Shown here one piece after another: positions 1 to 64,000 of a stretch of 64,000 bases of DNA. The notes beneath the pieces are model-generated. The model did no database searches. It was not told the origin of the DNA and saw only the letters and a list, made by a program, of their open reading frames with translations. The position numbers and the translations under genes are program-made. This DNA comes from Actinokineospora bangkokensis (GTDB lineage Bacteria > Actinomycetota > Actinomycetes > Mycobacteriales > Pseudonocardiaceae). The stretch covers positions 124,001 through 188,000 of the forward strand of contig NZ_MKQR01000013.1 of the NCBI RefSeq assembly GCF_001940455.1. Reading direction: 5' to 3'. Within the stretch, counting starts at the first letter, position 1; each line of letters begins with the position of its first letter.

Positions 1-1
1 C

Positions 2-22
2 GCCCTGGGGGTGGCGCGATGA
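2..22 (+). CDS. C-terminus of upstream gene, probably ABC permease (partial)
   Basis: Only the last residues (ALGVAR, then TGA) are inside the window. The stop overlaps the start of the ATP-binding gene in an ATGA quartet, so the two are translationally coupled. In amino-acid ABC operons the gene before the ATPase is usually the membrane permease; that identity is inferred from position only. Confidence 0.4.
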   Translation, partial: ALGVAR

Positions 23-783
23 CCCCGGCGGTGCAGGTGCGGCGCGCGGTGAAGTCCTTCGACGGCGTGCGCGTGCTCGACGAGGTCGACTTGACCGTCC
101 ACCCCGGACAGGTCGTCGCGCTGATCGGGCCGTCCGGCTCCGGCAAGTCCACGCTGCTGCGCGCCATCAACCACCTGGAGCGGTTGGACACCGGGGTCGT
201 GAGCGTGCACGGCGAGCTGATCGGGGTGCGCGCCCACGGCGACCGGCTCAAGGAGCTGGGCGAGCGGGAGATCCTGCGGCAGCGGTCCCGCATCGGCTTC
301 GTGTTCCAGGGCTTCAACCTGTTCCCGCACCTGACCGTGCTGGACAACATCACCGAGGCACCGGTGGTGACCCAGCGCAGGCCCAAGGCCAGGGCCCGGG
401 AGGAAGCGCGCGAGCTGCTGGCCAGGGTCGGCCTGGCCGACAAGGCGGCGGCGTACCCGCGGCAGCTGTCCGGCGGGCAGCAGCAGCGGGTGGCCATCGC
501 CCGCGCGCTCGCCCTGCGCCCCGAGGTCGTGCTCTTCGACGAACCCACCTCCGCGCTGGACCCCGAACTGGTCGGGGAGGTGCTGGGGGTGATCCGCGAC
601 CTCGCCGCCGCCGGCACCACGATGGTCGTGGTCACCCACGAGATCGCCTTCGCCCGCGAGGTCGCCGACGCCGTGGTGTTCCTCGACCGGGGCCGCGTCG
701 TCGAGCAGGGCCCCGCCTGGCAGGTCATCGACCACCCCGAGCACGAGCGCACCAGGGAGTTCCTGCGCCGCGTCTCGTCCTGA
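19..783 (+). CDS. Polar amino-acid ABC transporter ATP-binding protein (HisP/GlnQ type)
   Basis: This is the cytoplasmic ATPase that powers uptake of a polar amino acid through a partner permease. The 254 residues hold the full ABC set: Walker A GPSGSGKS (about residues 37-44), the signature LSGGQQQR, Walker B VVLFDEPTSALDP and a VTHE switch histidine. Length is normal for the family. The ATG lies in an ATGA overlap with the upstream gene, and a matching lipoprotein binding component follows 66 bp downstream, so all belong to one importer. The exact amino acid cannot be read from the sequence. Confidence 0.93.
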   Translation: MTPAVQVRRAVKSFDGVRVLDEVDLTVHPGQVVALIGPSGSGKSTLLRAINHLERLDTGVVSVHGELIGVRAHGDRLKELGEREILRQRSRIGFVFQGFNLFPHLTVLDNITEAPVVTQRRPKARAREEARELLARVGLADKAAAYPRQLSGGQQQRVAIARALALRPEVVLFDEPTSALDPELVGEVLGVIRDLAAAGTTMVVVTHEIAFAREVADAVVFLDRGRVVEQGPAWQVIDHPEHERTREFLRRVSS

Positions 784-849
784 CGCCAGACCGGCTCAGC
801 TTCCCGTCCCATCCCGATCCCCCTCACCACCCCATCCCTGAGGAGAAGC

Positions 850-1869
850 ATGTCCCCCTGGAGAACCCGGCTGCGCCGCGCGGCCGCGACCCTCACCCTC
901 GCCGCCACCGCGTCGACGGCGCTGACCGCCTGCGGCGGTGAGCCCAGCGCGGCGACGTCGACCAAGGACGCCGCGGGCAACACCGTGGTCACCATCGCGG
1001 CGAACACCGACCTGGCGCCGGTGCGGCTGACCGTGCCGACCGTGGAATCCATCCGCGCGTCGCTGCCGCAGTCGGTGCGCGACCGCGGCACGCTGGTCAT
1101 CGGCGTCGGCGCGCTGCCGGACGGCTTCCCGCCGCTGGCCTTCGTCGGCACCGACCAGCGCACCCTCACCGGCGCCGAGCCCGACCTCGGCCGCCTGGTG
1201 GCCGCCGTGCTCGGCCTGGAGCCGGACGTGCAGAACGCCTCGTGGCAGAACCTGTTCGTGCGCCTGCAGAGCGGGCAGTTCGACGCGGGCTTCTCCAACA
1301 TCACCGACACCGAGCAGCGCAAGCAGCAGGGCTTCGACTTCGCGGCCTACCGCAAGGACAACCTGGGCTTGGAGACGCTGGCCTCCGCCGACTGGAAGTT
1401 CGACGGCGACTACCACGTGCTCGCGGGCAAGGCCGTCGCGGTGGACACCGGCACCAACCAGGAGAAGATCCTCAAGGAGTGGCAGGCCAAGCTCCAGGCC
1501 GAGGGCAAGACGCTGGACGTGCGCACCTTCGGCGACAAGAACAGCACCTTCCTGGCGCTGCAATCGGGCCGCATCGACGCCTACTTCGCCCCGAACCCCG
1601 GCATCGCCCACCACGTGCAGCAGACGGCCAAGACCCCCCACCCGACCCGCAGCGCGGGGTCGTACTCGGGCGCGGGTGAGACCCTGCAGGGCCTCATCGC
1701 GGCCACGACCAAGAAGGACAACGGACTGGTCAAGCCGCTGTCGGAGGCGATCAACTACCTGATCCAGAACGGTCAGTACGCCCAGTGGCTGGCCGCCTAC
1801 AACCTCGCGGACGAGGCCGTGCCCACCTCCGAGGTCAACCCGCCGGGGCTGCCGCTCGACAACTCCTGA
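850..1869 (+). CDS. Amino-acid ABC transporter substrate-binding lipoprotein
   Basis: Extracellular solute-binding protein of family 3, 339 residues. The N-terminus is a lipoprotein signal with lipobox LTAC, so Cys28 is the likely lipidated residue. Typical SBP_bac_3 segments follow: DRGTLVIGVGALPDGFPPLAF, then EPDLGRLVAAVLG, then a late FLALQSGRIDAYFAPNP. An AGGAGA ribosome site lies just before the ATG. It delivers substrate to the permease coupled to the ATPase at 19-783. The operon ends here at a strong hairpin. Confidence 0.9.
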   Translation: MSPWRTRLRRAAATLTLAATASTALTACGGEPSAATSTKDAAGNTVVTIAANTDLAPVRLTVPTVESIRASLPQSVRDRGTLVIGVGALPDGFPPLAFVGTDQRTLTGAEPDLGRLVAAVLGLEPDVQNASWQNLFVRLQSGQFDAGFSNITDTEQRKQQGFDFAAYRKDNLGLETLASADWKFDGDYHVLAGKAVAVDTGTNQEKILKEWQAKLQAEGKTLDVRTFGDKNSTFLALQSGRIDAYFAPNPGIAHHVQQTAKTPHPTRSAGSYSGAGETLQGLIAATTKKDNGLVKPLSEAINYLIQNGQYAQWLAAYNLADEAVPTSEVNPPGLPLDNS

Positions 1870-1887
1870 CCGGCAGCGGGCCCGCAC

Positions 1888-1935
1888 CCGGGTGACCGGT
1901 TTCCTGAGGATCGGATGAGGAAACCGGTCACCCGG
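1888..1935. terminator. 18-bp perfect hairpin after the amino-acid ABC operon
   Basis: Arms 1888-1905 and 1918-1935 are perfectly complementary over 18 bp, with a 12-nt loop. No T-run follows, which is common in actinomycetes. It lies 18 bp after the binding-protein stop, so transcription termination or 3'-end protection is the likely role. Confidence 0.75.
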
Positions 1936-1994
1936 CCACTTTCCGGGCGGCCCGGGCGTTGGACCGGGTGCAGCACGACTCGGGAGGAGTGGCG

Positions 1995-2270
1995 ATGGGA
2001 GTGCTCGGCGTCCTGCTCGGCTACGCGATCACGGCGTTCATCCTGGTGATGGTGGCCCGCATGGTGTTCGACTGGGTCACCGCGGTGGGGCGCGGCCCGT
2101 ACTGGGTGGTGCGCGCCCGCGGGGTCAGCCACACGCTGACCGAACCGGTGATCGCGCCGGTGCGACGCCTGCTGCCCCCGCTGCGCGCGGGCGCCATCGG
2201 CATCGACCTGGCGTTCACCGTGGTGTTCGTGCTGGCCCTCGTCCTGCGCTCGGTCGCGTTCTCGCTCTGA
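1995..2270 (+). CDS. YggT family membrane protein
   Basis: A 91-residue protein with two hydrophobic segments (about residues 3-26 and 68-90) flanking a short loop with HTLTEPVIAPVRRLLPP, which is characteristic of the YggT family. I chose the ATG at 1995 because GGGAGGAG lies seven bases ahead; an in-frame upstream GTG at 1959 has no such site. In Gram-positives YggT proteins are usually linked to cell division or wall genes, but here it stands alone after a terminator. Its end overlaps the converging FUSC gene by 56 bp. Confidence 0.85.
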   Translation: MGVLGVLLGYAITAFILVMVARMVFDWVTAVGRGPYWVVRARGVSHTLTEPVIAPVRRLLPPLRAGAIGIDLAFTVVFVLALVLRSVAFSL

Positions 2271-3273
2271 GCCCGCCCAGCAGCGGCGGCACGGCCAGGA
2301 CGACGACGGCCACCGCGACACCGACCGCGGTGGCCACGAGCCGGTCGACCAGCAGCGGGCCCACGGGCGTCGGGTGCGCCGCAGCGCCCACCAGCAGCGA
2401 CATCGGCGTGATGAGCACGACCGCGACGGCGTAGTGCCGCAGGACCAGCAGCTCGATCAGGCCTTGCAGCACCACGACCGCCAGCGCCACCGCCCACACC
2501 GGCAGGTGCGCCCACAGCAGCAGCGCGGCGAGCCCCAGCCCCGCCGTCGTGCCCGCGACCCGGTGCACCCCCCGCACCACCTGCTTGCGCAACGTCGCCA
2601 CCGACAACGGGATCACGGCCGACAGCAGCGCCCAGTACAGGTGCTCCACATCCACCAGCTCAGCGAACGGCGCCGCCACCACGCACGCCAGCAGCACCTG
2701 CCCCACCAACCGGGCGCGCAGCGCCGCCGCCACCGGGGTCAGCGGCGTGAGCGGCGCCCACGGGTGGTCACGGCGCACCACCCCCGCACTGCCCACGGCG
2801 ATCGCGAACACGGCCGTGACGCCGACCGCCACGAGCACCCCGAGCGCGGCGCTCCAGGCCAACGGCGGTGACGCGGACAACGCACCCGCCGTCATCAGCG
2901 GGAACAGCGGCCCACTCGGCCGCCACCGCACCACCTCACCCAACGCGGTGGCCGCCACGGCGATCACCACCAGCACCCCGAGCACCGACCACGGCGCGCC
3001 CGGCAGGTGCGCGGCGAGCAACCCAGCGGCGGCACCGACCACCAAGGCCACGGCGGCGGCACCCTGCACCCGCGTCCGCGCCGGCACCGTGACGTCGCGC
3101 CCGTAGATGGCGGTGAACGCGCCGAAGGTCACCGCCCCGAGCAGGTCATCGCGCCCCAGCACCAGGACGACCAGCAGCGGCACCCCCACCGACACCGCGC
3201 ACCGCAACGCGGGCCGGTGCGCCCCGTCGTGCGGGCCGACCCCCACCAACTCCCTGCTCAACGTCGCGGTCAC
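2215..3273 (-). CDS. FUSC family inner-membrane protein
   Basis: A hydrophobic protein of about 352 residues with roughly ten membrane segments in two halves. The second half begins with DWEHLYWALL-like and RKQVVRGVHRVAGTTAGLGLA signatures of the FUSC (fusaric-acid-resistance/aluminium-activated transporter-like) fold. It is probably an efflux or anion channel protein; the substrate is unknown. GTG at 3273 has GGGA four bases upstream; the longer GTG at 3315 has no visible ribosome site. The gene converges on yggT and overlaps its last 56 bp. Confidence 0.72.
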   Translation of the reverse strand: MTATLSRELVGVGPHDGAHRPALRCAVSVGVPLLVVLVLGRDDLLGAVTFGAFTAIYGRDVTVPARTRVQGAAAVALVVGAAAGLLAAHLPGAPWSVLGVLVVIAVAATALGEVVRWRPSGPLFPLMTAGALSASPPLAWSAALGVLVAVGVTAVFAIAVGSAGVVRRDHPWAPLTPLTPVAAALRARLVGQVLLACVVAAPFAELVDVEHLYWALLSAVIPLSVATLRKQVVRGVHRVAGTTAGLGLAALLLWAHLPVWAVALAVVVLQGLIELLVLRHYAVAVVLITPMSLLVGAAAHPTPVGPLLVDRLVATAVGVAVAVVVLAVPPLLGGLRARTRPSAGRGPARTPR

Positions 3274-3348
3274 GTCGTCCCAGGTTACGCCGGGTGCCGC
3301 TGTTGCCCAGCGCACACCACCGCCGGCCGGTTCTGCCGGCGCGGTCTG

Positions 3349-4176
3349 TCAGCGGCGGGCCCACGTGGCGAAGTCCGCCACGTCCGGCACCAGGTCCCGG
3401 GTCAGGTCGAAGTCCGCGCGGTAGGCCGGGAGCCGCCGGAACCAGGTGAACATCGCGCGCATGTCCTCGTCCAGCCCGTCCACCGGGACCTCCTCGAACC
3501 GGCCCGGCACGCCGTCGCGCTCGCCGAGCAGCTGGGCCATCCGCGCCGGGGTCAGCTCGTCGCCGCCGACCTCGACCGCGCCCCCGGGGACGCGGGCGGG
3601 GTCGAGCGCCACGGCCGCGCACGCGGTGCCGATGTCGGCCACCGCGATGACCTGGAGCGGCACGTCGGCGGGCATCGGCAGCCGCAGCACCACGCCGCCG
3701 TCCTCGCGCGAGGGCGACAGGTTCTCCATGAAGAACACCGGCCGCACGAACGTCGTCGGCACGCCCTCGCGCAGGAACGCCTCCTCGATGCGGCGCTTGC
3801 TCTCGAAGTGCGGGATGCCGGTGGCGCGCTCGGCGCCGCCGACCGAGCTGTGCACGACGTGCGGCACGCCCGCCTCGGCCGCCACCTCGGCGATGGTGAC
3901 GCCGTCGTGGACCTCGCCCTCGGGGCCGCGCGCGGTGGCGAAGGTCGTCATCGCGAAGACGCCCGCCACGTCCTCGAACGCCTCCCGCAGCGACGCGCGG
4001 TCGGTGAGGTCGGCGCGGACGAGGCTCGCACCGGCCTCGGCCAGTGCGCGCGCCTTCGCCGCCTGCGGGTCGCGGACCAGCGCCCGCACGGGCGCGCCCG
4101 CGGCGAGCAGGGCGCGGGCGGTGGCACCCCCCTGCTGGCCGGTCGCTCCGATCACCGCGTGCGGACGGGTGCTCAT
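3349..4176 (-). CDS. NmrA-like NAD(P)-binding protein
   Basis: 275 residues with an atypical short-chain dehydrogenase fold of the NmrA/HSCARG family. The N-terminal dinucleotide loop is GATGQQGG (about residues 10-17), followed by ALVRDP, the usual spot for the adenosine-phosphate-binding Arg. Such proteins sense NADPH or reduce quinones and small substrates. GGAGGA lies directly before the ATG. It is 51 bp downstream of the LysR gene on the same strand and may be co-transcribed with it. Confidence 0.85.
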   Translation of the reverse strand: MSTRPHAVIGATGQQGGATARALLAAGAPVRALVRDPQAAKARALAEAGASLVRADLTDRASLREAFEDVAGVFAMTTFATARGPEGEVHDGVTIAEVAAEAGVPHVVHSSVGGAERATGIPHFESKRRIEEAFLREGVPTTFVRPVFFMENLSPSREDGGVVLRLPMPADVPLQVIAVADIGTACAAVALDPARVPGGAVEVGGDELTPARMAQLLGERDGVPGRFEEVPVDGLDEDMRAMFTWFRRLPAYRADFDLTRDLVPDVADFATWARR

Positions 4177-4227
4177 GGGTCCTCCTGCCTCCGGGCCCGC
4201 GCGGGCCGCCGTGGGGTGCGGGCAACC

Positions 4228-5160
4228 CTATCCAGACCTGGCGATGGCGGCGTCGAGGCGGGCGCCGACCTCGGCGCACTCGTGGCGCACCGACCCGAGG
4301 AACGCCGCCAGCACCGGGGAGCGGTCGTCGGCGCGGAAGGACATCCGCAGGTCCGGCAGCGCCACCCGGGGCGCGACGTCGCAGAACCACACGTCCGGGC
4401 GGGCCGCGCGGCGGGCGCTGTCGGGGAGCAGCCCGACGCCCAGGCCGCACGCCGCCAAGCCGGTGATGGTGTGCACGTCCCTGGCGTAGGTGGCGCCGTC
4501 GAGGGCCGCGCGGTGGTGCTCGAACACCGCGCCCAGCATGGCCGCCGTCGCGGGTTCCTCCTCCGGTGGGCTGATGATCAACCGCTGCTGGGCGAGCTGG
4601 GCGACCTCGACGGTGGCGCGGCCCGCGAACGGGTGGCTGGTGGCCACGGCGGCGATGAGGTGGTCGGTGCCGATGGCGACGGTGGTGAGGTCGGCGACCC
4701 GGGGGCCGCGGGGCGCGCCGCGGCCGACGGCGACGTCGAGCTCCCCGGCGAGCAGCGCCGCCGTCCCGGCCGGGGTGCTGCTCTCCCGCAGGTCCAGGCG
4801 CACCTGCGGGCGGTCGCGGCGGAACCGGCCGAGCACCACGGGCAGGGGTTCGAGCAGGGCGGAGCCGATGAACCCGATGCGCAGGCGACCGGTCTGCCCG
4901 CGCCCGGCGCGGGCGGCGTCGATCGCGGCGAGCTCCATCTCCCGCAGGGCGCAGCGGGCGCGGGCCAGGAACGCCTCCCCCGCCGCGGTGGGGAAGACGC
5001 CGCGCGGGGTGCGGTCGAACAGCCGCTCACCGACTTCCCGCTCCAGCGCGCCGATCTGGGCGGACAGCGGTGGTTGGGCGATGCCGAGCGAGGCGGCGGC
5101 CCGGCCGAAGTGCTGGTGCTCGTGCAGGGCCAGCGCGTACCGCAGGTGACGGGCTTCCAC
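4228..5160 (-). CDS. LysR-family transcriptional regulator
   Basis: A LysR-type regulator of 310 residues. An N-terminal winged HTH (RHLRYALALHEHQHFGRAA..LGIAQPPLSAQI) is followed by a periplasmic-binding-like effector domain. I placed the start at GTG 5160: an upstream in-frame ATG (5208) would put the palindrome GATACACAGGATGTATC inside the coding region, and the family normally begins with VEARHLRY. The gene is divergent from the hydrolase/MFS unit, which is its probable target. The effector is unknown. Confidence 0.9.
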   Translation of the reverse strand: MEARHLRYALALHEHQHFGRAAASLGIAQPPLSAQIGALEREVGERLFDRTPRGVFPTAAGEAFLARARCALREMELAAIDAARAGRGQTGRLRIGFIGSALLEPLPVVLGRFRRDRPQVRLDLRESSTPAGTAALLAGELDVAVGRGAPRGPRVADLTTVAIGTDHLIAAVATSHPFAGRATVEVAQLAQQRLIISPPEEEPATAAMLGAVFEHHRAALDGATYARDVHTITGLAACGLGVGLLPDSARRAARPDVWFCDVAPRVALPDLRMSFRADDRSPVLAAFLGSVRHECAEVGARLDAAIARSG

Positions 5161-5170
5161 GCCGGTCCAC

Positions 5171-5187
5171 GATACACAGGATGTATC
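5171..5187. promoter_or_regulatory. Palindromic LysR box (T-N11-A) between LysR and hydrolase
   Basis: GATACACAGGATGTATC is an inverted repeat (GATACA/TGTATC, 5-bp spacer) containing the T-N11-A core typical of LysR sites. It lies in the short divergent region between the regulator (start 5160) and the hydrolase (start near 5227/5251), so it probably controls both. Confidence 0.6.
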
Positions 5188-5250
5188 ACGCCACCCTTTC
5201 TCAGACATAGCGGTGGATAGCGGGTCGTGGACCCGGCTTCACTCGCGGCC

Positions 5251-6084
5251 ATGGAGAACACCCTGGTCGTCCTGCTGCACGGTGCGTGGCACTCCTCGGC
5301 CCACTGGGCGGCGACGCAGCGCGAACTGGCGGCGTTGGGCGTGGCGAGCGCGGCCGTCGACCTCCCCGGCCACGGTGTCGACGCGCCCGTCCCGAGCGGC
5401 TACTTCGCCCCGGGCCAGCCCGGCCTGGACTCGGAGAAGTCGGCGCTGGCCGACCTCACCCTGGGCGAGGCCGCCGACACCGTGCTGGACCTGCTGGCCG
5501 CCGCCCGACCCCGCTTCCCCCGCGTGGTCCTGGTCGCGCACAGCGCGGGCGGCGCCACGGCCTCCGCGGCGGTGGAGCGGGCGCCGGAGCTGGTCGACCA
5601 CCTCGTCTACCTCTCGGCCTTCGTCCCCGCCGGGCGCCCCCGCTTCCTCGACTACATCACCGCCCCCGAGAACGCCGACGCGATCATCATCCCGAGCGCG
5701 GGCGACCCCGAGGTCCTGGGCGCCGTCCGGATCAACCCGCTGTCGCCCGACCCCGACCACGTCGCCACCATCCGCCGCGCCCTGCTGGACGACCTGCCCG
5801 CGGACGCCCCCGACGGCTGGCGGGCGCTGCTGCACCCCGACCTGCCGCTGGCCATCCCGAGCACGCCGGTGGAGGTCACCCCGCAGCGGTGGGGCCGGGT
5901 GCGGCGCACCTACGTCCGCCTGCTCGACGACCTCGCCCTGCCCCTGGTCACCCAGGACCTGATGATCGCCGAGAGCGACGCGCGCACGCCGGACGACCCG
6001 TTCGAGGTGCGGACCCTGCCCGGCGGGCACTCCCCGTTCGCGGTGCGCCCGCGCGCGCTCGCCGCGCTGCTGGCGCAGCTGTGA
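5251..6084 (+). CDS. Alpha/beta hydrolase
   Basis: A serine hydrolase of about 277 residues. It has the oxyanion strand VVLLHGAWHSS near the start, the nucleophile elbow VAHSAGG and the C-terminal LPGGHSPF with the catalytic His. The layout resembles salicylate-esterase/hydroxynitrile-lyase-like hydrolases, with no signal peptide, so it is cytoplasmic. I favour the ATG at 5251 because the fold starts immediately after it; GTG 5227 is possible and neither has a clear ribosome site. It is coupled by a GTGA overlap to the MFS gene. Confidence 0.85.
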   Translation: MENTLVVLLHGAWHSSAHWAATQRELAALGVASAAVDLPGHGVDAPVPSGYFAPGQPGLDSEKSALADLTLGEAADTVLDLLAAARPRFPRVVLVAHSAGGATASAAVERAPELVDHLVYLSAFVPAGRPRFLDYITAPENADAIIIPSAGDPEVLGAVRINPLSPDPDHVATIRRALLDDLPADAPDGWRALLHPDLPLAIPSTPVEVTPQRWGRVRRTYVRLLDDLALPLVTQDLMIAESDARTPDDPFEVRTLPGGHSPFAVRPRALAALLAQL

Positions 6085-7442
6085 CGGCGGTGCGCACCAG
6101 GGGCACCGGCACGGGGAGGCTGGTGCTCGCCGTGCTGCTGTCCGGGACGTTCGTGCAGCTCACGAGCGTGACCGTGCTCCAGGTGGCGATCCCCGACGTG
6201 CAGCGCGACCTGCACGCCGGGCCCGCGGCGGCGCAGCTCGTCCTCGCCGGGTACACCCTCACCTACGCCTGCACGCTGATCACGTCCGCGCGCGTGGGCG
6301 ACCGCTGGGGGCCGCGCCGGACCTTCGCCGCGGGCATGGCCGTGTTCACCCTCGCGACGGTCGTGGCGGGTGCCGCGCCGGGGGTGGGCGTGCTCGTCGC
6401 GGGCAGGCTCGCCCAGGGGCTCGGCAGCGGTCTGATGGCCCCGCAGGTCCTCACCCTCATCCAGCGCGTCGTGCCCGCCGAGCGCAGGCCGCGGGCGCTG
6501 GGCGCGTACGGGGCGACGATGGCGCTGGCGTCCATCGCGGGTCCGCTGCTGGCGGGCGCACTGCTCCAGCTCGACCCGTTCGGCCTGGGGTGGCGGGCGG
6601 CGGTGCTGGTGACGGTCCCCGTGGGCCTGGTGCTGCTGCTGGTCCCGGCGCTGCCGCCGGACGAGCCGGGCCGCGACGCCCGCGTGGACCCGGCCGGGGC
6701 GGTGCTGAGCCTGGCCGGGGTGGCGCTGCTGGTGCTGCCCCTGACGGTCGGGCGCGAGGCGGGCAGGCCCGCGTGGAGCGTGGCGAGCCTCGTGGCCGCC
6801 GTGATGCTGCTCGGCGCGTTCGCCGCCGTGCAGCGCCGCGTCGCGCACCCGCTGGTGCCGCCCCAGGTCCTCGCGGACGCGGGCACGCGGTGGGGCATCG
6901 GGTTGGTGTTCCTGTTCAACACCGGGGTGCCCTCGTTCACGCTGCTGCTGTCGCTGCACTCGCAGCAGGCGCAGGGGGTGGGGCCGTTGGCGACCGCGTT
7001 CACCGTCGCGCCGTACGCGATCGGGGCCCTGGTCGGCAGTTCGGTGTCCGAGCACCTGGGCCGGTCCGTGCTGACGGGGTCCGCCTCGGCACTGGTCGGC
7101 GCGTCCCTGCTGGTCGCGGTGACGATCGGGATGCCTGAACCGCGCTGGGCGCTGTGGTTGGTGCTCGCGGGGGGCGGCTTCGGCTTCGGCGCCTTCACCG
7201 CGGCGGTGTTCACGCGGGTGCTCGCCCGGGCGGAGCCGTCTGCCGCCAGTGCCCTGTCCGGGCTGTTGCCCACGGCGCAGCAGCTCGGCGGCACCTTCAG
7301 CGTCGCGCTGGCGGGGAGCGTGTACTACGGCGCGACGGGCGGGCCCGGCACCGCGCTGTGGCACGCGATGGTCTACGAGGCCGTGGTGTTCGCCCTCGCG
7401 GCGGGTGCCGCGTCAGTGCTGGCACGCCGCCGCCCCGGGTGA
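6081..7442 (+). CDS. MFS transporter (drug/proton antiporter type)
   Basis: A 453-residue major facilitator protein. It has the motif ARVGDRWGPRRTF in loop 2-3, RLAQGLGSGLMAPQVLTLIQ in the fourth/fifth helices and about 12-14 hydrophobic helices, as in EmrB/QacA-type exporters. GTG 6081 overlaps the hydrolase stop (GTGA), so the two are co-translated. A likely job is export of a compound, or a product of the hydrolase, sensed by the divergent LysR. Its stop codon lies in the stem of a terminator hairpin. Confidence 0.88.
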   Translation: MTAVRTRGTGTGRLVLAVLLSGTFVQLTSVTVLQVAIPDVQRDLHAGPAAAQLVLAGYTLTYACTLITSARVGDRWGPRRTFAAGMAVFTLATVVAGAAPGVGVLVAGRLAQGLGSGLMAPQVLTLIQRVVPAERRPRALGAYGATMALASIAGPLLAGALLQLDPFGLGWRAAVLVTVPVGLVLLLVPALPPDEPGRDARVDPAGAVLSLAGVALLVLPLTVGREAGRPAWSVASLVAAVMLLGAFAAVQRRVAHPLVPPQVLADAGTRWGIGLVFLFNTGVPSFTLLLSLHSQQAQGVGPLATAFTVAPYAIGALVGSSVSEHLGRSVLTGSASALVGASLLVAVTIGMPEPRWALWLVLAGGGFGFGAFTAAVFTRVLARAEPSAASALSGLLPTAQQLGGTFSVALAGSVYYGATGGPGTALWHAMVYEAVVFALAAGAASVLARRRPG

Positions 7443-7459
7443 GCGGCACCCGGGGCGGC
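7429..7459. terminator. Bidirectional hairpin between MFS and BrkB genes
   Basis: Perfect 13-bp arms (7429-7441 and 7447-7459) around a 5-nt loop lie between converging genes. The MFS stop codon sits inside the left arm. There is no T-tract. Confidence 0.65.
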
Positions 7460-7472
7460 AGGACCAACGGCG

Positions 7473-8522
7473 TCAGCGCGAGGAGTGCTGCGCGCGGGCG
7501 TGCTCCAGGTCCGCGCGGTCGGCGTCGTCGAACGCCCTGGTGTCGCGCGGGGGCAGCACCGGGTCGTCGTCGTGGGCGGGCTTGAGCGAACCGTCGCCCT
7601 CCGCGACGGCCTTGCCCCTGGCCAGCTCGGCGTCCAGCTCGGCGCCGAGCAGCACCGCGGTGTTGGAGATCCACAGCCAGACCAGGAAGGCGATGATGCC
7701 GCCCAGCGACCCGTAGGTCTTGTTGTAGGAGCCGAAGTTCGCGACGTAGAAGCCGAAGGCCGCCGAGGCAACGACCCAGAGCAGCACGGCCAGGACGCCG
7801 CCGGGGCTCAGCCACCGGAAGCTCGGGTGGCGCACGTTCGGCGAGGCCCAGTACAGCACCGCGAAGACCAGGCTGACGATCAGCGCGATCACCGGCCACT
7901 TGGCGATCTCCCACACCGTCACGCCCACCGAGCCGATGCCCAGCGCCGAGCCGACCCGGTCGGCGATGGTGCCCGACACCGCGATGCCCAGCGCGCACAG
8001 CGACAGCAGCACCACGACCGCGGCGGTGAGGCCCACGCGCAGCGGGATCGTCTTCCACACCGGGCGCCCCTCGGGCATCTCGTAGATGGAGTTGGACGCG
8101 CGCATGAACGCCCCGATGTACCCGCTGGCCGTCCACAGCGCGCCGAGCAGGCCGATGACGGCCAGCGGCCCGGCGACGCCGGAGCTCTGCTGCAAGCCGC
8201 CGATGGCGTCGGTGACGATGCGCGCGGAGTCCTCCGGCAGGATCTGGTTGACGTTGTCGACCAGGGTCCGCGTCGCGGACGGTCCGAGCATGGCCAGCAG
8301 CGACGTGATGACGATGATCGCCGGGAACAGCGACAGCACCCCGTAGTAGGTCAGCGCCGCGGCCCAGTCGGTGAGGCCGTCGCGGTTGAACTGCCGGACC
8401 GTGCTCTTGGCGATCTCCAACCAGGACCGCTTGGGCAGGTCCGTGGGCGAGTCCGCGCCCTCGTCCGCCACCCGCCCGTCGCCCACCGCCTTCTCCGTCT
8501 TCTCCGCCTTCTCCGCGCCCAT
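7473..8522 (-). CDS. YihY/BrkB family membrane protein
   Basis: A 349-residue multi-spanning membrane protein of the YihY/virulence-factor BrkB family (older annotations call some of these RNase BN). Diagnostic segments are LTYYGVLSLFPAIIVI in the first helix and the late WLSPGGVLAVLLWV..GFYVANFGSYNKTYGSLGGIIAFLVWLW region. The charged N-terminus (MGAEKAEKTEKAV) and C-terminus are cytoplasmic. GGAGG precedes the ATG at 8522. Function in the family is not settled. Confidence 0.88.
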   Translation of the reverse strand: MGAEKAEKTEKAVGDGRVADEGADSPTDLPKRSWLEIAKSTVRQFNRDGLTDWAAALTYYGVLSLFPAIIVITSLLAMLGPSATRTLVDNVNQILPEDSARIVTDAIGGLQQSSGVAGPLAVIGLLGALWTASGYIGAFMRASNSIYEMPEGRPVWKTIPLRVGLTAAVVVLLSLCALGIAVSGTIADRVGSALGIGSVGVTVWEIAKWPVIALIVSLVFAVLYWASPNVRHPSFRWLSPGGVLAVLLWVVASAAFGFYVANFGSYNKTYGSLGGIIAFLVWLWISNTAVLLGAELDAELARGKAVAEGDGSLKPAHDDDPVLPPRDTRAFDDADRADLEHARAQHSSR

Positions 8523-8690
8523 GACCACCTCCGCGTCGCTCCGTCCCGGACCTGGTACCCACAACCCGCCCGGGTAATCCCACCCGCGCGGCAACACCGC
8601 CGATCGGCGGACATGTCCACTGTGGACCGGTGCGCCACGCCGGGGCCGCCGCGCCCGGTGGGATCCGGGCACCGGTGGTTCACTGGGGTC

Positions 8691-9083
8691 ATGAGCGACG
8701 GGCAGGAGCGGGTGGGTCACGCCGTCGACGTGGTGGCGCAGGGCCGCGCGGTGGTCGTGGCCCTCACCGGCGACGTGGACATGAACACCGCCGACGACGC
8801 GAAGGCGGCGTTGGACGAGGCGGCGGCGGCGGCCGAGCGGGCAGGCGCCGACGTCCTCGTGGTCGACCTGCGCCAGGTCGGCTTCCTCGCCTCGGTGGGG
8901 GTGTCGGCGCTGCTGATGACCAGCGCCGCGGGCAAGCTGCGCGGCGTCGACGTGGTGCTGTGCCTCGACCCCGACCAGCCCGTGCGCCGCAACTTGCAGG
9001 TCGCCGGGGTGCTGGGGTCGTCCCTGCCCGCGGTGGCGAGCGTGGACGAGGCGTTGGAGCGCACACCGCTCAACCCGGCGTAG
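8691..9083 (+). CDS. STAS-domain anti-sigma factor antagonist
   Basis: A 130-residue single STAS domain. The pattern TGDVDMNTADDAKAALDEA, then DVLVVDLRQVGFLASVGVSALLM is that of anti-anti-sigma factors, with the phosphorylatable Ser normally in the second motif (FLASVGV). Such proteins bind an anti-sigma kinase to release a SigB/SigF-type factor. No kinase or sigma factor is adjacent, so the partner is encoded elsewhere. The ATG follows GGGGTC and may be leaderless. Confidence 0.85.
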   Translation: MSDGQERVGHAVDVVAQGRAVVVALTGDVDMNTADDAKAALDEAAAAAERAGADVLVVDLRQVGFLASVGVSALLMTSAAGKLRGVDVVLCLDPDQPVRRNLQVAGVLGSSLPAVASVDEALERTPLNPA

Positions 9084-9131
9084 CGCCCGGAACGCCCACG
9101 CGGCGGGCGGGCACCCCCTAAGGTGTCCGCC

Positions 9132-9719
9132 GTGAACCCGTCAGCCCAGGACATCGTCCGGCACGCGGCCAGGACTCTGCACCGCGGGGCGCGCCTGGAC
9201 ATGACCCGGTTGTGCGGGGAGCTCGGGGTGTCCCGCGCGACCCTGTTCCGGCGGGTCGGCAACCGCGAGGAGCTGATGGGGGCCGCCCTGTCGCTGATGT
9301 CCGAGCGCACGTTGGTGGAGGCCAACCTCGACTGGCGGCGCGAGCACGGCACGGGCCCGCGCGACGCGCAGGGGCGGCTGCGCTGCCTGGGGGTCATGGA
9401 GACCTACCGGCGCGAGGTGGCCGCGGACGCGGGGCTGCGCAAGCTCATGGACAACGAGCCGGTGGTGGCGCTGCGGGTGCTCACCGACCCGGTCGGGCAG
9501 GTGCAGCCGGTGGTGGTGCGGGCGCACGCGGAGCTGTTCCGCGCCGACGTCGAGGCCGCCGGGCTGCGGCCGCTGGTGGGGGTCGAGGACCTGAGCTTCG
9601 CGGTGGTCCGGTTGGGCGAGTCGTTCCTCTACGCCGACGCGCTGGCCGCCCGCACCGTGGACCTCGACGTGGCGACCACGCTGCTGGACGCGCTGGTCGT
9701 GGGGGCGCTCGGCCGCTGA
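9132..9719 (+). CDS. TetR-family regulator, QsdR-like
   Basis: About 195 residues with an N-terminal TetR HTH ([26 protein letters not shown]). The arginine-rich [10 protein letters not shown] recognition segment and the tail resemble the QsdR group. GTG 9132 has AAGGT upstream; GTG 9123 is also in frame. The next gene on the same strand, 183 bp downstream, is a secreted cutinase. Between them lies a perfect palindrome, so this protein is the obvious candidate repressor of the cutinase and perhaps itself. Confidence 0.82.
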
Positions 9720-9786
9720 TCGGCCCGGTTGCCGAGCAACGAAGTGGGACGGGTGCCCGGGGACCGCTCACCCGTTCGGCCGCTGG

Positions 9787-9811
9787 TGAAACACTTGGAC
9801 GAAGTGTTTCA
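9787..9811. promoter_or_regulatory. Perfect 10-bp-arm palindrome upstream of the cutinase
   Basis: TGAAACACTT (9787-9796) and AAGTGTTTCA (9802-9811) form a perfect inverted repeat with a 5-bp spacer, in an AT-richer patch 92 bp before the cutinase start. Its size and symmetry fit a TetR-dimer operator, and the neighbouring QsdR-like gene is the likely binder. TTGGAC inside it could act as a -35 element. Confidence 0.6.
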
Positions 9812-9902
9812 TTGGGTCCTCGGTGGCGCGGGTCACACCCGCCGCCTGCCCCCTGCGGCAGGCCACGGCCGCCGCCCCGTCCCGACGAGGGAGAGGTCGA
9901 CG

Positions 9903-10826
9903 ATGACCGCACTCGGCACTGCCCCAACCCCGACCCGCCGACCGCGCCGCCTGGCGCGGTTCGGCGCGCCGCTGGCCGTCGCGCTGGCGGTGGTCGCCGG
10001 GGTCACCACAGCGAACGCGGCGCCCGCGGCGCAGGCGGCGGACAACCCGTACCAGCGCGGCCCGAACCCGACCGCGTCCAGCATCGAGGCCAGCACCGGC
10101 AGCTTCGCCATCGCCAGCACCACGGTGTCGCGGGTCGCGGTGAGCGGCTTCGGCGGCGGCACGATCTACTACCCGACCAGCACCGCGGAGGGCACCTTCG
10201 GCGCCGTCGCGATCTCCCCCGGGTTCACCGCCCTGCAGTCGAGCATCCAGTGGCTCGGCCCGCGCCTGGCCTCGCAGGGCTTCGTGGTGTTCACCATCGA
10301 CACCCTGACCACCTACGACCAGCCCGACAGCCGCGGCAGGCAGCTGCTCGCGGCGCTGGACTACCTCACCACCAGCAGCTCGGTGCGCTCGCGCATCGAC
10401 AGCGGCCGCCTGGGCGTCATCGGGCACTCGATGGGCGGCGGCGGCACCCTGGAGGCGGCCCGCTCCCGCCCCACCCTGCAGGCCGCGGTGCCGCTGACCG
10501 GCTGGAACCTGACGACCAACTGGTCGTCGCTGCGGGTGCCCACCCTGGTCGTCGGCGCGCAGTCCGACACCATCGCCCCGGTGGCCCAGCACTCCATCCC
10601 GTTCTACAACAGCCTGCCCACCAGCCTGGACCGGGCGTACCTGGAGCTGCGCGGCGCGAGCCACTTCGCGCCGAACACCGCCAACACCACCATCGCCAAG
10701 TACACCCTGTCGTGGCTCAAGCGGTTCATCGACGACGACACCCGCTACGAGCAGTTCCTCTGCCCGCTACCCAGCACCAACCTGTCCATCTCCGCCTTCC
10801 GGGGCAACTGCCCGCACCTGGGCTGA
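9903..10826 (+). CDS. Secreted cutinase / PET-hydrolase-family polyesterase
   Basis: A 307-residue serine esterase closely patterned on actinobacterial cutinases such as those of Thermobifida. A signal peptide (about residues 1-45) is followed by [14 protein letters not shown] and GGGTIYYP. The visible triad is Ser176 (GHSMGG), Asp222 (AQSDTIAP) and His254 (ASHFAPN), with Trp201 in the subsite-I position. Phe108 (SPGFTA) replaces the usual oxyanion-side Tyr. Cys287 and Cys303 match the conserved C-terminal disulfide. A GAGAGG site precedes the ATG. The natural role is hydrolysis of cutin or other polyesters outside the cell; activity on PET is not shown by sequence alone. Confidence 0.93.
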
Positions 10827-10832
10827 CCAGGC

Positions 10833-10870
10833 GGGTGGGCCACCGGCGGCCTCCCGCCGGTGGCCCACCC
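10833..10870. terminator. 17-bp hairpin after the cutinase gene
   Basis: Perfect 17-bp arms (10833-10849 and 10854-10870) close a 4-nt CCTC loop, six bases after the cutinase stop. There is no T-run, as with the other hairpins in this window. Confidence 0.75.
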
Positions 10871-10927
10871 CACCCCCGCGTGGCAGGGTCGGGTGTCCCC
10901 GTCCCGCGCACCCCGGCAGGTCACCCC

Positions 10928-12166
10928 ATGGTCAAGCGGCACCTCCCCAGGCCCGCCGAGCTCCGCGAGCTGGTGCGGTTCCGGAAACCGGAACCCGACG
11001 CCCGCGCGCGCAGGCTCCGGCGGGCGTTGACGATCGAGGACCTGCGCGCGATCGCCCGGCGGCGCACCCCGGCCGCCGCCTTCGACTACACCGACGGCGC
11101 CGCGGAGGGGGAGGTCTCCCTCGCCCGCGCCCGCCAGGCCTTCCAGGACGTGGAGTTCCACCCGTCGATCCTCACCGACGTGTCCAGGGTGGACCCGTCC
11201 ACCACCGTCTTCGGCGGCCCCTCCGCGCTGCCGTTCGGCATCGCCCCCACCGGCTTCACCCGCCTCATGCAGACCGAGGGCGAGGTCGCCGGGGCCGGGG
11301 CGGCGGGCGCGGCGGGCATCCCGTTCAGCCTCTCCACGCTGGGCACCACCTCGATCGAGGACGTGCGCGCGGCCAACCCGCACGGGCGCAACTGGTTCCA
11401 GCTCTACGTGCTGCGCGAGCGCGAGGTGTCCTACGACCTCGTCGAGCGCGCCGCCCGCGCGGGGTTCGACACGCTGCTGTTCACCGTCGACACCCCCGTC
11501 GCCGGGGCGCGGCTGCGCGACCAGCGCAACGGGTTCTCCATCCCGCCGCAGCTGACCGCGCGCACCGTCCTCGACGCGCTGCCCCGCCCCTGGTGGTGGT
11601 GGGACTTCCTGACCACGCCCAAGCTGGAGTTCGCGTCGCTGACCGCCACCGGCGGCACGGTCGGCGAGTTGATCAACTCCGCGTTCGACCCCACCCTGTC
11701 CTGGGCCGACCTCGCCACCGTGCGCGGGCTGTGGCCGGGCAAGCTCGTGGTCAAGGGCGTGCAGACCACCGCGGACGCCAAGGAGCTGACCGACCTGGGC
11801 GTGGACGGCATCGTGCTGTCCAACCACGGCGGCCGCCAGCTCGACCGCGCCCCGGTGCCCTTCCACCTGCTTCCCGAGGTGGTGCGCGAGGTGGGCGCGC
11901 ACACCGAGGTCGCGATCGACACCGGCATCATGAACGGCGCCGACGTCGTCGCCGCGCTCGCCCTCGGCGCCCGGTTCACCCTCGTCGGCCGCGCCTACCT
12001 CTACGGGCTCATGGCGGGCGGGCGCGCGGGCGTCGACCGGGCCATCGCGATCCTGGCCGACCAGGTGGTCCGCACGATGCAGCTGCTCCAGGTGTCGGAG
12101 GTGGCCGAGCTGGGCCCGCGGCACGTCACGCAGCTGCGGCGGCTGGCCCCCTACCGGGTCGGCTGA
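10928..12166 (+). CDS. lldD: FMN-dependent L-lactate dehydrogenase (LldD2 type)
   Basis: A 412-residue alpha-hydroxy-acid dehydrogenase of the FMN TIM-barrel family that oxidises L-lactate to pyruvate. It follows the mycobacterial LldD2 pattern nearly throughout: [45 protein letters not shown], then the catalytic [14 protein letters not shown] and [14 protein letters not shown]-phosphate region. Length is normal for the group. It stands alone between a terminator and a converging SDR gene. The ATG at 10928 begins [16 protein letters not shown], as in homologues. Confidence 0.92.
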
Positions 12167-12172
12167 GCCGGC

Positions 12173-12898
12173 TCACCAGGCGAGGGTGCCCTCGTCGTCG
12201 AAGTAGCCGCCGCGGGGCCCGTCGTCGGGCAGGGTGGCGAGCCGGACGGCGATGGCGGCGCCCTGCTCGGGCGTGCGCGGGGCGGCGTGGCGGTTGAAGT
12301 CGGTGGCGACCCACCCCGGGCAGCAGGCGTTGATGATGACGGGCGTGCCCTCCAGCACTCGGGCGTACTGCACGGTGATGGCGTTGAGCATCGTCTTCGA
12401 GGGCGCGTAGGCGGCCATCACCGGACCCCGCCGCAGTGCCAGCGAGCCCATGCTGCTCGACACGTTCACCACCCGGGGTGCCCGCGCCGCGCGCAGCAGC
12501 GGCAGGAAGGCGTTGGTCACCCGCACGACACCGAAGACGTTGGTGTCGAGCACGGTGCGCACCACGTCGAGGTCGAGCGTCGTGGGGTCCTGCGCTCCCC
12601 CGTCGAGCGGGCCGGAGATGCCCGCGTTGTTGACGAGCACGTCCAGCCCCCCGGCTTCCCGCTCGACGGCCGCCGCCGCGGCGGTGGCGCTGTCGTCGGA
12701 GGTCACGTCCAGCGCGACCCCGAACGCCTCGACCCCCTCGGCGCGCAGCCGCCCCACCGCCTCCTCCCGCCGCGCGTCGTCGCGCGCGCCCACCGCCACC
12801 CGGAAACCCTCAGCGCCCAACGCCTGGGCGATGGCGAAACCGATCCCCTTGTTCGCGCCGGTCACCAGCGCGGTCTTCTGCTGTTCCACGCCACCCAT
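12173..12898 (-). CDS. SDR-family NAD(P)-dependent oxidoreductase
   Basis: A 241-residue classical short-chain dehydrogenase. It has a TGANKGIG cofactor loop (residues 13-20), NNAGIS and a YAPSK active-site Tyr/Lys pair, ending in GGYFDDEGTLAW. It resembles carbonyl-reductase-like SDRs acting on quinones or ketones. It is divergent from a LysR gene with a palindromic box between. A second LysR/SDR pair of the same design lies at 44.6-46.3 kb. Confidence 0.9.
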   Translation of the reverse strand: MGGVEQQKTALVTGANKGIGFAIAQALGAEGFRVAVGARDDARREEAVGRLRAEGVEAFGVALDVTSDDSATAAAAAVEREAGGLDVLVNNAGISGPLDGGAQDPTTLDLDVVRTVLDTNVFGVVRVTNAFLPLLRAARAPRVVNVSSSMGSLALRRGPVMAAYAPSKTMLNAITVQYARVLEGTPVIINACCPGWVATDFNRHAAPRTPEQGAAIAVRLATLPDDGPRGGYFDDEGTLAW

Positions 12899-12945
12899 GC
12901 TCGGCGCGCGGGCCCGGGGTTGTCCAAGACCGCCTCGGCACGCTG

Positions 12946-12964
12946 TGATACCCGCGGGGTATCA
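12946..12964. promoter_or_regulatory. Palindromic LysR box between SDR and LysR genes
   Basis: TGATACCCGCGGGGTATCA is a perfect inverted repeat (8-bp arms, 3-bp centre) holding a T-N11-A core. It lies in the 82-bp divergent region and so can control both genes. Its outer half-sites GATAC/GTATC match those of the box at 5171. Confidence 0.68.
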
Positions 12965-12980
12965 GGAGTAGCGTGGCCCC

Positions 12981-13865
12981 GTGCCCGACCTGGAGACCCG
13001 CGAACTGCGCTACTTCGTCGCCGTGGCCGAGGAGCTGCACTTCGGGCGGGCGGCGGTGCGGCTGGGGATCGCCCAGCCGCCGCTGTCGCGGGCGATCCGC
13101 CAGCTGGAGAAGCGGCTCGGGGTCCAACTACTCGACCGCGACCGCCGCGGCGTCGCGCTGACCGACGCGGGCAAGGTGCTGCTGCGCGAGGCCGGGCCCG
13201 CGCTCGACGCCGTCGCCGCCGCGGCCCGCCGCACCCGCCGGGCCGCGGTGCCCCAGCGGTCGCTGGTGCTGACCACCAAGGCCGGGGCGGCGCACGACCT
13301 GCTGCGGGCGCTGCTCGACGCCTACGCCCGCGAGCCCGGCGCGGTCCCGGTGGAGGTGCTGCCCTGCGAGATCGGCGAGCAGGCCAAGCTGCTGCGCGAC
13401 GGGCGGGCCGACCTGGCGTTCATGCACAAGCCGTTCGACGACCTCGTGGGCTTCGACGTCGAGGACCTGCTCACCGAGGGCCAGGTGGCGCTGCTGCCCG
13501 CCCGGCACCCGCTGTCCGCGCGCCGCTCGCTCACCCTGGCCGAGGCCTCCGCGGTGCCCGACCTGCCGATCGCCCGCTGGCCCCGGCTCGACGGCACCTA
13601 CCCCGACGGCCCCGGGCCCCAGGTGCGCACCCAGTCGCAGCTGGCCCACCTCGTCGCGCTCGGCCGGACCCTGCTGGTGATCCCGGCCTCCAGCCGCGCC
13701 TGGCAGTGGCCGGACCACGTGGCGGTGCCGGTCGTCGACGCCGCCGAGGTCACCACCGTGCTGGCCTGGCAGCCCGGCCGCCGCTCCCCGGCCCTGGCCG
13801 CGCTCGTCCGCTGCGCCACGGACCTGCGCGACGGGAGGCTGACCGACCCGGTCAGGCCTGCTTGA
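12981..13865 (+). CDS. LysR-family transcriptional regulator
   Basis: 294 residues with an N-terminal LysR HTH (ELRYFVAVAEELHFGRAAVRLGIAQPPLSRAI) and an effector-binding domain. It is divergent from the SDR gene, its likely target, with the box at 12946 between. It is paralogous in HTH and C-terminus to the LysR at 44622-45518. Its 3' end overlaps the converging beta-glucosidase gene by 14 bp. The effector is unknown. Confidence 0.92.
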   Translation: MPDLETRELRYFVAVAEELHFGRAAVRLGIAQPPLSRAIRQLEKRLGVQLLDRDRRGVALTDAGKVLLREAGPALDAVAAAARRTRRAAVPQRSLVLTTKAGAAHDLLRALLDAYAREPGAVPVEVLPCEIGEQAKLLRDGRADLAFMHKPFDDLVGFDVEDLLTEGQVALLPARHPLSARRSLTLAEASAVPDLPIARWPRLDGTYPDGPGPQVRTQSQLAHLVALGRTLLVIPASSRAWQWPDHVAVPVVDAAEVTTVLAWQPGRRSPALAALVRCATDLRDGRLTDPVRPA

Positions 13866-16104
13866 CGGTGAAGCCCGCGCGCAGCAGGTCGGCGTCGCGC
13901 GAGGACGGGCCCACCAGCAGGGTGAACTCGCCCGGCTCGACCACCCGCCGCCCCGCCGCGTCGACGATCGCGCAGTCGCCCACGGGGATGGCCAAGCGCA
14001 CCACCGCCGACTCCCCCGGCGCCAAGTCGACCTGGGTGAACGCCTTGAGCTCCTTGTCCGCCCAGCTCACCGACGTTACGTTGTCGCTGACGTAGGCCTG
14101 CACGGTCTCCCTGGTCGGCCGGGCGCCGGTGTTGCGGACGGTCACCCTGGCCTCGACCCGGTCGTCCTGGCCGACGACCGGCGCGTCCACGGCCAGGTCG
14201 GCGTACTCGACGGTCGTGTAGGACAGGCCCTCGCCGAAGGCGAAGGCGGGCTCCTGGGTGAGGTCGGCGTAGCGGTTGCCGTGCTGGCCGCGCACCTGGT
14301 TGTAGTAGGTGGGCTGCTGGCCGGCGTGCCGGGCGAAGGAGATCGGCAGCCGCCCGGTGGGCTCGACCGCGCCGAGCAGCACCTCCGCGATCGCCTGCCC
14401 GCCGCGCATCCCGGGGTTGGCCACCCACAGCAGGGCGGCGGCGTCCCCGGCCGAGCGGGGCAGCACCAGCGGCTTGGACGCCAGCAGCACCACCACGACC
14501 GGCGTCCCGGTGGCCACCAGCGCGTCCAGCAGGGCGTTCTGCCCGCCGACCAGTTCCAGGGTGGCCGTGGACCGACCCTCCCCCACCAGCTCGATGCGGT
14601 CGCCCACCACCGCGACCACCCAGTCCGCGGCCCGGGCGGCCGCCACCGCCGCGGCGATCAGCTCGGGGTCGGGCTCGCACGGCAGCACGACCGGTGGGCG
14701 GGGCTGGCCGTCGGGGAAGGTCGCGCCCTCCGGGTCGGGCACGAGGTCGAGGATGTCGGCGCCGCGCTCGTGCACGACCTCCCACCCGGCGGGCACCAGC
14801 GCGCGCAGGCCGTCGAGCACGGTGGTGATCATCTCGCGGGGTTGGCCGTCGGGCAGCCAGTCGGCCTGCCCCGAGGAGCCCGCCCAGTCCCCGAGCTGGG
14901 TCTGGGCGTCGTCGGCCAGCGGCCCGACGACCGCGATCCGCCCGGTGGCCCGGTCGCCGTCGAGGGGCAGGGTGCCGTCGTTGCGCAGCAGCACCAGCGA
15001 GCGGCGGGCGACCCGCAGGTTGAGCGCGGCGTGCTCGGCGCTGCCGATCACCGCGGCCTGCCGCGCGGCGTCGGGCAGCCGGGGGTCCTCGAACAGGCCC
15101 AGCTCGAACTTCAGGGTGAGCACCCTGGCCACCGCGCGGTCGAGGTCGCCCTCGGCGAGCAGGCCGTCGGCCACCGCCTCCAGCGCGCCCTCGAAGAACA
15201 GCGGGGTCGCCATCACCATGTCGTTGCCCGCGCGCACGGCGGCCGCGGCGGCGTGGGCGTGGTCGGGCTGCACGCGCTGCTCCCACACCATGCGCCCGAC
15301 GTTGTCCCAGTCGGTGACCAGCGTGCCGGTGTAGCCCCACTCGCCGCGCAGCACCTCGTCCAGCAGCCAGGAGTTCACCGTGATCGGCACGCCGTCGGTG
15401 GTCTGGTAGCCGAGCATGAACGTGCGGCACCCCTCGCGGGCGACGCGCTCGAACGGCGGCAGGAACCACGACCGCAGCTTGCGCCGGGACAGGTCGGCCT
15501 CGCTGGCGTCGCGGCCGCCCTGGGTTTCGGAGTACCCGGCGAAGTGCTTGGCGGTGGCCAGCACCGCGGTGGTGTCGGTGAGCCCGCCGCCCTGGTAGCC
15601 GCGCACCATCGCCGAGGCCAGTTCCCCGATGAGCACCGGGTCCTCGCCGAAGGTCTCGTCGACCCGCCCCCACCGCAGGTCCCGGGCGATGCACAGCACC
15701 GGGGAGAAGGTCCAGTGCACGCCGGTCGCCGCGGCCTCCACGGCGGTGGCCCTGGCGACCGCGGCGAGCAGCTCGGCGTCCCAGGAGGCGGCCATGCCCA
15801 GCTGCGTCGGGAAGATCGTGGCACCGACGTGGAAGGAGTGGCCGTGGATGCAGTCCTCGGCCACCAGCAGCGGGATGCGCAGCCGGGTGCGGGCGGTCAG
15901 CGCGTGCGCGCGCACCACCCGCTCCGGCGAGGTGTGCAGGATCGACCCGGTGTTGCGGCGCAGCACGTGGTCGTCGAGGTCGTCGCGGGCGTCGAGCTGG
16001 AGCAGCTGCCCGACCTTCTCCGGCAGGGTCATGCGCCCGAGCAGGTCGGCCACGCGGTGCCCGATCGGCAGGGCGGGGTCGCGGAAGGGCAGGTCGTGGT
16101 CCAT
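13852..16104 (-). CDS. Glycoside hydrolase family 3 beta-glucosidase, intracellular
   Basis: A 750-residue GH3 enzyme: an N-terminal TIM barrel, a sandwich domain and a C-terminal fibronectin-III-like domain (final 90 residues or so). Asp265 in LVTDWDNVG is the expected nucleophile; KHFAGY (residues 186-191) and RWGRVDETFGEDP are substrate-binding hallmarks. There is no signal peptide, so it probably hydrolyses imported cellobiose or other beta-glucosides in the cytoplasm. ATG 16104 has GGAG upstream. A CebR-type operator lies 88 bp before the start, linking it to cellodextrin use. Confidence 0.9.
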   Translation of the reverse strand: MDHDLPFRDPALPIGHRVADLLGRMTLPEKVGQLLQLDARDDLDDHVLRRNTGSILHTSPERVVRAHALTARTRLRIPLLVAEDCIHGHSFHVGATIFPTQLGMAASWDAELLAAVARATAVEAAATGVHWTFSPVLCIARDLRWGRVDETFGEDPVLIGELASAMVRGYQGGGLTDTTAVLATAKHFAGYSETQGGRDASEADLSRRKLRSWFLPPFERVAREGCRTFMLGYQTTDGVPITVNSWLLDEVLRGEWGYTGTLVTDWDNVGRMVWEQRVQPDHAHAAAAAVRAGNDMVMATPLFFEGALEAVADGLLAEGDLDRAVARVLTLKFELGLFEDPRLPDAARQAAVIGSAEHAALNLRVARRSLVLLRNDGTLPLDGDRATGRIAVVGPLADDAQTQLGDWAGSSGQADWLPDGQPREMITTVLDGLRALVPAGWEVVHERGADILDLVPDPEGATFPDGQPRPPVVLPCEPDPELIAAAVAAARAADWVVAVVGDRIELVGEGRSTATLELVGGQNALLDALVATGTPVVVVLLASKPLVLPRSAGDAAALLWVANPGMRGGQAIAEVLLGAVEPTGRLPISFARHAGQQPTYYNQVRGQHGNRYADLTQEPAFAFGEGLSYTTVEYADLAVDAPVVGQDDRVEARVTVRNTGARPTRETVQAYVSDNVTSVSWADKELKAFTQVDLAPGESAVVRLAIPVGDCAIVDAAGRRVVEPGEFTLLVGPSSRDADLLRAGFTVKQA

Positions 16105-16136
16105 CGCGCACTCCAGGGACGTCCGGGCACGGCAAC

Positions 16137-16166
16137 GGTCGCGCCGCGGGGGTCCGCGGCGCGACC
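16137..16166 (-). promoter_or_regulatory. 13-bp hairpin in the beta-glucosidase leader
   Basis: GGTCGCGCCGCGG (16137-16149) pairs perfectly with CCGCGGCGCGACC (16154-16166) around a 4-nt loop. It lies between the CebR-type box and the gene, so it would be in the 5' leader of the message. It may affect message stability or attenuation; no alternative fold is obvious. Confidence 0.45.
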
Positions 16167-16176
16167 GCTCGCACCG

Positions 16177-16205
16177 ATCGTACACACGGGTTGGGAGCGT
16201 TCCCA
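16177..16205 (-). promoter_or_regulatory. CebR-type operator (16192-16205) with adjoining -10-like element
   Basis: TGGGAGCGTTCCCA (16192-16205) differs at one position from the Streptomyces CebR consensus TGGGAGCGCTCCCA. Read on the minus strand, a -10-like TACGAT (16177-16182) lies just downstream of it, so bound repressor would cover the core promoter of the GH3 gene. The CebR gene itself is not in the window. Confidence 0.65.
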
Positions 16206-16633
16206 GCACTTGTCCAGACCATTGCGCTACTGCGGAAGACCCGCGCGGACCAGGCTGGGTCGGTGGCGCAGAAGGGCTTGCGGAGCGGCCCGTCGCAGGC
16301 GGTCGCGTTTGCCCGCCTCCCGCCGTCAACGCGGCCACCGCAAGCACCGGAACCACGCACACGCGCCGCGCCCCCACCCGAACTTGTCAACAATTCACAT
16401 CAGATGTAGCAAATTCAGTGAACTATCGACAAGACCCGCGCGGGCGAGTGGTCACGACGTGCCAGCGCCCACACCGGGTACCGTCCACAGTGGTCCTTGT
16501 CATCCACCGCCAAAGCGCGGACGAAGGTTCATCCCTTTGCCAGGAACAGGTGCGCGGCACCGCGGGCGCGGGGTAAGACGGGGTGTCGGCGCAGGGCGGG
16601 GGACGGGGTCGACCCGTCCCGGAGGAGGGTCGG
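16206..16633. other. Non-coding interval with AT-rich island
   Basis: I see no gene here. An AT-rich patch at about 16384-16433 stands out from the surrounding sequence. It contains TTGTCAACAATTCACATC with the odd palindrome ACATCAGATGT, and CTTGTC/GACAAG at its ends. It probably holds the promoter of the secreted hydrolase at 16634. Confidence 0.4.
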
Positions 16634-17479
16634 ATGCGGGGCAAGCGCAAGGGCGTGCTCGGGGTCGCGCTCGTGGTGGCAGGGCTCGCGGTCGCGCCGA
16701 GCGCGCACGCGGCCGCGGCGCCGTCCGTCGAGTCGGCGTTCAGCGCCCCGGGTCCCGCCGGGGTCACCCAGCGGCGCGTGACCTCCGGCGCCGGGCTGTC
16801 CTACACCCTGTTCCTGCCCGCCGACCTGACCACCGACGGCTTCCGCAACCCCGTCATCACCTGGGGCAACGGCAGCGAGACCAGCTGCGCGACCTACTCC
16901 GGCCTGCTCGGGCACCTGGCGTCCTGGGGCTTCGCGGTGGTGTGCGCCGACAGCAACCAGGTGGGCTACGGCTTCGAGCTGTGGGAAGGCGCCCTGACCA
17001 TGATCGCCGCCAACGCCAACCCCGCCGACCCCCTGCACGACCAGCTCGACACGGACCACATCGGCGCCGCTGGCCACTCCCAGGGCGCCACCGGCGCCCT
17101 CAACGCCACCGTGCTCGGCGAAGGCACCATCACCTCGACCCTCGCCCTGGCCTTCGTCGACCCGTTCTGGCACAAGCCCCAGGACCAGCTGCCCGACCTC
17201 ACCCGCGTCACCACCCCCGTCCTGCTCCTCAGCGGCAAGTCCGACCCCCTCACCAGCCAACAGGCCGCCTACCTCAAGCAACTGCGCGTCCCGGCGGCCA
17301 AAGCGGCCCGGGTCGGCGCCGACCACGAACACGTCCCCGCCACCGCCACCGGCTACGCGACGGCCTGGTTCCTGCACACCCTCCGCGGCGACCCCCGCGC
17401 GGCCGCGGCCTTCACCGGCCCGACCCCGGAGATCGCCCGCAACCCCGACTGGACCGACTGGTCCTCCACCCTCGGCTGA
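16634..17479 (+). CDS. Secreted alpha/beta hydrolase, PET-hydrolase/chlorophyllase-like
   Basis: 281 residues with a Sec-type signal peptide (about 1-28, ending SAHAAAA). The mature domain has the alpha/beta-hydrolase layout: LFLPADLTTDGFRNPVITWG, nucleophile GHSQGA, acid SGKSDPLTS and the His in GADHEHVPAT. The arrangement resembles the cutinase/PET-hydrolase superfamily, but it is a different branch from the enzyme at 9903. GGAGGAG lies six bases before ATG 16634. Substrate unknown; secretion suggests a polymer or lipid ester. Confidence 0.82.
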   Translation: MRGKRKGVLGVALVVAGLAVAPSAHAAAAPSVESAFSAPGPAGVTQRRVTSGAGLSYTLFLPADLTTDGFRNPVITWGNGSETSCATYSGLLGHLASWGFAVVCADSNQVGYGFELWEGALTMIAANANPADPLHDQLDTDHIGAAGHSQGATGALNATVLGEGTITSTLALAFVDPFWHKPQDQLPDLTRVTTPVLLLSGKSDPLTSQQAAYLKQLRVPAAKAARVGADHEHVPATATGYATAWFLHTLRGDPRAAAAFTGPTPEIARNPDWTDWSSTLG

Positions 17480-17550
17480 CCCGCGATCCCGCTGAGGGGT
17501 TCCTGGCGCTGCGCCTGACCTCCTTGTGGTGCTCGTCTGCTGCGCAGCGC

Positions 17551-17580
17551 GGGGACCGGCGGTCCGGGGCGCCGGTCCCC
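17551..17580. terminator. Bidirectional hairpin between secreted hydrolase and TetR
   Basis: GGGGACCGGCG (17551-17561) pairs with CGCCGGTCCCC (17570-17580), with an 8-nt loop between converging transcripts. It ends seven bases from the TetR stop. Confidence 0.65.
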
Positions 17581-17587
17581 GGCTGCG

Positions 17588-18163
17588 TCAGGTGGGTGGT
17601 GCCAGGCTCGCCAGCGTCATGTCGGCGAAGTGGAGGCCGAGCTCCTCCGGGCTCAGCGGTCCGTCCGGGCGGTACCAGAGGCCGAGGCGGTGGACGGCGC
17701 CGAAGTGGTAGTTGACCACCACGGTGGCGGGGATGTCGGCGCGGAAGACGCCTGCCCGCTGGCCTTCCTCCACCAGGGCCTTCACCCGGTCGTGGTAGGC
17801 GCGGCGCTCGGCCCGGACCAGGTTCTGGTGGGTGGGGTCGAGCAGGTGGAAGGACTGGAAGAAGACCACCGCCTCGTCGAGGTCGGCGATGGTGGTCTCG
17901 ACGACGTCGGCGATGATCGTGTGCAGCCGGGTGGGCAGGTCCAGGTCGCTGTCGGCGATGGCCTCCATGCGCCTGCGCTGGGCCGTCTGCATCGTGCGGT
18001 ACACCTCGACCAGGAGGTCTTCCTTGGAGTCGAAGTAGTGGTAGAGCGCGCCCTTGGTCACCCCGGCCTCGGCGACGACCTCGCGGACGGTCGTGGCCTC
18101 GAACCCCTTGCGGGCGAAGAGGGTGACCGCGGCGCGCACCACCCGGTCCCGGACTTCCGGCAC
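17588..18163 (-). CDS. TetR-family regulator, last gene of the liv-type operon
   Basis: 191 residues with a typical TetR HTH (FEATTVREVVAEAGVTKGALYHYFDSKEDLL, about residues 21-50) and a helical ligand domain with a YHFGAVHRLGLWYRPDG tail. GTG 18163 starts one base after the binding-protein stop, so it is the sixth cistron of the ABC operon. A palindrome before the first gene (22876) is the natural autoregulatory operator. Similar TetRs control acyl-CoA or steroid uptake genes, but the ligand here cannot be read. Confidence 0.88.
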   Translation of the reverse strand: MPEVRDRVVRAAVTLFARKGFEATTVREVVAEAGVTKGALYHYFDSKEDLLVEVYRTMQTAQRRRMEAIADSDLDLPTRLHTIIADVVETTIADLDEAVVFFQSFHLLDPTHQNLVRAERRAYHDRVKALVEEGQRAGVFRADIPATVVVNYHFGAVHRLGLWYRPDGPLSPEELGLHFADMTLASLAPPT

Positions 18164-18164
18164 G

Positions 18165-19463
18165 TCACCCGACCAGGGCTACGTCGGCGGGGGTGCGCCG
18201 CTCGGTGGGGGCGGGGGTCACCGGGCCGGTGCCCCGGTCGGTCACCATCGGCGCCCACACCTGCTGAACCTTGGCTTGGGCGTCGACGGTGAAGACGTAG
18301 GCGCCGGTGAGGCCCGCGTGCGAGTCCGCCGAGAAGGCGAAGGGGGTCAGGCCCGGCCCGGAGATGCGGCCCGACTCCATGGCCTTGATCAGCCCGGACC
18401 TGGTCAGGTCGCGGCCCGCCTCCTTCAGCGCCTGGGCGAAGGTGAAGGCCGTGGCCATGCCGGAGATGACGGTGTCGGTCAGCGGGACCTCCGGGATGTA
18501 CTTGGCGTGGATCTGCTTGAACAGGGCGATCCAGGGGTCGTCGGAGTCCATGTTCGGCAGGTACCCCGCGCCGGTGAAGCCCTCCAGCAGGGCCGGGACG
18601 GACACCTGGGCGCCCGCGCGCTTGCCGAACTCCGACAACAGGCCGCTGAGGGTGCGCACGTCGGCGCCGATGCTGTTGGCCACGAACTTCGGCTTGTAGC
18701 CCACGCGCGCCGAGGTCAGGATGGTCAGCGCGGTGAAGGCGGGCACGCACTCGCACACCACGACCTCCGCGCCCGCGGCCTTGAGCGCGGTCACCTGCGG
18801 CAGCACGTCGGTGTTGGCCGGGTCGTAGGGCTGGCGGGAGACGATGGCGTCCTTGACGAACTGGTCGAGGCCCGCCTGCGCGTCGCGGCCCACGTCGTCG
18901 TTCTGGTAGAGCACGCCGACCTTCTTGCCCGCCAGCTCCTCGGCGATGTACTTGCCCAGGATCTTCGACTCGCGGGTGTAGTCGACCTGGAAGCCGAAGG
19001 TCATCGGGCTCGTCGCGGGCTCGTCCCAGGCCAGCGCGCCGGAGGCCACCAGCAGGTCCGGCACGCCCTCGGTGGTGAGGAAGTCGGTCACCTTCGTGTG
19101 GGTGGGGGTGCCCAGGCCGCCGACCACGGCGAACACCTTGTCCTGGAGCACCAGCTTCTTCACCACCTCGACCGTGCGCGTCGGGTTGTACCCGTCGTCC
19201 TCCACACGGTACTCGATGGTGCGGCCGTTGATGCCACCGTTGTCGTTGACGTAGGAGTACACCGCGCGGGCACCCGCCGAGATGGTCGAGTAGCCGGGGG
19301 CGGCGGGCCCGGTGAGGGGCTGGTGGGTTCCGATCAGGACGGTGGTGTCGGTGACCCCGGCCCGCTCGTCCTTGACCGCGGGCCCCCCGGTCGGGGTCTC
19401 CCCCGCGCCCCCGCAGGCGGAGACGACCAGGAGGAGGGTGAGTGCGAGTGCTCTGCGTTTCAC
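18165..19463 (-). CDS. Branched-chain amino-acid type ABC substrate-binding lipoprotein
   Basis: A 432-residue periplasmic-binding protein of the Leu/Ile/Val (type I) family. A lipoprotein signal has lipobox VSAC (Cys17), followed by TTVLIGTHQPLTGPAAPGYSTISAG and VFAVVGGLGTPTHTKV, typical of LivJ/AmiC-like proteins. GTG 19463 overlaps the permease stop (GTGA). It feeds the LivH/LivM permeases. Family members bind varied ligands (amino acids, amides, aromatic acids), so the amino-acid label is provisional. Confidence 0.9.
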   Translation of the reverse strand: MKRRALALTLLLVVSACGGAGETPTGGPAVKDERAGVTDTTVLIGTHQPLTGPAAPGYSTISAGARAVYSYVNDNGGINGRTIEYRVEDDGYNPTRTVEVVKKLVLQDKVFAVVGGLGTPTHTKVTDFLTTEGVPDLLVASGALAWDEPATSPMTFGFQVDYTRESKILGKYIAEELAGKKVGVLYQNDDVGRDAQAGLDQFVKDAIVSRQPYDPANTDVLPQVTALKAAGAEVVVCECVPAFTALTILTSARVGYKPKFVANSIGADVRTLSGLLSEFGKRAGAQVSVPALLEGFTGAGYLPNMDSDDPWIALFKQIHAKYIPEVPLTDTVISGMATAFTFAQALKEAGRDLTRSGLIKAMESGRISGPGLTPFAFSADSHAGLTGAYVFTVDAQAKVQQVWAPMVTDRGTGPVTPAPTERRTPADVALVG

Positions 19464-20500
19464 GGTGTGCCTTCCGACGCGGGAACGGGGGTGGGGGACT
19501 TCTGGGCGGGGGTGGGCGTGCGGCGCCCGGGCAGGGGGAGCTTGCTGATCAGCCCGTGGACCCCCTGCGGGAGCACGAGCACGACGAGGACGAGCACCAG
19601 GCCCAGCACGGCGTGCGGCAGGTTGTTGGCGACGTCGGTGGGCAGGCCCAGGCCGTGCGCGAGGTCCTCGGTGCCCGCTTGCACGAGCACGAGGGCGAGC
19701 GCCCCCCAGAGCGCGCCCCACAGGCTGCCGACCCCGCCGAGCACGACGGCGGCCAACAGGGTCAGCGACAGCGCGGGGGTGAACGACCCGGGTGCGGCGG
19801 TGCCCAGCAGGAAGGCTTGCAACCCGCCCGCCAGCCCGCCGCAGACGGCGCTGACCAGGAACGCGAGCACCTTGGTGCGCCCGACGCGGATGCCCGCCAG
19901 GGCGGCGGAGACCTCGTCGTCGCGCACGGCGCGCATCTGCCTGCCGATGCGGCCGGTGGTGATGTTGGCCAGCACGACCAGCGCCAGCAGCACCGTCGCC
20001 CACACCACCCACGCCTGCCAGCGGGTGCTCGGCACGACGCCCGCCAGCGCGGGCGGCAGGCTGTTCACGGTGAAGCTCAGGCCGTTGCTGCCGCCGAGCA
20101 GGTCCGGGAACCGCTGGGTCAGCGCGGGCAGCCCGACCGCCAGGGCCAGGGTGGCCCCGGCCAGGTAGGGCCCGTGCAGGCGGGCCGCAGCCGCCCCGGT
20201 GAGCAGCCCGGCGCCCCCGCTGACGGCGGCGGCGATGGCGAGGTCCAGCCAGAACGGCAGCCCCGGCGCGTTGACCACGAGCAGGCCCACGGTGTACGCC
20301 CCGACCAGCAGGAACGCGCCGTGGCCGAGCGACACCTGCCCGGTCAGGCCGGTGAGCACGCTCAGCCCCGCGGTGGCCAGCAGCAGGTAGCCGAGGGTGG
20401 CCAGCCGGACGTTGGTGAACGGGTCCACCACCAGCGACACGGCCACGACGACGGCCAGGCCGAGCAGCGCCCACCCGAGGTGGCGCAGCAGCGGGGGCAT
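19460..20500 (-). CDS. livM: Branched-chain type ABC permease, LivM family
   Basis: A 346-residue permease with about eight to ten helices and the LivM signature TGQVSLGHGAFLLVGAYT. Late VLGGVGSLWGALWGA matches the family's cytoplasmic coupling region. ATG 20500 overlaps the LivH stop by 4 bp, and its own stop overlaps the binding-protein start, so the operon is fully coupled. A charged/proline C-terminal tail follows the last helix. Confidence 0.9.
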   Translation of the reverse strand: MPPLLRHLGWALLGLAVVVAVSLVVDPFTNVRLATLGYLLLATAGLSVLTGLTGQVSLGHGAFLLVGAYTVGLLVVNAPGLPFWLDLAIAAAVSGGAGLLTGAAAARLHGPYLAGATLALAVGLPALTQRFPDLLGGSNGLSFTVNSLPPALAGVVPSTRWQAWVVWATVLLALVVLANITTGRIGRQMRAVRDDEVSAALAGIRVGRTKVLAFLVSAVCGGLAGGLQAFLLGTAAPGSFTPALSLTLLAAVVLGGVGSLWGALWGALALVLVQAGTEDLAHGLGLPTDVANNLPHAVLGLVLVLVVLVLPQGVHGLISKLPLPGRRTPTPAQKSPTPVPASEGTP

Positions 20501-21351
20501 CAGACCCTCCTCGCCGCGGTGCGCCCGAACAACCCGTTGGGGCGGAAGGTGAGCACCACGACCAGGATCGCCAGCGACGCCAGGGTCACCAGCTCCGGCC
20601 CGAGGTACCCGGAGACGCAGGACAGCACCACGCCGAGGCCGAACCCGCCGACGACCGTGCCCAGCGGGTTGTCCAGCCCGCCCAGCACCGCGGCGGTCAG
20701 CGCGTAGACGAAGACGGTGTCGAGCACGCCGGGGTGCAGGAACGGCGGCGCGGCCAGCACCCCGGCCAGCGCGCCGACCGAGGTGGCCAGCGCCCAGCCC
20801 GCGGTGAGCATCAGCCCCACCTTGACCCCGACCAGGCTCGCGACCTCGGGGTGGAAGGCGGCGGCGCGCATCCGCAGCCCGAGCGAGGTGGTGCCGAACA
20901 GCAGCAGCAACCCGCCCGCGACGACGAGCACCACGGCGATGACGAACGCGGAGTTGGCGGAGAAGGCGCCGCGGAAGTCCAGCGCGTAGGGGAACGAGCG
21001 CGGCTCGGCGGTCCAGATCATCCCGCACACGGCCTGGAGCACCATGAGCAGCCCCAGGGTGGCGATCACCGGGGCGAGCTCGCCCGCGCGGCTGAGCCTG
21101 CGCATGAGCACCCGTTCGGTGAGCGCCCCCAGCACCGCCCCCGCGACGAGGGCGACCACGAGGCCGAGCCAGTAGCCGCCGGTGGCGCGGTTGACCGAGT
21201 AGGCCAGGTAGGCGCAGACCAGCGCGAGGGCGGGTTGGGCGAAGTTGACGACGCGGGTGGCGCGGTAGATCACCACCAGGGCCAGCCCCAGCGCGGCGTA
21301 GACGGCCCCGTTGGTCAGGCCGCCGAGCGCCAAGGCGAACAGGTCGGACAT
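20500..21351 (-). CDS. livH: Branched-chain type ABC permease, LivH family
   Basis: A 283-residue membrane permease: GGLTNGAVYAALGLALVVIYRATRVVNFAQ at the N-terminus and AAVLGGLDNPLGTVVGGFGLGV near the end are standard LivH signatures. ATG 21351 overlaps the LivF stop in an ATGA quartet. It pairs with LivM to form the channel. Confidence 0.92.
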   Translation of the reverse strand: MSDLFALALGGLTNGAVYAALGLALVVIYRATRVVNFAQPALALVCAYLAYSVNRATGGYWLGLVVALVAGAVLGALTERVLMRRLSRAGELAPVIATLGLLMVLQAVCGMIWTAEPRSFPYALDFRGAFSANSAFVIAVVLVVAGGLLLLFGTTSLGLRMRAAAFHPEVASLVGVKVGLMLTAGWALATSVGALAGVLAAPPFLHPGVLDTVFVYALTAAVLGGLDNPLGTVVGGFGLGVVLSCVSGYLGPELVTLASLAILVVVLTFRPNGLFGRTAARRV

Positions 21352-22043
21352 CAGAACCCCAGGTAGGCGTGTCGGAGTCGGTCGTCGGCCAGCAGGTCGG
21401 CGGCGGGCGCGTCCGCCACGACCCGGCCCAGTTCGAGCACGTAGCCGCGGGTGGCGACCGACAGCGCGCCGCGGGCGTTCTGCTCGACCAGCAGCACGGT
21501 CATCCGCAGCTCGCGCAGCAGGTCGAGGATGCGCCGGGTGACCAGCGGGGCCAGCCCGAGCGACGGTTCGTCGAGCACCAGGGCGCGCGGCCCGGACATC
21601 AGCGCCCGGCCGATGGCGAGCATCTGCCGCTCGCCGCCGGAGAGCGTGTCCGCGCGGCGCCTGAGCCTGCTCGCCAGCGGCGGGAACAGCGCCAGCACGT
21701 GCTCGTGGGCCGCGCGCCGCTGCGCCGACGAGCGCCACAGCCCGCCCAGGCGCAGGTTCTCGGCCACGGTCAGCTCGGTGATGACGCCGCCGTTCTCCGG
21801 CACGTGCGCCAAGCCTCGGCGCACCACCCGGTCCGGCGGCCAGCCGGTGATGTCGTCGCCGTCGAAGTGGACGGTGCCGCCGCGCGGGGGCACTAGGCCG
21901 CTGATGGTGCGCAGCAGGGTGGTCTTGCCCGCCCCGTTGGCGCCGAGCACGGCGGTGATGGCGCCCGCCTCGACGGTCAGGTGCACGCCGTCGAGCGCGC
22001 GGACCGGCCCGTGCGCGGCCGAGAGGTCCTCCACGGTCAGCAC
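21351..22043 (-). CDS. livF: Branched-chain type ABC ATP-binding protein, LivF family
   Basis: A 230-residue ABC ATPase with Walker A GANGAGKT, signature LSGGERQM and Walker B ALVLDEPSLGLAP; the LGLAP stretch is typical of LivF. GTG 22043 begins one base after the LivG stop. Together with LivG it drives the LivHM permease. Confidence 0.93.
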   Translation of the reverse strand: MLTVEDLSAAHGPVRALDGVHLTVEAGAITAVLGANGAGKTTLLRTISGLVPPRGGTVHFDGDDITGWPPDRVVRRGLAHVPENGGVITELTVAENLRLGGLWRSSAQRRAAHEHVLALFPPLASRLRRRADTLSGGERQMLAIGRALMSGPRALVLDEPSLGLAPLVTRRILDLLRELRMTVLLVEQNARGALSVATRGYVLELGRVVADAPAADLLADDRLRHAYLGF

Positions 22044-22044
22044 C

Positions 22045-22818
22045 TCAGCCCACTCCCAGGTAGGCCTCGGTGACCTGGGGGTCGTCGCGCACCTCGTCGG
22101 GTGTGCCCGCCGCGATGACCCTGCCGAAGTCCAGGACGGTGATCCGGTCGCACACCCGCATGACCAGGTCCATGTGGTGCTCGACGAGCAGCACCGCCGT
22201 CCGCCCGGTGAGCCCGCGCAGCAGGTCCACCAGCTCCTCGCGCTCCAGTTCGGACAGCCCCGAGGCGGGTTCGTCGAGCATGAGCAGCGCGGGCTCGGCC
22301 ACCAGCGCCCGCGCCAGGGCGACGCGCTTGCGCACGCCGTAGGGCAGGGTGGCGGGGTAGGCGTCGCGCCAGTTGTCGATGCGCAGCAGCGCGAGCAGTT
22401 CCTCGGCCTTGTCGCGCAACCGGCCCTCGTCCCGAGCGGCCCCGCCCAGCCCCAGCAGGGAGCTGAACGCGGATGCCTTGCGGTGCCGGTGCGCTCCCAC
22501 CAGGACGTTGTCGATGACCGTGCACCCGGCGAACAGCCCGAGCCCCTGCACCGTCCGCGCGATCCCCAGCGCCGCCAGGTCGTGCGGTCTGTGGCGCCGC
22601 AACGGTTTCCCGTGCACGCGCACAGTTCCCTCGCGCGGTGCGACGAACCCGCAGAGCACGTTGAACAACGTCGTCTTGCCTGCCCCGTTGGGCCCGATGA
22701 CCCCGTGCACCGATCCGGGCATCACGGCCAGCCGCACCCCGTCGAGAGCCGTCAGCCCCCCGAACCGGACCGTGACACCGGACGCCTCAAGCACAGGTTG
22801 ACCAGGGGATTCCCGCAT
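22045..22818 (-). CDS. livG: Branched-chain type ABC ATP-binding protein, LivG family
   Basis: A 257-residue ABC ATPase: Walker A GPNGAGKT, a LivG-type GIARTVQGLGLF Q-loop, and Walker B ALLMLDEPASGLS. The usual signature is altered to LPYGVRKRV, as in many LivG proteins. GGGAG lies six bases upstream of ATG 22818, which is better than the upstream in-frame ATG at 22863. It is the first gene of the operon livG-livF-livH-livM-binding protein-tetR. Confidence 0.92.
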   Translation of the reverse strand: MRESPGQPVLEASGVTVRFGGLTALDGVRLAVMPGSVHGVIGPNGAGKTTLFNVLCGFVAPREGTVRVHGKPLRRHRPHDLAALGIARTVQGLGLFAGCTVIDNVLVGAHRHRKASAFSSLLGLGGAARDEGRLRDKAEELLALLRIDNWRDAYPATLPYGVRKRVALARALVAEPALLMLDEPASGLSELEREELVDLLRGLTGRTAVLLVEHHMDLVMRVCDRITVLDFGRVIAAGTPDEVRDDPQVTEAYLGVG

Positions 22819-22875
22819 ACCAGCTCCCGTCGGACCGCATCGTCCACCGCGCTGATCCCACATTTTGGGAGACTA

Positions 22876-22891
22876 CATACCGCGCGGTATG
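22876..22891. promoter_or_regulatory. Perfect 16-bp palindrome upstream of the liv-type operon
   Basis: CATACCGCGCGGTATG is a perfect palindrome 58 bp before livG. A partial copy, ATACCGCGCGGCAG, lies at 23002-23015 closer to the divergent XRE gene. Its size fits a TetR-dimer operator for the regulator at the operon's end. Confidence 0.6.
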
Positions 22892-23100
22892 ACGCAGAAT
22901 CATCCGATTCGCACGATGTGCCGTCAATCGACCTTTCGGGCTAACCCGTGCGGGTGAACACCCTGGACACACGGGCTCTCTACCAGGCAGTTCCGGAGCA
23001 GATACCGCGCGGCAGGGAATCCTTCGGCCGCGCCCAGCGCAGGCGACGTGCGGAAGCCGGGCCCTATCCTGGGATCAAGTCGGCACGGAAGGTGAGCGGG

Positions 23101-24321
23101 ATGGGCGACCTGAAGGACGACGCGCGGGAGATCGGGGCACGGGCCCGCAGGATCCGGGTTCGTCGCGGCCTGAGCCTGGAGGTCGCCGCCGGACTGGTGG
23201 GGGTTTCCAAGGGCTATCTGTCCATGTTGGAACGCGGGGAGAGGGCGTTCAGCAGGCGCGGGTTGCTGGAGGACCTGGCTGCCGCGCTCGGCGCTTCGGT
23301 GGTCGACCTGACCGGACAGCCCTACCTCCCAGGGGACCGCGCGAGCGCGTTGGCTTTGGCGGCGCTCCCGGAGATCTCAGTGGCCTTGTTCGACGTGGGG
23401 TTCGACGACGTGCCGGACGGACCGGTGCGGGCGGTCGCTGAACTGGCCGCAGCGGCGAAACGGGCCAACGAGCAGGCAGCGGAGTCGCGGTATTCCTCCG
23501 CAGGGACCGGACTGGGTCAGTTGATCACGGAGTTGCACGTGCACGCGGTGGCGGCGCCCGGTGCCGAGCGCCGCGCAGCTCTCGCCGCGCTGGTGGAGGC
23601 CTGCGTCGTCGCTTCCTGCCTGGCGCGCAACCTGGGCAACGCGGATCTCGCCGTGATCGCTTCGGTGCGGGCCCAGGAGGCCGCGCTGCGGCTCGGCGAT
23701 CCCGGGGTGGGCGGCCTCGCCGCGATGGCGTCAACCTCCGCGCTGAGCCGCTTGGGCGCGCGCAACCGCGCGGCGCGCGTGGCCGCTGCGGCGTTGCGGG
23801 AGGTGGAGTCGGGCTCCGGGGACACGGTTCGACTGGAGGCGGCGGGGATGCTCCACCTCACCAGCGCCCAGATGGCGGCCAAGGACGGCCGCCGCGACGA
23901 GGCGTTCGCCCACCTCGACGCCGCGCGGGACCTGGCGGGGCGCACCGGCGAGCGCAACACCCTGCAGTTCTCCTTCGGCCCCGCGAACGTCCGCGCCTGG
24001 TCGCTGAGCATCGCGGTCGAACTGGGCGAAGGGCCGGGCATGGCCGACCGCGTGACCTCCCGCCCGGACTACGACCGCGGTCTGTCCACTGCGGACAGGC
24101 GCGGCGCGCTGCACTTCGACCTCGCCCGCGCGAACGGCCAGTCCGGCGGGGAGAGGGACCTCCGGGCCATCCATCACTTGGACACGGCCGACCGCATCGC
24201 ACCCCAGCGCCTCCGCAACGACCCCCTGGCCCGCGACCTCGTCCGACAGCTGCACCGCCGCTCCCCCAAGCCCTCCTGGGAGCTCGACAGCCTGCGCCGC
24301 CGCCTCGGCGTGGAAGCCTGA
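23101..24321 (+). CDS. XRE-family regulator with TPR-like helical domain
   Basis: 406 residues. An N-terminal Cro/C1-type HTH (about 10-65: ARRIRVRRGLSLEVAAGLVGVSKGYLSMLERGERAF) is followed by a long alanine-rich helical part with TPR-like repeats. This layout is very common in Pseudonocardiaceae and Streptomyces, often paired with a small downstream partner. The ATG at 23101 lies after GGTGAGCGGG. It is divergent from the liv-type operon. A near-palindrome at 24328 lies just after it. Confidence 0.88.
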   Translation: MGDLKDDAREIGARARRIRVRRGLSLEVAAGLVGVSKGYLSMLERGERAFSRRGLLEDLAAALGASVVDLTGQPYLPGDRASALALAALPEISVALFDVGFDDVPDGPVRAVAELAAAAKRANEQAAESRYSSAGTGLGQLITELHVHAVAAPGAERRAALAALVEACVVASCLARNLGNADLAVIASVRAQEAALRLGDPGVGGLAAMASTSALSRLGARNRAARVAAAALREVESGSGDTVRLEAAGMLHLTSAQMAAKDGRRDEAFAHLDAARDLAGRTGERNTLQFSFGPANVRAWSLSIAVELGEGPGMADRVTSRPDYDRGLSTADRRGALHFDLARANGQSGGERDLRAIHHLDTADRIAPQRLRNDPLARDLVRQLHRRSPKPSWELDSLRRRLGVEA

Positions 24322-24327
24322 CGGAAC

Positions 24328-24344
24328 GTTTACACTCTGTGAAC
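24328..24344. promoter_or_regulatory. Near-palindrome before the unknown gene at 24433
   Basis: GTTTACACTCTGTGAAC has arms GTTTACA/TGTGAAC (one mismatch) around CTC. It begins seven bases after the XRE gene's stop and about 90 bp before the next gene. It may be an operator for the XRE protein. Confidence 0.35.
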
Positions 24345-24432
24345 CGTCCTCGAAAACTCCCCGAGTAGCGTTGATCCCGAGGACAGCAAGCCCCCTATGA
24401 CGGGCGGGCGCAAGAAATCCTGGGGATCGACC

Positions 24433-24969
24433 ATGAGCAAAGCGGCTACTGATGGGGACGGGCGCGCGCGGACCGTGCGAGAGCCCACGTGGGTGCTGGA
24501 CGGGGCCGAGCGGGCGGTGGTCGACGAGGTGGTGGCGGCGGCCGGGCGGGTCGTCGTCTACGACCCACATGCGGTTCCGGCTGCCCTGAGAACCGAGGCC
24601 TACGCGGCCGCTGTCTCCGGTTCGGTGCGTGACCTCACGGGGAACCAGCTCGCCCTGATCCCGGAGCACTGTCTGACGCGGCCCGACATACCGGTCGAGG
24701 TCGCGGGGGAGCAACTGGCACGGCTGCTGGACAACCCGGGCGCGTGGCGGGTGGTGCCCGCGAGCCACCCCACCTCGCCAGGCTTCACGGTGCTGGAAGT
24801 CGAGCACTTCCACCCCATAGTCCACATCGAACTCCTGGGGAGGCAGGTCATCCTGGAGGACCGCGGCACGACCACCCGCTACCTGGAGCTGGCCCAAGAA
24901 CTTGAGCGAGCGTGCTTGCCGGCCGACGAGGGCGTTGCGCTCGTCGAGGCGGTGCTGCGCAGCGGATAG
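24433..24969 (+). CDS. Hypothetical protein downstream of XRE/TPR regulator
   Basis: 178 residues, not recognised. It is soluble, mixed alpha/beta, with no signal peptide. EHFHPIVHIELLGRQVILED and TTRYLELAQELERACLPADEGVALVEAVLR suggest a compact fold with a helical tail. An upstream ATG at 24397 is in frame, but GGGGATC before 24433 is the better site. In relatives, genes at this position after XRE regulators are small partner proteins; whether that holds here is inference. Confidence 0.6.
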   Translation: MSKAATDGDGRARTVREPTWVLDGAERAVVDEVVAAAGRVVVYDPHAVPAALRTEAYAAAVSGSVRDLTGNQLALIPEHCLTRPDIPVEVAGEQLARLLDNPGAWRVVPASHPTSPGFTVLEVEHFHPIVHIELLGRQVILEDRGTTTRYLELAQELERACLPADEGVALVEAVLRSG

Positions 24970-25098
24970 GACGCATCCCCTCACGAGCAATGCTTGAGAC
25001 CTGTGGATCGGCCGGGGTGGGGTATACCTTCCCTGTGATTGTCTGTAGGTCTCACGCATGGCCGACGCGCCACCGTCAGTCGGGAAAGGTACACATCC

Positions 25099-25332
25099 AT
25101 GCCTACCGTGGTCCCCGATCCGTCCGACGGTGATGGGCTGAGGTTGATGCCCGCGCTCGGCGCGAAGGAGCACCTGGCCGAGATGGGGAACGCCGAGGAC
25201 GAGACCCACGCCCTTCAGGCGGTGAAGGCGTTCGAGGCCGCCTACGGCGCCACGTACCCCAAGGCGGCCCGCTTCGAACGCGGCCATCTGGTCGAGCGGG
25301 GCATCGAGCGCGAGCAGGGCGCCACAGCATGA
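25099..25332 (+). pseudogene. IS256-family transposase remnant (small open frame)
   Basis: 77 codons in which GAKEHLAEMGNAEDETHALQ followed by AVKAFEAAYGATYPKAA matches the segment of IS256-family transposases that precedes their conserved FYDYPAEHW motif. The DDE catalytic region and both ends of the element are absent, and the tail after PKAA diverges. The frame is open, has a GAAAGG site and overlaps the next gene in an ATGA quartet, so it may be translated as a leader or a captured small gene. Confidence 0.65.
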
Positions 25333-25838
25333 CGGGCCACGGTGACGGGACCAGGGAACGCCCCCTGCTCTTCCTCGATGTCGACGGCCCGCTCCTGCCG
25401 TTCGGTGACGGCACCCGGCGCGAGCAGGCGGGCACGGCCGCCAGCGCGCACCTGGCGCGGCTCGACCCGCAACTCGGGCCTCGGCTGGCAGCACTCCCGT
25501 GCGACCTGGTCTGGGCCACGACCTGGGAAGACGAAGCCAACACCGAGATCGCGCCCCGGCTCGGGCTGCCACCGCTCCCGGTCGTGACCTGGCCTGACCC
25601 CTCCGACGAGGATGCGCACCAAGACCGGTGGTTCGGGCTGTGCTGGAAGACCCGAACCCTCGTGGCGTGGGCCGATGGACGCCCGTTCGCCTGGGTCGAC
25701 GACGAGATCACCGACGCCGACCGGGACTGGGTGGCCGCCCACCACCCCGGACCAGCCCTCCTCCACCACATCGCACCAGCACGAGGCCTCAACAACGACG
25801 ACCTCGCAACCCTCGACCACTGGCTACGAGCCCCCTGA
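25329..25838 (+). CDS. HAD-like hydrolase domain protein
   Basis: 169 residues. The N-terminal LLFLDVDGPLLPF carries the HAD nucleophile motif DxD (as DVDG), and WATTWEDEANTEI resembles the motif-II region of small actinobacterial HAD-like proteins. FAWVDDEITDADRDW gives the late acidic motif. It is a likely cytoplasmic phosphatase of unknown substrate. The ATG overlaps the preceding IS256-derived frame. Confidence 0.75.
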   Translation: MTGHGDGTRERPLLFLDVDGPLLPFGDGTRREQAGTAASAHLARLDPQLGPRLAALPCDLVWATTWEDEANTEIAPRLGLPPLPVVTWPDPSDEDAHQDRWFGLCWKTRTLVAWADGRPFAWVDDEITDADRDWVAAHHPGPALLHHIAPARGLNNDDLATLDHWLRAP

Positions 25839-25855
25839 GGAACCAAAGATCAAGA

Positions 25856-26470
25856 GGTCTGGCGGGTGATCGGTTGTGGGCCGTGCGGGACGCGGCGGGC
25901 AAGTTCGGTTCTGGTAAGAACACCCGCCGGTTCCGTCTCATGCCCGGACTGCTGCGACTTGGTTCGCGTTATCCCCACGGGCTTGGCCAGCCGCAACTGC
26001 TTGCCCCGGACGGGTGGCCGGTGGCCGACAGCGATGCCTATCTCCGGGCGCACCTCCGCCGTGACGACGTGGAGTTGGTCCCTGAGGGTGAGGTGTCGCA
26101 CTTCGACCAACTGCCCGTGAGCGTGCTGACCACGGCGACCCTCGACTGGGTCCAGCAGTCGCTCCCCGGCGTGCCTGTCGATGAGCGTCGATTCCGGCCG
26201 AACATCGTGGTGCGCACCCCGCCGGGTACCGCGCCTTTCGTCGAGGACAACTGGCTCGGCAGGACCGCTGTGATCGGGGAGGGAACGCGGATCGAGTTCG
26301 TCCGCTCCAGCGAACGCTGTGTGATGGTCAACGAGGCGCAGGCCGACTTGCCGCAGTCCTCCCTGGTGCTCAAGACGATCTCCGCCGCGCACGACAACCG
26401 TCTTGACGCGCTGGCCCGTGTCCTCATCCCGGGCAACATCGCGCTTGGTGATCCTGTGGTGTTTGCCTGA
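25856..26470 (+). pseudogene. MOSC-domain protein, 5'-truncated
   Basis: The frame begins in the middle of a MOSC N-terminal barrel motif (GLAGDRLWAVRDAAGKFGSG, then KNTRRF) and runs about 204 codons to a normal end (LIPGNIALGDPVVFA). The usual first 30 or so residues with the YPVKS motif are missing. No in-frame start lies ahead except inside the HAD gene region; GTG 25883 would cut the domain. MOSC proteins handle sulfur or molybdenum cofactor groups. Loss of the 5' end beside an IS256 remnant suggests rearrangement. Confidence 0.65.
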
Positions 26471-26471
26471 G

Positions 26472-26496
26472 GGGTGTCTCGCGATGCAAGACACCC
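26472..26496. terminator. Bidirectional hairpin between MOSC remnant and response regulator
   Basis: GGGTGTCT (26472-26479) pairs with AGACACCC (26489-26496) around a 9-nt loop, between converging frames. Confidence 0.6.
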
Positions 26497-26497
26497 T

Positions 26498-27178
26498 CTA
26501 ACCAATCCAGTGGTACTGGCGCTCGGGCCTGCCCGCGCCGTAGCGGAGGCGGACCTCGGACTTGCCGATCTCGGCGAAGTGCTCCAGGTAGCGGCGCGCG
26601 CTCGGGCGGGACAGGTTGGTCGTCTGGGCGCACTCGGTCGCCGACAGGCCGTCGGGGTGGGCGCGCAGGGCCTGCTCCACCAGGTCCGCGGTCTGCTGGG
26701 ACAACCCCTTGGGCAGCACCACGGAACCGCGCGGGCGGGCGGCGAAGACCTCGTCCACGTCCTCCTGGTTGGACACCTCGCGGGCGGACAGGCGGGCGAG
26801 CTTGGCCTGGAGGGCGGCGAAGTGCAGGAGCTGGTCGCGCAGCGCCGCGGCGGAGAAGGGTTTGATGAGGTAGTGCAGGACGCCGCCGCGCATGGCGTTG
26901 CGGACGGTGTCGACGTCGCGGGCGGCGCTGATGACGATGACGTCGGTGTCCACCGTGGTCGGGTCGGCGCGCAGCGCGCGCAGCACGGTGATGCCGTCCG
27001 CGTCGGGCAGGTAGATGTCGAGCAGCACGAGGTCGGGGCGCAGGGTGCGCACGGCCGCCAGGGCGTCGGCACCGGTGTGGGCGACGCCGACGACCTCGAA
27101 GCCCTCGACGCGGGCGACGTAGCCGCTGTGGACCTTGGCGACCATGAAGTCGTCGTCGACCACCAGGACGCGGATCAC
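26498..27178 (-). CDS. Response regulator, CitB/DcuR type
   Basis: 226 residues: a receiver domain with Asp54 as phospho-acceptor (LVLLDIYLPDADG) and Lys106 (YLIKPF), then a C-terminal HTH (DGLSATECAQTTNLSRPSARRYLEH). This layout is typical of the CitB/DcuR/DpiA group that responds to di- and tricarboxylates. GTG 27178 overlaps the kinase stop (GTGA). With the divergent tctCBA genes, the likely output is induction of tricarboxylate uptake. Confidence 0.92.
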   Translation of the reverse strand: MIRVLVVDDDFMVAKVHSGYVARVEGFEVVGVAHTGADALAAVRTLRPDLVLLDIYLPDADGITVLRALRADPTTVDTDVIVISAARDVDTVRNAMRGGVLHYLIKPFSAAALRDQLLHFAALQAKLARLSAREVSNQEDVDEVFAARPRGSVVLPKGLSQQTADLVEQALRAHPDGLSATECAQTTNLSRPSARRYLEHFAEIGKSEVRLRYGAGRPERQYHWIG

Positions 27179-28794
27179 CGGGCCACCTCCGCGGCGAAGG
27201 GCAGCACGGCGGTGAACACCGCGCCACCGGCGTTGTGCACGTCCACCGACCCGCCCCGGCGCACGCAGGTCTGGCGGGTCAGGGCCAGGCCCAGGCCGCG
27301 GTTGCCGTGCTCGGCGGCCTTGGTGGTGAAGCCGTGGGTGAAGACCTCGGTGGCGATCGCCGGGGCCACCCCGGGGCCGGAGTCGCGCACGACGACCTCG
27401 ACGCGGGTGTCGTCCTGGCGCAGGGCGATCTCCACCCAGTCGCCCGGGGTGGGGCCCGCGGCGCGCAGCGCGTCGAGCGCGTTGTCGACCAGGTTGCCCA
27501 CGACCGTCACCAGGTCGCCGGTCAGGCGCTCGTCGACCGGGCGCAACCCGCTGTCGTCGGTGAGGCGCAGGCCCGCGCCTTGCTCGGCGGCGAGGCTGGC
27601 CTTGGCGATGAGCAGCGCCGAGACCGCGATGTCCGACACCCGGCTGGTCACCTGCTCCTGCCACTCGCCCTGTTCGCGGGCCACCAGGTCGACGTAGTCG
27701 CGCACCTCGTCGTACTCGCCCAGCTCGATCAGGCCCGCGATGGTGTGCAGGCGGTTGCTGAACTCGTGCGCCTGCGCCCGCAGGGTGTCGGTGGCGCGCG
27801 AGCTGGCGGCCAGCTCCTCGCGCAGCTCCACCAGCTCGGTGCGGTCGCGCAGGGTCGCCACCGCGCCGAGCCCGGCGATGGGCAGCCGGTTGATCACCAG
27901 CACCCGGCCCGCGCGCAGCACGATCTGGTCCTGCCCCGGCGCGCGGCCGGTGAGCACGTCGATGATGCGCTCGTTGAGCCCGAAGGCGCCCACGTCCGCG
28001 CCCACGCACTCCCCCGGCAGCGCCAGCAGGTCGCGGGCGCGGGCGTTGACCAGGGTGATCCGGTGCTGCTGGTCCAGGCCCAGCACACCCTCGCGGATGC
28101 CGTGCAGCAGCGCCTCGCGGTGCTCGGCCAGGCCCGCGATCTCCCACGGCTCCAGGCCCAGGGTCTGCCGCTTGACCCGCCAGGCCAGCAGCACCGACCC
28201 GGCGATGCCCAGGGCCGTCGCGATGCCCAGCAGCGCCAGGGCGTCCTGGGCGGAGTCCCCGATGCCCGCGAAGAAGCCCGGGGTCGCCTTGCCCGCGGCC
28301 ACCAGGCCCACGACCGCGCCGTCGTCGGCGATCACGGGGACGTGCGCCACCAGCGACCCGCCCACCTCGCCCACCCAGGAGCGGCCCGCGCCGATGGTGC
28401 TGGCGCCCACGTCCAGGGTCGTGCCGACCTGCCCCGGGTCGGGCGAGGTGAGCACCCGGCGCGCGCTGTCGGTGATGAGGACGAAATCGGCGCCGGACAG
28501 GCTGCGGGCGCCCTCGGCGAACACCGGCAGCGGGTCGCGGCGCAGCGGGTCCGCGACGTTCTCCCGCACCCCCGGGGTCGCGGCCACGTTCTCCGCCACC
28601 GACAGCAGCCTGCGCCCCTCGACGTCGGCGAACGACTTGCGGGACTGGACCACCGAGAACAGCGCCACGCAGGCCAGCAGGGCGAACACCACCACCAACT
28701 GCCAGCCGAGCAGGCCGCGCGCGAGCGACCCCCGCCACCCCGCGCGCCCACCGGTGCCACCGCCGGTGGTGGCCCCGCGCCTGTGCCCGACCAT
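27175..28794 (-). CDS. Sensor histidine kinase, CitA/DcuS type
   Basis: 539 residues. Membrane helices at about 29-48 and 185-206 flank an extracytoplasmic PASC-like sensor domain. A cytoplasmic PAS (about 225-320) follows, then the DcuS-type H-box QAHEFSNRLHTIAGLI with His343, and an HATPase domain with NLVDNALDA, DSGPGV and GLGLAL. It is the partner of the overlapping CitB-like regulator. Ligand by context: citrate-like acids. ATG 28794 was chosen over the in-frame start at 28890 because the membrane-anchor region follows directly. Confidence 0.92.
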   Translation of the reverse strand: MVGHRRGATTGGGTGGRAGWRGSLARGLLGWQLVVVFALLACVALFSVVQSRKSFADVEGRRLLSVAENVAATPGVRENVADPLRRDPLPVFAEGARSLSGADFVLITDSARRVLTSPDPGQVGTTLDVGASTIGAGRSWVGEVGGSLVAHVPVIADDGAVVGLVAAGKATPGFFAGIGDSAQDALALLGIATALGIAGSVLLAWRVKRQTLGLEPWEIAGLAEHREALLHGIREGVLGLDQQHRITLVNARARDLLALPGECVGADVGAFGLNERIIDVLTGRAPGQDQIVLRAGRVLVINRLPIAGLGAVATLRDRTELVELREELAASSRATDTLRAQAHEFSNRLHTIAGLIELGEYDEVRDYVDLVAREQGEWQEQVTSRVSDIAVSALLIAKASLAAEQGAGLRLTDDSGLRPVDERLTGDLVTVVGNLVDNALDALRAAGPTPGDWVEIALRQDDTRVEVVVRDSGPGVAPAIATEVFTHGFTTKAAEHGNRGLGLALTRQTCVRRGGSVDVHNAGGAVFTAVLPFAAEVAR

Positions 28795-28968
28795 GCGCCC
28801 ACTATCGCACCCGCGGGGCCCGGACCGGCCGTGAGCACAACGAACACAAGTACCGATAGGTCCGCAGGCGAGACAGCGCCCGACCGCCACGGCACCATGA
28901 CCTGCGGGACGGCCCCGTGACCGGGGTCACCCCCGCCCCACCCGCCGTCCGGCCCGATGGAGTGCCCG

Positions 28969-29955
28969 ATGAAGAACCCGAAGACCTGGCTGTCGGTGCT
29001 CCTGGCCGCCGCCCTGGTCCTGCTGATACCCCCGCTGGTGTCCTCCGGCGAGGACGACACCGGCGACCGCATCCGCAACTTCCGGCTGATGGTGCCCAAC
29101 TCGCCCGGCGGCGGCTACGACATCACCGCGCGCACGGCGGTCAAGGCGATCGAGGACGCCGACCTCAACGGCGCCACCGAGGTGTTCAACCTCCCCGGCG
29201 CCGGGGGCACGGTGGGCCTGGGCAGGCTGGTCAGCGAGCGCGGCAACGGCAGGCTGGCGATGTCGATGGGCCTGGGCGTGGTCGGCGCGGTCTACACCAA
29301 CAAGTCGCCGTCCTCGCTCACCGACACCACCCCGATCGCCAAGCTCACCGAGGAGTCCGACGTGGTGGTCGTCGGCAAGGACTCCCCCTACCGCACCGTC
29401 GGCGAGCTGATCGCCGCGTGGCGGGCCGACCCCGGCGGGGTGCCGGTCGGCGGCGGGTCCGCCCCGGGCGGCCCGGACCACCTGGCGCCGATGCTCATGG
29501 CCAAGGCGGCGGGCATCGCGCCGCGGACGGTGAACTACGTGCCGTTCGACGGCGGCGGCGAGCTGATGGCGTCGGTGCTCGGCGGCAAGGTCGGCTTCGG
29601 CGTGTCGGGCATCGGGGAGACCCGCGACCAGATCGAGGCGGGCGAGCTGCGGGCGCTGGCGGTCACCGCCCCGGAGCGGGTCCCCGGCATCGACGCCCCC
29701 ACGCTGCGCGAGTCCGGGGTGGACGTCAGCTTCACCAACTGGCGGGGGATCGTCGCCCCGCCGGGGATCTCGGAGACCGACGAGCGCAAGCTCGTCGACC
29801 TGTTCACCCGGTTGCAGGACACCCGGCAGTGGCAGGAGGCGTTGCGGCTCAACGGCTGGACGAACGCGTTCAGCTCGGGCGCGGAGTTCGGCGCGTTCCT
29901 CCGGGCGGAGAGCGAGCGGGTGGCCTCGGTGCTGGGGGAGTTGGGGCTGGCATGA
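28969..29955 (+). CDS. tctC: Tripartite tricarboxylate transporter substrate-binding protein TctC
   Basis: A 328-residue TctC/Bug-family extracytoplasmic binding protein. An uncleaved or secreted N-terminal hydrophobic segment (about 6-25) is followed by [19 protein letters not shown], the ligand-loop signature, and [13 protein letters not shown]. It captures citrate or a related acid for TctAB. ATG 28969 follows GGAG. The gene is divergent from the two-component system across 174 bp, where the promoters must lie. Confidence 0.93.
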
Positions 29956-30488
29956 GCGCGCGGACCGAGACGGCGATCGACCAGCCGCAGCAGCGGCGGA
30001 GCTGGTGGCGGCAGCACTCCGAGCTGGGCGTGTGCGTCCTGCTGCTGGCCACCGGGGTCCTGGTGCTCGTCGACGCGCTGGGCATCCCCACCGACTTCAC
30101 CCAGCGCGGCCCGGTCGGGCCCAAGGCCGTCCCCGTGCTGGTGGGCGGCGCGCTGGTGCTGGTGGCGGGGCTGCTGGCGCTGGACGTGCTGCGCGGCGGC
30201 CGGGGCGAGGCCGAGGCGGGCGAGGACGTCGACCTCGACGCCCCGACCGACTGGCGCACCGTGCTCCTGCTCGCGGGCGCCTTCCTGCTCAACGCGGCGC
30301 TGATCGACACCGTCGGCTTCCCGCTCTCCTCGGCGCTGATGTTCTGGGGCGCGGCCTACGCGCTGGGCAGCCGCAACCCGGTGCGCGACCCGCTCATCGC
30401 CGCGGGGGTGTCGGTGCTGACGTGGGTGGCGTTCAACGAACTGCTCGGGGTCCCGCTGCCCGGCGGCCCGCTGATGGGGGTGCTGTGA
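29952..30488 (+). CDS. tctB: Tripartite tricarboxylate transporter small membrane subunit TctB
   Basis: 178 residues with four predicted helices (about 27-47, 62-80, 105-140 and 150-170), as usual for TctB. ATGA overlaps the tctC stop, and its TGATG junction overlaps the tctA start by one base. Confidence 0.9.
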
Positions 30489-32002
30489 TGGACGCGCTGA
30501 ACAACCTGGTGGCGGGCTTCGGCACCGCGCTGACCCCCGAGCACCTGCTCTTCGCCGCGATCGGCGTCCTGCTCGGCACCGCCATCGGCGTGCTGCCCGG
30601 CATCGGCCCGGCGATGGCGGTGGCGCTGCTGCTGCCGGTGACCTACGGGCTGGAGCCCACCGCCGCGTTCATCATGTTCGCGGGCATCTACTACGGCGGC
30701 ATGTTCGGCGGCTCGACCACCTCCATCCTGCTCAACACCCCCGGCGAGAGCGCGGCGGTGGTGGCGGCCATCGAGGGCAACCCGATGGCCCGGCGCGGCC
30801 GGGGCTCGCAGGCGCTGGCCGCGGCGGCCATCGGGCACTTCGTCGGCGGCATCATCGGCACCTCGCTGCTGGTGCTGCTGGCCCCGGTGGTGGCGTCGCT
30901 GGCGGTCGACATCGGCGCCCCGGACTACTTCGCCATCATGGTGCTGGCCTTCGTCGCGGTGACCTCGGTGCTCGGCTCCTCCCGCGTGCGCGGCTTCGCC
31001 TCGCTGCTCATCGGCCTGACCATCGGCCTGGTGGGCCTCGACGAGATGACCGGGCAGCAGCGGCTCACCTTCGGCTCGCTGCACCTGTCCGACGGCATCG
31101 ACGTGGTGGTCGTGGCGGTGGGCCTGTTCGCCGTCGGCGAGTCGCTGTGGGTGGCCGCGCACCTGCGCCAGAAGCAGTCCACCCCGATCCCGGTCGGGCG
31201 GCCGTGGCTGTCCCGCGAGGACCTGCGCCGCACCTGGAAGCCGTGGCTGCGCGGCCCGCTGATCGGGTTCCCGTTCGGCGCGATCCCCGCCGGTGGCGCG
31301 GAGATCCCGACCTTCCTGTCCTACGCCACCGAGCGACGGCTGTCCCGGCACAAGGACGAGTTCGGCAAGGGCGCCATCGAGGGCGTGGCGGGGCCGGAGG
31401 CGACCGCGAGCGCGTCGGCGGCGGGCACCCTGGTGTCGATGCTGACCCTGGGCCTGCCCACCACGGCGGTCGCGGCGGTGATGCTCGCGGCGTTCCAGCA
31501 GTACGGCATCCAGCCCGGCCCGCTGCTGTTCGAGCGCGAGTCGGCGCTGGTGTGGGGGCTGATCGCGTCGCTGTTCGTCGGCACCGTGCTGCTGCTGGTG
31601 ATCAACCTGCCGATGGCGCCGGTCTGGGCGAAGCTGCTGCGCATCCCCCGCCCCTACCTGTACGCGGGCATCCTGTTCTTCGCCAGCGTCGGCGCCTACG
31701 CGGTGGGCGGCGAGGTCGTGGACCTGGTCCTGCTGTTCATCATCGGGCTGATCGGGTTCGCCATGCGCCGCTACGGGCTGCCAGTGCTGCCCGCGGTGCT
31801 GGGCGTCATCCTCGGGCCGAGCGCCGAGCAGCAGATGCGCCGGGCGTTGCAGCTGTCCGACGGTTCGCTCACCGGGCTGGTGAACTCCCCGATGGCGGTG
31901 GTGGTGTACCTGGTCATCGCCGCTCTGCTCGCGTGGCCGCTGCTGCGCAAGCTGCGTTCGCCGCGGCAGGAGGCGCCGGAGCAGGAGCGCATCGACGCCT
32001 GA
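30488..32002 (+). CDS. tctA: Tripartite tricarboxylate transporter large membrane subunit TctA
   Basis: A 504-residue membrane protein with about 11-12 helices. The family signatures [20 protein letters not shown] and [20 protein letters not shown], plus a second [28 protein letters not shown] loop, are all present. It is the ion-coupled channel of the TctABC uptake system. It ends the operon at the hairpin at 32077. Confidence 0.94.
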
Positions 32003-32076
32003 CTGGCAATTGTCAGCCCGGTGAACGCCCTGACGCGCTGCGCACGAGTGGATACGCTGACGGGGAAGGCGGAATC

Positions 32077-32119
32077 GAGGGGTGTGGGCGGACGTTCGTG
32101 GCCGCCCACACCCCTCTTT
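32077..32119. terminator. 15-bp hairpin with TTT after tctCBA
   Basis: GAGGGGTGTGGGCGG (32077-32091) pairs perfectly with CCGCCCACACCCCTC (32102-32116), followed by TTTC. It is the only hairpin in the window with a short T-tract, and it also faces the converging SWIM operon. Confidence 0.8.
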
Positions 32120-32144
32120 CGTCCCAGCGCGCGGCGCGTCGTCC

Positions 32145-33944
32145 CTAGAGCACGCCGGTGGGCACCTCCTGGGGTTGGGCGGCGGCGACCCACTCCCGCC
32201 GGGTGACCGCCCGGGTCATCTCCCGGACGTGCAGCGCGGCCCGCAGCCACGCCAGCGGGAACGCGTCGGTGGTGTCCTCGCGGACCCGGCCGAAGGCGTC
32301 GCGCTCCCGGTCGCGCGCGGTCGCGGCGAGGTCCGCGAGGACCGCCGCCGTGGCCGACATCCCGAGGGCGTCGAGCCGTGCGGTGTCGCGGGCCGAGCCG
32401 GTGATCGCCGCGACGGAGCGCCCGCCGAAGGCCACCCGGTGCACGGCGTTGGCCACCGGGCGCAGCGGCGCGGGCACCCGGTCGCGCTCTCCCGCCTGCC
32501 GCGGTGCCGACACCTCCTGCCGCGCGTCCTCGGTGCCCAGGTGACCGCGCTGCACCTGGTCCAGGCCGAGGTCGACGCGCCCGGCCAGCGCCGCGGGGAG
32601 GGCCAGCCCACCGGACGCGGCGATCGCGACAGCGGTGCCGGGCTGGTCGGGGCGCAGCCGGGCGATGAACCGGGTGCGCAGCCCGGGGGCACCGGCCAGC
32701 ACGCGCAGGTTGGCGCGGGCGCGCTCACCGAAGGCGATCAGGTCCACGTCGGCACCGTCGACGGTCACGCGCAGGGCGGGACCCGCGGGGCCGACGACCA
32801 CCGCGTCGAGGAACAGCAGGTCGTCGCCGCTCGGGCGCAGCCCGTCCGGCAGTTCGGCGTTGCGCGCCGCGCGCTCCACCTGCTCCGGCAGCGGCCGCTC
32901 CCACAGCGCGGTCAGGGGCGGCGCCGTCCAGTCCACCCCGCTCGCCGCGACCGCCCGCACCGACTTCCCCGCCCCCAGCCTGCGGTCCGGGGACGCGGTG
33001 CCACCGGAGAGCAGCAGCCCACCGCGGCCCAGTTCCCGCTGGCTCAACCCCGACTCGCCCAAGGCGACCGCGCCGTCCGCGGCAGCCGCGACGCGGGCCG
33101 GACCTCCGGGCACCACGGCCTGCACCGTCCACAGGACACCGTCCTCAGTGACCACGTGCGTGACGACGCCCGCGTACCCGGAGGACGCCACCACCGCCTC
33201 CGTGCACAGGCCGTAGAGGCGCAGCGAGCCGATGGGCAGGTACTCCCTGCGGGCCGTGCCGCGCAGCAGCGCCGGGTCGCCGGTGCCGGTGCGCAGGTCG
33301 TGGCAGAGCAGCATCAGCTCCAGCAGGTCGGCGGCCAGGACCTCGCGGTCGAACGTCGCCGCGCCCGCGCGGGCGTCGGCCAGCGCGGACGCCACCCGCA
33401 GCCCGCCCGCCGACGCGCGGTGCAGCCCGGCCACGCGGGCCGTGTGCACCGCGCGCAGCAGCTCGGCCCGCACCACGGCACCGCTGCCCGCGGCGCCCGC
33501 GCGCAGCACGGTCGCGCAGGCGGCCCACAGCCCCGCCGCGGCGGCCCGTTCGTCGGCGCGCACCTCGACGACCGGCGCCTCGGGCGGTGTCTCGGCCGGG
33601 GCCGTGTCCGCCACCCCGTCCGCGGGCTCCCCGGCCTCGGGTGCCTGCCCTGCCTCGGGTGGCTGCCCGATCTCGGCCGCGGCGACGGCGATGCCGCGGT
33701 GCAGGCACTTCGGCGCGAGCAGGCACCCGCACTCCAGGTCGTCGGCCGAGGTCAGCACGCCGTCGTGCAACACCCAGCGCAGGGTGGTGTCCTCGTCGAG
33801 GGTCGCGGTCGCCGCCTCGCCGTCGACCCGCACCGCCCAGGTCGCCGCGCGGTCGACCGCGGAGTCGACCCGCTTGCGCAACCGGGGCGGCAGGGCGTCC
33901 AGCACGTCCGCGACCACCGCGGGTGCCACCGGGGGCACGGTCAC
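32145..33944 (-). CDS. SWIM zinc-finger protein (YehQ-like)
   Basis: 599 residues. A SWIM motif CGCLLAPKCLH (CxC-x5-CxH) sits near residues 60-75 after an N-terminal helical region; the remainder is a long alpha/beta domain without a recognised enzyme motif. SWIM fingers bind DNA or protein. The GTG start has GGGAGGT seven bases ahead; it lies 46 bp after the VWA gene, as the last cistron of the five-gene operon. E. coli YehQ, in a MoxR/VWA neighbourhood, also has a SWIM finger. Confidence 0.82.
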   Translation of the reverse strand: MTVPPVAPAVVADVLDALPPRLRKRVDSAVDRAATWAVRVDGEAATATLDEDTTLRWVLHDGVLTSADDLECGCLLAPKCLHRGIAVAAAEIGQPPEAGQAPEAGEPADGVADTAPAETPPEAPVVEVRADERAAAAGLWAACATVLRAGAAGSGAVVRAELLRAVHTARVAGLHRASAGGLRVASALADARAGAATFDREVLAADLLELMLLCHDLRTGTGDPALLRGTARREYLPIGSLRLYGLCTEAVVASSGYAGVVTHVVTEDGVLWTVQAVVPGGPARVAAAADGAVALGESGLSQRELGRGGLLLSGGTASPDRRLGAGKSVRAVAASGVDWTAPPLTALWERPLPEQVERAARNAELPDGLRPSGDDLLFLDAVVVGPAGPALRVTVDGADVDLIAFGERARANLRVLAGAPGLRTRFIARLRPDQPGTAVAIAASGGLALPAALAGRVDLGLDQVQRGHLGTEDARQEVSAPRQAGERDRVPAPLRPVANAVHRVAFGGRSVAAITGSARDTARLDALGMSATAAVLADLAATARDRERDAFGRVREDTTDAFPLAWLRAALHVREMTRAVTRREWVAAAQPQEVPTGVL

Positions 33945-33990
33945 TGCGCCACCTCCCATCCCACCAGCACGAGCCCTGTCGCCACACCGG

Positions 33991-36900
33991 TCACCCGCGC
34001 ACCTTCTCCCCCACCCACCGGGCGAGCTCGGTCGGGCTGAGCGCCGCGACCGGCATCCCCGCCGCGACCAGCGCGCCCGCCACCGCCGCGGAGTACCGGG
34101 CGGCACCGGTGTCGTCGAGGCTCGCGCACCCGAGCACCGTCACCCCGGCGGTGACCAGCTCGCGGACCTGCGCGGTGAGCGCGGCGACCGGGCCGCCCTC
34201 CTCGAAGTCGCTGACCAGCACGACCATCGTCCGCTCGGGCACGGTGACCAGCGAGCGGGCGTGCCGCAGCGCGCCCGCGATGTGCGTGCCGCCGCCCACG
34301 CGCACCTCCAGCAGCAGCGACAGCGGGTCCCCGACGTGGTCGGACAGGTCGACGACCTCGGTGGAGAAGGCCAGGAAGTGCGTCGAGAGCGACGGCACCG
34401 CGGCGAAGACCGCCGCGGTGAGCGCCGACCACACCGTCGAGGCCTCCATCGACCCGGACACGTCGACCACCAGCACCAGCCGCCAGTCGCTCGCCGCGCG
34501 CCCGCGGGTCCGGAACACCGGGCGCTCCGGGACGACGACCACCCGGCCGTCCGCGCCGCGGCGGGCGGTGGCCAGGTTGGCGCGCAGGGTCCTGGGCAGG
34601 TCGAGCCGCCCGCCCGGACGCCGCGTGGGCGTGGGCAGCAGCAGCCCGGACAGCGCGGGGCGCACCCGGGTGGCCAACTGCGCGGTCAGCTCCCGCACCA
34701 GGCGCGCCACCAGCGGCCGCAGCCGGGCCAGCGCGGTCTCGGAGAGCCCACCGGCCAACGACAGCACCGTCCGCAGCAGCTCCACCGACGGGCGGACGCT
34801 GTCCGGGTCGATCTCCAGCGCCGCCTCGACCCGCCCGCCCTCGACCGCGGCGGCGAGGACTTCCTCGCGGACCCCGTCGCCGAACAGCTCGCGCAGCTCG
34901 TCGGACCACTCGCGCACGTCCGGGAACGGGCTCGACCGGTCGGCGCCGAGGTCGCCGCGCGCGGCGCCTTCCCCGCGCTCGCGGCCGTAGAGCTCGTCCA
35001 GCGCGGCCGCGTACCGGGCGCCGCCGGACGGGCGGTCGCCCCGGGTGCCGAGCACCAGCCGCCACCGGACCCCCGCAGGCAACCCGCCCGGGTTCCCCGC
35101 CGCAGCGGGCAGGGCCGCGGCACCGCCACCGCCCGCCGTCCACGCGCGGGGCGCGCCGAGTCCGTGCTCGGCGGCGACGGCGAGCGCGTCCTGCTCGGCG
35201 GCCAGCCACCCCGCCAGGTCGACGGGATCGGGCGCGCCCGCCACGTCGACCTTGCCGCCGGTGCGCTGCTCGACCACGTCGAGCACGCGGGCGCGCGCCG
35301 CCGGGCCGATGGTGGTGAACGCGCCGCGCAGGGCGGGCAGCCGTTCCAGGAAGTCCCCGTCCGGCAGCGCTTCCACGCGTTCGAGCAGCGGGCCGAGCGC
35401 GTCCGGGGCCTCCAGCAGCGACGACGCCGCGGCCAGCACGCCGGTGAGGCCGAGCCGGAGGGCGTCGCGGCGCTCGGGCGTGCTCGCGGAGTCCACCCAG
35501 GACGCCACCCGCCCACCCAGCTCGGCGGGCGGGGTGAGGCCGAGCAGCACCCTGGCCGCGCCCGCGGCACCGGCGACCAGCGGGCCGCCGCCCTCGACCA
35601 GCGCCCGCAGGGCGGCGGCGAGCCGGACGCCGGTGCCGCGGCTGTCGTGGCGCAGGCCCAGTTCGACGATCGCGCGGGCGTCGGCCGGGTCGGTCGAGCC
35701 CGCGAGCCCGTCGACCTGCGCGACCGCGGCGGCCTCCAGCTCCTCGACCAGCACGGGGTGCGCCGCCAGCACGTCCGCGCCCGTGCCGGGCAGGTGCCCG
35801 GCACGCAGCCGGTCGAGCAGGTCGAGCCCGGTGAGCAGCTGCGGCAGGGTGGCGGCCGACGGCAGCACGACCGCCGCGTCGTCGAGCAGGTGCCCCACCA
35901 CGTCGGGCAGCGCGCACGCCGCGGCGACGTGCAGGTCGGCCAGCACGTCGGCGGGGGTGTGCCCGGCGCCGGTGGCGCGCTCGGAGCGGCGGGAGAGCAA
36001 CCGCCCGCGCGCGGCCGCCTCCAGCGTCGTGCCCCACATCCCGGCCACCGGCAGGGTGGCGGCGGTGGCCGGTGTCCACCCCACCGTCCACCGGGTGCTG
36101 AGGGTGTCGCCGCCGCCGATGCCGGTGGTGCCGGTGTCCTCGCCGTAGGGGACGCCGAGGGCGTCCAGCCTGCGCAGCGCGACCTCCCGCCGCTGGTCGA
36201 GCGGCGAGCGCAGCGGGTCCAACCGCAGCTGCGCCCTCTCCCGCGAGGTCGGGCCCGGCAGGCGCAGGTCGTCGAGCAGGTCCTCCACCGCGGGGGCGAG
36301 CCCGGAGCGCGGGGTGCCCGGGGCGAGCACGCCCGTGCGGTGGCCCACCAGCACCTCCTGCGCCGCCCGCGCCACGACCCGGCCGCGGCCCAGCGGCTCA
36401 GCGTGGGTGAGCACGGTCTGCACCGCCTCGACGACCTCGCTGCGCCCCGGGGCGGGGATGCCGCGCAACCGGGCCAGGTCCACCGCCAGCCGCAGCGCTT
36501 CGAGCGCCTCGGCGGGCCCGGCCGGGTGGCCGAGGGCGCGCAACCGGGCGGACAGGGCGACGATGACCCGAGCGGCGGCGGCCTCCACCGCCGCCGGGTC
36601 CCCGCCGGCACCGAGCACCGCCTGCTGCCACTCGGGGTCGCGGATGCCCGCCGGGTACCCGGACCGCTCGTCGAGCAGCGCGAACCCGTAGGGCACCAAC
36701 GACGTCACCACCTGCGCGGCGGGCACCTGCTCGCGCGGCGCGTCCGGTCCGCGCAGCAGCGCCGCGGCGTGGAACGCGCCGACGACCGCGGCGCACCGGC
36801 GGCCGCCGACCGCGGCCACGGCGTGCCGCATCCACTCCTCGCGCCGCAGGTCGTGCGCGTCGACCCCGGCGCCGTCCGGGCCCGCCGCGTCGGTCCGCAG

Positions 36901-37431
36901 CGCCCACCCGACGTACAGCGCCGCCCGGCGCACGGCCTCCGGCGCCTGCCCCGGCGCGGCCGCCTCCACGAGGCGGTCCCACAGGTCGTCGCCCGCGCGC
37001 CCGGACACCGTGGCGCGCAAGGCGTCCGCCAGCGGCGACCCGTGCTCGCGCCCGCCCCCGCGCTCCCCGCCGCGCATCGCCATCGGCAGGTCGCACGGCA
37101 GCACCTCGACACCGTTGCGCGCCGCCCAGCGCACCGCCGCCAGCTCCGGGGAGAAGTCGGCGAACGGGTAGAACGCCACCCCGCCACCGTCGCGGTGGGC
37201 ACCGGAGAGCGCGACGGGCGCGGTGAGCGCCGGGTCGGCCAGGTGCGGCAGCCACCGACCCAGTTCCTCGGGCAGCTCCACGAGCAGCACCTCGGGGGCG
37301 GCGGCGTCGAGCAGGGCGGGCACCACCGCCGCCAGGGCGGGCGAGTGGTGCCGCACCCCGATCAGGTGCGGGGTGGTGTGGTGGACGAGGTCGTCCACCA
37401 CACCGGTGCCGGTCTCACGCGTCGAGGACAT
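33991..37431 (-). CDS. DUF5682-VWA fusion protein (YehM-YehP-like)
   Basis: 1,146 residues. The first two-thirds match DUF5682, beginning LIGVRHHSPALAAVVPALLD, with LLVELPEEL and AFYPFADFSPELAAVRWA. The last 200 or so residues are a von Willebrand A domain with a complete MIDAS DVSGSM (about residue 989) and VVLVSDFEEGG. In E. coli the equivalent parts are separate genes (yehM and yehP). The start overlaps the MoxR gene by 17 bp. MoxR ATPases typically act on VWA partners to load metals or remodel complexes; the substrate is unknown. Confidence 0.82.
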   Translation of the reverse strand: MSSTRETGTGVVDDLVHHTTPHLIGVRHHSPALAAVVPALLDAAAPEVLLVELPEELGRWLPHLADPALTAPVALSGAHRDGGGVAFYPFADFSPELAAVRWAARNGVEVLPCDLPMAMRGGERGGGREHGSPLADALRATVSGRAGDDLWDRLVEAAAPGQAPEAVRRAALYVGWALRTDAAGPDGAGVDAHDLRREEWMRHAVAAVGGRRCAAVVGAFHAAALLRGPDAPREQVPAAQVVTSLVPYGFALLDERSGYPAGIRDPEWQQAVLGAGGDPAAVEAAAARVIVALSARLRALGHPAGPAEALEALRLAVDLARLRGIPAPGRSEVVEAVQTVLTHAEPLGRGRVVARAAQEVLVGHRTGVLAPGTPRSGLAPAVEDLLDDLRLPGPTSRERAQLRLDPLRSPLDQRREVALRRLDALGVPYGEDTGTTGIGGGDTLSTRWTVGWTPATAATLPVAGMWGTTLEAAARGRLLSRRSERATGAGHTPADVLADLHVAAACALPDVVGHLLDDAAVVLPSAATLPQLLTGLDLLDRLRAGHLPGTGADVLAAHPVLVEELEAAAVAQVDGLAGSTDPADARAIVELGLRHDSRGTGVRLAAALRALVEGGGPLVAGAAGAARVLLGLTPPAELGGRVASWVDSASTPERRDALRLGLTGVLAAASSLLEAPDALGPLLERVEALPDGDFLERLPALRGAFTTIGPAARARVLDVVEQRTGGKVDVAGAPDPVDLAGWLAAEQDALAVAAEHGLGAPRAWTAGGGGAAALPAAAGNPGGLPAGVRWRLVLGTRGDRPSGGARYAAALDELYGRERGEGAARGDLGADRSSPFPDVREWSDELRELFGDGVREEVLAAAVEGGRVEAALEIDPDSVRPSVELLRTVLSLAGGLSETALARLRPLVARLVRELTAQLATRVRPALSGLLLPTPTRRPGGRLDLPRTLRANLATARRGADGRVVVVPERPVFRTRGRAASDWRLVLVVDVSGSMEASTVWSALTAAVFAAVPSLSTHFLAFSTEVVDLSDHVGDPLSLLLEVRVGGGTHIAGALRHARSLVTVPERTMVVLVSDFEEGGPVAALTAQVRELVTAGVTVLGCASLDDTGAARYSAAVAGALVAAGMPVAALSPTELARWVGEKVRG

Positions 37432-38575
37432 CGCGCAGTTCCCACAGCCGCCGCCAGGCGCGGGCGCCGCCCTCGGCGCGCCTGCGCACCGCCCCGTCCC
37501 AGTACCCCAGCAGCCGGGCCGCGTCGGCGGGGTCGTCCTTGCGCACCACGCCGAGCAGGTGCCCGGGCAGCAGCGACAGCGGGTCGCGGTCGCCGGGGAA
37601 GTACGCGTCGGCCAGCCCGATCGCGGTCGCCACCGCGACCGCCTCGGCGGTGCTCATCACCGTGGAGGGTCGCTCGACCGCCCAGCCCTCCTCCGACACC
37701 CCGTTGCGCAGGTCGCGGAAGGCGGTCACCAGCGCCTCCAGCACCACGTCGTCGACGGCGAACGGGGCCTCGACCCGCTCCAGCGCCGCCGTGGCCTGCC
37801 TGCGCACCAGCTCGGTCTCGGCGGCCAGGTCACCGATCGGGCCGACCGCCTCGAAGTTGAACCGGCGCTTGAGCGCCGCGGACATCTCCGACACGCCCCG
37901 GTCGCGCAGGTTCGCGGTGGCGATGACGGTGAAGCCGGGGGCGGCGTGCACGGTGGCCTCCGGCGTCCCGGCCAGCTCCGGCACCGAGATCCGCCGGTCG
38001 GACAGGATCGACACCAGCGCGTCCTGCACCTCCGGCAGGCAGCGGGTGACCTCCTCGACCCGCACCACGGCACCGGTGCGCATGGCCTGGAGCACCGGCG
38101 AGGGCACCAGCGCGCGCGGGCTCGGCCCCTCGGCCAGCAGCAGCGCGTAGTTCCAGCCGTAGCGCAACTGGTCCTCGGTGGTGCCCGCGGTGCCCTGCAC
38201 GGTGAGCTGGCTGCTGCCGGACACCGCGGCGGCCAGCAGCTCCGACAGCATCGACTTCGCCGTGCCCGGCTCACCGACGAGCAGCAGCCCGCGCTCCCCG
38301 GCCAGGGTCACCACGGCCCGCTCGACCAGGGCGCGGTCACCGACGAACTTCGGGGTGATCGCCAACCGCGACGGGAGGTCCGCCGCGGCCGCACCCTCGG
38401 GCAGGGGCAGGGCGTCGCCGCCGCTGCCCATGACGAAGGTGACCACCGCGCGCGGGGTCAGCCGCCAGCCGGGCGGGCGGCGGCCGGGGTCGAAGGCGGC
38501 CAGGAAGGCCAGTTCCCGGGCGTGGGCGTCCTCGGCGGGGTCGACCTGCCGGGCGGGGGTGGCGGTGGCGGTCAC
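37415..38575 (-). CDS. MoxR-family AAA+ ATPase (YehL-like)
   Basis: 386 residues. Walker A is GEPGTAKS (101-108), Walker B AVVRVEE (169-175), sensor-1 ATAN (219-222), and an arginine-finger region lies at LKRRF (about 235-239). The late half carries the AAA lid. GTG 38575 overlaps the giant-gene stop by 4 bp. It is the chaperone-like motor expected to act on the adjacent VWA protein. Confidence 0.92.
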   Translation of the reverse strand: MTATATPARQVDPAEDAHARELAFLAAFDPGRRPPGWRLTPRAVVTFVMGSGGDALPLPEGAAAADLPSRLAITPKFVGDRALVERAVVTLAGERGLLLVGEPGTAKSMLSELLAAAVSGSSQLTVQGTAGTTEDQLRYGWNYALLLAEGPSPRALVPSPVLQAMRTGAVVRVEEVTRCLPEVQDALVSILSDRRISVPELAGTPEATVHAAPGFTVIATANLRDRGVSEMSAALKRRFNFEAVGPIGDLAAETELVRRQATAALERVEAPFAVDDVVLEALVTAFRDLRNGVSEEGWAVERPSTVMSTAEAVAVATAIGLADAYFPGDRDPLSLLPGHLLGVVRKDDPADAARLLGYWDGAVRRRAEGGARAWRRLWELRDVLDA

Positions 38576-41500
38576 CGGCGTCCTCCGGTCGTGAGCTCCT
38601 CGTAGGCGGGGGCGTCGCCGTCGAGCACCCGCTGCCAGGCGCGGGTGAACAGCTCGGCGACGGTGCCGAGCGGGGCGATGACCCCGTCAGGGGTGTCGGT
38701 GAAGCCGAACAGCGGCGCCTTCCACCGCTCCAGCGGCAGGTGCGGGGCGCCCAGCGCCAGCCACCCGCCGGGCAGGAACAGCGACCGGCCCGCGCGGGCG
38801 CGCTTGGCCGAGAGCACCAGGTCGGTGGCCGCCAGCGCCGCCCGCGCCGCGCGCAGGCGGGCGGGCTTCCACCCGGTCCACCGCGCGGTGTTGGCGTCGG
38901 TGGGGTCGGCCAGGGCCAGCAGTTGCAGGTAGAGCACGGCCGCGTCGTCGTCGAGGCCGCAGCGCTGGGCGACCTCGGTGACCAGGTGCGGCACGGACAC
39001 CGACGGGTCCTGGTGGAACGCGGTCGGGTCCCCGTCCGGCGCCGGGGCCGCCGCGCAGGCCCGGGTGAGCCCGTCGGAGCGGATCAGCTCCAGCGCCCGC
39101 ACGACCTCCCGGTCGTAGGTGACCTCCATCAGCGCGGTCAGCAGCGGCAGGTCCGCCTCGCCCACGAGCCCGGGGTGCACCACGACCCGGCAGTAGACGT
39201 CGCTGTAGCCGATGACGTGCAACCACGGCCGCACCCGCAGCACGTCCCCGGCGGCGGGCGCGTCGATCCCGAGGACGCCGCACACCTCCGCGGCGCCGTT
39301 CCAGTGCCCGAGGTCGATCCCGAACTCCGGCGACGCGGTGCGGGCGCGCAGCAGCTCCAGCGCCTCCGGCAACCGCTCGCGCAGCGGCGACCCGGCGGGC
39401 AACCGCTGGGCCAGCCACAGCAGCACCCGGGGCAGGTCGAGGAACTCCCGGTGGCCGAACCCCTCCTGGTCGCGGACCTTCAGCTCGCCGCCGTCGAGGT
39501 GGGCGCGGGAGTCGCGGGTCAGCCACGGTGTCGCGGCCGGGTTGGCGATGCCCGCCAGGTACTGCCCGGAGCGGTCGGTGGCCAGCAGCTTCGCGCCGTC
39601 GACCAGCACGTCCTCGGGCACCGGGACGCGGCGGCCGTGCCGGGCCACCCACACCTCGGCCACCGCGGCCAGGTCCACCCCCGTCGTCCACAGCGCGGCC
39701 GGGTCGGTCGGCACGGCCGCGGCGAGCAGCGCGCGCCGGTCGTCGCCGCCCATCGCCTTGAACAGCTGCCGGGCGGCCTTGGCCGCGCCGCTGGACAGCC
39801 CGATCACCTTGCGCTCGGCCGCGGTGAGGTAGTTCGCGCCCCAGCTGTCCACCTCGGGCATGCCCGCCAGCAGCACGGCGGCGTCGGCGGTGCCCAGGCC
39901 GGTGGCCTCCGCCAGCTCCGCGGGGGCGCCGGGCACCCACGGCACCGGGCCGTGCTCGGCCAGCGCGGCGAGGAAGCGGTGCACGCCGGCGGCGTCCAGG
40001 CGCTCGCCGGGTTCGGCGGAGTCCACCAGCACCCACCCCTCGGGCAGCCGGAACTCGCCAGGGGTCACCGCGTACTGCACGCCGTGCAGGGCGTAGTGGT
40101 CACGCCGCCAGTGCTGCTCGAACACGGCCACGAACCCGCCGGGCACCGGGAAGACCCGGTCGATGTCCGCGCCCGACCGGTCCGGGGCGGTCACCGCGAC
40201 GGTGCGCCAGTGCGCGGAGGTGTCCAGCAGCCCGCTGTCGGCCACGGCCCGGAGCACGGCGACGAGGGCGTCGCGCTCGTCGTCCGGGGTGAGCGGCGAC
40301 GCGGCCCGGTACGCCACGGCGCCGAAGCGGCCCAGGAACCGGAACCAGTCGCGCACCCCCGACTCCGGCAGGCGCGTGGCGCGCTGCGGGTCCTGCGTCG
40401 CCGCGACCAGGGCAGCGGTCACCTCCGGCAGCGTTGTCCGGGCGCCCGCTCGGGAGTTGTGCGAGCGGTAGCCGCCGAACCAGCCCAGCGCGACCTCGAC
40501 GGCGCCCTCGGTGACGACCGGGCCCGCGTCGAGCAGGGTGGCGGCGTCGACGGACCGGGCGGCCGCCGCGATCGGCCCGAACGCGGCGTAGCCCGCGACC
40601 AGCCGCTGCGCCCGGCGGACCACCTCGACGACACCGGCGACGAGCGCGGAGTGGGTGAGCCCCGGCAGCGCGGCGGTGACCGCGGCGGCCAGCACCCCCG
40701 GCTCGCCGCGCACCAGCGACTCGTGCTCGGCGCGGTGCCCGCGGTTGGCCTCCTCCGCCGGTTCCGCGGCCGCCGCGGCGAGCAGGGCGCGCACGGCGTC
40801 GTCAGACACCGCGCGCAGGGCGGCGGACCCGGCCTCGTCGCGCGGGCGCAGCACGTGCCACCAGGCCAGCGGTGGCACGAGCGGGGTGCCCGCGGCGAAC
40901 TCCGGGTGCGCGTCGCCCGCGCTGATGGTGCCGTGCCGGGTGCCCTCCGCGTCGAGCAGGTTGAGGCCCCGGTAGCGCCGGGTCAGCACCAGCCGCGCGT
41001 CACCGGGCAGGGCGAGCACCCCGATGGGCTCGTCGCTGCCCTTGGGCAGCCGCGCCCGCCTGCCGTCGACGCCCTCGCCCAACCAGGACTCGTCCGGCTC
41101 CACCCGCACCCGCCAGCCGTGCAGGCCGTCGGCGGCGCCGAGCGGGCTCGCGGCCGTCGCCGGGGTGGCCGGGTGCAGGTAGCAGCCGGAGTGGTCCAAG
41201 CGGGCGCCGTCGGCGGCGAAGTCCTCCAGGAACCGCGGCAAGCTGGCCCGACCCCGCTCACCGGTGGCCGGGTCGACCTCCACCCACCGCCACTGCTCGC
41301 CGGTGTAGGCGCGGGTCCACAGGGTCGTGCCGTCGCTGTGCGCCTCCCCGCCGCTGGTGAACGCGGTGTCGCCCGGGTGCACCGCGCGCCCGCCCGACCA
41401 CCGCGCGCCGCCCGGCAGCGCGAGGGAGGGCTCATCGATGTCGCGGTGGTACCCGTACCCGGACGTGCTCGTGGTGAAGACGTCCTCCGGGGCGTTGCTC

Positions 41501-43428
41501 CAGTAGGCGCGCTCGCCCTCGCGGCCGGGCCAGCGCACCAGCAGAACGCCGTCGTACCAGTGGGCGCTGGGCGAGAAGCCCCACCCCCTGCGGTCGTCGG
41601 CGGGGATGCGGGCGGTGTGCTCGGCGAGCACGCCGTCCGGCCCGACCACGACGAACTGCTCACCGCGGCGCAGCACGACCGCGGGCCAGCCCTCGCCGCA
41701 GAAGGACACGTCCTCGTCCCTCGGCCCCGCGCCCGCGCGCAACCGGGCCACCGCCTCGTCGAGCGCGGGCCAGCCCAGCTCGTCGACCAGGCCGGTGCGC
41801 AGCGTGGCGCGCAGCGCGCCCGCCACGTCGGTGGCGGCGATGGTGGCCGCCGCCTCGGGGGCGTCGACGAAGGACTCCGCGTTGCGCACCACCGACAGCT
41901 CGTCGAGCTGGGTGTCCAGCACCGGCAGCCCGGTGCTGGTGACCGAGGCCGCCCGCGCGGTGATCCAGTGGCGCAGCGCGGTGCGCAGCCCCGGCACGGA
42001 CATCGCCGCCCGCACCGCCTCCGGGCCCATGCCCGCGTCCCCGGCGGTGCCGTTGGCGTAGGAGATGAAGCCCGCCGCCAGGCCGCCGACCACGTCCGGG
42101 GTGGCGGCCAGCGCCACCAGGTCGCGCCGACCCGGTTCCTCGTCGGCCAGCCAGGCGCGGATGTCGAGGTTGAGCCGCTGCCCGCTGTCGCGGCGCACGG
42201 GCACGCCCAGCGCCAGCAGCAGGTCCAGCAGGTCGACCTCGCTCTGCCGCCACCCGCGCAGCACCCGCACCTCGCGGCCGTCGGCGGCCAGCCGCGGGCC
42301 CATCCACTCGACCAGGGTGAGCAGCCGCTCAGACCGGGCCACCGCGCGCCAGCCGTTGGCCCGCGACTCCACCACCTGCGACAGCCACTCGGCGGGCAGG
42401 ACGGTGTCGCCCTCGCGCGGCACCGGCGCGGTGAGGGCGTCGGTGGCGCCGCACTCCTCAAGGATCCCCAGCCACGTCTCGACCGCCGCGGCCGAGTCCG
42501 GGACGAAGGTGAGCAGGTGCGCCCGGACCTGCTCGTCCGCGGTGGCCAGGCGCACCAGGGACGCCCGGTAGGCCTTCCAGAACGCCGCGCCCGCGCGGTT
42601 GACCGCGGTGCTGTCGAGGATCGCGCGCAGCAGCCGCTCGTCCTCGGCGCCCAGGTCGAGCCCCGCGGCCTTGGCCAGCCTGCGCAGGTCCTCCGGCATG
42701 CCGGTGTAGGGGGCCAGCCCGCCGCGGGTGCGCTCGACGCACAGGGTGCGGAACAGCTCGTGGGCGGCGACCGGGTCGTGCTTGCGCGCCAACCCCTTCG
42801 CGTGCGCGGACAGCGCCTTGGCCGTCAGCGCGCCCGCGAAGGCGAACTCCAGGAACACCTCGCGGGTGCGGTCCGGGTCGACCCGCAGGTCGTGCACCTC
42901 CTCGGCCTCGCGGGCCTTGCCGAACATCGTCGCGGCGAAGGTGGTGTTGCCGTGGTCGAGGAACGCGCGCCCGGCCTGCTCGTAGAAGGTCGGCAGGAAG
43001 TGCGGCGCCGAGCGGCCCAGCATCTCGCCGAGGGCGGTGAACCCGTCCTTGGCCGCGCCCGCGCGGGAGCGGGCCGTCCTGGCCAGCCGCTCGACCTCCT
43101 TGACCAGGGCGAGCGCGTGGTGGGCGTTGGCCGGGTCGTGGATCAGCGCCCAGGCCGGGAAGCCCAGCGCGCTGCGCCGCCCGGTGCCGACCGGCTCGGC
43201 GCTCTCCGGCGCGGCGAACCCCAGGTACTCGCAGGTGAGGTCCTCCGCGGCGCCGAGCACCTCGGGCACCAGCCGCACCACGACGCGGTCGTCGAGGGCC
43301 GGGTGGCGGTAGCGGCGGGCGGTGATGGTGTCGCGGTCGTCGGCCGCGGCAGCCGCCCCCGGCAGCACCGCGCCCGCGGCGATGAGGGCCGCGGAGTCGT
43401 CCTGGTGGTCGCGCGTCGTCCTGCTCAC
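38572..43428 (-). CDS. Giant protein of MoxR/VWA/SWIM operon, function unknown
   Basis: 1,618 residues, no recognised catalytic motif. The N-terminal 550 residues are alpha-helical and repeat-like. The middle (about 575-845) is rich in Gly/Trp/Tyr with recurring short strands (GEGWPAVVLRRGEQFVVVG, HWYDGVLLVRWPG), as in a beta-propeller. The rest is helical again, with FKAMGGDDRRALL and WLHVIGYSDVYCRVVV. There is no signal peptide or membrane helix. GTG 43428 overlaps the upstream DUF4132-like gene by 4 bp. Its size suggests a scaffold for the MoxR/VWA pair. An alternative reading is a diverged split DUF4132 protein. Confidence 0.75.
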   Translation of the reverse strand: MSRTTRDHQDDSAALIAAGAVLPGAAAAADDRDTITARRYRHPALDDRVVVRLVPEVLGAAEDLTCEYLGFAAPESAEPVGTGRRSALGFPAWALIHDPANAHHALALVKEVERLARTARSRAGAAKDGFTALGEMLGRSAPHFLPTFYEQAGRAFLDHGNTTFAATMFGKAREAEEVHDLRVDPDRTREVFLEFAFAGALTAKALSAHAKGLARKHDPVAAHELFRTLCVERTRGGLAPYTGMPEDLRRLAKAAGLDLGAEDERLLRAILDSTAVNRAGAAFWKAYRASLVRLATADEQVRAHLLTFVPDSAAAVETWLGILEECGATDALTAPVPREGDTVLPAEWLSQVVESRANGWRAVARSERLLTLVEWMGPRLAADGREVRVLRGWRQSEVDLLDLLLALGVPVRRDSGQRLNLDIRAWLADEEPGRRDLVALAATPDVVGGLAAGFISYANGTAGDAGMGPEAVRAAMSVPGLRTALRHWITARAASVTSTGLPVLDTQLDELSVVRNAESFVDAPEAAATIAATDVAGALRATLRTGLVDELGWPALDEAVARLRAGAGPRDEDVSFCGEGWPAVVLRRGEQFVVVGPDGVLAEHTARIPADDRRGWGFSPSAHWYDGVLLVRWPGREGERAYWSNAPEDVFTTSTSGYGYHRDIDEPSLALPGGARWSGGRAVHPGDTAFTSGGEAHSDGTTLWTRAYTGEQWRWVEVDPATGERGRASLPRFLEDFAADGARLDHSGCYLHPATPATAASPLGAADGLHGWRVRVEPDESWLGEGVDGRRARLPKGSDEPIGVLALPGDARLVLTRRYRGLNLLDAEGTRHGTISAGDAHPEFAAGTPLVPPLAWWHVLRPRDEAGSAALRAVSDDAVRALLAAAAAEPAEEANRGHRAEHESLVRGEPGVLAAAVTAALPGLTHSALVAGVVEVVRRAQRLVAGYAAFGPIAAAARSVDAATLLDAGPVVTEGAVEVALGWFGGYRSHNSRAGARTTLPEVTAALVAATQDPQRATRLPESGVRDWFRFLGRFGAVAYRAASPLTPDDERDALVAVLRAVADSGLLDTSAHWRTVAVTAPDRSGADIDRVFPVPGGFVAVFEQHWRRDHYALHGVQYAVTPGEFRLPEGWVLVDSAEPGERLDAAGVHRFLAALAEHGPVPWVPGAPAELAEATGLGTADAAVLLAGMPEVDSWGANYLTAAERKVIGLSSGAAKAARQLFKAMGGDDRRALLAAAVPTDPAALWTTGVDLAAVAEVWVARHGRRVPVPEDVLVDGAKLLATDRSGQYLAGIANPAATPWLTRDSRAHLDGGELKVRDQEGFGHREFLDLPRVLLWLAQRLPAGSPLRERLPEALELLRARTASPEFGIDLGHWNGAAEVCGVLGIDAPAAGDVLRVRPWLHVIGYSDVYCRVVVHPGLVGEADLPLLTALMEVTYDREVVRALELIRSDGLTRACAAAPAPDGDPTAFHQDPSVSVPHLVTEVAQRCGLDDDAAVLYLQLLALADPTDANTARWTGWKPARLRAARAALAATDLVLSAKRARAGRSLFLPGGWLALGAPHLPLERWKAPLFGFTDTPDGVIAPLGTVAELFTRAWQRVLDGDAPAYEELTTGGRR

Positions 43429-44279
43429 TGCTCCGCCGCCTTGTCCTCGATCTCCCGGCCGTCGTGCACCGCGGCCGCCATGCGCATGCCCTCCGACCAC
43501 GCCACCGGGCCCACCTCGGCCAGGGGCAGCGCGGTGCCGTCGGTGAGCGACCAGCGCAGGTCGCCGGTCCAGGTCTCCGCCTCCGGGTAGTCCCCGCCCA
43601 ACCAGAAGCGCGCCTCGACCTCGCGCCCGCCCTCGAACGCGGTGTGCACCGCGTCGCCCCCGCGCACCGGGTAGCCCAGGCTGCGGCACCGGCTGAGCGC
43701 GTGGGTCAGCTGGGCGAACTTGCCGCCCGCGAAGTCCTTGACCGCGCTGGTGCCCGCCGGGAACGAGGCGGGCTTGGCGAACGTGCGCCGGAACAGCTGC
43801 TGCACCCGCTGCTCCACGCCCAGCTCGGCGCCGAACTCGCGCAGCTCGTCGAGGTCGTCGAGCAGGACCGGGTGCGGGATCGTCACCACGTCCGCCGTCA
43901 ACCGCGCGGTGTCGCCGTCGAGGGTGACCACGCCGACGCCCCGGTCCTCGTCGGCCGCGCGCAGGAACCCGACCTCACCGCCCGCGGTGACGACGAGGTC
44001 GCGCAGCGCGCCCGACCACGCCGGGTCCGGCCACACCCGCACGAGCAGCGCGGTGGGCACCGGCAGCGAGCGCACCATCCAACCGTCCACGGCGGACAGG
44101 CACTCGGCGTCGTGGCGGTCGAGCCACTCCGCCAACTGGCGCAACCGCACCACCTGCGGGTCGTCCTTGAGCGACGCGGGGACCGAGGAGAGCTGCTTGC
44201 CCTTGCCGTTGCGGCACTGGACCTTCCGGTTCTCCCCGAGCCGCACCTGGTACCCGGTCCCGGCGTCGAGCCAGCCCAC
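43425..44279 (-). CDS. DUF4132-like protein, first gene of MoxR/VWA/SWIM operon
   Basis: 284 residues. GYQVRLGENRKVQCRNGKGK, QLSSVPASLKDDPQVVRLRQL and RLTADVVTIPHPVLLDDLDEL, then REFGAELGV, resemble the C-terminal DUF4132 domain found in E. coli YehI/MolR proteins. GTG 44279 has GGAGGA just upstream; longer in-frame starts would translate a 15-bp tandem repeat and lack such a site. It opens the operon that runs to 32145. The function of DUF4132 is unknown. Confidence 0.65.
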   Translation of the reverse strand: MGWLDAGTGYQVRLGENRKVQCRNGKGKQLSSVPASLKDDPQVVRLRQLAEWLDRHDAECLSAVDGWMVRSLPVPTALLVRVWPDPAWSGALRDLVVTAGGEVGFLRAADEDRGVGVVTLDGDTARLTADVVTIPHPVLLDDLDELREFGAELGVEQRVQQLFRRTFAKPASFPAGTSAVKDFAGGKFAQLTHALSRCRSLGYPVRGGDAVHTAFEGGREVEARFWLGGDYPEAETWTGDLRWSLTDGTALPLAEVGPVAWSEGMRMAAAVHDGREIEDKAAEQ

Positions 44280-44621
44280 GGTTCCTCCTGCGGGTGTTGG
44301 TGTTGCGGGTGTTGGTGTTGCGGGGTTGGTGGTGCGGACACTAGCGGCGCCCACCGACAGTTCCGGAACCGGTCGGTCGATCTTGCTCGGCACAAGCTCG
44401 GCCGACCCCGCGCACGGCCGGGCGGTCGCGGCCTGCGATCCCGGCCGGGTCGAGGTGGTGGTCCCAGGCGACCACTGCGGACACCGCGTGCGGGTTGGCC
44501 ACCTTGTCCAACAACGACAACCGCGGGGCGCGCGGCTTCGGCGCGGCAGGCGCTCGCGCGAGCACCCCTCCCCTCGCCACCGCTCAGGGTGGACAGCAGC
44601 CCTGGGGACCGACGGCCGCGG
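44280..44621. other. Non-coding interval upstream of the MoxR/VWA/SWIM operon, with tandem repeats
   Basis: A 15-bp unit (GCGGGTGTTGGTGTT) occurs twice at 44290-44304 and 44305-44319, with a degenerate third start at 44320, right before the ribosome site of the operon. The rest shows no gene I can support; a weak minus-strand open frame at 44341-44580 has no recognisable domain. The operon promoter should lie here. Confidence 0.5.
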
Positions 44622-45518
44622 TCAGGCGAGCAGCGCCGCGCGGTCGTCCACCACGGACCAGGCCGCGCGGACGTAGGCGGCGACGGCGGGGTTCTTGGTG
44701 CCCACCGGGTAGGCCAGCGAGACCGTGCTGGGCAGCAGACCGTCGACGGGCCGGTAGGCGATGTCGGGGCGCGGGGTGTGCACGGCGGTGGAGGCGGGCA
44801 CGAACGCCACCGCCCGGGTCAGCGCCACCAGTTCGAGCAGCTGGGACAGGTCGGCGGCCTCGGGCCCGGTCGGCAGCGGCCGGGTGGTGCCGTCGAGGCC
44901 GAGGGTGTGCCGCAGGCTGGTCGCGTCGCCCGCGGCCCACCGGGCGATCGGCTCACCGTCGAGGTCGGCGCGGACCAGCCGCACCCGCGCGGCGAGCCGG
45001 TGGTCGGCGGGCAGGGCGGCCACCCTCGGCTCGGTCAGCAGGTCCTCGAACTCGAACTCGGCGTCGTCGTCGACCGGGCGGCGCAGGAACGCCACGTCGG
45101 CGTCCCCGGCGCGCAGCCGCTGCGCCTGCTCCCCGCACCCGACCACCGAGACCTCCGGCGGCGGGAACCCGGCGTAGGCGGCGTGCACCGCGCGCAGCAG
45201 GGCGCCGTCGCTGCCCGGCTTCACCACCACCCGCAGCGGCCGGGTGGGCGCCGCGGCGGCGGCGACCCGCGTCTCCGCCACCCGCACCGCCGCCAACGCG
45301 GCCCGCGCGTCGGCCAGGAACACCGCGCCCGCCGGGGTGAGGGCGACCGCGCGCGTCGTGCGCTCCAGCAGGGTCACCCCGAGCCGGTCCTCCAGCTGCC
45401 GGATGGCCCGCGACAGGGCGGGCTGGGCCAGGTTGAGCCGCCGCGCGGCCCTGGTGAAGTTCAGGTCCTCGGCCACGGCGACGAAGTAGCGCAGGTCCCG
45501 CACCTCCAGGTGGCTCAT
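44622..45518 (-). CDS. LysR-family transcriptional regulator
   Basis: 298 residues; LysR HTH (DLRYFVAVAEDLNFTRAARRLNLAQPALSRAI) and effector domain. It is clearly paralogous to the regulator at 12981, including the C-terminal region. It is divergent from an SDR gene at 45589, repeating the LysR/SDR arrangement of the other locus. The intergenic region holds one GGTATC half-site but no clear palindrome. Confidence 0.91.
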   Translation of the reverse strand: MSHLEVRDLRYFVAVAEDLNFTRAARRLNLAQPALSRAIRQLEDRLGVTLLERTTRAVALTPAGAVFLADARAALAAVRVAETRVAAAAAPTRPLRVVVKPGSDGALLRAVHAAYAGFPPPEVSVVGCGEQAQRLRAGDADVAFLRRPVDDDAEFEFEDLLTEPRVAALPADHRLAARVRLVRADLDGEPIARWAAGDATSLRHTLGLDGTTRPLPTGPEAADLSQLLELVALTRAVAFVPASTAVHTPRPDIAYRPVDGLLPSTVSLAYPVGTKNPAVAAYVRAAWSVVDDRAALLA

Positions 45519-45588
45519 GCCGCCAGGGTATCGGTGCCAGGCCGAGCCGGTCCTTCACCGCGGCCGCCGCCGGGTGTCGGATGGGCCC

Positions 45589-46266
45589 ATGAACAGCACA
45601 CCGATCGCACTGGTCACCGGCGCGAACCGCGGCATCGGCCTGGAGGTCGCCGCGCAGCTGGCCACCGACCACGCAGTCCTGCTCGCCGCCCGCGACGCGC
45701 GCAAGGCCGAGCAGGCCGCCGCCGCGCTGGCCGGGCGCGGGGTCGAGGTCACCCCGCTGGTGCTCGACGTGACCTCCCCGGGGTCGATCGCCGCCGCGGC
45801 GGCCCGGGTCGACCGGCTCGACGTCCTGGTCAACAACGCCGCCGTGCACTACGACACCTGGCAGGGCGCCGTCGACGCCGACCTGGGTGTGGTCGTCGAG
45901 GCGCTGGAGACGAACCTGCTCGGGCCGTGGCGGGTGACCCAGGCGTTCCTGCCCGCCCTGCGCCAGGGCCGCGGCCGGGTCGTCAACGTCTCCAGCGAGG
46001 CGGGGTCGGTCGCCGCCTTCAGCCCCGGCGTGCCCGCCTACCGGGTCACCAAGACCGCGCTCAACACCCTGACCAGGCTCTTCGCCGCGGAGCTCGCCGA
46101 AGACGGGGTCTCGGTGCTGGCCGCGTGCCCGGGGTGGACGGCCACGGAGATGGGCGGCGAGGGCGGGCGGCCGGTCCCCGAGGGCGCCGCGAGCGTCGTG
46201 GCCGCCGTGCGCGCGGAGGGCGGATCCGGCGGGTTCTTCCGGGACGGCGCGCCGCTGGCCTGGTGA
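45589..46266 (+). CDS. SDR-family oxidoreductase
   Basis: A 225-residue short-chain dehydrogenase with TGANRGIG (10-17), NNAAVHYD, VVNVSSEAG and active-site YRVTK. It ends GGFFRDGAPLAW, matching the end of the SDR at 12173. It is probably a carbonyl reductase controlled by the divergent LysR. Confidence 0.9.
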   Translation: MNSTPIALVTGANRGIGLEVAAQLATDHAVLLAARDARKAEQAAAALAGRGVEVTPLVLDVTSPGSIAAAAARVDRLDVLVNNAAVHYDTWQGAVDADLGVVVEALETNLLGPWRVTQAFLPALRQGRGRVVNVSSEAGSVAAFSPGVPAYRVTKTALNTLTRLFAAELAEDGVSVLAACPGWTATEMGGEGGRPVPEGAASVVAAVRAEGGSGGFFRDGAPLAW

Positions 46267-46282
46267 GCCCCATACTGGGGCC

Positions 46283-47122
46283 GTGGTGAGCGAGTACCGG
46301 TTGGGACGACCCGCCGCGCCCCTGCGCGCGCACATCTCCCACTACGGCGGCTACCGCAGCGCGGGGGAGGCCCCGCAGCTGCACCGCGGCCTGCCCTCAC
46401 CGCACCTGACGCTGATCTTCACCCTGGACGACCCGCTGCTGGTGCTCCAGCACGTCGACCAGACCACCGCCCCCACCGGCTACCTGTCGATGATCGGCGG
46501 GCTGCACACCAGCCCGGCGCTGATCACCCACGACGGGTGGCAGTCGGGGGTGCAGGTCTCGCTGCACCCGCTGGGCGCCCGGGCGCTGCTCGGGCTCCCC
46601 GCGGGGGAGCTGGCGGGCTTGGACTTCGACGCCGAGGCCCTGCTGGGCCCGCTGGTCGGCCGGGTGCGCGAGCGCCTGCTGCTCGCGGGCACCTGGGCGC
46701 AGCGCTTCGCCGTCCTCGACGAGGTGTTCCTGGCCAGGCTGGACGAGCGCACCGCCCCCGCCCCCGAGGTGCGCCACGCCTGGCGGCGCATCCTGGGGGC
46801 GGGCGGGGACCTGCCGGTGGCCACCCTCGCCGAGGAGGTGGGGTGGAGCGCGCGTCACCTGACCGGGCGGTTCACCACCGAGCTGGGCCTGTCGCCGAAG
46901 GTGGCCGCGCGGGTGGTCCGCTTCGACCGGGCGCGCCGCTCGCTGGTGCTGCGCCGGGGCACGATCGCCGAGGCCGCGGCCGCGCACGGCTACTACGACC
47001 AGTCCCACCTGGTGCGCGACTTCCGGGCGTTCGCGGGCTGCACCCCGACGACCTGGCTGGCCGAGGAGTTCCGAATCGTCCAAGCCCCGCTGGCCCAGCA
47101 GGCGGCAGGATCACCGGCATGA
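46283..47122 (+). CDS. AraC-family transcriptional regulator
   Basis: 279 residues. A DUF6597-like N-terminal sensor domain (HISHYGGYRSAGEAPQLHRGLPSPHLTLIF) is followed by a C-terminal AraC double HTH (VATLAEEVGWSARHLTGRFTTELGLSPK..ARVVRFDRAR). GTG 46283 is 16 bp after the SDR stop, and its end overlaps the VOC gene (ATGA). It probably regulates its downstream partner. Confidence 0.9.
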   Translation: MVSEYRLGRPAAPLRAHISHYGGYRSAGEAPQLHRGLPSPHLTLIFTLDDPLLVLQHVDQTTAPTGYLSMIGGLHTSPALITHDGWQSGVQVSLHPLGARALLGLPAGELAGLDFDAEALLGPLVGRVRERLLLAGTWAQRFAVLDEVFLARLDERTAPAPEVRHAWRRILGAGGDLPVATLAEEVGWSARHLTGRFTTELGLSPKVAARVVRFDRARRSLVLRRGTIAEAAAAHGYYDQSHLVRDFRAFAGCTPTTWLAEEFRIVQAPLAQQAAGSPA

Positions 47123-47547
47123 GCACAGAGGACGAGCCCGGGACCACCCCGGCACCGCAGGTCTGGCCCACCTTCACCGCGAAGGACGCCGACGCGCTGA
47201 TCCGCTTCCTGGTCGACCAGGTCGGCTTCGAGGAGACCGCCGCCTACCGCGGCGACGACGGGGTGGTGCACCACGCCGAGCTGGTGTGGCCCGAGGGCGG
47301 TGGGGTGATGTTCGGCCAGGAGCGGCCGGGCGCCAGTCACGTCACCCCGGCGGGGTCGTTCAGCGCCTACGTCGTGACCGCCACCCCCGACGCCCTGCAC
47401 GACAAGCTCGCCGCGGCGGGCGCGGACATCGTGACGGCGCCCTTCGACACCGACTACGGCTCGCGCGACTTCGCGCTGCGCGACCCCGAGGGCAACCACT
47501 GGTACTTCGGCACCTACCCCGGCGCCCCGCGGCGCGGCCACGGCTGA
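47119..47547 (+). CDS. VOC/glyoxalase-bleomycin-resistance family protein
   Basis: 142 residues with the beta-alpha-beta-beta-beta VOC pattern: VWPTFTAKDADALIRFLVDQVGFEE, then VHHAELVWPEGGGVMFG, and the final ALRDPEGNHWYFGTYPG. It resembles AraC-linked VOC proteins often annotated as glyoxalases. Metal ligands are only partly evident (His and Glu of the first and last strands). It is coupled to the AraC gene. Confidence 0.9.
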   Translation: MSTEDEPGTTPAPQVWPTFTAKDADALIRFLVDQVGFEETAAYRGDDGVVHHAELVWPEGGGVMFGQERPGASHVTPAGSFSAYVVTATPDALHDKLAAAGADIVTAPFDTDYGSRDFALRDPEGNHWYFGTYPGAPRRGHG

Positions 47548-47553
47548 CCCGGG

Positions 47554-49851
47554 TCAGAACGCGAACTGCTGCCCGTCCGGGGTCCGCGCGGGTGGGGCCT
47601 CGGACGGGCCGATGGCCGACAACCGGTGGGTCAGCAGGGTGTTGCGCCTGCGCGGGCGGTTGTCGATGGCGCGGAACAGCGCGCCCCGGTGGCCGACGAC
47701 CACCACGAGCTTCTTCGCGCGGGTGATCGCGGTGTAGAGCAGGTTGCGCTGCAACAGCGGGTGCGGGGTGTCGTTGGTCAGGGGGATGACCACGTACGGG
47801 TACTCGCTGCCCTGCGAGCGGTGCACGGTGATCGCGTAGGCGTGGGCCAGGGTCTCCAGCTCGTCGAAGTCGTAGGTGACCACCTGCCCGTCGTCGAGGG
47901 CCACCTCCAGCCGCTGTTCGTCCTTGTCCACGGCGGTGATCGTCCCGGTGGCGCCGTTGAACACCCCGAACTCGCCCTTGGTGGGGTCGTTGCGCGTGGG
48001 CATCACCTTGTCCCCCACGCGGAACGGCCGGTCGTCGAACCAGTGCTCGTCGGTGCCGTCGCCGTCGCGCGGCGGGTTGCGCCGCTCCTGGGCGAGCCTG
48101 CTCAGCGCGGTGGCCCCGGTGGCGCGGGCCTTGCCGGGGCAGAGGATCTGCACCTGCGCGGGCGGGCAGTCCTGCTTGGCGGGCAGCCTGCGGGTGGCGA
48201 TGTCGACGACCAGCTCCGCGACGTCGGGCACCGGGTCCTGGTCGAGGTCGTGGAACCAGAACTGCGGGCCGTTGACCGGCGGCCTGCCCGCCACGACCCG
48301 GTTGGCGTTGTGCACGATGCCGCTGTCCGCCGCCTGCCGGTACACCGTGTCCAACCGGGTGGAGGGCACGTCCGCGACCGAGAGCAGGTCGTGCAGCACC
48401 GCGCCGGGCCCGACGCTGGGCAGCTGGTCGACGTCGCCCACGAGCAGCAGGTGGCTGCCGTCGGGGATGGCGCGCAGCAGCCGGTCCGCGATGAGCACGT
48501 CCAGCATGGACGCCTCGTCGACCACCACCAGGTCCGAGGACAACCCGTCGTCGGGGTCGAACAGGCCGCCGTCGTCGACCGGGTTGTCCCTGCGGTGCAC
48601 CAACCGGTGCACGGTGGTGGCGCGCAGCCCGGTCAGCTCGGACAGCCGCTTGGCCGCGCGCCCGGTCGGCGCCGCCAGCGCGACGGTGGCCCCGCGCGCC
48701 CTGGCCCGGCGCACCAGCGCGGCGACGGTGTGGCTCTTGCCGCTGCCCGGGCCGCCGGTGAGGATCGACAGGGTCTCGGTCAGCGCCATCTCCACGGCGG
48801 CGAGCTGGCGCTCCCCCAGCGGCGGGTCCTCCGCGGGCGCGGCGCCCGCCCTGGTCGGCAGCTGCGAGGGGGCGGCCATCAACCGGCGCACGTTCTCCGC
48901 CACCGCCACCTCCCTGCGGTGCAGCCAGGAGGGGAAGACCAGGTCGTCCTCGAACAGCGCCGGGGTGCGCTCCAGCACCACCGACCCCATCTCGCGCAGC
49001 TCCTCCAGCGCGTCCTCGACCAACTGCCCGTCCTGGCGCACCAGCTGGGTGGCGGAGGTGAGCAGGGCGGAGCGGGGCAGGAAGCAGTGCCCGCCGCCCC
49101 CGCGCGCCTCGTCGAGCACGTGCAGCAGCGCGGCGCGCACCCTGGCCCCGCTGCGCTCGGGGATGCCCACCGCCAGCGCGATCTTGTCCGCGATGTGGAA
49201 GCCGATGCCGTGCACGCGCTCGATCAGCTGGTAGGGGTGCTGCTCGACGATCTGCTGGGCCTCGGCGCCCAGGTGCCGGTGGATGCGCACGGCCAGGCCG
49301 GGGGTCACCCCGACGCCCTGCAGGAAGACCATCACCTCGCGGATGGCGCGCTGCTCGGCCCAGCCCTCGACGATCGTCGCCAACCGCTTGCGGCCGATCA
49401 GCGGCACCTGGAGCAGCAGGTCGGGGGTGGTGTCGACGACGGTGAGGGTGTCCGCGCCGAACCGGTCCACGATGGCCTGCGCGATGGTCGGGCCGATGCC
49501 CTTGATCAGGCCCGAGCCCAGGTAGGCGCGGATGGCGCGGACCGTGGCGGGCAGCACCCGCTCGCAGGTCAGCGCCCGCACGGTGTCGGTGTGCCGCCCG
49601 CTGGTGGGGCGCCGACCGCTCACCCGCAGCGTCTCGCCGGGGCGCAGGCCGGTGAGGACGGTGCCCGCGACGGTCACCGGGGCGCCGGTCTCCCCGGTGG
49701 CCAGCACCGCCACCGTGTGCCCGTCGGAGCCGACGTGGATCACCCGGTCGACCACGCCCTCGACCTCGACCAGCCCGTCCGCGCCACCGGGCCCCCGCTC
49801 GGGGGTCCCGGCCTCGTCGTGCTCGCCCGGGGCCCGCGTGCCGTCCGCCAC
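47554..49851 (-). CDS. recD2: ATP-dependent RecD2-like DNA helicase
   Basis: A 765-residue SF1B 5'-3' helicase. N-terminal OB-like domain, then HhH repeats (GSGLIKGIGPTIAQAIV and IHRHLGAEAQ). The motor has Walker A GGPGSGKS, motif II VVVDEASM, motif III LLVGDVDQLPSVG and a C-terminal UvrD-like ITVHRSQGSEYPYVV. RecD2 works without RecBC and unwinds single-strand-overhang DNA. GTG 49851 has GGGAGGT seven bases ahead. It is divergent from the helicase at 49932. Confidence 0.92.
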   Translation of the reverse strand: MADGTRAPGEHDEAGTPERGPGGADGLVEVEGVVDRVIHVGSDGHTVAVLATGETGAPVTVAGTVLTGLRPGETLRVSGRRPTSGRHTDTVRALTCERVLPATVRAIRAYLGSGLIKGIGPTIAQAIVDRFGADTLTVVDTTPDLLLQVPLIGRKRLATIVEGWAEQRAIREVMVFLQGVGVTPGLAVRIHRHLGAEAQQIVEQHPYQLIERVHGIGFHIADKIALAVGIPERSGARVRAALLHVLDEARGGGGHCFLPRSALLTSATQLVRQDGQLVEDALEELREMGSVVLERTPALFEDDLVFPSWLHRREVAVAENVRRLMAAPSQLPTRAGAAPAEDPPLGERQLAAVEMALTETLSILTGGPGSGKSHTVAALVRRARARGATVALAAPTGRAAKRLSELTGLRATTVHRLVHRRDNPVDDGGLFDPDDGLSSDLVVVDEASMLDVLIADRLLRAIPDGSHLLLVGDVDQLPSVGPGAVLHDLLSVADVPSTRLDTVYRQAADSGIVHNANRVVAGRPPVNGPQFWFHDLDQDPVPDVAELVVDIATRRLPAKQDCPPAQVQILCPGKARATGATALSRLAQERRNPPRDGDGTDEHWFDDRPFRVGDKVMPTRNDPTKGEFGVFNGATGTITAVDKDEQRLEVALDDGQVVTYDFDELETLAHAYAITVHRSQGSEYPYVVIPLTNDTPHPLLQRNLLYTAITRAKKLVVVVGHRGALFRAIDNRPRRRNTLLTHRLSAIGPSEAPPARTPDGQQFAF

Positions 49852-49931
49852 CGCGCACCTCCCGCCGCACCGCTGTTGATCACGTAGGGTAGTCCGGTGC
49901 GGCGGATGACGGTGGCAGGCGGGCGCGACCG

Positions 49932-52670
49932 GTGGCCAGGCTGACCCCACCCGCCGCGGCGGCGACCCCGGCCCGGCGCTCGGGGCAGGGCCCGGTGCGG
50001 GCGGTGCCGGTGGCCCGCCCGCCCGAGCCGCGGTCGCTGCACTGGTGCAAGACCACCGACCCCGACCTGCGGCTGCCGGAGCTGCCCGCGGGCACCGACG
50101 CCCGCGTCCTGCTCCCCGACGGCGACGCCTTCGACGACCTGCGCGCCCGGCTCACCGAGTCCGGGGTGGCCCACCGCTCGGTGCGGCACTGGATCGAGGA
50201 CGAGGTCATCACCACCGTCGGCGTCGACGCCCTCACCGTCACCACGGCCCTGACCTCGAAGAACCGCCGGGACTGGGGTGGGCCCACCGCCGACGGGCGC
50301 GCCCTCGACGCCCGGGACGCCTTCGCGGCGGTCTGGGACGCCCACGGGCCGGTCGAGCAGGTCGACAGCGTCCCCGCCGCCGACCTGGTGCCCGCCGAGT
50401 GGCTGGACCACCTGCCGTTCCCGGTGCTCAACCCGGCCCAGGCGCACGCCGCGCCCGCGGTGCTCGGCTCCACCGGGCACCTGGTGATCACCGCGCCGAC
50501 CGGGGCGGGCAAGACCGTGGTGGGCATGCTGGCGGTGCTCAAGGCCATCCTGGGCGAGGGGCGCAAGGCCGCCTGGCTGGTGCCGCAGCGGTCGCTGACC
50601 GACGAGCTGGACCGGGAGCTGGCGAGCTGGCGCGGGCGCGGCCTGCGGGTGGAGCGGCTCTCCGGTGAGCACCTGACCGACGCCGAGCGGGTGCGCGCGG
50701 CCGACCTGTGGGTGGCCACCACGGAGAAGTTCGAGGCCATCTGCCGGGCCAGCTCGCTGCAGGCGGCGCTGGCCGAGGTCGGCTGCCTGGTCGTCGACGA
50801 GGTCCACCTGCTCGGCGCGCCCGAGCGCGGCCCGCTGCTGGAGGCGCTGCTGGCCAGGGTGCGCGGCGCGGGCTCCCCGGTGCGGATCGTGGGGCTGTCG
50901 GCGACGGTGTCCAACGCCGAGGAGATCGCCTCCTGGCTGGGCGGGGAGCTGGTGGCGACCACGTGGCGCCCCACCACGCTGACCTGGCAGCTGCCGCAGA
51001 TCCCGGCCACCTCCGACCGCACCACCGACTCCCAGATGCGCACCAGGGTCGCCGTCGACCTCACCCGGCAGGTGACCGCCGACGGCGGCAGCGTCCTGGT
51101 CTTCTGCGGCACCAAGCCCAACGTGCGCACCACGGCCCTGGCCATCGCGGCCTCCCGCGGCGCGCCGACCGCAGGCGTGCACATCGACGACACCGACCGG
51201 CTGCACCGGGTGTGCGCGTCGGTGGGCGTGGGGCTGCACTACAAGGACTGGGACCACAAGCGCGAGGCCGAGGAGCGCTTCCGCGCCCGCGACTGGGACG
51301 TCCTCGTCGCCACCACGACCGTCGCCGCCGGGGTCAACCTGCCCGCGCGGGCGGTGGTCGTGCGCGACACCCGGGTCGGCCTCGACGACGTGGACGTGGC
51401 CACGGTGCTGCAGATGTTCGGCCGCGCCGGGCGGGTCGGCGCGGGCGAGCGCGCCGGGTGGGCCTACCTGGTGACCTCCGAGCTGGAGCGGGCGAACTGG
51501 CAGGCCGCGCTGGTCGACGGCTACGCGGTGCACTCGCAGATCCACGAGAGCCTGCCCGACCACGTCCTCGCCGAGGTGGTGCAGGGCCGGGTGACCACCG
51601 TGGCCGAGGCCGAGGCGTGGTGGCTGCGCACGCTGTGCCACCACCAGGGCGACCAGGACACCGAACCGGTCGTGTCCGCGGTGCTGTTCCTGGTGGAGAA
51701 CGGCTACCTGTCGGTCGCGGAGCAGAAGGTGGTCGCCACCGAACTGGGCCTGTTGACCGCCCGGCTGATGGTGGGCACCCAGGTCGGGGCCGCCCTGCGC
51801 GCCGCCCTGGCCAAGGTGGACCCCCCGCACGACCCGGACGTCGCGGAGGACGTGCTGATCGCCCTGGTGGCGCTGCTGGTCCCGGAGCTGGCGCACGCCC
51901 CGGTCGCGGAGCCGCTGCGCCCCGCGGTCGCCACGATCGTCAAGGCGGGCGGGCGGCGCGACCTGCTGCGCCCGAGCACGGCCGTCTCCGGCCTCGGGTC
52001 GTCGGTGACCTGCGCCCCCGGCGACCTGGCGAAGGCGGCGCTGCTGCTGGTCGCGCACTCCCCGCAGCTGTTCGCCCGCGGCGGCAGGGTGGTGGCCGGG
52101 CTGCCGCAGTCGACGCTGTTCCCGGTGCTGGACCAGGCACCGCGCTACCTGGCGTGGTTGGCGGCGCAGGGCTACACCCGCACCGCGCACCCGTGGGTGG
52201 CCGTCGTCGCGGGCGACCTGGCCCGCCGGGTGCGCTGGCGCAGGCTGGGCCCGGGGCGCGGCGCGGGGCGGCTGCTGTGGATGTGCGAGCAGATGGCCCC
52301 GGCCCCGCACACCGACGAGGACGTGCCCCGGCTCTGGCAGGCCGCCCGCTCCCGCGGGGTGGCCGCGCCGGACTGGCCGCACACCACGCCGCCGCGCGGC
52401 TGCCGCCTCGACCAAGGCGAGTACCTGGCCCTGCTGCGCGACCGGTGCACCGGCGCCGAGCTGACGCCCACGTCGGTGACCGGGCTGACCGCCGGGGTGC
52501 TGGTGGCGTGGAAGGGCGAGGAGACCGCGGGCACGGCGGTGGTCGACAGCGCCGAGGTCGACCTGCCCTCGGCCGTCGACGCCGCGGTCTTCACCCGGCG
52601 CGGCGACCACAAGGCCACCGGCGCCCTGGCCGCCTACCAGGCCATCGACGAACGTGTCGGAAATAGTTGA
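49932..52670 (+). CDS. DEAD/DEAH-box helicase, Ski2/Hel308-like
   Basis: 912 residues. Motifs: APTGAGKT (Walker A), VVDEVHLL (DEVH), LSATVSNAEEIASWLGG (III) and QMFGRAGRVG (VI). An unusual N-terminal 160 residues precede the motor. The C-terminal 350 residues lack an assigned domain. Such SF2 helicases act on DNA repair intermediates or RNA. The gene is divergent from recD2 across 80 bp. The GTG at 49932 is the only good start; its site is weak. Confidence 0.85.
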   Translation: MARLTPPAAAATPARRSGQGPVRAVPVARPPEPRSLHWCKTTDPDLRLPELPAGTDARVLLPDGDAFDDLRARLTESGVAHRSVRHWIEDEVITTVGVDALTVTTALTSKNRRDWGGPTADGRALDARDAFAAVWDAHGPVEQVDSVPAADLVPAEWLDHLPFPVLNPAQAHAAPAVLGSTGHLVITAPTGAGKTVVGMLAVLKAILGEGRKAAWLVPQRSLTDELDRELASWRGRGLRVERLSGEHLTDAERVRAADLWVATTEKFEAICRASSLQAALAEVGCLVVDEVHLLGAPERGPLLEALLARVRGAGSPVRIVGLSATVSNAEEIASWLGGELVATTWRPTTLTWQLPQIPATSDRTTDSQMRTRVAVDLTRQVTADGGSVLVFCGTKPNVRTTALAIAASRGAPTAGVHIDDTDRLHRVCASVGVGLHYKDWDHKREAEERFRARDWDVLVATTTVAAGVNLPARAVVVRDTRVGLDDVDVATVLQMFGRAGRVGAGERAGWAYLVTSELERANWQAALVDGYAVHSQIHESLPDHVLAEVVQGRVTTVAEAEAWWLRTLCHHQGDQDTEPVVSAVLFLVENGYLSVAEQKVVATELGLLTARLMVGTQVGAALRAALAKVDPPHDPDVAEDVLIALVALLVPELAHAPVAEPLRPAVATIVKAGGRRDLLRPSTAVSGLGSSVTCAPGDLAKAALLLVAHSPQLFARGGRVVAGLPQSTLFPVLDQAPRYLAWLAAQGYTRTAHPWVAVVAGDLARRVRWRRLGPGRGAGRLLWMCEQMAPAPHTDEDVPRLWQAARSRGVAAPDWPHTTPPRGCRLDQGEYLALLRDRCTGAELTPTSVTGLTAGVLVAWKGEETAGTAVVDSAEVDLPSAVDAAVFTRRGDHKATGALAAYQAIDERVGNS

Positions 52671-52674
52671 CACG
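52653..52674. promoter_or_regulatory. Inverted repeat before the ArsR-SRPBCC gene
   Basis: CGTGTC (52653-52658) and GACACG (52669-52674) face each other across an AT-rich decamer (GGAAATAGTT), overlapping the helicase stop. Position (about 20 bp before the gene) and symmetry fit an ArsR operator. Confidence 0.45.
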
Positions 52675-52694
52675 TCGACGCCGGTCGACCTACC

Positions 52695-53417
52695 GTGGTG
52701 GCCGTGCCGGTGCCCCAGCCCGACGAGGTGTTCCTGGCCCTGTCCAACCCGGTCCGCCGCAAGCTCCTGGAAGTCCTCGCTGAGGGCCCCCGGAGCGCGG
52801 GCGACCTGGCGGGGCTGTTCGACCTGAGCCGCCCCGCCGTCGCCGAGCACCTGCGCGTGCTCCGCGCGGCGGGCCTGGTGCGCGACGAACCCTCGGGCAG
52901 GCACCGCCACTACCACCTGACCGCCGAGCCGCTGTCCGCGGTGGACACCTGGCTCCGCCCCTTCGAGCAGTTCTGGCGCGCGCGCCTGCGCTCGCTGGCC
53001 GACGCCGCCGAGGAGATCGCGTTGTCCGGAAGCATCGACCTGGACCAGTTCGTCGCCGCACCCCCGCACGTCGTGTGGACCCTGCTGACCGACCCGGGGC
53101 ACCACGCCCGCTGGTGGGCCCCCGGCGACATCTCCGCCGAGGTGGGCCACCGCTTCCACCTCGCCATGCCCGGTTTCGGCGAGGTGCCGTGCGTCGTCCT
53201 GGAGTCCGAACAGGACAAGCGCTTGTCCTACTCGTTCAACGGGAACTGGACGATCACCTGGACCCTGACCCCGGTGGCGGGCGGCACCACCCTCCACCTG
53301 ACCCACTCCGGCTTCGACCTCGACGACCACCGCCAGCGCGACGCCCACGACCGAATGTCCCCCGGCTGGCGCGACACCGTCCTCCCCCGCCTCGCGGCCG
53401 TCGCCGAATCCCTCTGA
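52695..53417 (+). CDS. ArsR-type HTH fused to SRPBCC domain
   Basis: 240 residues. An N-terminal ArsR winged helix (SNPVRRKLLEVLAEGPRSAGDLAGLFDLSRPAVAEHLRVL, about 15-85) has no metal-binding cysteines. A C-terminal SRPBCC/AHSA1-type ligand domain (APPHVVWTLLTDPGHHARWWAPG) follows. Such fusions may sense a hydrophobic ligand and repress their own promoter. The GTG at 52695 or 52704 is possible. It stands alone, facing an AKR gene. Confidence 0.88.
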   Translation: MVAVPVPQPDEVFLALSNPVRRKLLEVLAEGPRSAGDLAGLFDLSRPAVAEHLRVLRAAGLVRDEPSGRHRHYHLTAEPLSAVDTWLRPFEQFWRARLRSLADAAEEIALSGSIDLDQFVAAPPHVVWTLLTDPGHHARWWAPGDISAEVGHRFHLAMPGFGEVPCVVLESEQDKRLSYSFNGNWTITWTLTPVAGGTTLHLTHSGFDLDDHRQRDAHDRMSPGWRDTVLPRLAAVAESL

Positions 53418-53524
53418 CAGGTCAGCGGGCCCGGGAGGTCAGCGGAGCGGTCCCGCGATCCACCTCGTCGGACAGCTCGCGTTCACTGTGTCCATAGTGT
53501 CCTTTCACTGGTCGGGGTCGGCGG

Positions 53525-54571
53525 TCAGGCGACCGGGATGACCGGGGCGCGGAAGTCGCCGCCGCCGTGGAGCGTGGCGCTCTCCGCGGTGAAGAAGTCG
53601 TGCGGCTGGCCCAGGGGTACCGCACTGGCCTTGTCCAGGGTGGCGAGCTGTTCGGCGGACAGGTGCACGTCGAGGGCGCCGAGGTAGCTCTCCAGGTGGT
53701 CCTCGGTGCGCGGGCCGATGATCGGGACGAGCGCGGTGGTCGAGCGCTCGGCCTTGGCCAGCAGCCAGGCGACGGCGACCTGGGCGGGAGCGGCGCCGAG
53801 CTCGTCGGCCACGGCCAGCACCACGTCGACCGCGGCGGTCTTGCGCTGGTCGTCCTCGGTGTGGATGACCCGGCCCCAGGCGGAGAGCCTGCCCTCCCCC
53901 GAGCTGCGGTACTTGCCGGTGAGCAGGCCGCCGCCGAGCGGGGACCACAGGGCCGCGCCCAGGCCCAGGGCCTCGGCCATGGGCAGCACCTCGCGATCGG
54001 CGGTGCGCTCGACGAGGCTGTACTCGAACTGGACGGCGGCCAGGGGCAGCTGCCCGCGCGCCTCCGCCAGCGCGACGCCGCGGGCGGTGCGCCAGGCGGG
54101 GAAGTTGGAGAGCCCGGCGTGCAGGACCTTGCCCGCCCTGGCCAGGTCGTCGAGGCCGCGCAGGACCTCCTCCATCGGCGTCAGCCCGTCCGGGGCGTGC
54201 ACCCACAGCAGGTCGACGCGGTCGGTGCGCAACCTGCGCAGGCTGTTCTCCACCGCGCGCACCATGTGCTGCCTGCTGTTCCCGGCGGTGAGCGGGTGCG
54301 ACTCGCCCTGCCCCAGGCTGAACTTGGTGGCCAGGGTGAACCGCTCGCGCCTGCCGTCGAGCAGCTCGCCCAGGATCTCCTCGGACTCGCCCACCTGGTA
54401 GCCGTCGGCGGTGTCGAGGAAGGTCCCGCCCGCGTCGGCGAAGCGGTCCAGGACCCTGGCCGCCACCTCCGGCGTGCTGCCGTGACCCCACCGGGTGCCG
54501 AACGTGCCCGTGCCCAGCGCCAGCGCGGACACCCGCAGCCCGCTGGTCCTGCCGAAGGTCGTGTGCCGCAT
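53525..54571 (-). CDS. Aldo/keto reductase
   Basis: A 348-residue (alpha/beta)8-barrel NADPH reductase. It has the catalytic Tyr in FLDTADGYQVGESEEILG, Lys in LATKFSLG, SNFPAW and a C-terminal cofactor loop PIIGPRTEDHLESYLGALD. ATG 54571 has GGAGGGG upstream. It is divergent from a TetR gene with two operator copies between. The substrate is not clear. Confidence 0.91.
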   Translation of the reverse strand: MRHTTFGRTSGLRVSALALGTGTFGTRWGHGSTPEVAARVLDRFADAGGTFLDTADGYQVGESEEILGELLDGRRERFTLATKFSLGQGESHPLTAGNSRQHMVRAVENSLRRLRTDRVDLLWVHAPDGLTPMEEVLRGLDDLARAGKVLHAGLSNFPAWRTARGVALAEARGQLPLAAVQFEYSLVERTADREVLPMAEALGLGAALWSPLGGGLLTGKYRSSGEGRLSAWGRVIHTEDDQRKTAAVDVVLAVADELGAAPAQVAVAWLLAKAERSTTALVPIIGPRTEDHLESYLGALDVHLSAEQLATLDKASAVPLGQPHDFFTAESATLHGGGDFRAPVIPVA

Positions 54572-54628
54572 CGACCTCTCCCCCTCCTGTGGTCGACCCG
54601 TGCCGGGTCGCGCGTCCGACCGCTCGAA

Positions 54629-54693
54629 GTAAAGCGATCGCTGTACATCACAAGCTAGCGAAGGGAACCGGCGAAGTAAAGCGATCGATGTAC
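54629..54693. promoter_or_regulatory. Two near-palindromic operators between AKR and TetR
   Basis: GTAAAGCGATCGCTGTAC (54629-54646) and GTAAAGCGATCGATGTAC (54676-54693) are near-palindromes, 47 bp apart, each embedded in a longer direct repeat beginning CGAAGTAAAGCGATCG. They lie in the divergent AKR/TetR region; the second crosses an upstream ATG, arguing for the TetR start at 54703. Confidence 0.72.
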
Positions 54694-54702
54694 CATCGGG
54701 GC

Positions 54703-55296
54703 GTGTCCAACGCGGATTCACCCCGTCGTGGCGGTCGCGGAGCGCGAGAGCGCATCCTCGCCGCGGCGGTCGACGTGTTCTACCGGGAAGGCATCCACGT
54801 CACCGGCGTGGCGCGGCTCGCCGAGGCGGCGTCGGTGTCGAGCCGCACCTTCTACCAGCACTTCCCCAGCAAGAACGCGCTGGTGGCGGCGTACCTGGAG
54901 CGGATCGACCCGCCCGTGGAGCGCAGGCTGGACGAGGCGGGGCTCTCCGCGCGCGAGCGGCTGGTGTCGCTCTTCGACCCGCCGGGGCAGGAGCCGGAAA
55001 CCGTGCGCGGCTGCCCGTTCCACAACGCGGTGGTGGAGGGCGCGGGCGAGCTGCCGGAGGTGCGCGAGATCGCGCGCAGGCACAAGGACCGGTTCACCCA
55101 GCGGCTCGTGGACACCGCGGCGGAGGCGGGAGCGCGCGACCCGGAGGAGCTGGGCCGGCAGCTGGCCGTGCTGTTCGAGGGAGCGCTGGCGCTGTCGACC
55201 TCGTGCGACGACGTGGCGAAGATGGCCGCGGCGCGCAGCGCGGCGGAGGTGCTGGTGGCGGCGGCTGTCGAGCAGCGGCCCGCGGGGGTCGGCTGA
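54703..55296 (+). CDS. TetR-family regulator
   Basis: 197 residues. The HTH at about 14-58 (ILAAAVDVFYREGIHVTGVARLAEAASVSSRTFYQHFPSKNALV) is standard. The ligand domain includes a CPFHNAVVEGAGELPEVREIARRHK segment seen in TetR_C_36-like regulators. GTG 54703 is preferred because the operator at 54676 covers the earlier ATG. It is the likely repressor of the divergent AKR. Confidence 0.9.
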   Translation: MSNADSPRRGGRGARERILAAAVDVFYREGIHVTGVARLAEAASVSSRTFYQHFPSKNALVAAYLERIDPPVERRLDEAGLSARERLVSLFDPPGQEPETVRGCPFHNAVVEGAGELPEVREIARRHKDRFTQRLVDTAAEAGARDPEELGRQLAVLFEGALALSTSCDDVAKMAAARSAAEVLVAAAVEQRPAGVG

Positions 55297-55350
55297 CCCC
55301 GGTGGGGACGCCCCCGGCCGACCCGCGCGGGGCCGACCGGGGACCGGGGG

Positions 55351-55851
55351 TCACTTGACCGCGGCGAGGGCGGCGTCGTAGTCCGGCTCGGTGGTGATCT
55401 CGTCCACCAGCTGCGCGTGCACGACCGTGTCCGACTCGTCGAGCACCACCACGGCGCGCGCGGCGAGACCGGCCATCGGGCCGTCCTCGATGGCCACGCC
55501 GTAGTCGGTGCGGAAGTCGGTGCCGCGCATCGTCGACAGCGCCGTCACGTTGTCCAGGCCCTCGGCGCCGCAGAAGCGGCCCTGGGCGAACGGCAGGTCG
55601 GCCGAGATGCACAGCACGACCGTGTTCTCCAGCGCGGACGCCTCCTCGTTGAACCGGCGCACGGAGGCCGCGCACACCCCGGTGTCGACGCTGGGGAAGA
55701 TGTTCAGGATCTTCTTCTTGCCCGCGAACGCGCCCAGCTCGACGTCGCCGAGCCCCTGCCCGACCAGCTTGAACGCCGGGGCGGTGGCCCCGACCTCGGG
55801 GAACTGCCCGCCCACGGTGACGGGGTTGCCCTTCAAGTTCACCTGCGACAC
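55351..55851 (-). CDS. tpx: Thiol peroxidase (atypical 2-Cys peroxiredoxin)
   Basis: A 166-residue Tpx. The peroxidatic Cys60 lies in [14 protein letters not shown], with Thr57 in place; the resolving Cys94 is in FCGAEGLDN, matching the E. coli 61/95 pattern. It reduces peroxides using thioredoxin in the cytoplasm. GTG 55851 has GGAGGT seven bases ahead. Confidence 0.95.
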
Positions 55852-56065
55852 GCCAAACCTCCGGCTGCTGAGATCGTCTGCGGCCGGATCGTATCGGCGC
55901 CGCCACCGGCGCCGGATCCCCGGTGGGACGCACGTCTCGCCCCCGGGTGGCGCAGGCGCGCTGCCACACCGGGCGCCGCCGGACCGATACCCCCCGTCAC
56001 CACGGCCCGCCATCGGAGCGCGGCCGTTCTCTCTGGGGAGCTGGGGCCATGCACTTCCTCGCGCG

Positions 56066-56542
56066 ATGACGCGCGCGTCGGCCACCGCTGTGGTGGTAGC
56101 AGCGCTGATGGCACGCGAACGCGGAACCGCTGACCGCGGTGCCGGGCACGGCCGAGATGCTGCTCGGCGGCAACGCCGGCAGCTCGCTGTCGGAAGACGC
56201 TGTACGTCCAGCTGACGCTGGGTCTCCGGGAGGCCGAGCCGCTGCAACCGGTGCTCGCCACCTGGCCCGCCCAGCCTTCGGTGCACGACGACGTGCGGTT
56301 CGACAACGACTCCCACGACCCCGAGGGCTGGGGCACCAGCGTGGTGTCACTGGACTTCGGGGACGGCGAGCCCGCGCAAAGTCGTGCGGTTCGACCTCAC
56401 CCACGCGTTCACCGCCGAGGACCTGGCTGAGGGCAGCGTGGTGTTCAAGGCCGTCGCCGAGCCCTCCGGGGTGCGGGACGCGGTGGTGGCGGACAACGCG
56501 GTGATCGCGCCCGCGACGGTGATGCGGCCCGCGGCGGGCTGA
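56066..56542 (+). pseudogene. Frameshifted secreted PKD-like protein
   Basis: A degraded gene. A signal-like start ([15 protein letters not shown], 56066) is out of frame with [20 protein letters not shown] (56121 on). That is out of frame with [15 protein letters not shown] ... [20 protein letters not shown] (56200 on), and that with KVVRFDLTHAFTAEDLAEGS ... MRPAAG and its stop (56540). So there are about three frameshifts, at roughly 56110, 56195 and 56376. The [14 protein letters not shown] segment resembles a PKD domain. Confidence 0.7.
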
Positions 56543-56581
56543 TCGCACCGGTGGGGTCGGGTGCCGCCCGGCCCCACCGGG

Positions 56582-57463
56582 TCAGCTCACCGCGATGACG
56601 CCGACGGTGCGGGTCGCGGTGAGGGTTCCGCCGGGGGCGCCGACGTAGGAGCCGGAGGTGGGGGCGACGTCGGCGTAGTCGCGGCCGGTGGCGACGGTGA
56701 GGTAGGCGGCGGTGGCGCGGCGGCCGTTGCAGGGGTCGAAGGGGGTGGCGACGGCGCCGTGCGGGTGCGGGAGGATGACCTCCACCCAGGCGTGCGTGCC
56801 GCCCTGGCCGAGCAGGTGGCCGGAGACGTAGCGGGCGGGCAGGCCGACCTGGTGGCAGAGGGCGAGCATCAGGTGCGCGGAGTCCTGGCACACGCCCACC
56901 CCGCCCGCCAGCGCCTCCGCGGCGGTGGTGGTGACCGTGGTGGTGCCGTTGGCGTAGCGCAGCGCCGAGTGCACCCAGGCGCACAGCTGCTCGGCCAGGT
57001 CGAGGCCGTGGCCGCGGAAGCCCGCGGCCACGTCGCGGATGGCGTCGTCGGCCGCGGTGAGCCGGGTGGTGCGGCGCAGCCTGCGGTCGGTGAGCGCCAG
57101 GCTGGGCAGCGTGGTGGGGCCGTCGGCGCGGACCCGCTCCAGCACCGCGCGCAGCCGGAACTCCACGTGGTCGGCCACCGCGGGCGCGAACGCCTTGACG
57201 ATGGTGTTGCCCGACAGGTCCGAGGTGGTCCAGCGCCGGGAGGCGGCGCCGAGGACGGTCACGTCGTGCTCGCGCAGGTGCTGGTCGCCGTGCCGGGCGG
57301 CCGGGACGAACACCAACCGCTGGCGCACCGACCCGACCGGGGTCGGGTAGTCGTAGCGGAAGGACTGCTCGAGCCGGTAGCCGACGCGGTCGGCGCCGTC
57401 GAGGTCGAGGGCGGTGTGGTCCAGCAGCGGAGCTGTCGACGTGTCGCCGTTGAGCACGTTCAT
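56582..57463 (-). CDS. Transglutaminase-like cysteine peptidase family protein
   Basis: 293 residues. An N-terminal beta domain (HTALDLDGADRVGYRLEQSFRYDY) leads to a transglutaminase-like core with the Cys in GVGVCQDSAHLMLALC, His in GGTHAWVEVILP and Asp in ATPFDPCNGR. Such proteins cleave or cross-link amide bonds; no signal peptide is present. It is on the minus strand, 24 bp downstream of the ABM gene, so it may share its transcript. Confidence 0.9.
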   Translation of the reverse strand: MNVLNGDTSTAPLLDHTALDLDGADRVGYRLEQSFRYDYPTPVGSVRQRLVFVPAARHGDQHLREHDVTVLGAASRRWTTSDLSGNTIVKAFAPAVADHVEFRLRAVLERVRADGPTTLPSLALTDRRLRRTTRLTAADDAIRDVAAGFRGHGLDLAEQLCAWVHSALRYANGTTTVTTTAAEALAGGVGVCQDSAHLMLALCHQVGLPARYVSGHLLGQGGTHAWVEVILPHPHGAVATPFDPCNGRRATAAYLTVATGRDYADVAPTSGSYVGAPGGTLTATRTVGVIAVS

Positions 57464-57487
57464 GGTGCTGATGGTGCCCCCGCGGTG

Positions 57488-57817
57488 TTACCCCGGGATG
57501 ACGGGGAGGAGGTCCAATTCGGTCCACCCCTCCCCCTCGACGGTGGTCTTGAGCACTCGGGGGGTCTCCAGCAGCGCCCGGGGCCACTCCCGCTGGATCG
57601 CGGGCACCAACCGGCGGACCGCGCCGCCAGCCGGGCAACCCCCATCCCGGTGACCTTCCATCAGGAAGAACACGCCGGGGTTGTCGACGCAGCGCGACCA
57701 CCAGAACCAGGCGTTGGCCTCCTCGGCGCGCGCGGCCTGGGTGAACTCGTCCACCACCGACAGCCAGCGCTCGACCCACTCCGGCCGCACGTGGAAGCGG
57801 ATGACCTGCGTCAACAC
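57488..57817 (-). CDS. Antibiotic-biosynthesis-monooxygenase-like protein (ABM fold)
   Basis: 109 residues. VIRFHVRPEWVERWLSVVDEFTQAARAEEANAWFWW, then VFFLMEGHRDG, is the dimeric alpha-beta barrel pattern of ABM/YgiN-type quinol monooxygenases. GTG 57817 was chosen for fold length. It is divergent from the TetR at 58025; a FAD monooxygenase follows that, suggesting one quinone or aromatic-compound response. Confidence 0.82.
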   Translation of the reverse strand: MLTQVIRFHVRPEWVERWLSVVDEFTQAARAEEANAWFWWSRCVDNPGVFFLMEGHRDGGCPAGGAVRRLVPAIQREWPRALLETPRVLKTTVEGEGWTELDLLPVIPG

Positions 57818-57901
57818 GCCGGGTGCCACCCCTGGGGGGTGCACACCGGCGCCCAGCTGACCTTCGTGCCGTCCACGGGTCCTCCTCGGGTCAACAGTCG
57901 G

Positions 57902-57939
57902 TGACTTGCACCGTAGAACTCGTTCGGGGGACAAGTCAA
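57902..57939 (-). promoter_or_regulatory. Promoter of the ABM gene within a TGACTTG inverted repeat
   Basis: Read on the minus strand, -35 TTGACT (57934-57939) and -10 TACGGT (57910-57915) are 18 bp apart. TGACTTG (57902-57908) and CAAGTCA (57932-57938) form an inverted repeat around the core promoter, a good place for the TetR at 58025 to bind. Confidence 0.42.
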
Positions 57940-58024
57940 CGCCTGGTGACTACACTGCGCTGCATGACGGTGGACTCGCCCGGCGCACCAGGCGGGAGGA
58001 TGGCGGGATGAACGGACCCCAGCG

Positions 58025-58606
58025 GTGAGCGCGTCCCGGCGCCGGGACGCCCCCGCCACCCGCGCGGCGATCCTCGACGCCGCCCGCGTCCTGTTCAGCA
58101 CCGAGGGCCTGGACCGGGTGACCCTGCGCGACATCGCCGCCGAGGCGGGTGTGGACCCGGCCATGGTGATCCGCTACTTCGGCTCCAAGGACGGGCTGTT
58201 CGACGAGGCCGCGCGGTTCGACCTGCGGCTGCCGGACCTGTCCGGTGTCACCCCCGACGAGCTGGGCCCGGCGCTGCTGCCGCACCTGTTCGAGGTGTGG
58301 GAGAACAACGCGGGGTTCCTCGCGCTGCTGCGGGCGGCCACGACGAACCGGTCGGCGGCGGACAAGATGCTGGACCTGTTCGTCGAGCAGGTCGCGCCCG
58401 CCCTGGCCAGGGCCGCGGTGGACAGGCCGGGTGAGCGCGCCGCGCTGCTGGGCTCGCAGGTGCTGGGCATGGTGCTGTCGCGCTACGTGCTGCGCGTGCC
58501 CCCGCTCGTGCGGATGGACCGCGACGAGCTCGGGGCGTGGCTGACCCCGGTGATCCGCTACTACCTCACCTCCCCCGCCCCGGGGGCACCGGACGACCCC
58601 GCCTGA
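58025..58606 (+). CDS. TetR-family regulator
   Basis: 193 residues. HTH at about 10-55 (AAILDAARVLFSTEGLDRVTLRDIAAEAGVDPAMVIRYFGSKDGLF); the C-terminal part resembles TetR_C_17-type regulators common in Streptomyces. It sits between the ABM gene and the FAD monooxygenase, with the monooxygenase 40 bp downstream, probably co-transcribed. Confidence 0.91.
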   Translation: MSASRRRDAPATRAAILDAARVLFSTEGLDRVTLRDIAAEAGVDPAMVIRYFGSKDGLFDEAARFDLRLPDLSGVTPDELGPALLPHLFEVWENNAGFLALLRAATTNRSAADKMLDLFVEQVAPALARAAVDRPGERAALLGSQVLGMVLSRYVLRVPPLVRMDRDELGAWLTPVIRYYLTSPAPGAPDDPA

Positions 58607-58646
58607 CGACCCGGCGGGGGTCGCCCGGCTGGGCGAGGATGGGCCC

Positions 58647-59840
58647 ATGGACACACGGCCGGTGGTGGTCGTCGGGGGAGGTCCCGGCGGGATGGTGCTC
58701 GGCTACCTGCTCGCCAGGGCGGGGGTGCGGACGACGGTGCTGGAGTCGCACGGCGACTTCGCCCGCCGCTTCCGCGGCGACTCGCTGCACCCGTACACCC
58801 TGGAGCTGTTCGACCAGCTCGGGTTGGCCGAGGAGCTGCTGCGGGTGGCCCACCACCCGGCGCGGTACTTCCGCTTCCACACCCCGCACGGGCCGGTGAC
58901 GGTCGCGGACTACGCCAAGGTGCGCAGCCGGTTCCCCTACGTCGCGCTGATGCCGCAGGCGAGGTTCCTGGACTTCCTGGCCGCGCGGGCCGCCGAGCTG
59001 CCCGGGTTCGAGCTGCGGATGAACACCCGGGTGACCGGCCTGCTGCGCGACGACGACGGCGTCGTCACCGGGGTGCGCCACCGGGACGGGGAGGTGCGGG
59101 CTCGGTTGGTGGTGGCCGCCGACGGTCGGTTCTCCAAGGTGCGGGCGCTGGCCGAGCTGCCCGCCACCAGCCTCGGCGCGGCGACGGACCTGCTGTGGTT
59201 CACCCTGCCCCGTCGCGCGGGCGACCCGCCGGACGCCGACGTCGACCTGTACTTCGCCCGGGACAACTACCTCGGGCTGCTCGGCGGGACCGACACCTGG
59301 CAGGTGGGGTACAGCCTGCCCAAGGGCGGGTACGCCGCGGCCCGCGAGGCGGGGGTGGAGCCGATCCGGGCCGCGGTGCGGGAGCTGGTCCCGTGGCTGG
59401 CCGACCGGGTGGACCAGCTCGCGGAGTTCTCCGACACGACCCTGCTGTCGGTGGACATCAGCCGGGTGCACCGCTGGCACCGCCCCGGGCTGCTGCTCAT
59501 CGGCGACGCCGCGCACGTCATCTCCCCGGTGGGCGGCAACGGCATCCTCATGGCCGTGCAGGACGCCGTCGCCGCGGCCAACCACCTCGTGCCGCTGGGC
59601 GCGGGCCCGGTGCCGGAGGAGGTGCTGGCCGCGGTCCAGGCCGAGCGGGAGCCGGCGATCCGCGCCGTGCAGGCCCAGCAGCTGCGCATCGAGCGGCAGG
59701 CGGCCAAGGCCCGCGAGCGCGGCCGCTCCATCGCCCCGCCGCGCGTCCTGCGGCTCATCACCGCCATCCCCGGTGTGCGGGGCCGGGCCGCCCGCCGCAA
59801 CGCCTACGGCCCCAACCCGCCCGCCCTGATCACGCCCTGA
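58647..59840 (+). CDS. FAD-dependent monooxygenase
   Basis: A 397-residue class A flavoprotein hydroxylase: GGGPGGMVLGYLLARAG near the N-terminus (dinucleotide fold), VVAADGRFSKVR and GDAAHVISPVGGNG for flavin. It resembles PHBH/RebC-like monooxygenases that act on aromatics. The C-terminal 60 residues are charged. It follows the TetR gene, so ligand-induced hydroxylation is likely; the substrate is not determinable. Confidence 0.9.
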   Translation: MDTRPVVVVGGGPGGMVLGYLLARAGVRTTVLESHGDFARRFRGDSLHPYTLELFDQLGLAEELLRVAHHPARYFRFHTPHGPVTVADYAKVRSRFPYVALMPQARFLDFLAARAAELPGFELRMNTRVTGLLRDDDGVVTGVRHRDGEVRARLVVAADGRFSKVRALAELPATSLGAATDLLWFTLPRRAGDPPDADVDLYFARDNYLGLLGGTDTWQVGYSLPKGGYAAAREAGVEPIRAAVRELVPWLADRVDQLAEFSDTTLLSVDISRVHRWHRPGLLLIGDAAHVISPVGGNGILMAVQDAVAAANHLVPLGAGPVPEEVLAAVQAEREPAIRAVQAQQLRIERQAAKARERGRSIAPPRVLRLITAIPGVRGRAARRNAYGPNPPALITP

Positions 59841-59883
59841 CCCTGCGTTGTTCCGACCCTGCGCTGATCAGGTCCGGGACTGG

Positions 59884-62103
59884 TCAGACCCGGTCGAGCA
59901 GCGCCAGCCGCTCCCCCTCCTCGAACACGACCACCGGGTGCAGGTCGATGCCGGTCTCGGCGGCCTCGGCCCAGCGCGCCCGCGCGGTGCTGGGCTCCCC
60001 CCGGCGCGCGGCCGCGTTGCCCTGCCCGGTGAGCGCGCGGGCGTGCTCGTACTCCACGTCGTCGCCGCCCAGGTCCGCCCACTCGGCGGCCTCGGCGTAC
60101 AGCTCGGCGGCCCGCTCGTGCTCGCCCGCCCGGTAGTGCACCCACGCCAGGCAGTTCGACCCCATCACCACCCCGCTGGAGTCGGGGCCGGAGTCGGAGA
60201 TCGTCCTGGCCAGCTCCAGCGCCTCGGTGGCGGGGGCGAACGCCTCGGCGGACCGCCCGCACCGGGTCAGCGCCAGGGCCAGCCCGCGCAGGGTGATCAT
60301 CGCGTTGCGGCCGCGGCCCGCGGCGCGGTAGGCGGCCAGCACGTCCAGCAGCTCGGGCACGGCGGCCTCGGCCTGCCCGCAGTAGACGCGCGCCCAGGCG
60401 CCGCTGGAGAGCGCGTCGAGGGCGCCGTGCTCGTCCCCGGCGGCGGTGGCGGCCGCGTAGGCCTCCCGGTGCATCGCCAGGGCCAGGTCCACCGACCCGA
60501 CGTGCAGGTGGGCCATGCCCAGGGAGTTGAGCATCATGCCGGTGGCCCGGTCGTCGCGCGCGGCGCGGGCGGCGGTGAGCCCGTGCTCGTGGGTGAGCAG
60601 CCACGGGTCGGTGCGCTTGTCGTGGAAGTAGAACGCGCGCAGCAGGTAGGCCAGCTGCCAGCAGGCGACCAGCGCCCCGTGCCGCAGGGCCAGCTCCACC
60701 ACCCGCTCCAGGGTCGGCGCCTGCGCGCGGAACCACTCCAGCGCCGCCGCGCGGTCGGCCAGCGGGTGCTCGCGCTGGACGGCGACGGGCCGGTAGCGGT
60801 GGGGGTCGAGCAGGGCCGCCGCGGCCGCGACCCGGTCGAGGGTGAAGGCGATGAGCCGGTCCAGCGCGGCGCGCCGGGTGTCGGCGGCCACCAGCGGCAG
60901 CGCGTGCCGGACGGCGAAGAGCCGCACCAGGTCGTGCGTGGCGTGCCCGGCGGGGTCGCGGCGCAGCAGGTTCGCCGCGCGCAGCCGGGCGAGCAGCCGG
61001 TCGGACTCGCCGGGGTCCAGGCCCGCCATCGCCTCGGCGGCGTCGGGCTCGACCGGGCCGCCGGGGTGGCAGGCGAGCAGGCCGAAGAACCAGCGCTGGT
61101 CCTCGGGCAGGGTGTCGAGGGTGATGGCGAAGGCGGCGGCGACGGCGCGCTCGCCGTCGTCGAGGTGGGCCAGCCGGGTGCGCTCGTCGGCCAGCCGGGC
61201 GCGGAACCGGTCGACCGCCCAGGACGGGCCGCGCAGCTGCGCCGCGGCGATCCGGATGGCCAGCGGCAGCCGGTCGCACAGCTCGACCACCTCGCGGGCG
61301 GTGCCGGGGTCGGGCAGGCGGTCGTCGGGCAGCTGCGCGCCGAGCAGGTGCACGGCCTCCTGCTCGTCGAGCACGTCGACGTGCACGTGGTGGGCGCCGT
61401 CGAGGGCCGCCAGCTCGGAGCGGCTGGTGACCAGCACCCGGCACAGCTGCCCCGGGGGCACCAGCGGGCGCACCTGCTCCGCCGAGGCCGCGTTGTCCAG
61501 CACGAGCAGGACGCCCCTGGTGCGCATGAGGTCGCGGTAGGTGTTGAGCCGCCCGTCGAGGTCCGGGGGCAGGGTCTCGGTGATGCCGAAGCGGGGCAGC
61601 AGGGAGCCCAGGACGTCGAAGGCGGTCTGCGGCCGCGCGCCTGGGGTGTGGCCGCCGAGGTCGAAGAAGAAGGCGCCGTCGGGGAAGTCGCCGTGGCAGG
61701 CCTCGGCCGCGGCGGCCAGCGCCAGCGCGGTCTTGCCGGACCCGGCCAGGCCGTGCAGGGCGCACACCCTGGCGGTGGCGCCGGTGTCGGTGTGCAGCAC
61801 GGCGGCGACCTCGGCCAGCAGGGCGGCGCGGCCGGTGAAGTCGGCGGGCGGGTCGGGCAGCCCGTGCGGGCGGTGCTCGCCCCGGCGCGGGCGCACCGCC
61901 GCCTTCGGCACGAGCGCGAGCAGCGCGCCCCCGGCGCCCAGCACCTCGTCGAGCCTGGTCGCCGTCTCCGGCGAGGGCTTGGACCGGCCGTTCTCGGTCT
62001 TGCTGATCTGCGACTTGCTGAGGAACACCTTCTTGGCCAACGCGTCCTGGGAAAGCCCCTGTGCGTTGCGCAGCCGCAACACCTCGCTGCCGAACTCGTT
62101 CAT
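59884..62103 (-). CDS. XRE-HTH / NB-ARC / TPR regulator (STAND family)
   Basis: 739 residues. An N-terminal Cro/C1-type HTH (8-55: LRLRNAQGLSQDALAKKVFLSKSQISKTENGR) is followed by an NB-ARC ATPase with P-loop GLAGSGKT (118-125) and Walker B LLVLDNA, and by C-terminal TPR-like repeats (about 480-739). The layout is that of STAND signal-transduction ATPases in actinomycetes. ATG 62103 has GGGGAG upstream. It lies 130 bp from a second STAND/TPR gene. Confidence 0.88.
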   Translation of the reverse strand: MNEFGSEVLRLRNAQGLSQDALAKKVFLSKSQISKTENGRSKPSPETATRLDEVLGAGGALLALVPKAAVRPRRGEHRPHGLPDPPADFTGRAALLAEVAAVLHTDTGATARVCALHGLAGSGKTALALAAAAEACHGDFPDGAFFFDLGGHTPGARPQTAFDVLGSLLPRFGITETLPPDLDGRLNTYRDLMRTRGVLLVLDNAASAEQVRPLVPPGQLCRVLVTSRSELAALDGAHHVHVDVLDEQEAVHLLGAQLPDDRLPDPGTAREVVELCDRLPLAIRIAAAQLRGPSWAVDRFRARLADERTRLAHLDDGERAVAAAFAITLDTLPEDQRWFFGLLACHPGGPVEPDAAEAMAGLDPGESDRLLARLRAANLLRRDPAGHATHDLVRLFAVRHALPLVAADTRRAALDRLIAFTLDRVAAAAALLDPHRYRPVAVQREHPLADRAAALEWFRAQAPTLERVVELALRHGALVACWQLAYLLRAFYFHDKRTDPWLLTHEHGLTAARAARDDRATGMMLNSLGMAHLHVGSVDLALAMHREAYAAATAAGDEHGALDALSSGAWARVYCGQAEAAVPELLDVLAAYRAAGRGRNAMITLRGLALALTRCGRSAEAFAPATEALELARTISDSGPDSSGVVMGSNCLAWVHYRAGEHERAAELYAEAAEWADLGGDDVEYEHARALTGQGNAAARRGEPSTARARWAEAAETGIDLHPVVVFEEGERLALLDRV

Positions 62104-62233
62104 GTCACTCCCCTGGCGCTCCTGCCGTGGCCCACCCATCCGAGCAGAGGGCGGTGGCGGCGGGCAACGGTCGCGGTGGTGCGTGGCGGTTCCTGTCGGT
62201 TTCCCGGTCGGGAAACCCGTGGCGGGCCCGCGC

Positions 62234-64000
62234 TCATCCGCGCCTGCGGCGCAGGGCGTCGTCCACGGCGTGCACCAAGCGGGTGACGCGGGGGACGCGG
62301 ACGCGGGTGGTGCGGGCCAGCGCCGCCCAGGGTTCGCCGGGGCCGCGCAGGTCGAGCAGGACCTTGCGGGACTCGGTGAGCAGGGGTCGGGCGCGATCGC
62401 CGTCGCCGGTGCGCAGCAGGCAGAGGCCGAGGTGGAAGCGGGTGAGCTGGGCGTCGGGGTGGTTGCGGCCGACCGCCCGGGACTGGCGGGGGAGCAGGTC
62501 GGCCAGCAGGGCGGTGGCGGTGTCCCAGTGCTCGGTGGCGACCCAGGTCAGCGCCTGCCAGAGGTGGGCGCGCAGGCTCAGCGGGTGCTCGGCGCCGAGG
62601 GCGGTGGCGGCGCGGTCGGCGGTGGGGTCCAGGACGCGGCGGGCGCCGAGCGGGTCGGCGTTGAGGTGCAGCGCGCGGGCGTGCAGCAGGCGCAGTTCGA
62701 GGGTGAGCGGGTGCTCGTCGCCGTACCAGGCGGAGGTCTCCTGGAGCGCGGCGCGGACGTGGCCGGTGGCCTGCTGCCACTGGTCTTGGCGCACCCGCGA
62801 CCCTGCCCAGGCCAGGGCCAGTTCGGCTTCCGCCCGGACGAGCGCGGCCTGCCTGGCCAGCCGGTGCCGGGGCGTGCCCGCGGCGGTGAAGGCGTCGAGC
62901 GCGGACCGGGCGGTGTCGCGGGCGGCGAGGACGCTGCCGCAGAGCAGTTGCAGCGCGGCGCGTTCGACGGTGACCCGCGGCCACGCGCCGCGCGGGTGCG
63001 GGGGTTTGCGGGCGATCGGGAGCAGGTGCGCGTTCAGGGTGCACAGGGCGTGGCGGTGCTCCCCGCGCAGCCGCAGCGCGGTGACCCGGGCGATCAGGAC
63101 GTCGACGCGCTCGTCGGCCGGGAGCCAGATCGGGCAGGCGCCCTCGCGGTCGACGACGGGGTGGTCGTGGAACAGCTCATCGGCCCTGGCGCGGTCACCG
63201 AGCCGGTCGTGGCTGGTGGCGGCGAGCAGGCGGGCGCGGAACTCGGTGCGGACGTCGCGCTCGGCGCGCGCGCGGGCGATGAGCGGTTCCGCGAGCAGCA
63301 GCGCCTCGGTGGTGCGCTCGGCGGCGACCGCGGCGCGGGCCGCCGCCAGCAGGTCGGGGGACGGGGTCTGCGCGCCGCGCACCGCGAGCACGGCGGCTCG
63401 CGCGTCGTGGGCGGCGCAGAGGTCCCCCTGCCGCTCCCGCAGCCCGGCGATGGCGCGCAGCAGCGCCAGGCGCGGTGCCGCGGGCGCGGCGGCGTGCTCT
63501 GCGACGTGGCGGGCGTGCCGCAGCACGGACTCGTCCGGTGTGGCCAGGGCCGAACCGACCACGACGACGGCCCGCCGCCGCACGGCCGCGTCGGGTGTGA
63601 CGGCGTCGGCGACGAGGGTCGGCAGCCGCCAAGTCTGCCGTCCGCCTCTGGTGCGTTCCGCGCGGTGCAACAGGTTTCTGTCCTCCAGTTCGGACAGTCC
63701 TTTGGCGACGAGCAGCGCGGTGGCGGCGCCGAACTCGGGCGCGACCCCCGCCGCCAGCAGCTCGCCGCTGATCGGGGCGGGGGCGAGCGCGGCGGCGAAG
63801 GTGAGCACGGCTGTGGCGTGCTCGCTGCACGAGCGGATCGAAGTCGACGGGTCGGCGGAACCGGGGCCTTCCAGTCGCAGGCCGCCCGCGGCGGAATCCC
63901 TGGTCGTGACGATCGAGGCGGCCAAGGGCGACGGGATGAGCACCGCGTCGAGGTCCGCCACGCCCGCAGGCACGTTGTCGAGGACCCACAGCGCACGCAC
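62234..64000 (-). CDS. TPR-rich STAND-like protein (5' end outside window)
   Basis: At least 588 residues; the start lies beyond the window. The visible part begins RALWVLDNVPAGV, a Walker-B-like segment, followed by a winged-helix-like region and a long helical part with TPR-like repeats, including LRLLHARALHLNADPLGARR and LRAHLWQALTWVATEHWDTA. It probably belongs to the same STAND class as the gene at 59884; its ATPase P-loop and any N-terminal domain are not visible. Confidence 0.75.
   Translation of the reverse strand: MRALWVLDNVPAGVADLDAVLIPSPLAASIVTTRDSAAGGLRLEGPGSADPSTSIRSCSEHATAVLTFAAALAPAPISGELLAAGVAPEFGAATALLVAKGLSELEDRNLLHRAERTRGGRQTWRLPTLVADAVTPDAAVRRRAVVVVGSALATPDESVLRHARHVAEHAAAPAAPRLALLRAIAGLRERQGDLCAAHDARAAVLAVRGAQTPSPDLLAAARAAVAAERTTEALLLAEPLIARARAERDVRTEFRARLLAATSHDRLGDRARADELFHDHPVVDREGACPIWLPADERVDVLIARVTALRLRGEHRHALCTLNAHLLPIARKPPHPRGAWPRVTVERAALQLLCGSVLAARDTARSALDAFTAAGTPRHRLARQAALVRAEAELALAWAGSRVRQDQWQQATGHVRAALQETSAWYGDEHPLTLELRLLHARALHLNADPLGARRVLDPTADRAATALGAEHPLSLRAHLWQALTWVATEHWDTATALLADLLPRQSRAVGRNHPDAQLTRFHLGLCLLRTGDGDRARPLLTESRKVLLDLRGPGEPWAALARTTRVRVPRVTRLVHAVDDALRRRRG

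Follow-up and report, generated by a model that had tools for sequence, protein, structure and literature searches.

The window, the 64,000-nucleotide stretch of the Actinokineospora bangkokensis genome analysed here, contains five open reading frames between positions 32145 and 44279, all on the minus strand. The first (43425..44279) encodes a 284-residue DUF4132 protein (Pfam PF13569, E=2e-28) and overlaps by 4 bp the gene for a giant protein of 1618 residues, read from a GTG at 43428 (38572..43428). Another 4-bp overlap leads into the gene for a YehL-type MoxR AAA+ ATPase (37415..38575; Pfam AAA_5, E=1e-36), which in turn overlaps by 17 bp the gene for a DUF5682+VWA_CoxE fusion (33991..37431); after a 46-bp gap, the series ends with a 599-residue protein carrying the SWIM motif CGCLLAPKCLH (32145..33944). 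On the same strand, 58 bp upstream of the first start codon, lies a predicted promoter of the PafBC/RecA-NDp type, TGTCGGTG-N8-TAGTGT (44338..44359). The shared strand, overlaps and gap given in a preliminary description of this DNA agree with the open reading frame coordinates, and the fusion proposed there is real, because both Pfam domains match one polypeptide: DUF5682 at residues 37-890 (E=3e-192) and VWA_CoxE at residues 919-1140 (E=2e-61), the latter stopping just short of the end of the protein (1146). Its pairing of the genes with E. coli yehL (MoxR), yehM (DUF5682), yehP (VWA), yehQ (SWIM) and a DUF4132 protein also stands. The locus shows the features of a YehL-type operon, namely a MoxR gene beside DUF5682, VWA and SWIM genes and an R-x-E-E Walker B motif; because its large protein is not a YehI-like DUF4132 partner, it is, as judged from its sequence, a variant of the YehL-type MoxR operon.

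This arrangement is more than chance, because its order and strand are kept in relatives: among the best 80 of 409 confirmed giant-related stretches, 66 carry all five genes in the same order on the same strand, and contig ends interrupt 10 of the remaining 14. The neighbourhood check proposed earlier thus found the five families together, as expected for a conserved multi-gene machine. Pairwise-identity matrices of the operon proteins correlate with r 0.956-0.981, and the five genes almost certainly form one co-inherited unit. The giant and DUF4132 occur in an identical 15 of 22 genomes, in four of which DUF4132 and a second giant sit apart from the core. In a wider comparison (62 match rows across 37 genomes, from which 34 wider regions were chosen and sorted by hand), the core of MoxR, DUF5682, VWA and SWIM recurs with an exchanged large partner, i.e., the giant plus small DUF4132 protein here, DUF4132/WGR proteins in E. 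coli and in the second operon of the same genome, and DUF5691 elsewhere.

The element at 44338..44359 was named from letters that we take to be those of the PafBC/RecA-NDp-type motif, and it is the sole match in the window to the longer pattern at up to one mismatch (0.01 expected). Exact motif sites number 29 in the 7.45-Mb genome (0 for a reversed-pattern control); two of them lie ahead of the genome's two MoxR operons and eight ahead of genes for repair or the proteasome. Sites lie upstream of genes for DNA polymerase I, NAD ligase, UvrA, two nucleases and the proteasomal ATPase, and also before genes that we ourselves read as RadA and Mfd. Twenty of the downstream open reading frames were scanned with Pfam (five have no family, and one, L230, is perhaps in the wrong frame), eight sites had no clear open reading frame or fell outside the scan, and one (L219) is the window operon itself. 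Among relatives from the best 80 of 409, TGTC-N12-TANNNT precedes DUF4132 in 75 of 76, compared with 1/1450 random windows, and the strict motif does so in 41 of 76, with 0 matches elsewhere in 3.5 Mb of the same loci on both strands. The motif precedes the giant in 2 of 79 loci, both of which (L089 and L092) lack DUF4132 and begin with the giant, and it is absent before the internal genes for MoxR (0/77), DUF5682 (0/69) and SWIM (0/69). A loose form occurs before SWIM in 6 of 12 type B loci and is clear in 4 of 7 actinobacterial type C loci. One locus, L062, has the motif once upstream of each of three tandem copies; a motif between tandem copies in L057, with no clear gene, was left uncounted, and L068 is interrupted by a contig end. 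The genome also encodes PafB/PafC-type genes (HTH_PafC+WYL+WCX and WYL+WCX), within one 20-kb stretch that includes a Pup ligase and a proteasome subunit. As for other switches, the window contains no LexA box of the form GAAC-N4-GTTC, exact matches to which are scattered in some relatives; scanning the window region for sigma-70-type promoters gave no match, and the GTTC-N7-GTTC SOS box is absent upstream of the operon in seven alphaproteobacterial loci. An ordinary operon promoter, inherited and unrelated to PafBC, might be suspected, since TANNNT resembles a -10 element, orthologues share descent and the motif letters are ones that we take to be of the PafBC type. However, the restriction of the strict motif to the promoter position, the repair and proteasome genes behind other genomic sites, and the presence of the motif in types B and C, whose leaders are unrelated, and upstream of all three copies in L062 make this explanation very unlikely. 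The pattern of sites suggests that the operon is very probably induced by DNA damage.

Such control would also suit a DNA-damage-triggered anti-phage or abortive system, in which damage from infection would induce the machine, the giant and DUF4132 would sense phage products and DUF5682 would be the effector. The distribution of the giant fits this idea: within the genus it is patchy (9 of 16 genomes), giants sometimes stand in tandem and are diverged, flanks mostly differ between loci, and some copies are on plasmid records, one beside a type I restriction system. Nonetheless, PADLOC, run on the five proteins, offered a single weak match, of MoxR to a type II restriction model (E=0.0016); those flanking genes of the window that match Pfam serve metabolism or regulation (transporter and regulator/dehydrogenase genes); a phage collection gave a single record, whose match is confined to the VWA part; and yehM is present in 5284 of 5426 E. 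coli genomes, which is unusual for a defence locus. We therefore consider a defence role unlikely. The preliminary description had suggested a stress or conflict response: stress is supported, specifically as DNA damage, by the promoter motif and, for Deinococcus, by PMC5552922, whereas conflict is not, given the PADLOC result and the flanks.

The MoxR protein has a Walker A motif, GEPGTAKS, and a Walker B motif, VRVEEV, in which the R, E and E of R-x-E-E are kept in 37/37 aligned rows, including E. coli YehL; its bpMoxR score is 21.8 bits, under the cut-off of 27. The MIDAS residues of the VWA domain (D, S, S, T, D) are intact, with D/S/S/D in 37/37 rows and T in 36/37. By analogy with known pairs, MoxR-VWA probably acts as a motor, and we hold this with good confidence. 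NorQ-NorD, CbbQ-CbbO and CoxD-CoxE are MoxR-VWA maturation chaperones, and on their model the operon could serve one enzyme by metal insertion or cofactor loading, the matured enzyme being DUF5682 or another protein. According to PMC3893208, the MoxR proteins fall into seven subfamilies, YehL among them, and those with VWA cofactors probably help particular complexes to mature; the old name MolR pointed to molybdate, and the VWA_CoxE match with its intact MIDAS is in keeping with this model. Yet none of the 10 window flank open reading frames scanned belongs to a metalloenzyme family, damage promoters in three clades would be unexpected, and, as PMC8533742 reports, D. radiodurans moeA/moeB did not respond together with the DUF4132 gene. 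Maturation of one enzyme is thus an improbable role.

Ten residues of DUF5682 (H28, H29, E52, D114, E156, R197, E198, M201, G218 and H221) are invariant in 103/103 rows of an alignment that counts some genomes twice (e.g., L039/L078), and variation falls only next to them. Hydrolases of the Tiki/TraB/EreA/ChaN group are marked by ordered G-x-x-H, E, R-[DE]-x-x-M and H blocks. DUF5682 has the same blocks in the same order, but the match in sequence is not clearly significant: hhalign against the EreA family (one locus with a stop, L163, left out) aligns the blocks in order with P 0.046. Column permutations reached the score in 3/400 cases and the count of matched conserved residues in 0/400; with a smaller profile, the score was reached in 1/200. 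PF04187 (ChaN, Tiki superfamily) matched 1 of 32 DUF5682 proteins (E=0.027), and a ChaN search of 61 genomes gave nothing at DUF5682 loci. A PDB search with DUF5682 yielded no useful chain match, the catalytic part giving repeat-protein artefacts. On balance, we lean towards DUF5682 being a Tiki-like hydrolase, possibly a peptidase.

The giant of the window has no Pfam family match, and searches on the giant gave neither a consistent Pfam match nor a PDB match at E 1. It is conserved at its ends (residues about 50-250 and 1500-1550) and more variable in the middle. The preliminary description placed a counterpart of YehI in this operon; this holds for the small DUF4132 protein, which matches the YehI set (hhalign E=1.6e-5), and does not extend to the giant, which is not detectably homologous (hhalign P 0.16) and appears to be a replacement part. 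Homology of the giant to the YehI, YehQ, DUF4132, SWIM, MoxR or DUF5682 sets, tried whole or in five pieces, was unconvincing by hhalign (lowest P 0.022). A beta-propeller in its middle was likewise rejected, the sole sign being that helix propensity drops locally near 650-850. The SWIM protein of the window has no Pfam match, the SWIM family included; its CGCLLAPKCLH motif recurs in the 14 other type A loci that were retrieved at the outset (15/15), the general CxC-n-CxH motif is found in 69/69 SWIM-protein matches of named relatives among the best 80 of 409, and hhalign links the protein weakly by profile to the YehQ set (E=4e-5).

It seems somewhat more reasonable than otherwise to regard the operon as encoding a YehL/MoxR-type machine that remodels proteins and is induced by DNA damage. 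DNA damage would lead PafBC to activate the promoter at 44338-44359, and MoxR would form an ATP-driven ring docking on VWA, as in RavA-ViaA-type pairs. Since one polypeptide joins VWA to DUF5682, the motor would act on the DUF5682 domain or feed clients to it, and the invariant H/E/D/R set in Tiki/EreA order would make this domain the hydrolase, possibly a peptidase. The position, swapping and tandem copies of the giant and DUF4132 suggest that they recognise the client or damaged nucleoprotein, a place filled elsewhere by DUF4132/WGR or DUF5691 proteins, and the SWIM protein may be a zinc-dependent adaptor. That the client is a damage-associated protein or nucleoprotein is plausible, at a little under even confidence. 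More speculative, and on present evidence rather doubtful, is a widespread, so far unrecognised arm of the bacterial DNA-damage response in which an ATP-driven MoxR/VWA motor would strip stalled or cross-linked proteins from damaged DNA and hand them to DUF5682 as a Tiki-fold protease, with interchangeable readers of DNA ends or clients (WGR-DUF4132, DUF5691, or giant plus DUF4132) and with separate wiring in each group: LexA would control it in E. coli, IrrE/DdrO would do so in Deinococcus, and PafBC in Actinobacteria.

The predicted PafBC-type promoter before the operon is a new finding. The open-access literature covered here yielded no stated function for the YehL operon, leaves DUF5682 unnamed and rarely names DUF4132; it also yielded no publication joining yeh, ddrTUVWX and the actinobacterial giant operons, and prior work may exist in the subscription literature. 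Viewing the three as one machine under three unrelated damage regulators makes the role of an operon of "unknown function" testable, because its E. coli and Deinococcus relatives also sit behind their own DNA-damage switches, and it offers DUF5682 as a candidate enzyme in which specific residues can be named.

Among known systems, the MoxR-vWA ternary conflict systems resemble the window operon in joining a MoxR and vWA core to a third component that can be swapped (PMC7159879), but none of their third components (VMAP, iSTAND, FtsH, beta-propeller) was found in the window operon (Pfam, E 0.01), and the main text of that paper makes no mention of yeh, SWIM, DUF4132 or DUF5682. In a jumbo-phage pair, the vWA co-chaperone is fused to a predicted hydrolase, as in the window, whereas the fused domain is a metallopeptidase and the setting virion assembly (PMC7824862). 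The E. coli cluster yehF/yehH-yehI-yehK-yehL-yehM-yehP-yehQ (molR region) shares MoxR, DUF5682, VWA, SWIM and DUF4132 with the window and likewise lies on one strand with a large protein upstream of MoxR. However, its DUF5682 and VWA are separate, DUF4132 ends a large protein, WGR is in yehF or its counterpart, there is no giant, and a LexA site stands in place of the PafBC motif. A match to what we take to be the molR LexA site lies 9 bases before yehF (locus L034), and no strict E. coli LexA consensus occurs in that locus. PMC3978071 and PMC11039860 list molR as an SOS/LexA gene. The Deinococcus genes ddrTUVWX (Deide_18730-18690) have parts in common with the window, with SWIM first, a MoxR-like protein third and VWA last, and, according to PMC5552922 and PMC2669436, are radiation-induced with an RDRM, four of the five being listed among the most radiation-induced genes; PMC2669436 had already put the MoxR and VWA proteins forward as a pair of chaperones and remarked on the spread of the operon. 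Here DUF5691 presumably replaces the giant and DUF4132, and regulation is by IrrE/DdrO. A D. taeanensis plasmid carries SWIM-DUF5691-AAA-DUF5682-VWA with an RDRM-like site, weak by itself (1.7 matches expected at up to three mismatches); by analogy, ddrU may be DUF5691 and ddrW DUF5682, so that ddrTUVWX seems to be of the DUF5691 type. Thus, because ddrTUVWX is radiation-induced and of this apparent type, and because the E. coli cluster begins at a LexA site, the same machine appears to answer to three damage regulators.

The preliminary description of the operon, which lies on the minus strand of the window, was exactly reproduced: five open reading frames on one strand, with overlaps of 4, 4 and 17 bp and a gap of 46 bp. 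The fusion that it proposed was likewise confirmed by Pfam, which finds DUF5682 and VWA_CoxE in one protein (33991-37431). Pfam also assigns DUF4132 (43425-44279) and AAA_5 (the MoxR protein, 37415-38575) to operon products, and neither the giant protein (1618 aa; 38572-43428) nor the SWIM protein (32145-33944) matched any Pfam or NCBIfam family. The flanks hold tripartite tricarboxylate transporter genes (TctB, TctA; 28917-32002), which run towards the operon, and, upstream of it, LysR, short-chain dehydrogenase and AraC-type genes (44622-47122).

The predicted induction of the operon by DNA damage is well supported by its promoter sequence. When upstream regions were scanned with stress-regulon motifs, the pattern that we take to be that of PafBC/RecA-NDp, TTGTCRGTG-N8-TANNNT, was found in 35 of 77 and in no shuffle. 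In the window, such a motif occupies 44338-44359 on the minus strand, 58 bp upstream of the GTG start codon (44279); nowhere else in the 64 kb does the pattern match with one mismatch or fewer. Among 76 relatives, TGTCRGTG-N8-TANNNT occurs within 250 bp before DUF4132 in 41, TGTCVG-N10-TANNNT in 68 and TGTC-N12-TANNNT in 75; elsewhere in the same loci (3.5 Mb, both strands counted) these occur 0, 10 and 17 times, respectively, and the last was found in one of 1450 random windows. The inner genes are not preceded by the motif (MoxR 0/77, DUF5682 0/69, SWIM 0/69), and the giant is preceded by it in 2 of 79 cases, exactly the loci (L089 and L092) in which DUF4132 is missing and the giant comes first. 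PafBC itself is described as an activator that acts through RecA-NDp (PMC6789036).

The 7.45-Mb genome holding the window contains 29 exact TGTCRGTG-N8-TANNNT sites and none of the reversed pattern. Two precede the MoxR operons (on contig C13, that of the window, and on C25, where a WGR-DUF4132 gene leads), and eight precede repair or proteasome genes, recognised by Pfam (DNA polymerase I, NAD ligase, UvrA, an exonuclease with GIY-YIG, a PD-(D/E)XK nuclease and the proteasomal ATPase) or by our own reading (RadA and Mfd). Genes of six other families (PhoH, GyrI-like, MOSC, DUF4240, YbaB and an ABC exporter) are candidate members of the damage regulon; five further scanned reading frames matched no family, the Pfam scan having covered the frames after 20 of the 29 sites. 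PafB- and PafC-type genes share one 20-kb stretch with those for the Pup ligase and a proteasome subunit.

Relatives were gathered by searching genome contigs with the giant, and the best 80 of 409 confirmed stretches are, judged by record title, all actinobacterial. All five genes are present in the same order on one strand in 66 of these 80; among the other 14, ten are interrupted by contig ends, L089 and L092 lack DUF4132 in cis, and two (L088 and L090), from genomes whose main operon has no DUF4132, are DUF4132-giant pairs without the MoxR core. DUF5682 is fused to VWA in 69 of the 76 loci that match either, the other seven being cut. Pairwise-identity matrices of the five proteins (66 loci and the window) correlate at 0.956-0.981, to which common species descent contributes. 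In a sample of 22 genomes (16 of the genus and six chosen as positives), the giant and DUF4132 occur in the same 15 and are both absent from seven; within the genus, both are present in 9 of 16, an agreement with a chance of approx. 9e-5 if genomes are taken as independent. Four genomes carry a main operon without DUF4132, which adjoins a second giant elsewhere (G004:C3:233391, G005:C1:6850163, G011:C4:252896 and G015:C14:31609). None of seven flanking reading frames of the window was found in 94 other loci. Among 68 loci compared, the upstream three-frame set is common to no other locus in 34, and nine Streptomyces loci each share theirs with eight others. The giant is present in 7 of 296 genomes of the phylum. 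Thus, with its genes co-inherited, its flanks mostly unshared and its presence patchy, the operon is an accessory unit occupying varied genomic places.

Sorting 35 DUF5682 loci by hand yielded three layouts around a core of MoxR, DUF5682, VWA and SWIM. Type A (giant-MoxR-DUF5682/VWA-SWIM) holds in 15 of 15 loci, the window and 14 others, with DUF4132 in front in nine and absent in cis or outside the fetched stretch in six. Type B (n = 12) runs SWIM-DUF5691-MoxR-DUF5682-VWA, with DUF5691 in all (phmmer) and the SWIM motif and an adjacent VWA in 11 each. Type C (YehI-like-MoxR-DUF5682-VWA-SWIM; 8/8) includes E. coli and L035, the second MoxR operon of the window's genome; Pfam finds DUF4132 in YehI and L035 and WGR in yehF and L035. 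A Walker B signature, R-x-E-E, is shared by all 37 MoxR rows. Judged by sequence, the giant is a replacement for YehI and not a detectable relative. Both large partners occur in tandem, the giant in L045, L047 and L086 and the YehI-like protein in L056, L057 and L062. PafBC-like motifs precede 6 of 12 leaders of actinobacterial type B loci and, clearly, four of seven actinobacterial type C leaders; L062 has one before each of its three tandem copies, and a looser variant lies near the front of L060 and perhaps L055. Several loci depart from these layouts. In the L045 array, the giant copy adjoining MoxR (9466-11738) is a broken one, split over two frames; in Allorhizobium (L200, 10294-14283), the DUF4132 gene lies between DUF5682 and VWA, not before MoxR; an E. 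coli-type operon on an Iodobacter plasmid (L197) has a type I restriction system and transposases as neighbours; and L066 and L067, VWA-MoxR loci with a weak, distant DUF5682 match, perhaps form a fourth type, L067 having one PafBC-like site upstream.

Across 103 aligned DUF5682 rows, which span types A, B and C and are not all independent, R27, H28, H29, P31, E52, E96, D114, W151, E156, R179, R197, E198, M201, G218 and H221 are invariant. The order G-x-R-H-H, E, R-E-x-x-M, G-x-x-H presumably resembles that of Tiki/TraB/EreA/ChaN enzymes. In a profile comparison with 29 EreA-family sequences, the motif blocks align in order, but with a P of only 0.046; of 400 column permutations, three reached the score and none the number of conserved-residue matches, and with a smaller profile each was reached in 1 of 200. 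ChaN was matched by one of 32 DUF5682 proteins (E 0.027). These likenesses are suggestive, not proof, of a Tiki/TraB/EreA/ChaN-like hydrolase candidate. MoxR ATPases and their VWA cofactors are described as probably chaperone-like, maturing particular complexes (PMC3893208). Because VWA is joined to DUF5682, the motor should act at this candidate hydrolase. The large partner would be a reader of client or damage, which fits its place, its swapping, its tandem copies and, in the giant, conserved ends flanking a middle that varies more. WGR is associated with DNA ends in PARP proteins, and its presence in type C suggests that DNA ends may be involved here. On these grounds, we prefer a machine, induced by damage, that would remodel or proteolyse damage-associated proteins, the identity of the client being a guess.

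Related operons in other clades bear on how general such control may be. An SOS box was sought before seven alphaproteobacterial loci and none was found; thus, damage control either does not extend to every clade or depends on another regulator in this group. In E. coli, what we take to be the molR LexA site has an exact match in the K-12 yeh region (L034:1450-1465). Nine bases separate this match from yehF, the WGR gene at the head of a same-strand run to yehQ. Of 5426 E. coli genomes, 5358 contain a 141-base stretch that includes the site and 5284 contain yehM. Behind the site, K-12 has the WGR gene yehF and the pseudogene yehH, each of them similar to yehI (L034 1475-5270), and a DUF4132 protein is annotated at the same promoter stretch in two of three other listed E. 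coli genomes. The gene molR appears among listed SOS or LexA-regulated genes (PMC3978071, PMC11039860). A plasmid of Deinococcus taeanensis has the order SWIM-DUF5691-AAA-(small ORF)-DUF5682-VWA, and a sequence resembling the Deinococcus radiation-response site (RDRM), with two mismatches, lies 20 bases before the SWIM gene; this site is weak alone, because 1.7 matches with at most three mismatches are expected in 17 kb. In D. radiodurans, the DUF4132 protein DRA0166 is reported to be raised by mitomycin C in an IrrE-dependent manner (PMC8533742). Finally, the D. deserti operon Deide_18730-18690 (ddrTUVWX), whose products are given as SWIM (first gene), MoxR-like (18710) and VWA (18690), is reported to carry an RDRM site and to require IrrE for its induction by radiation; four of the five genes are tabulated among those most induced (PMC5552922, PMC2669436).
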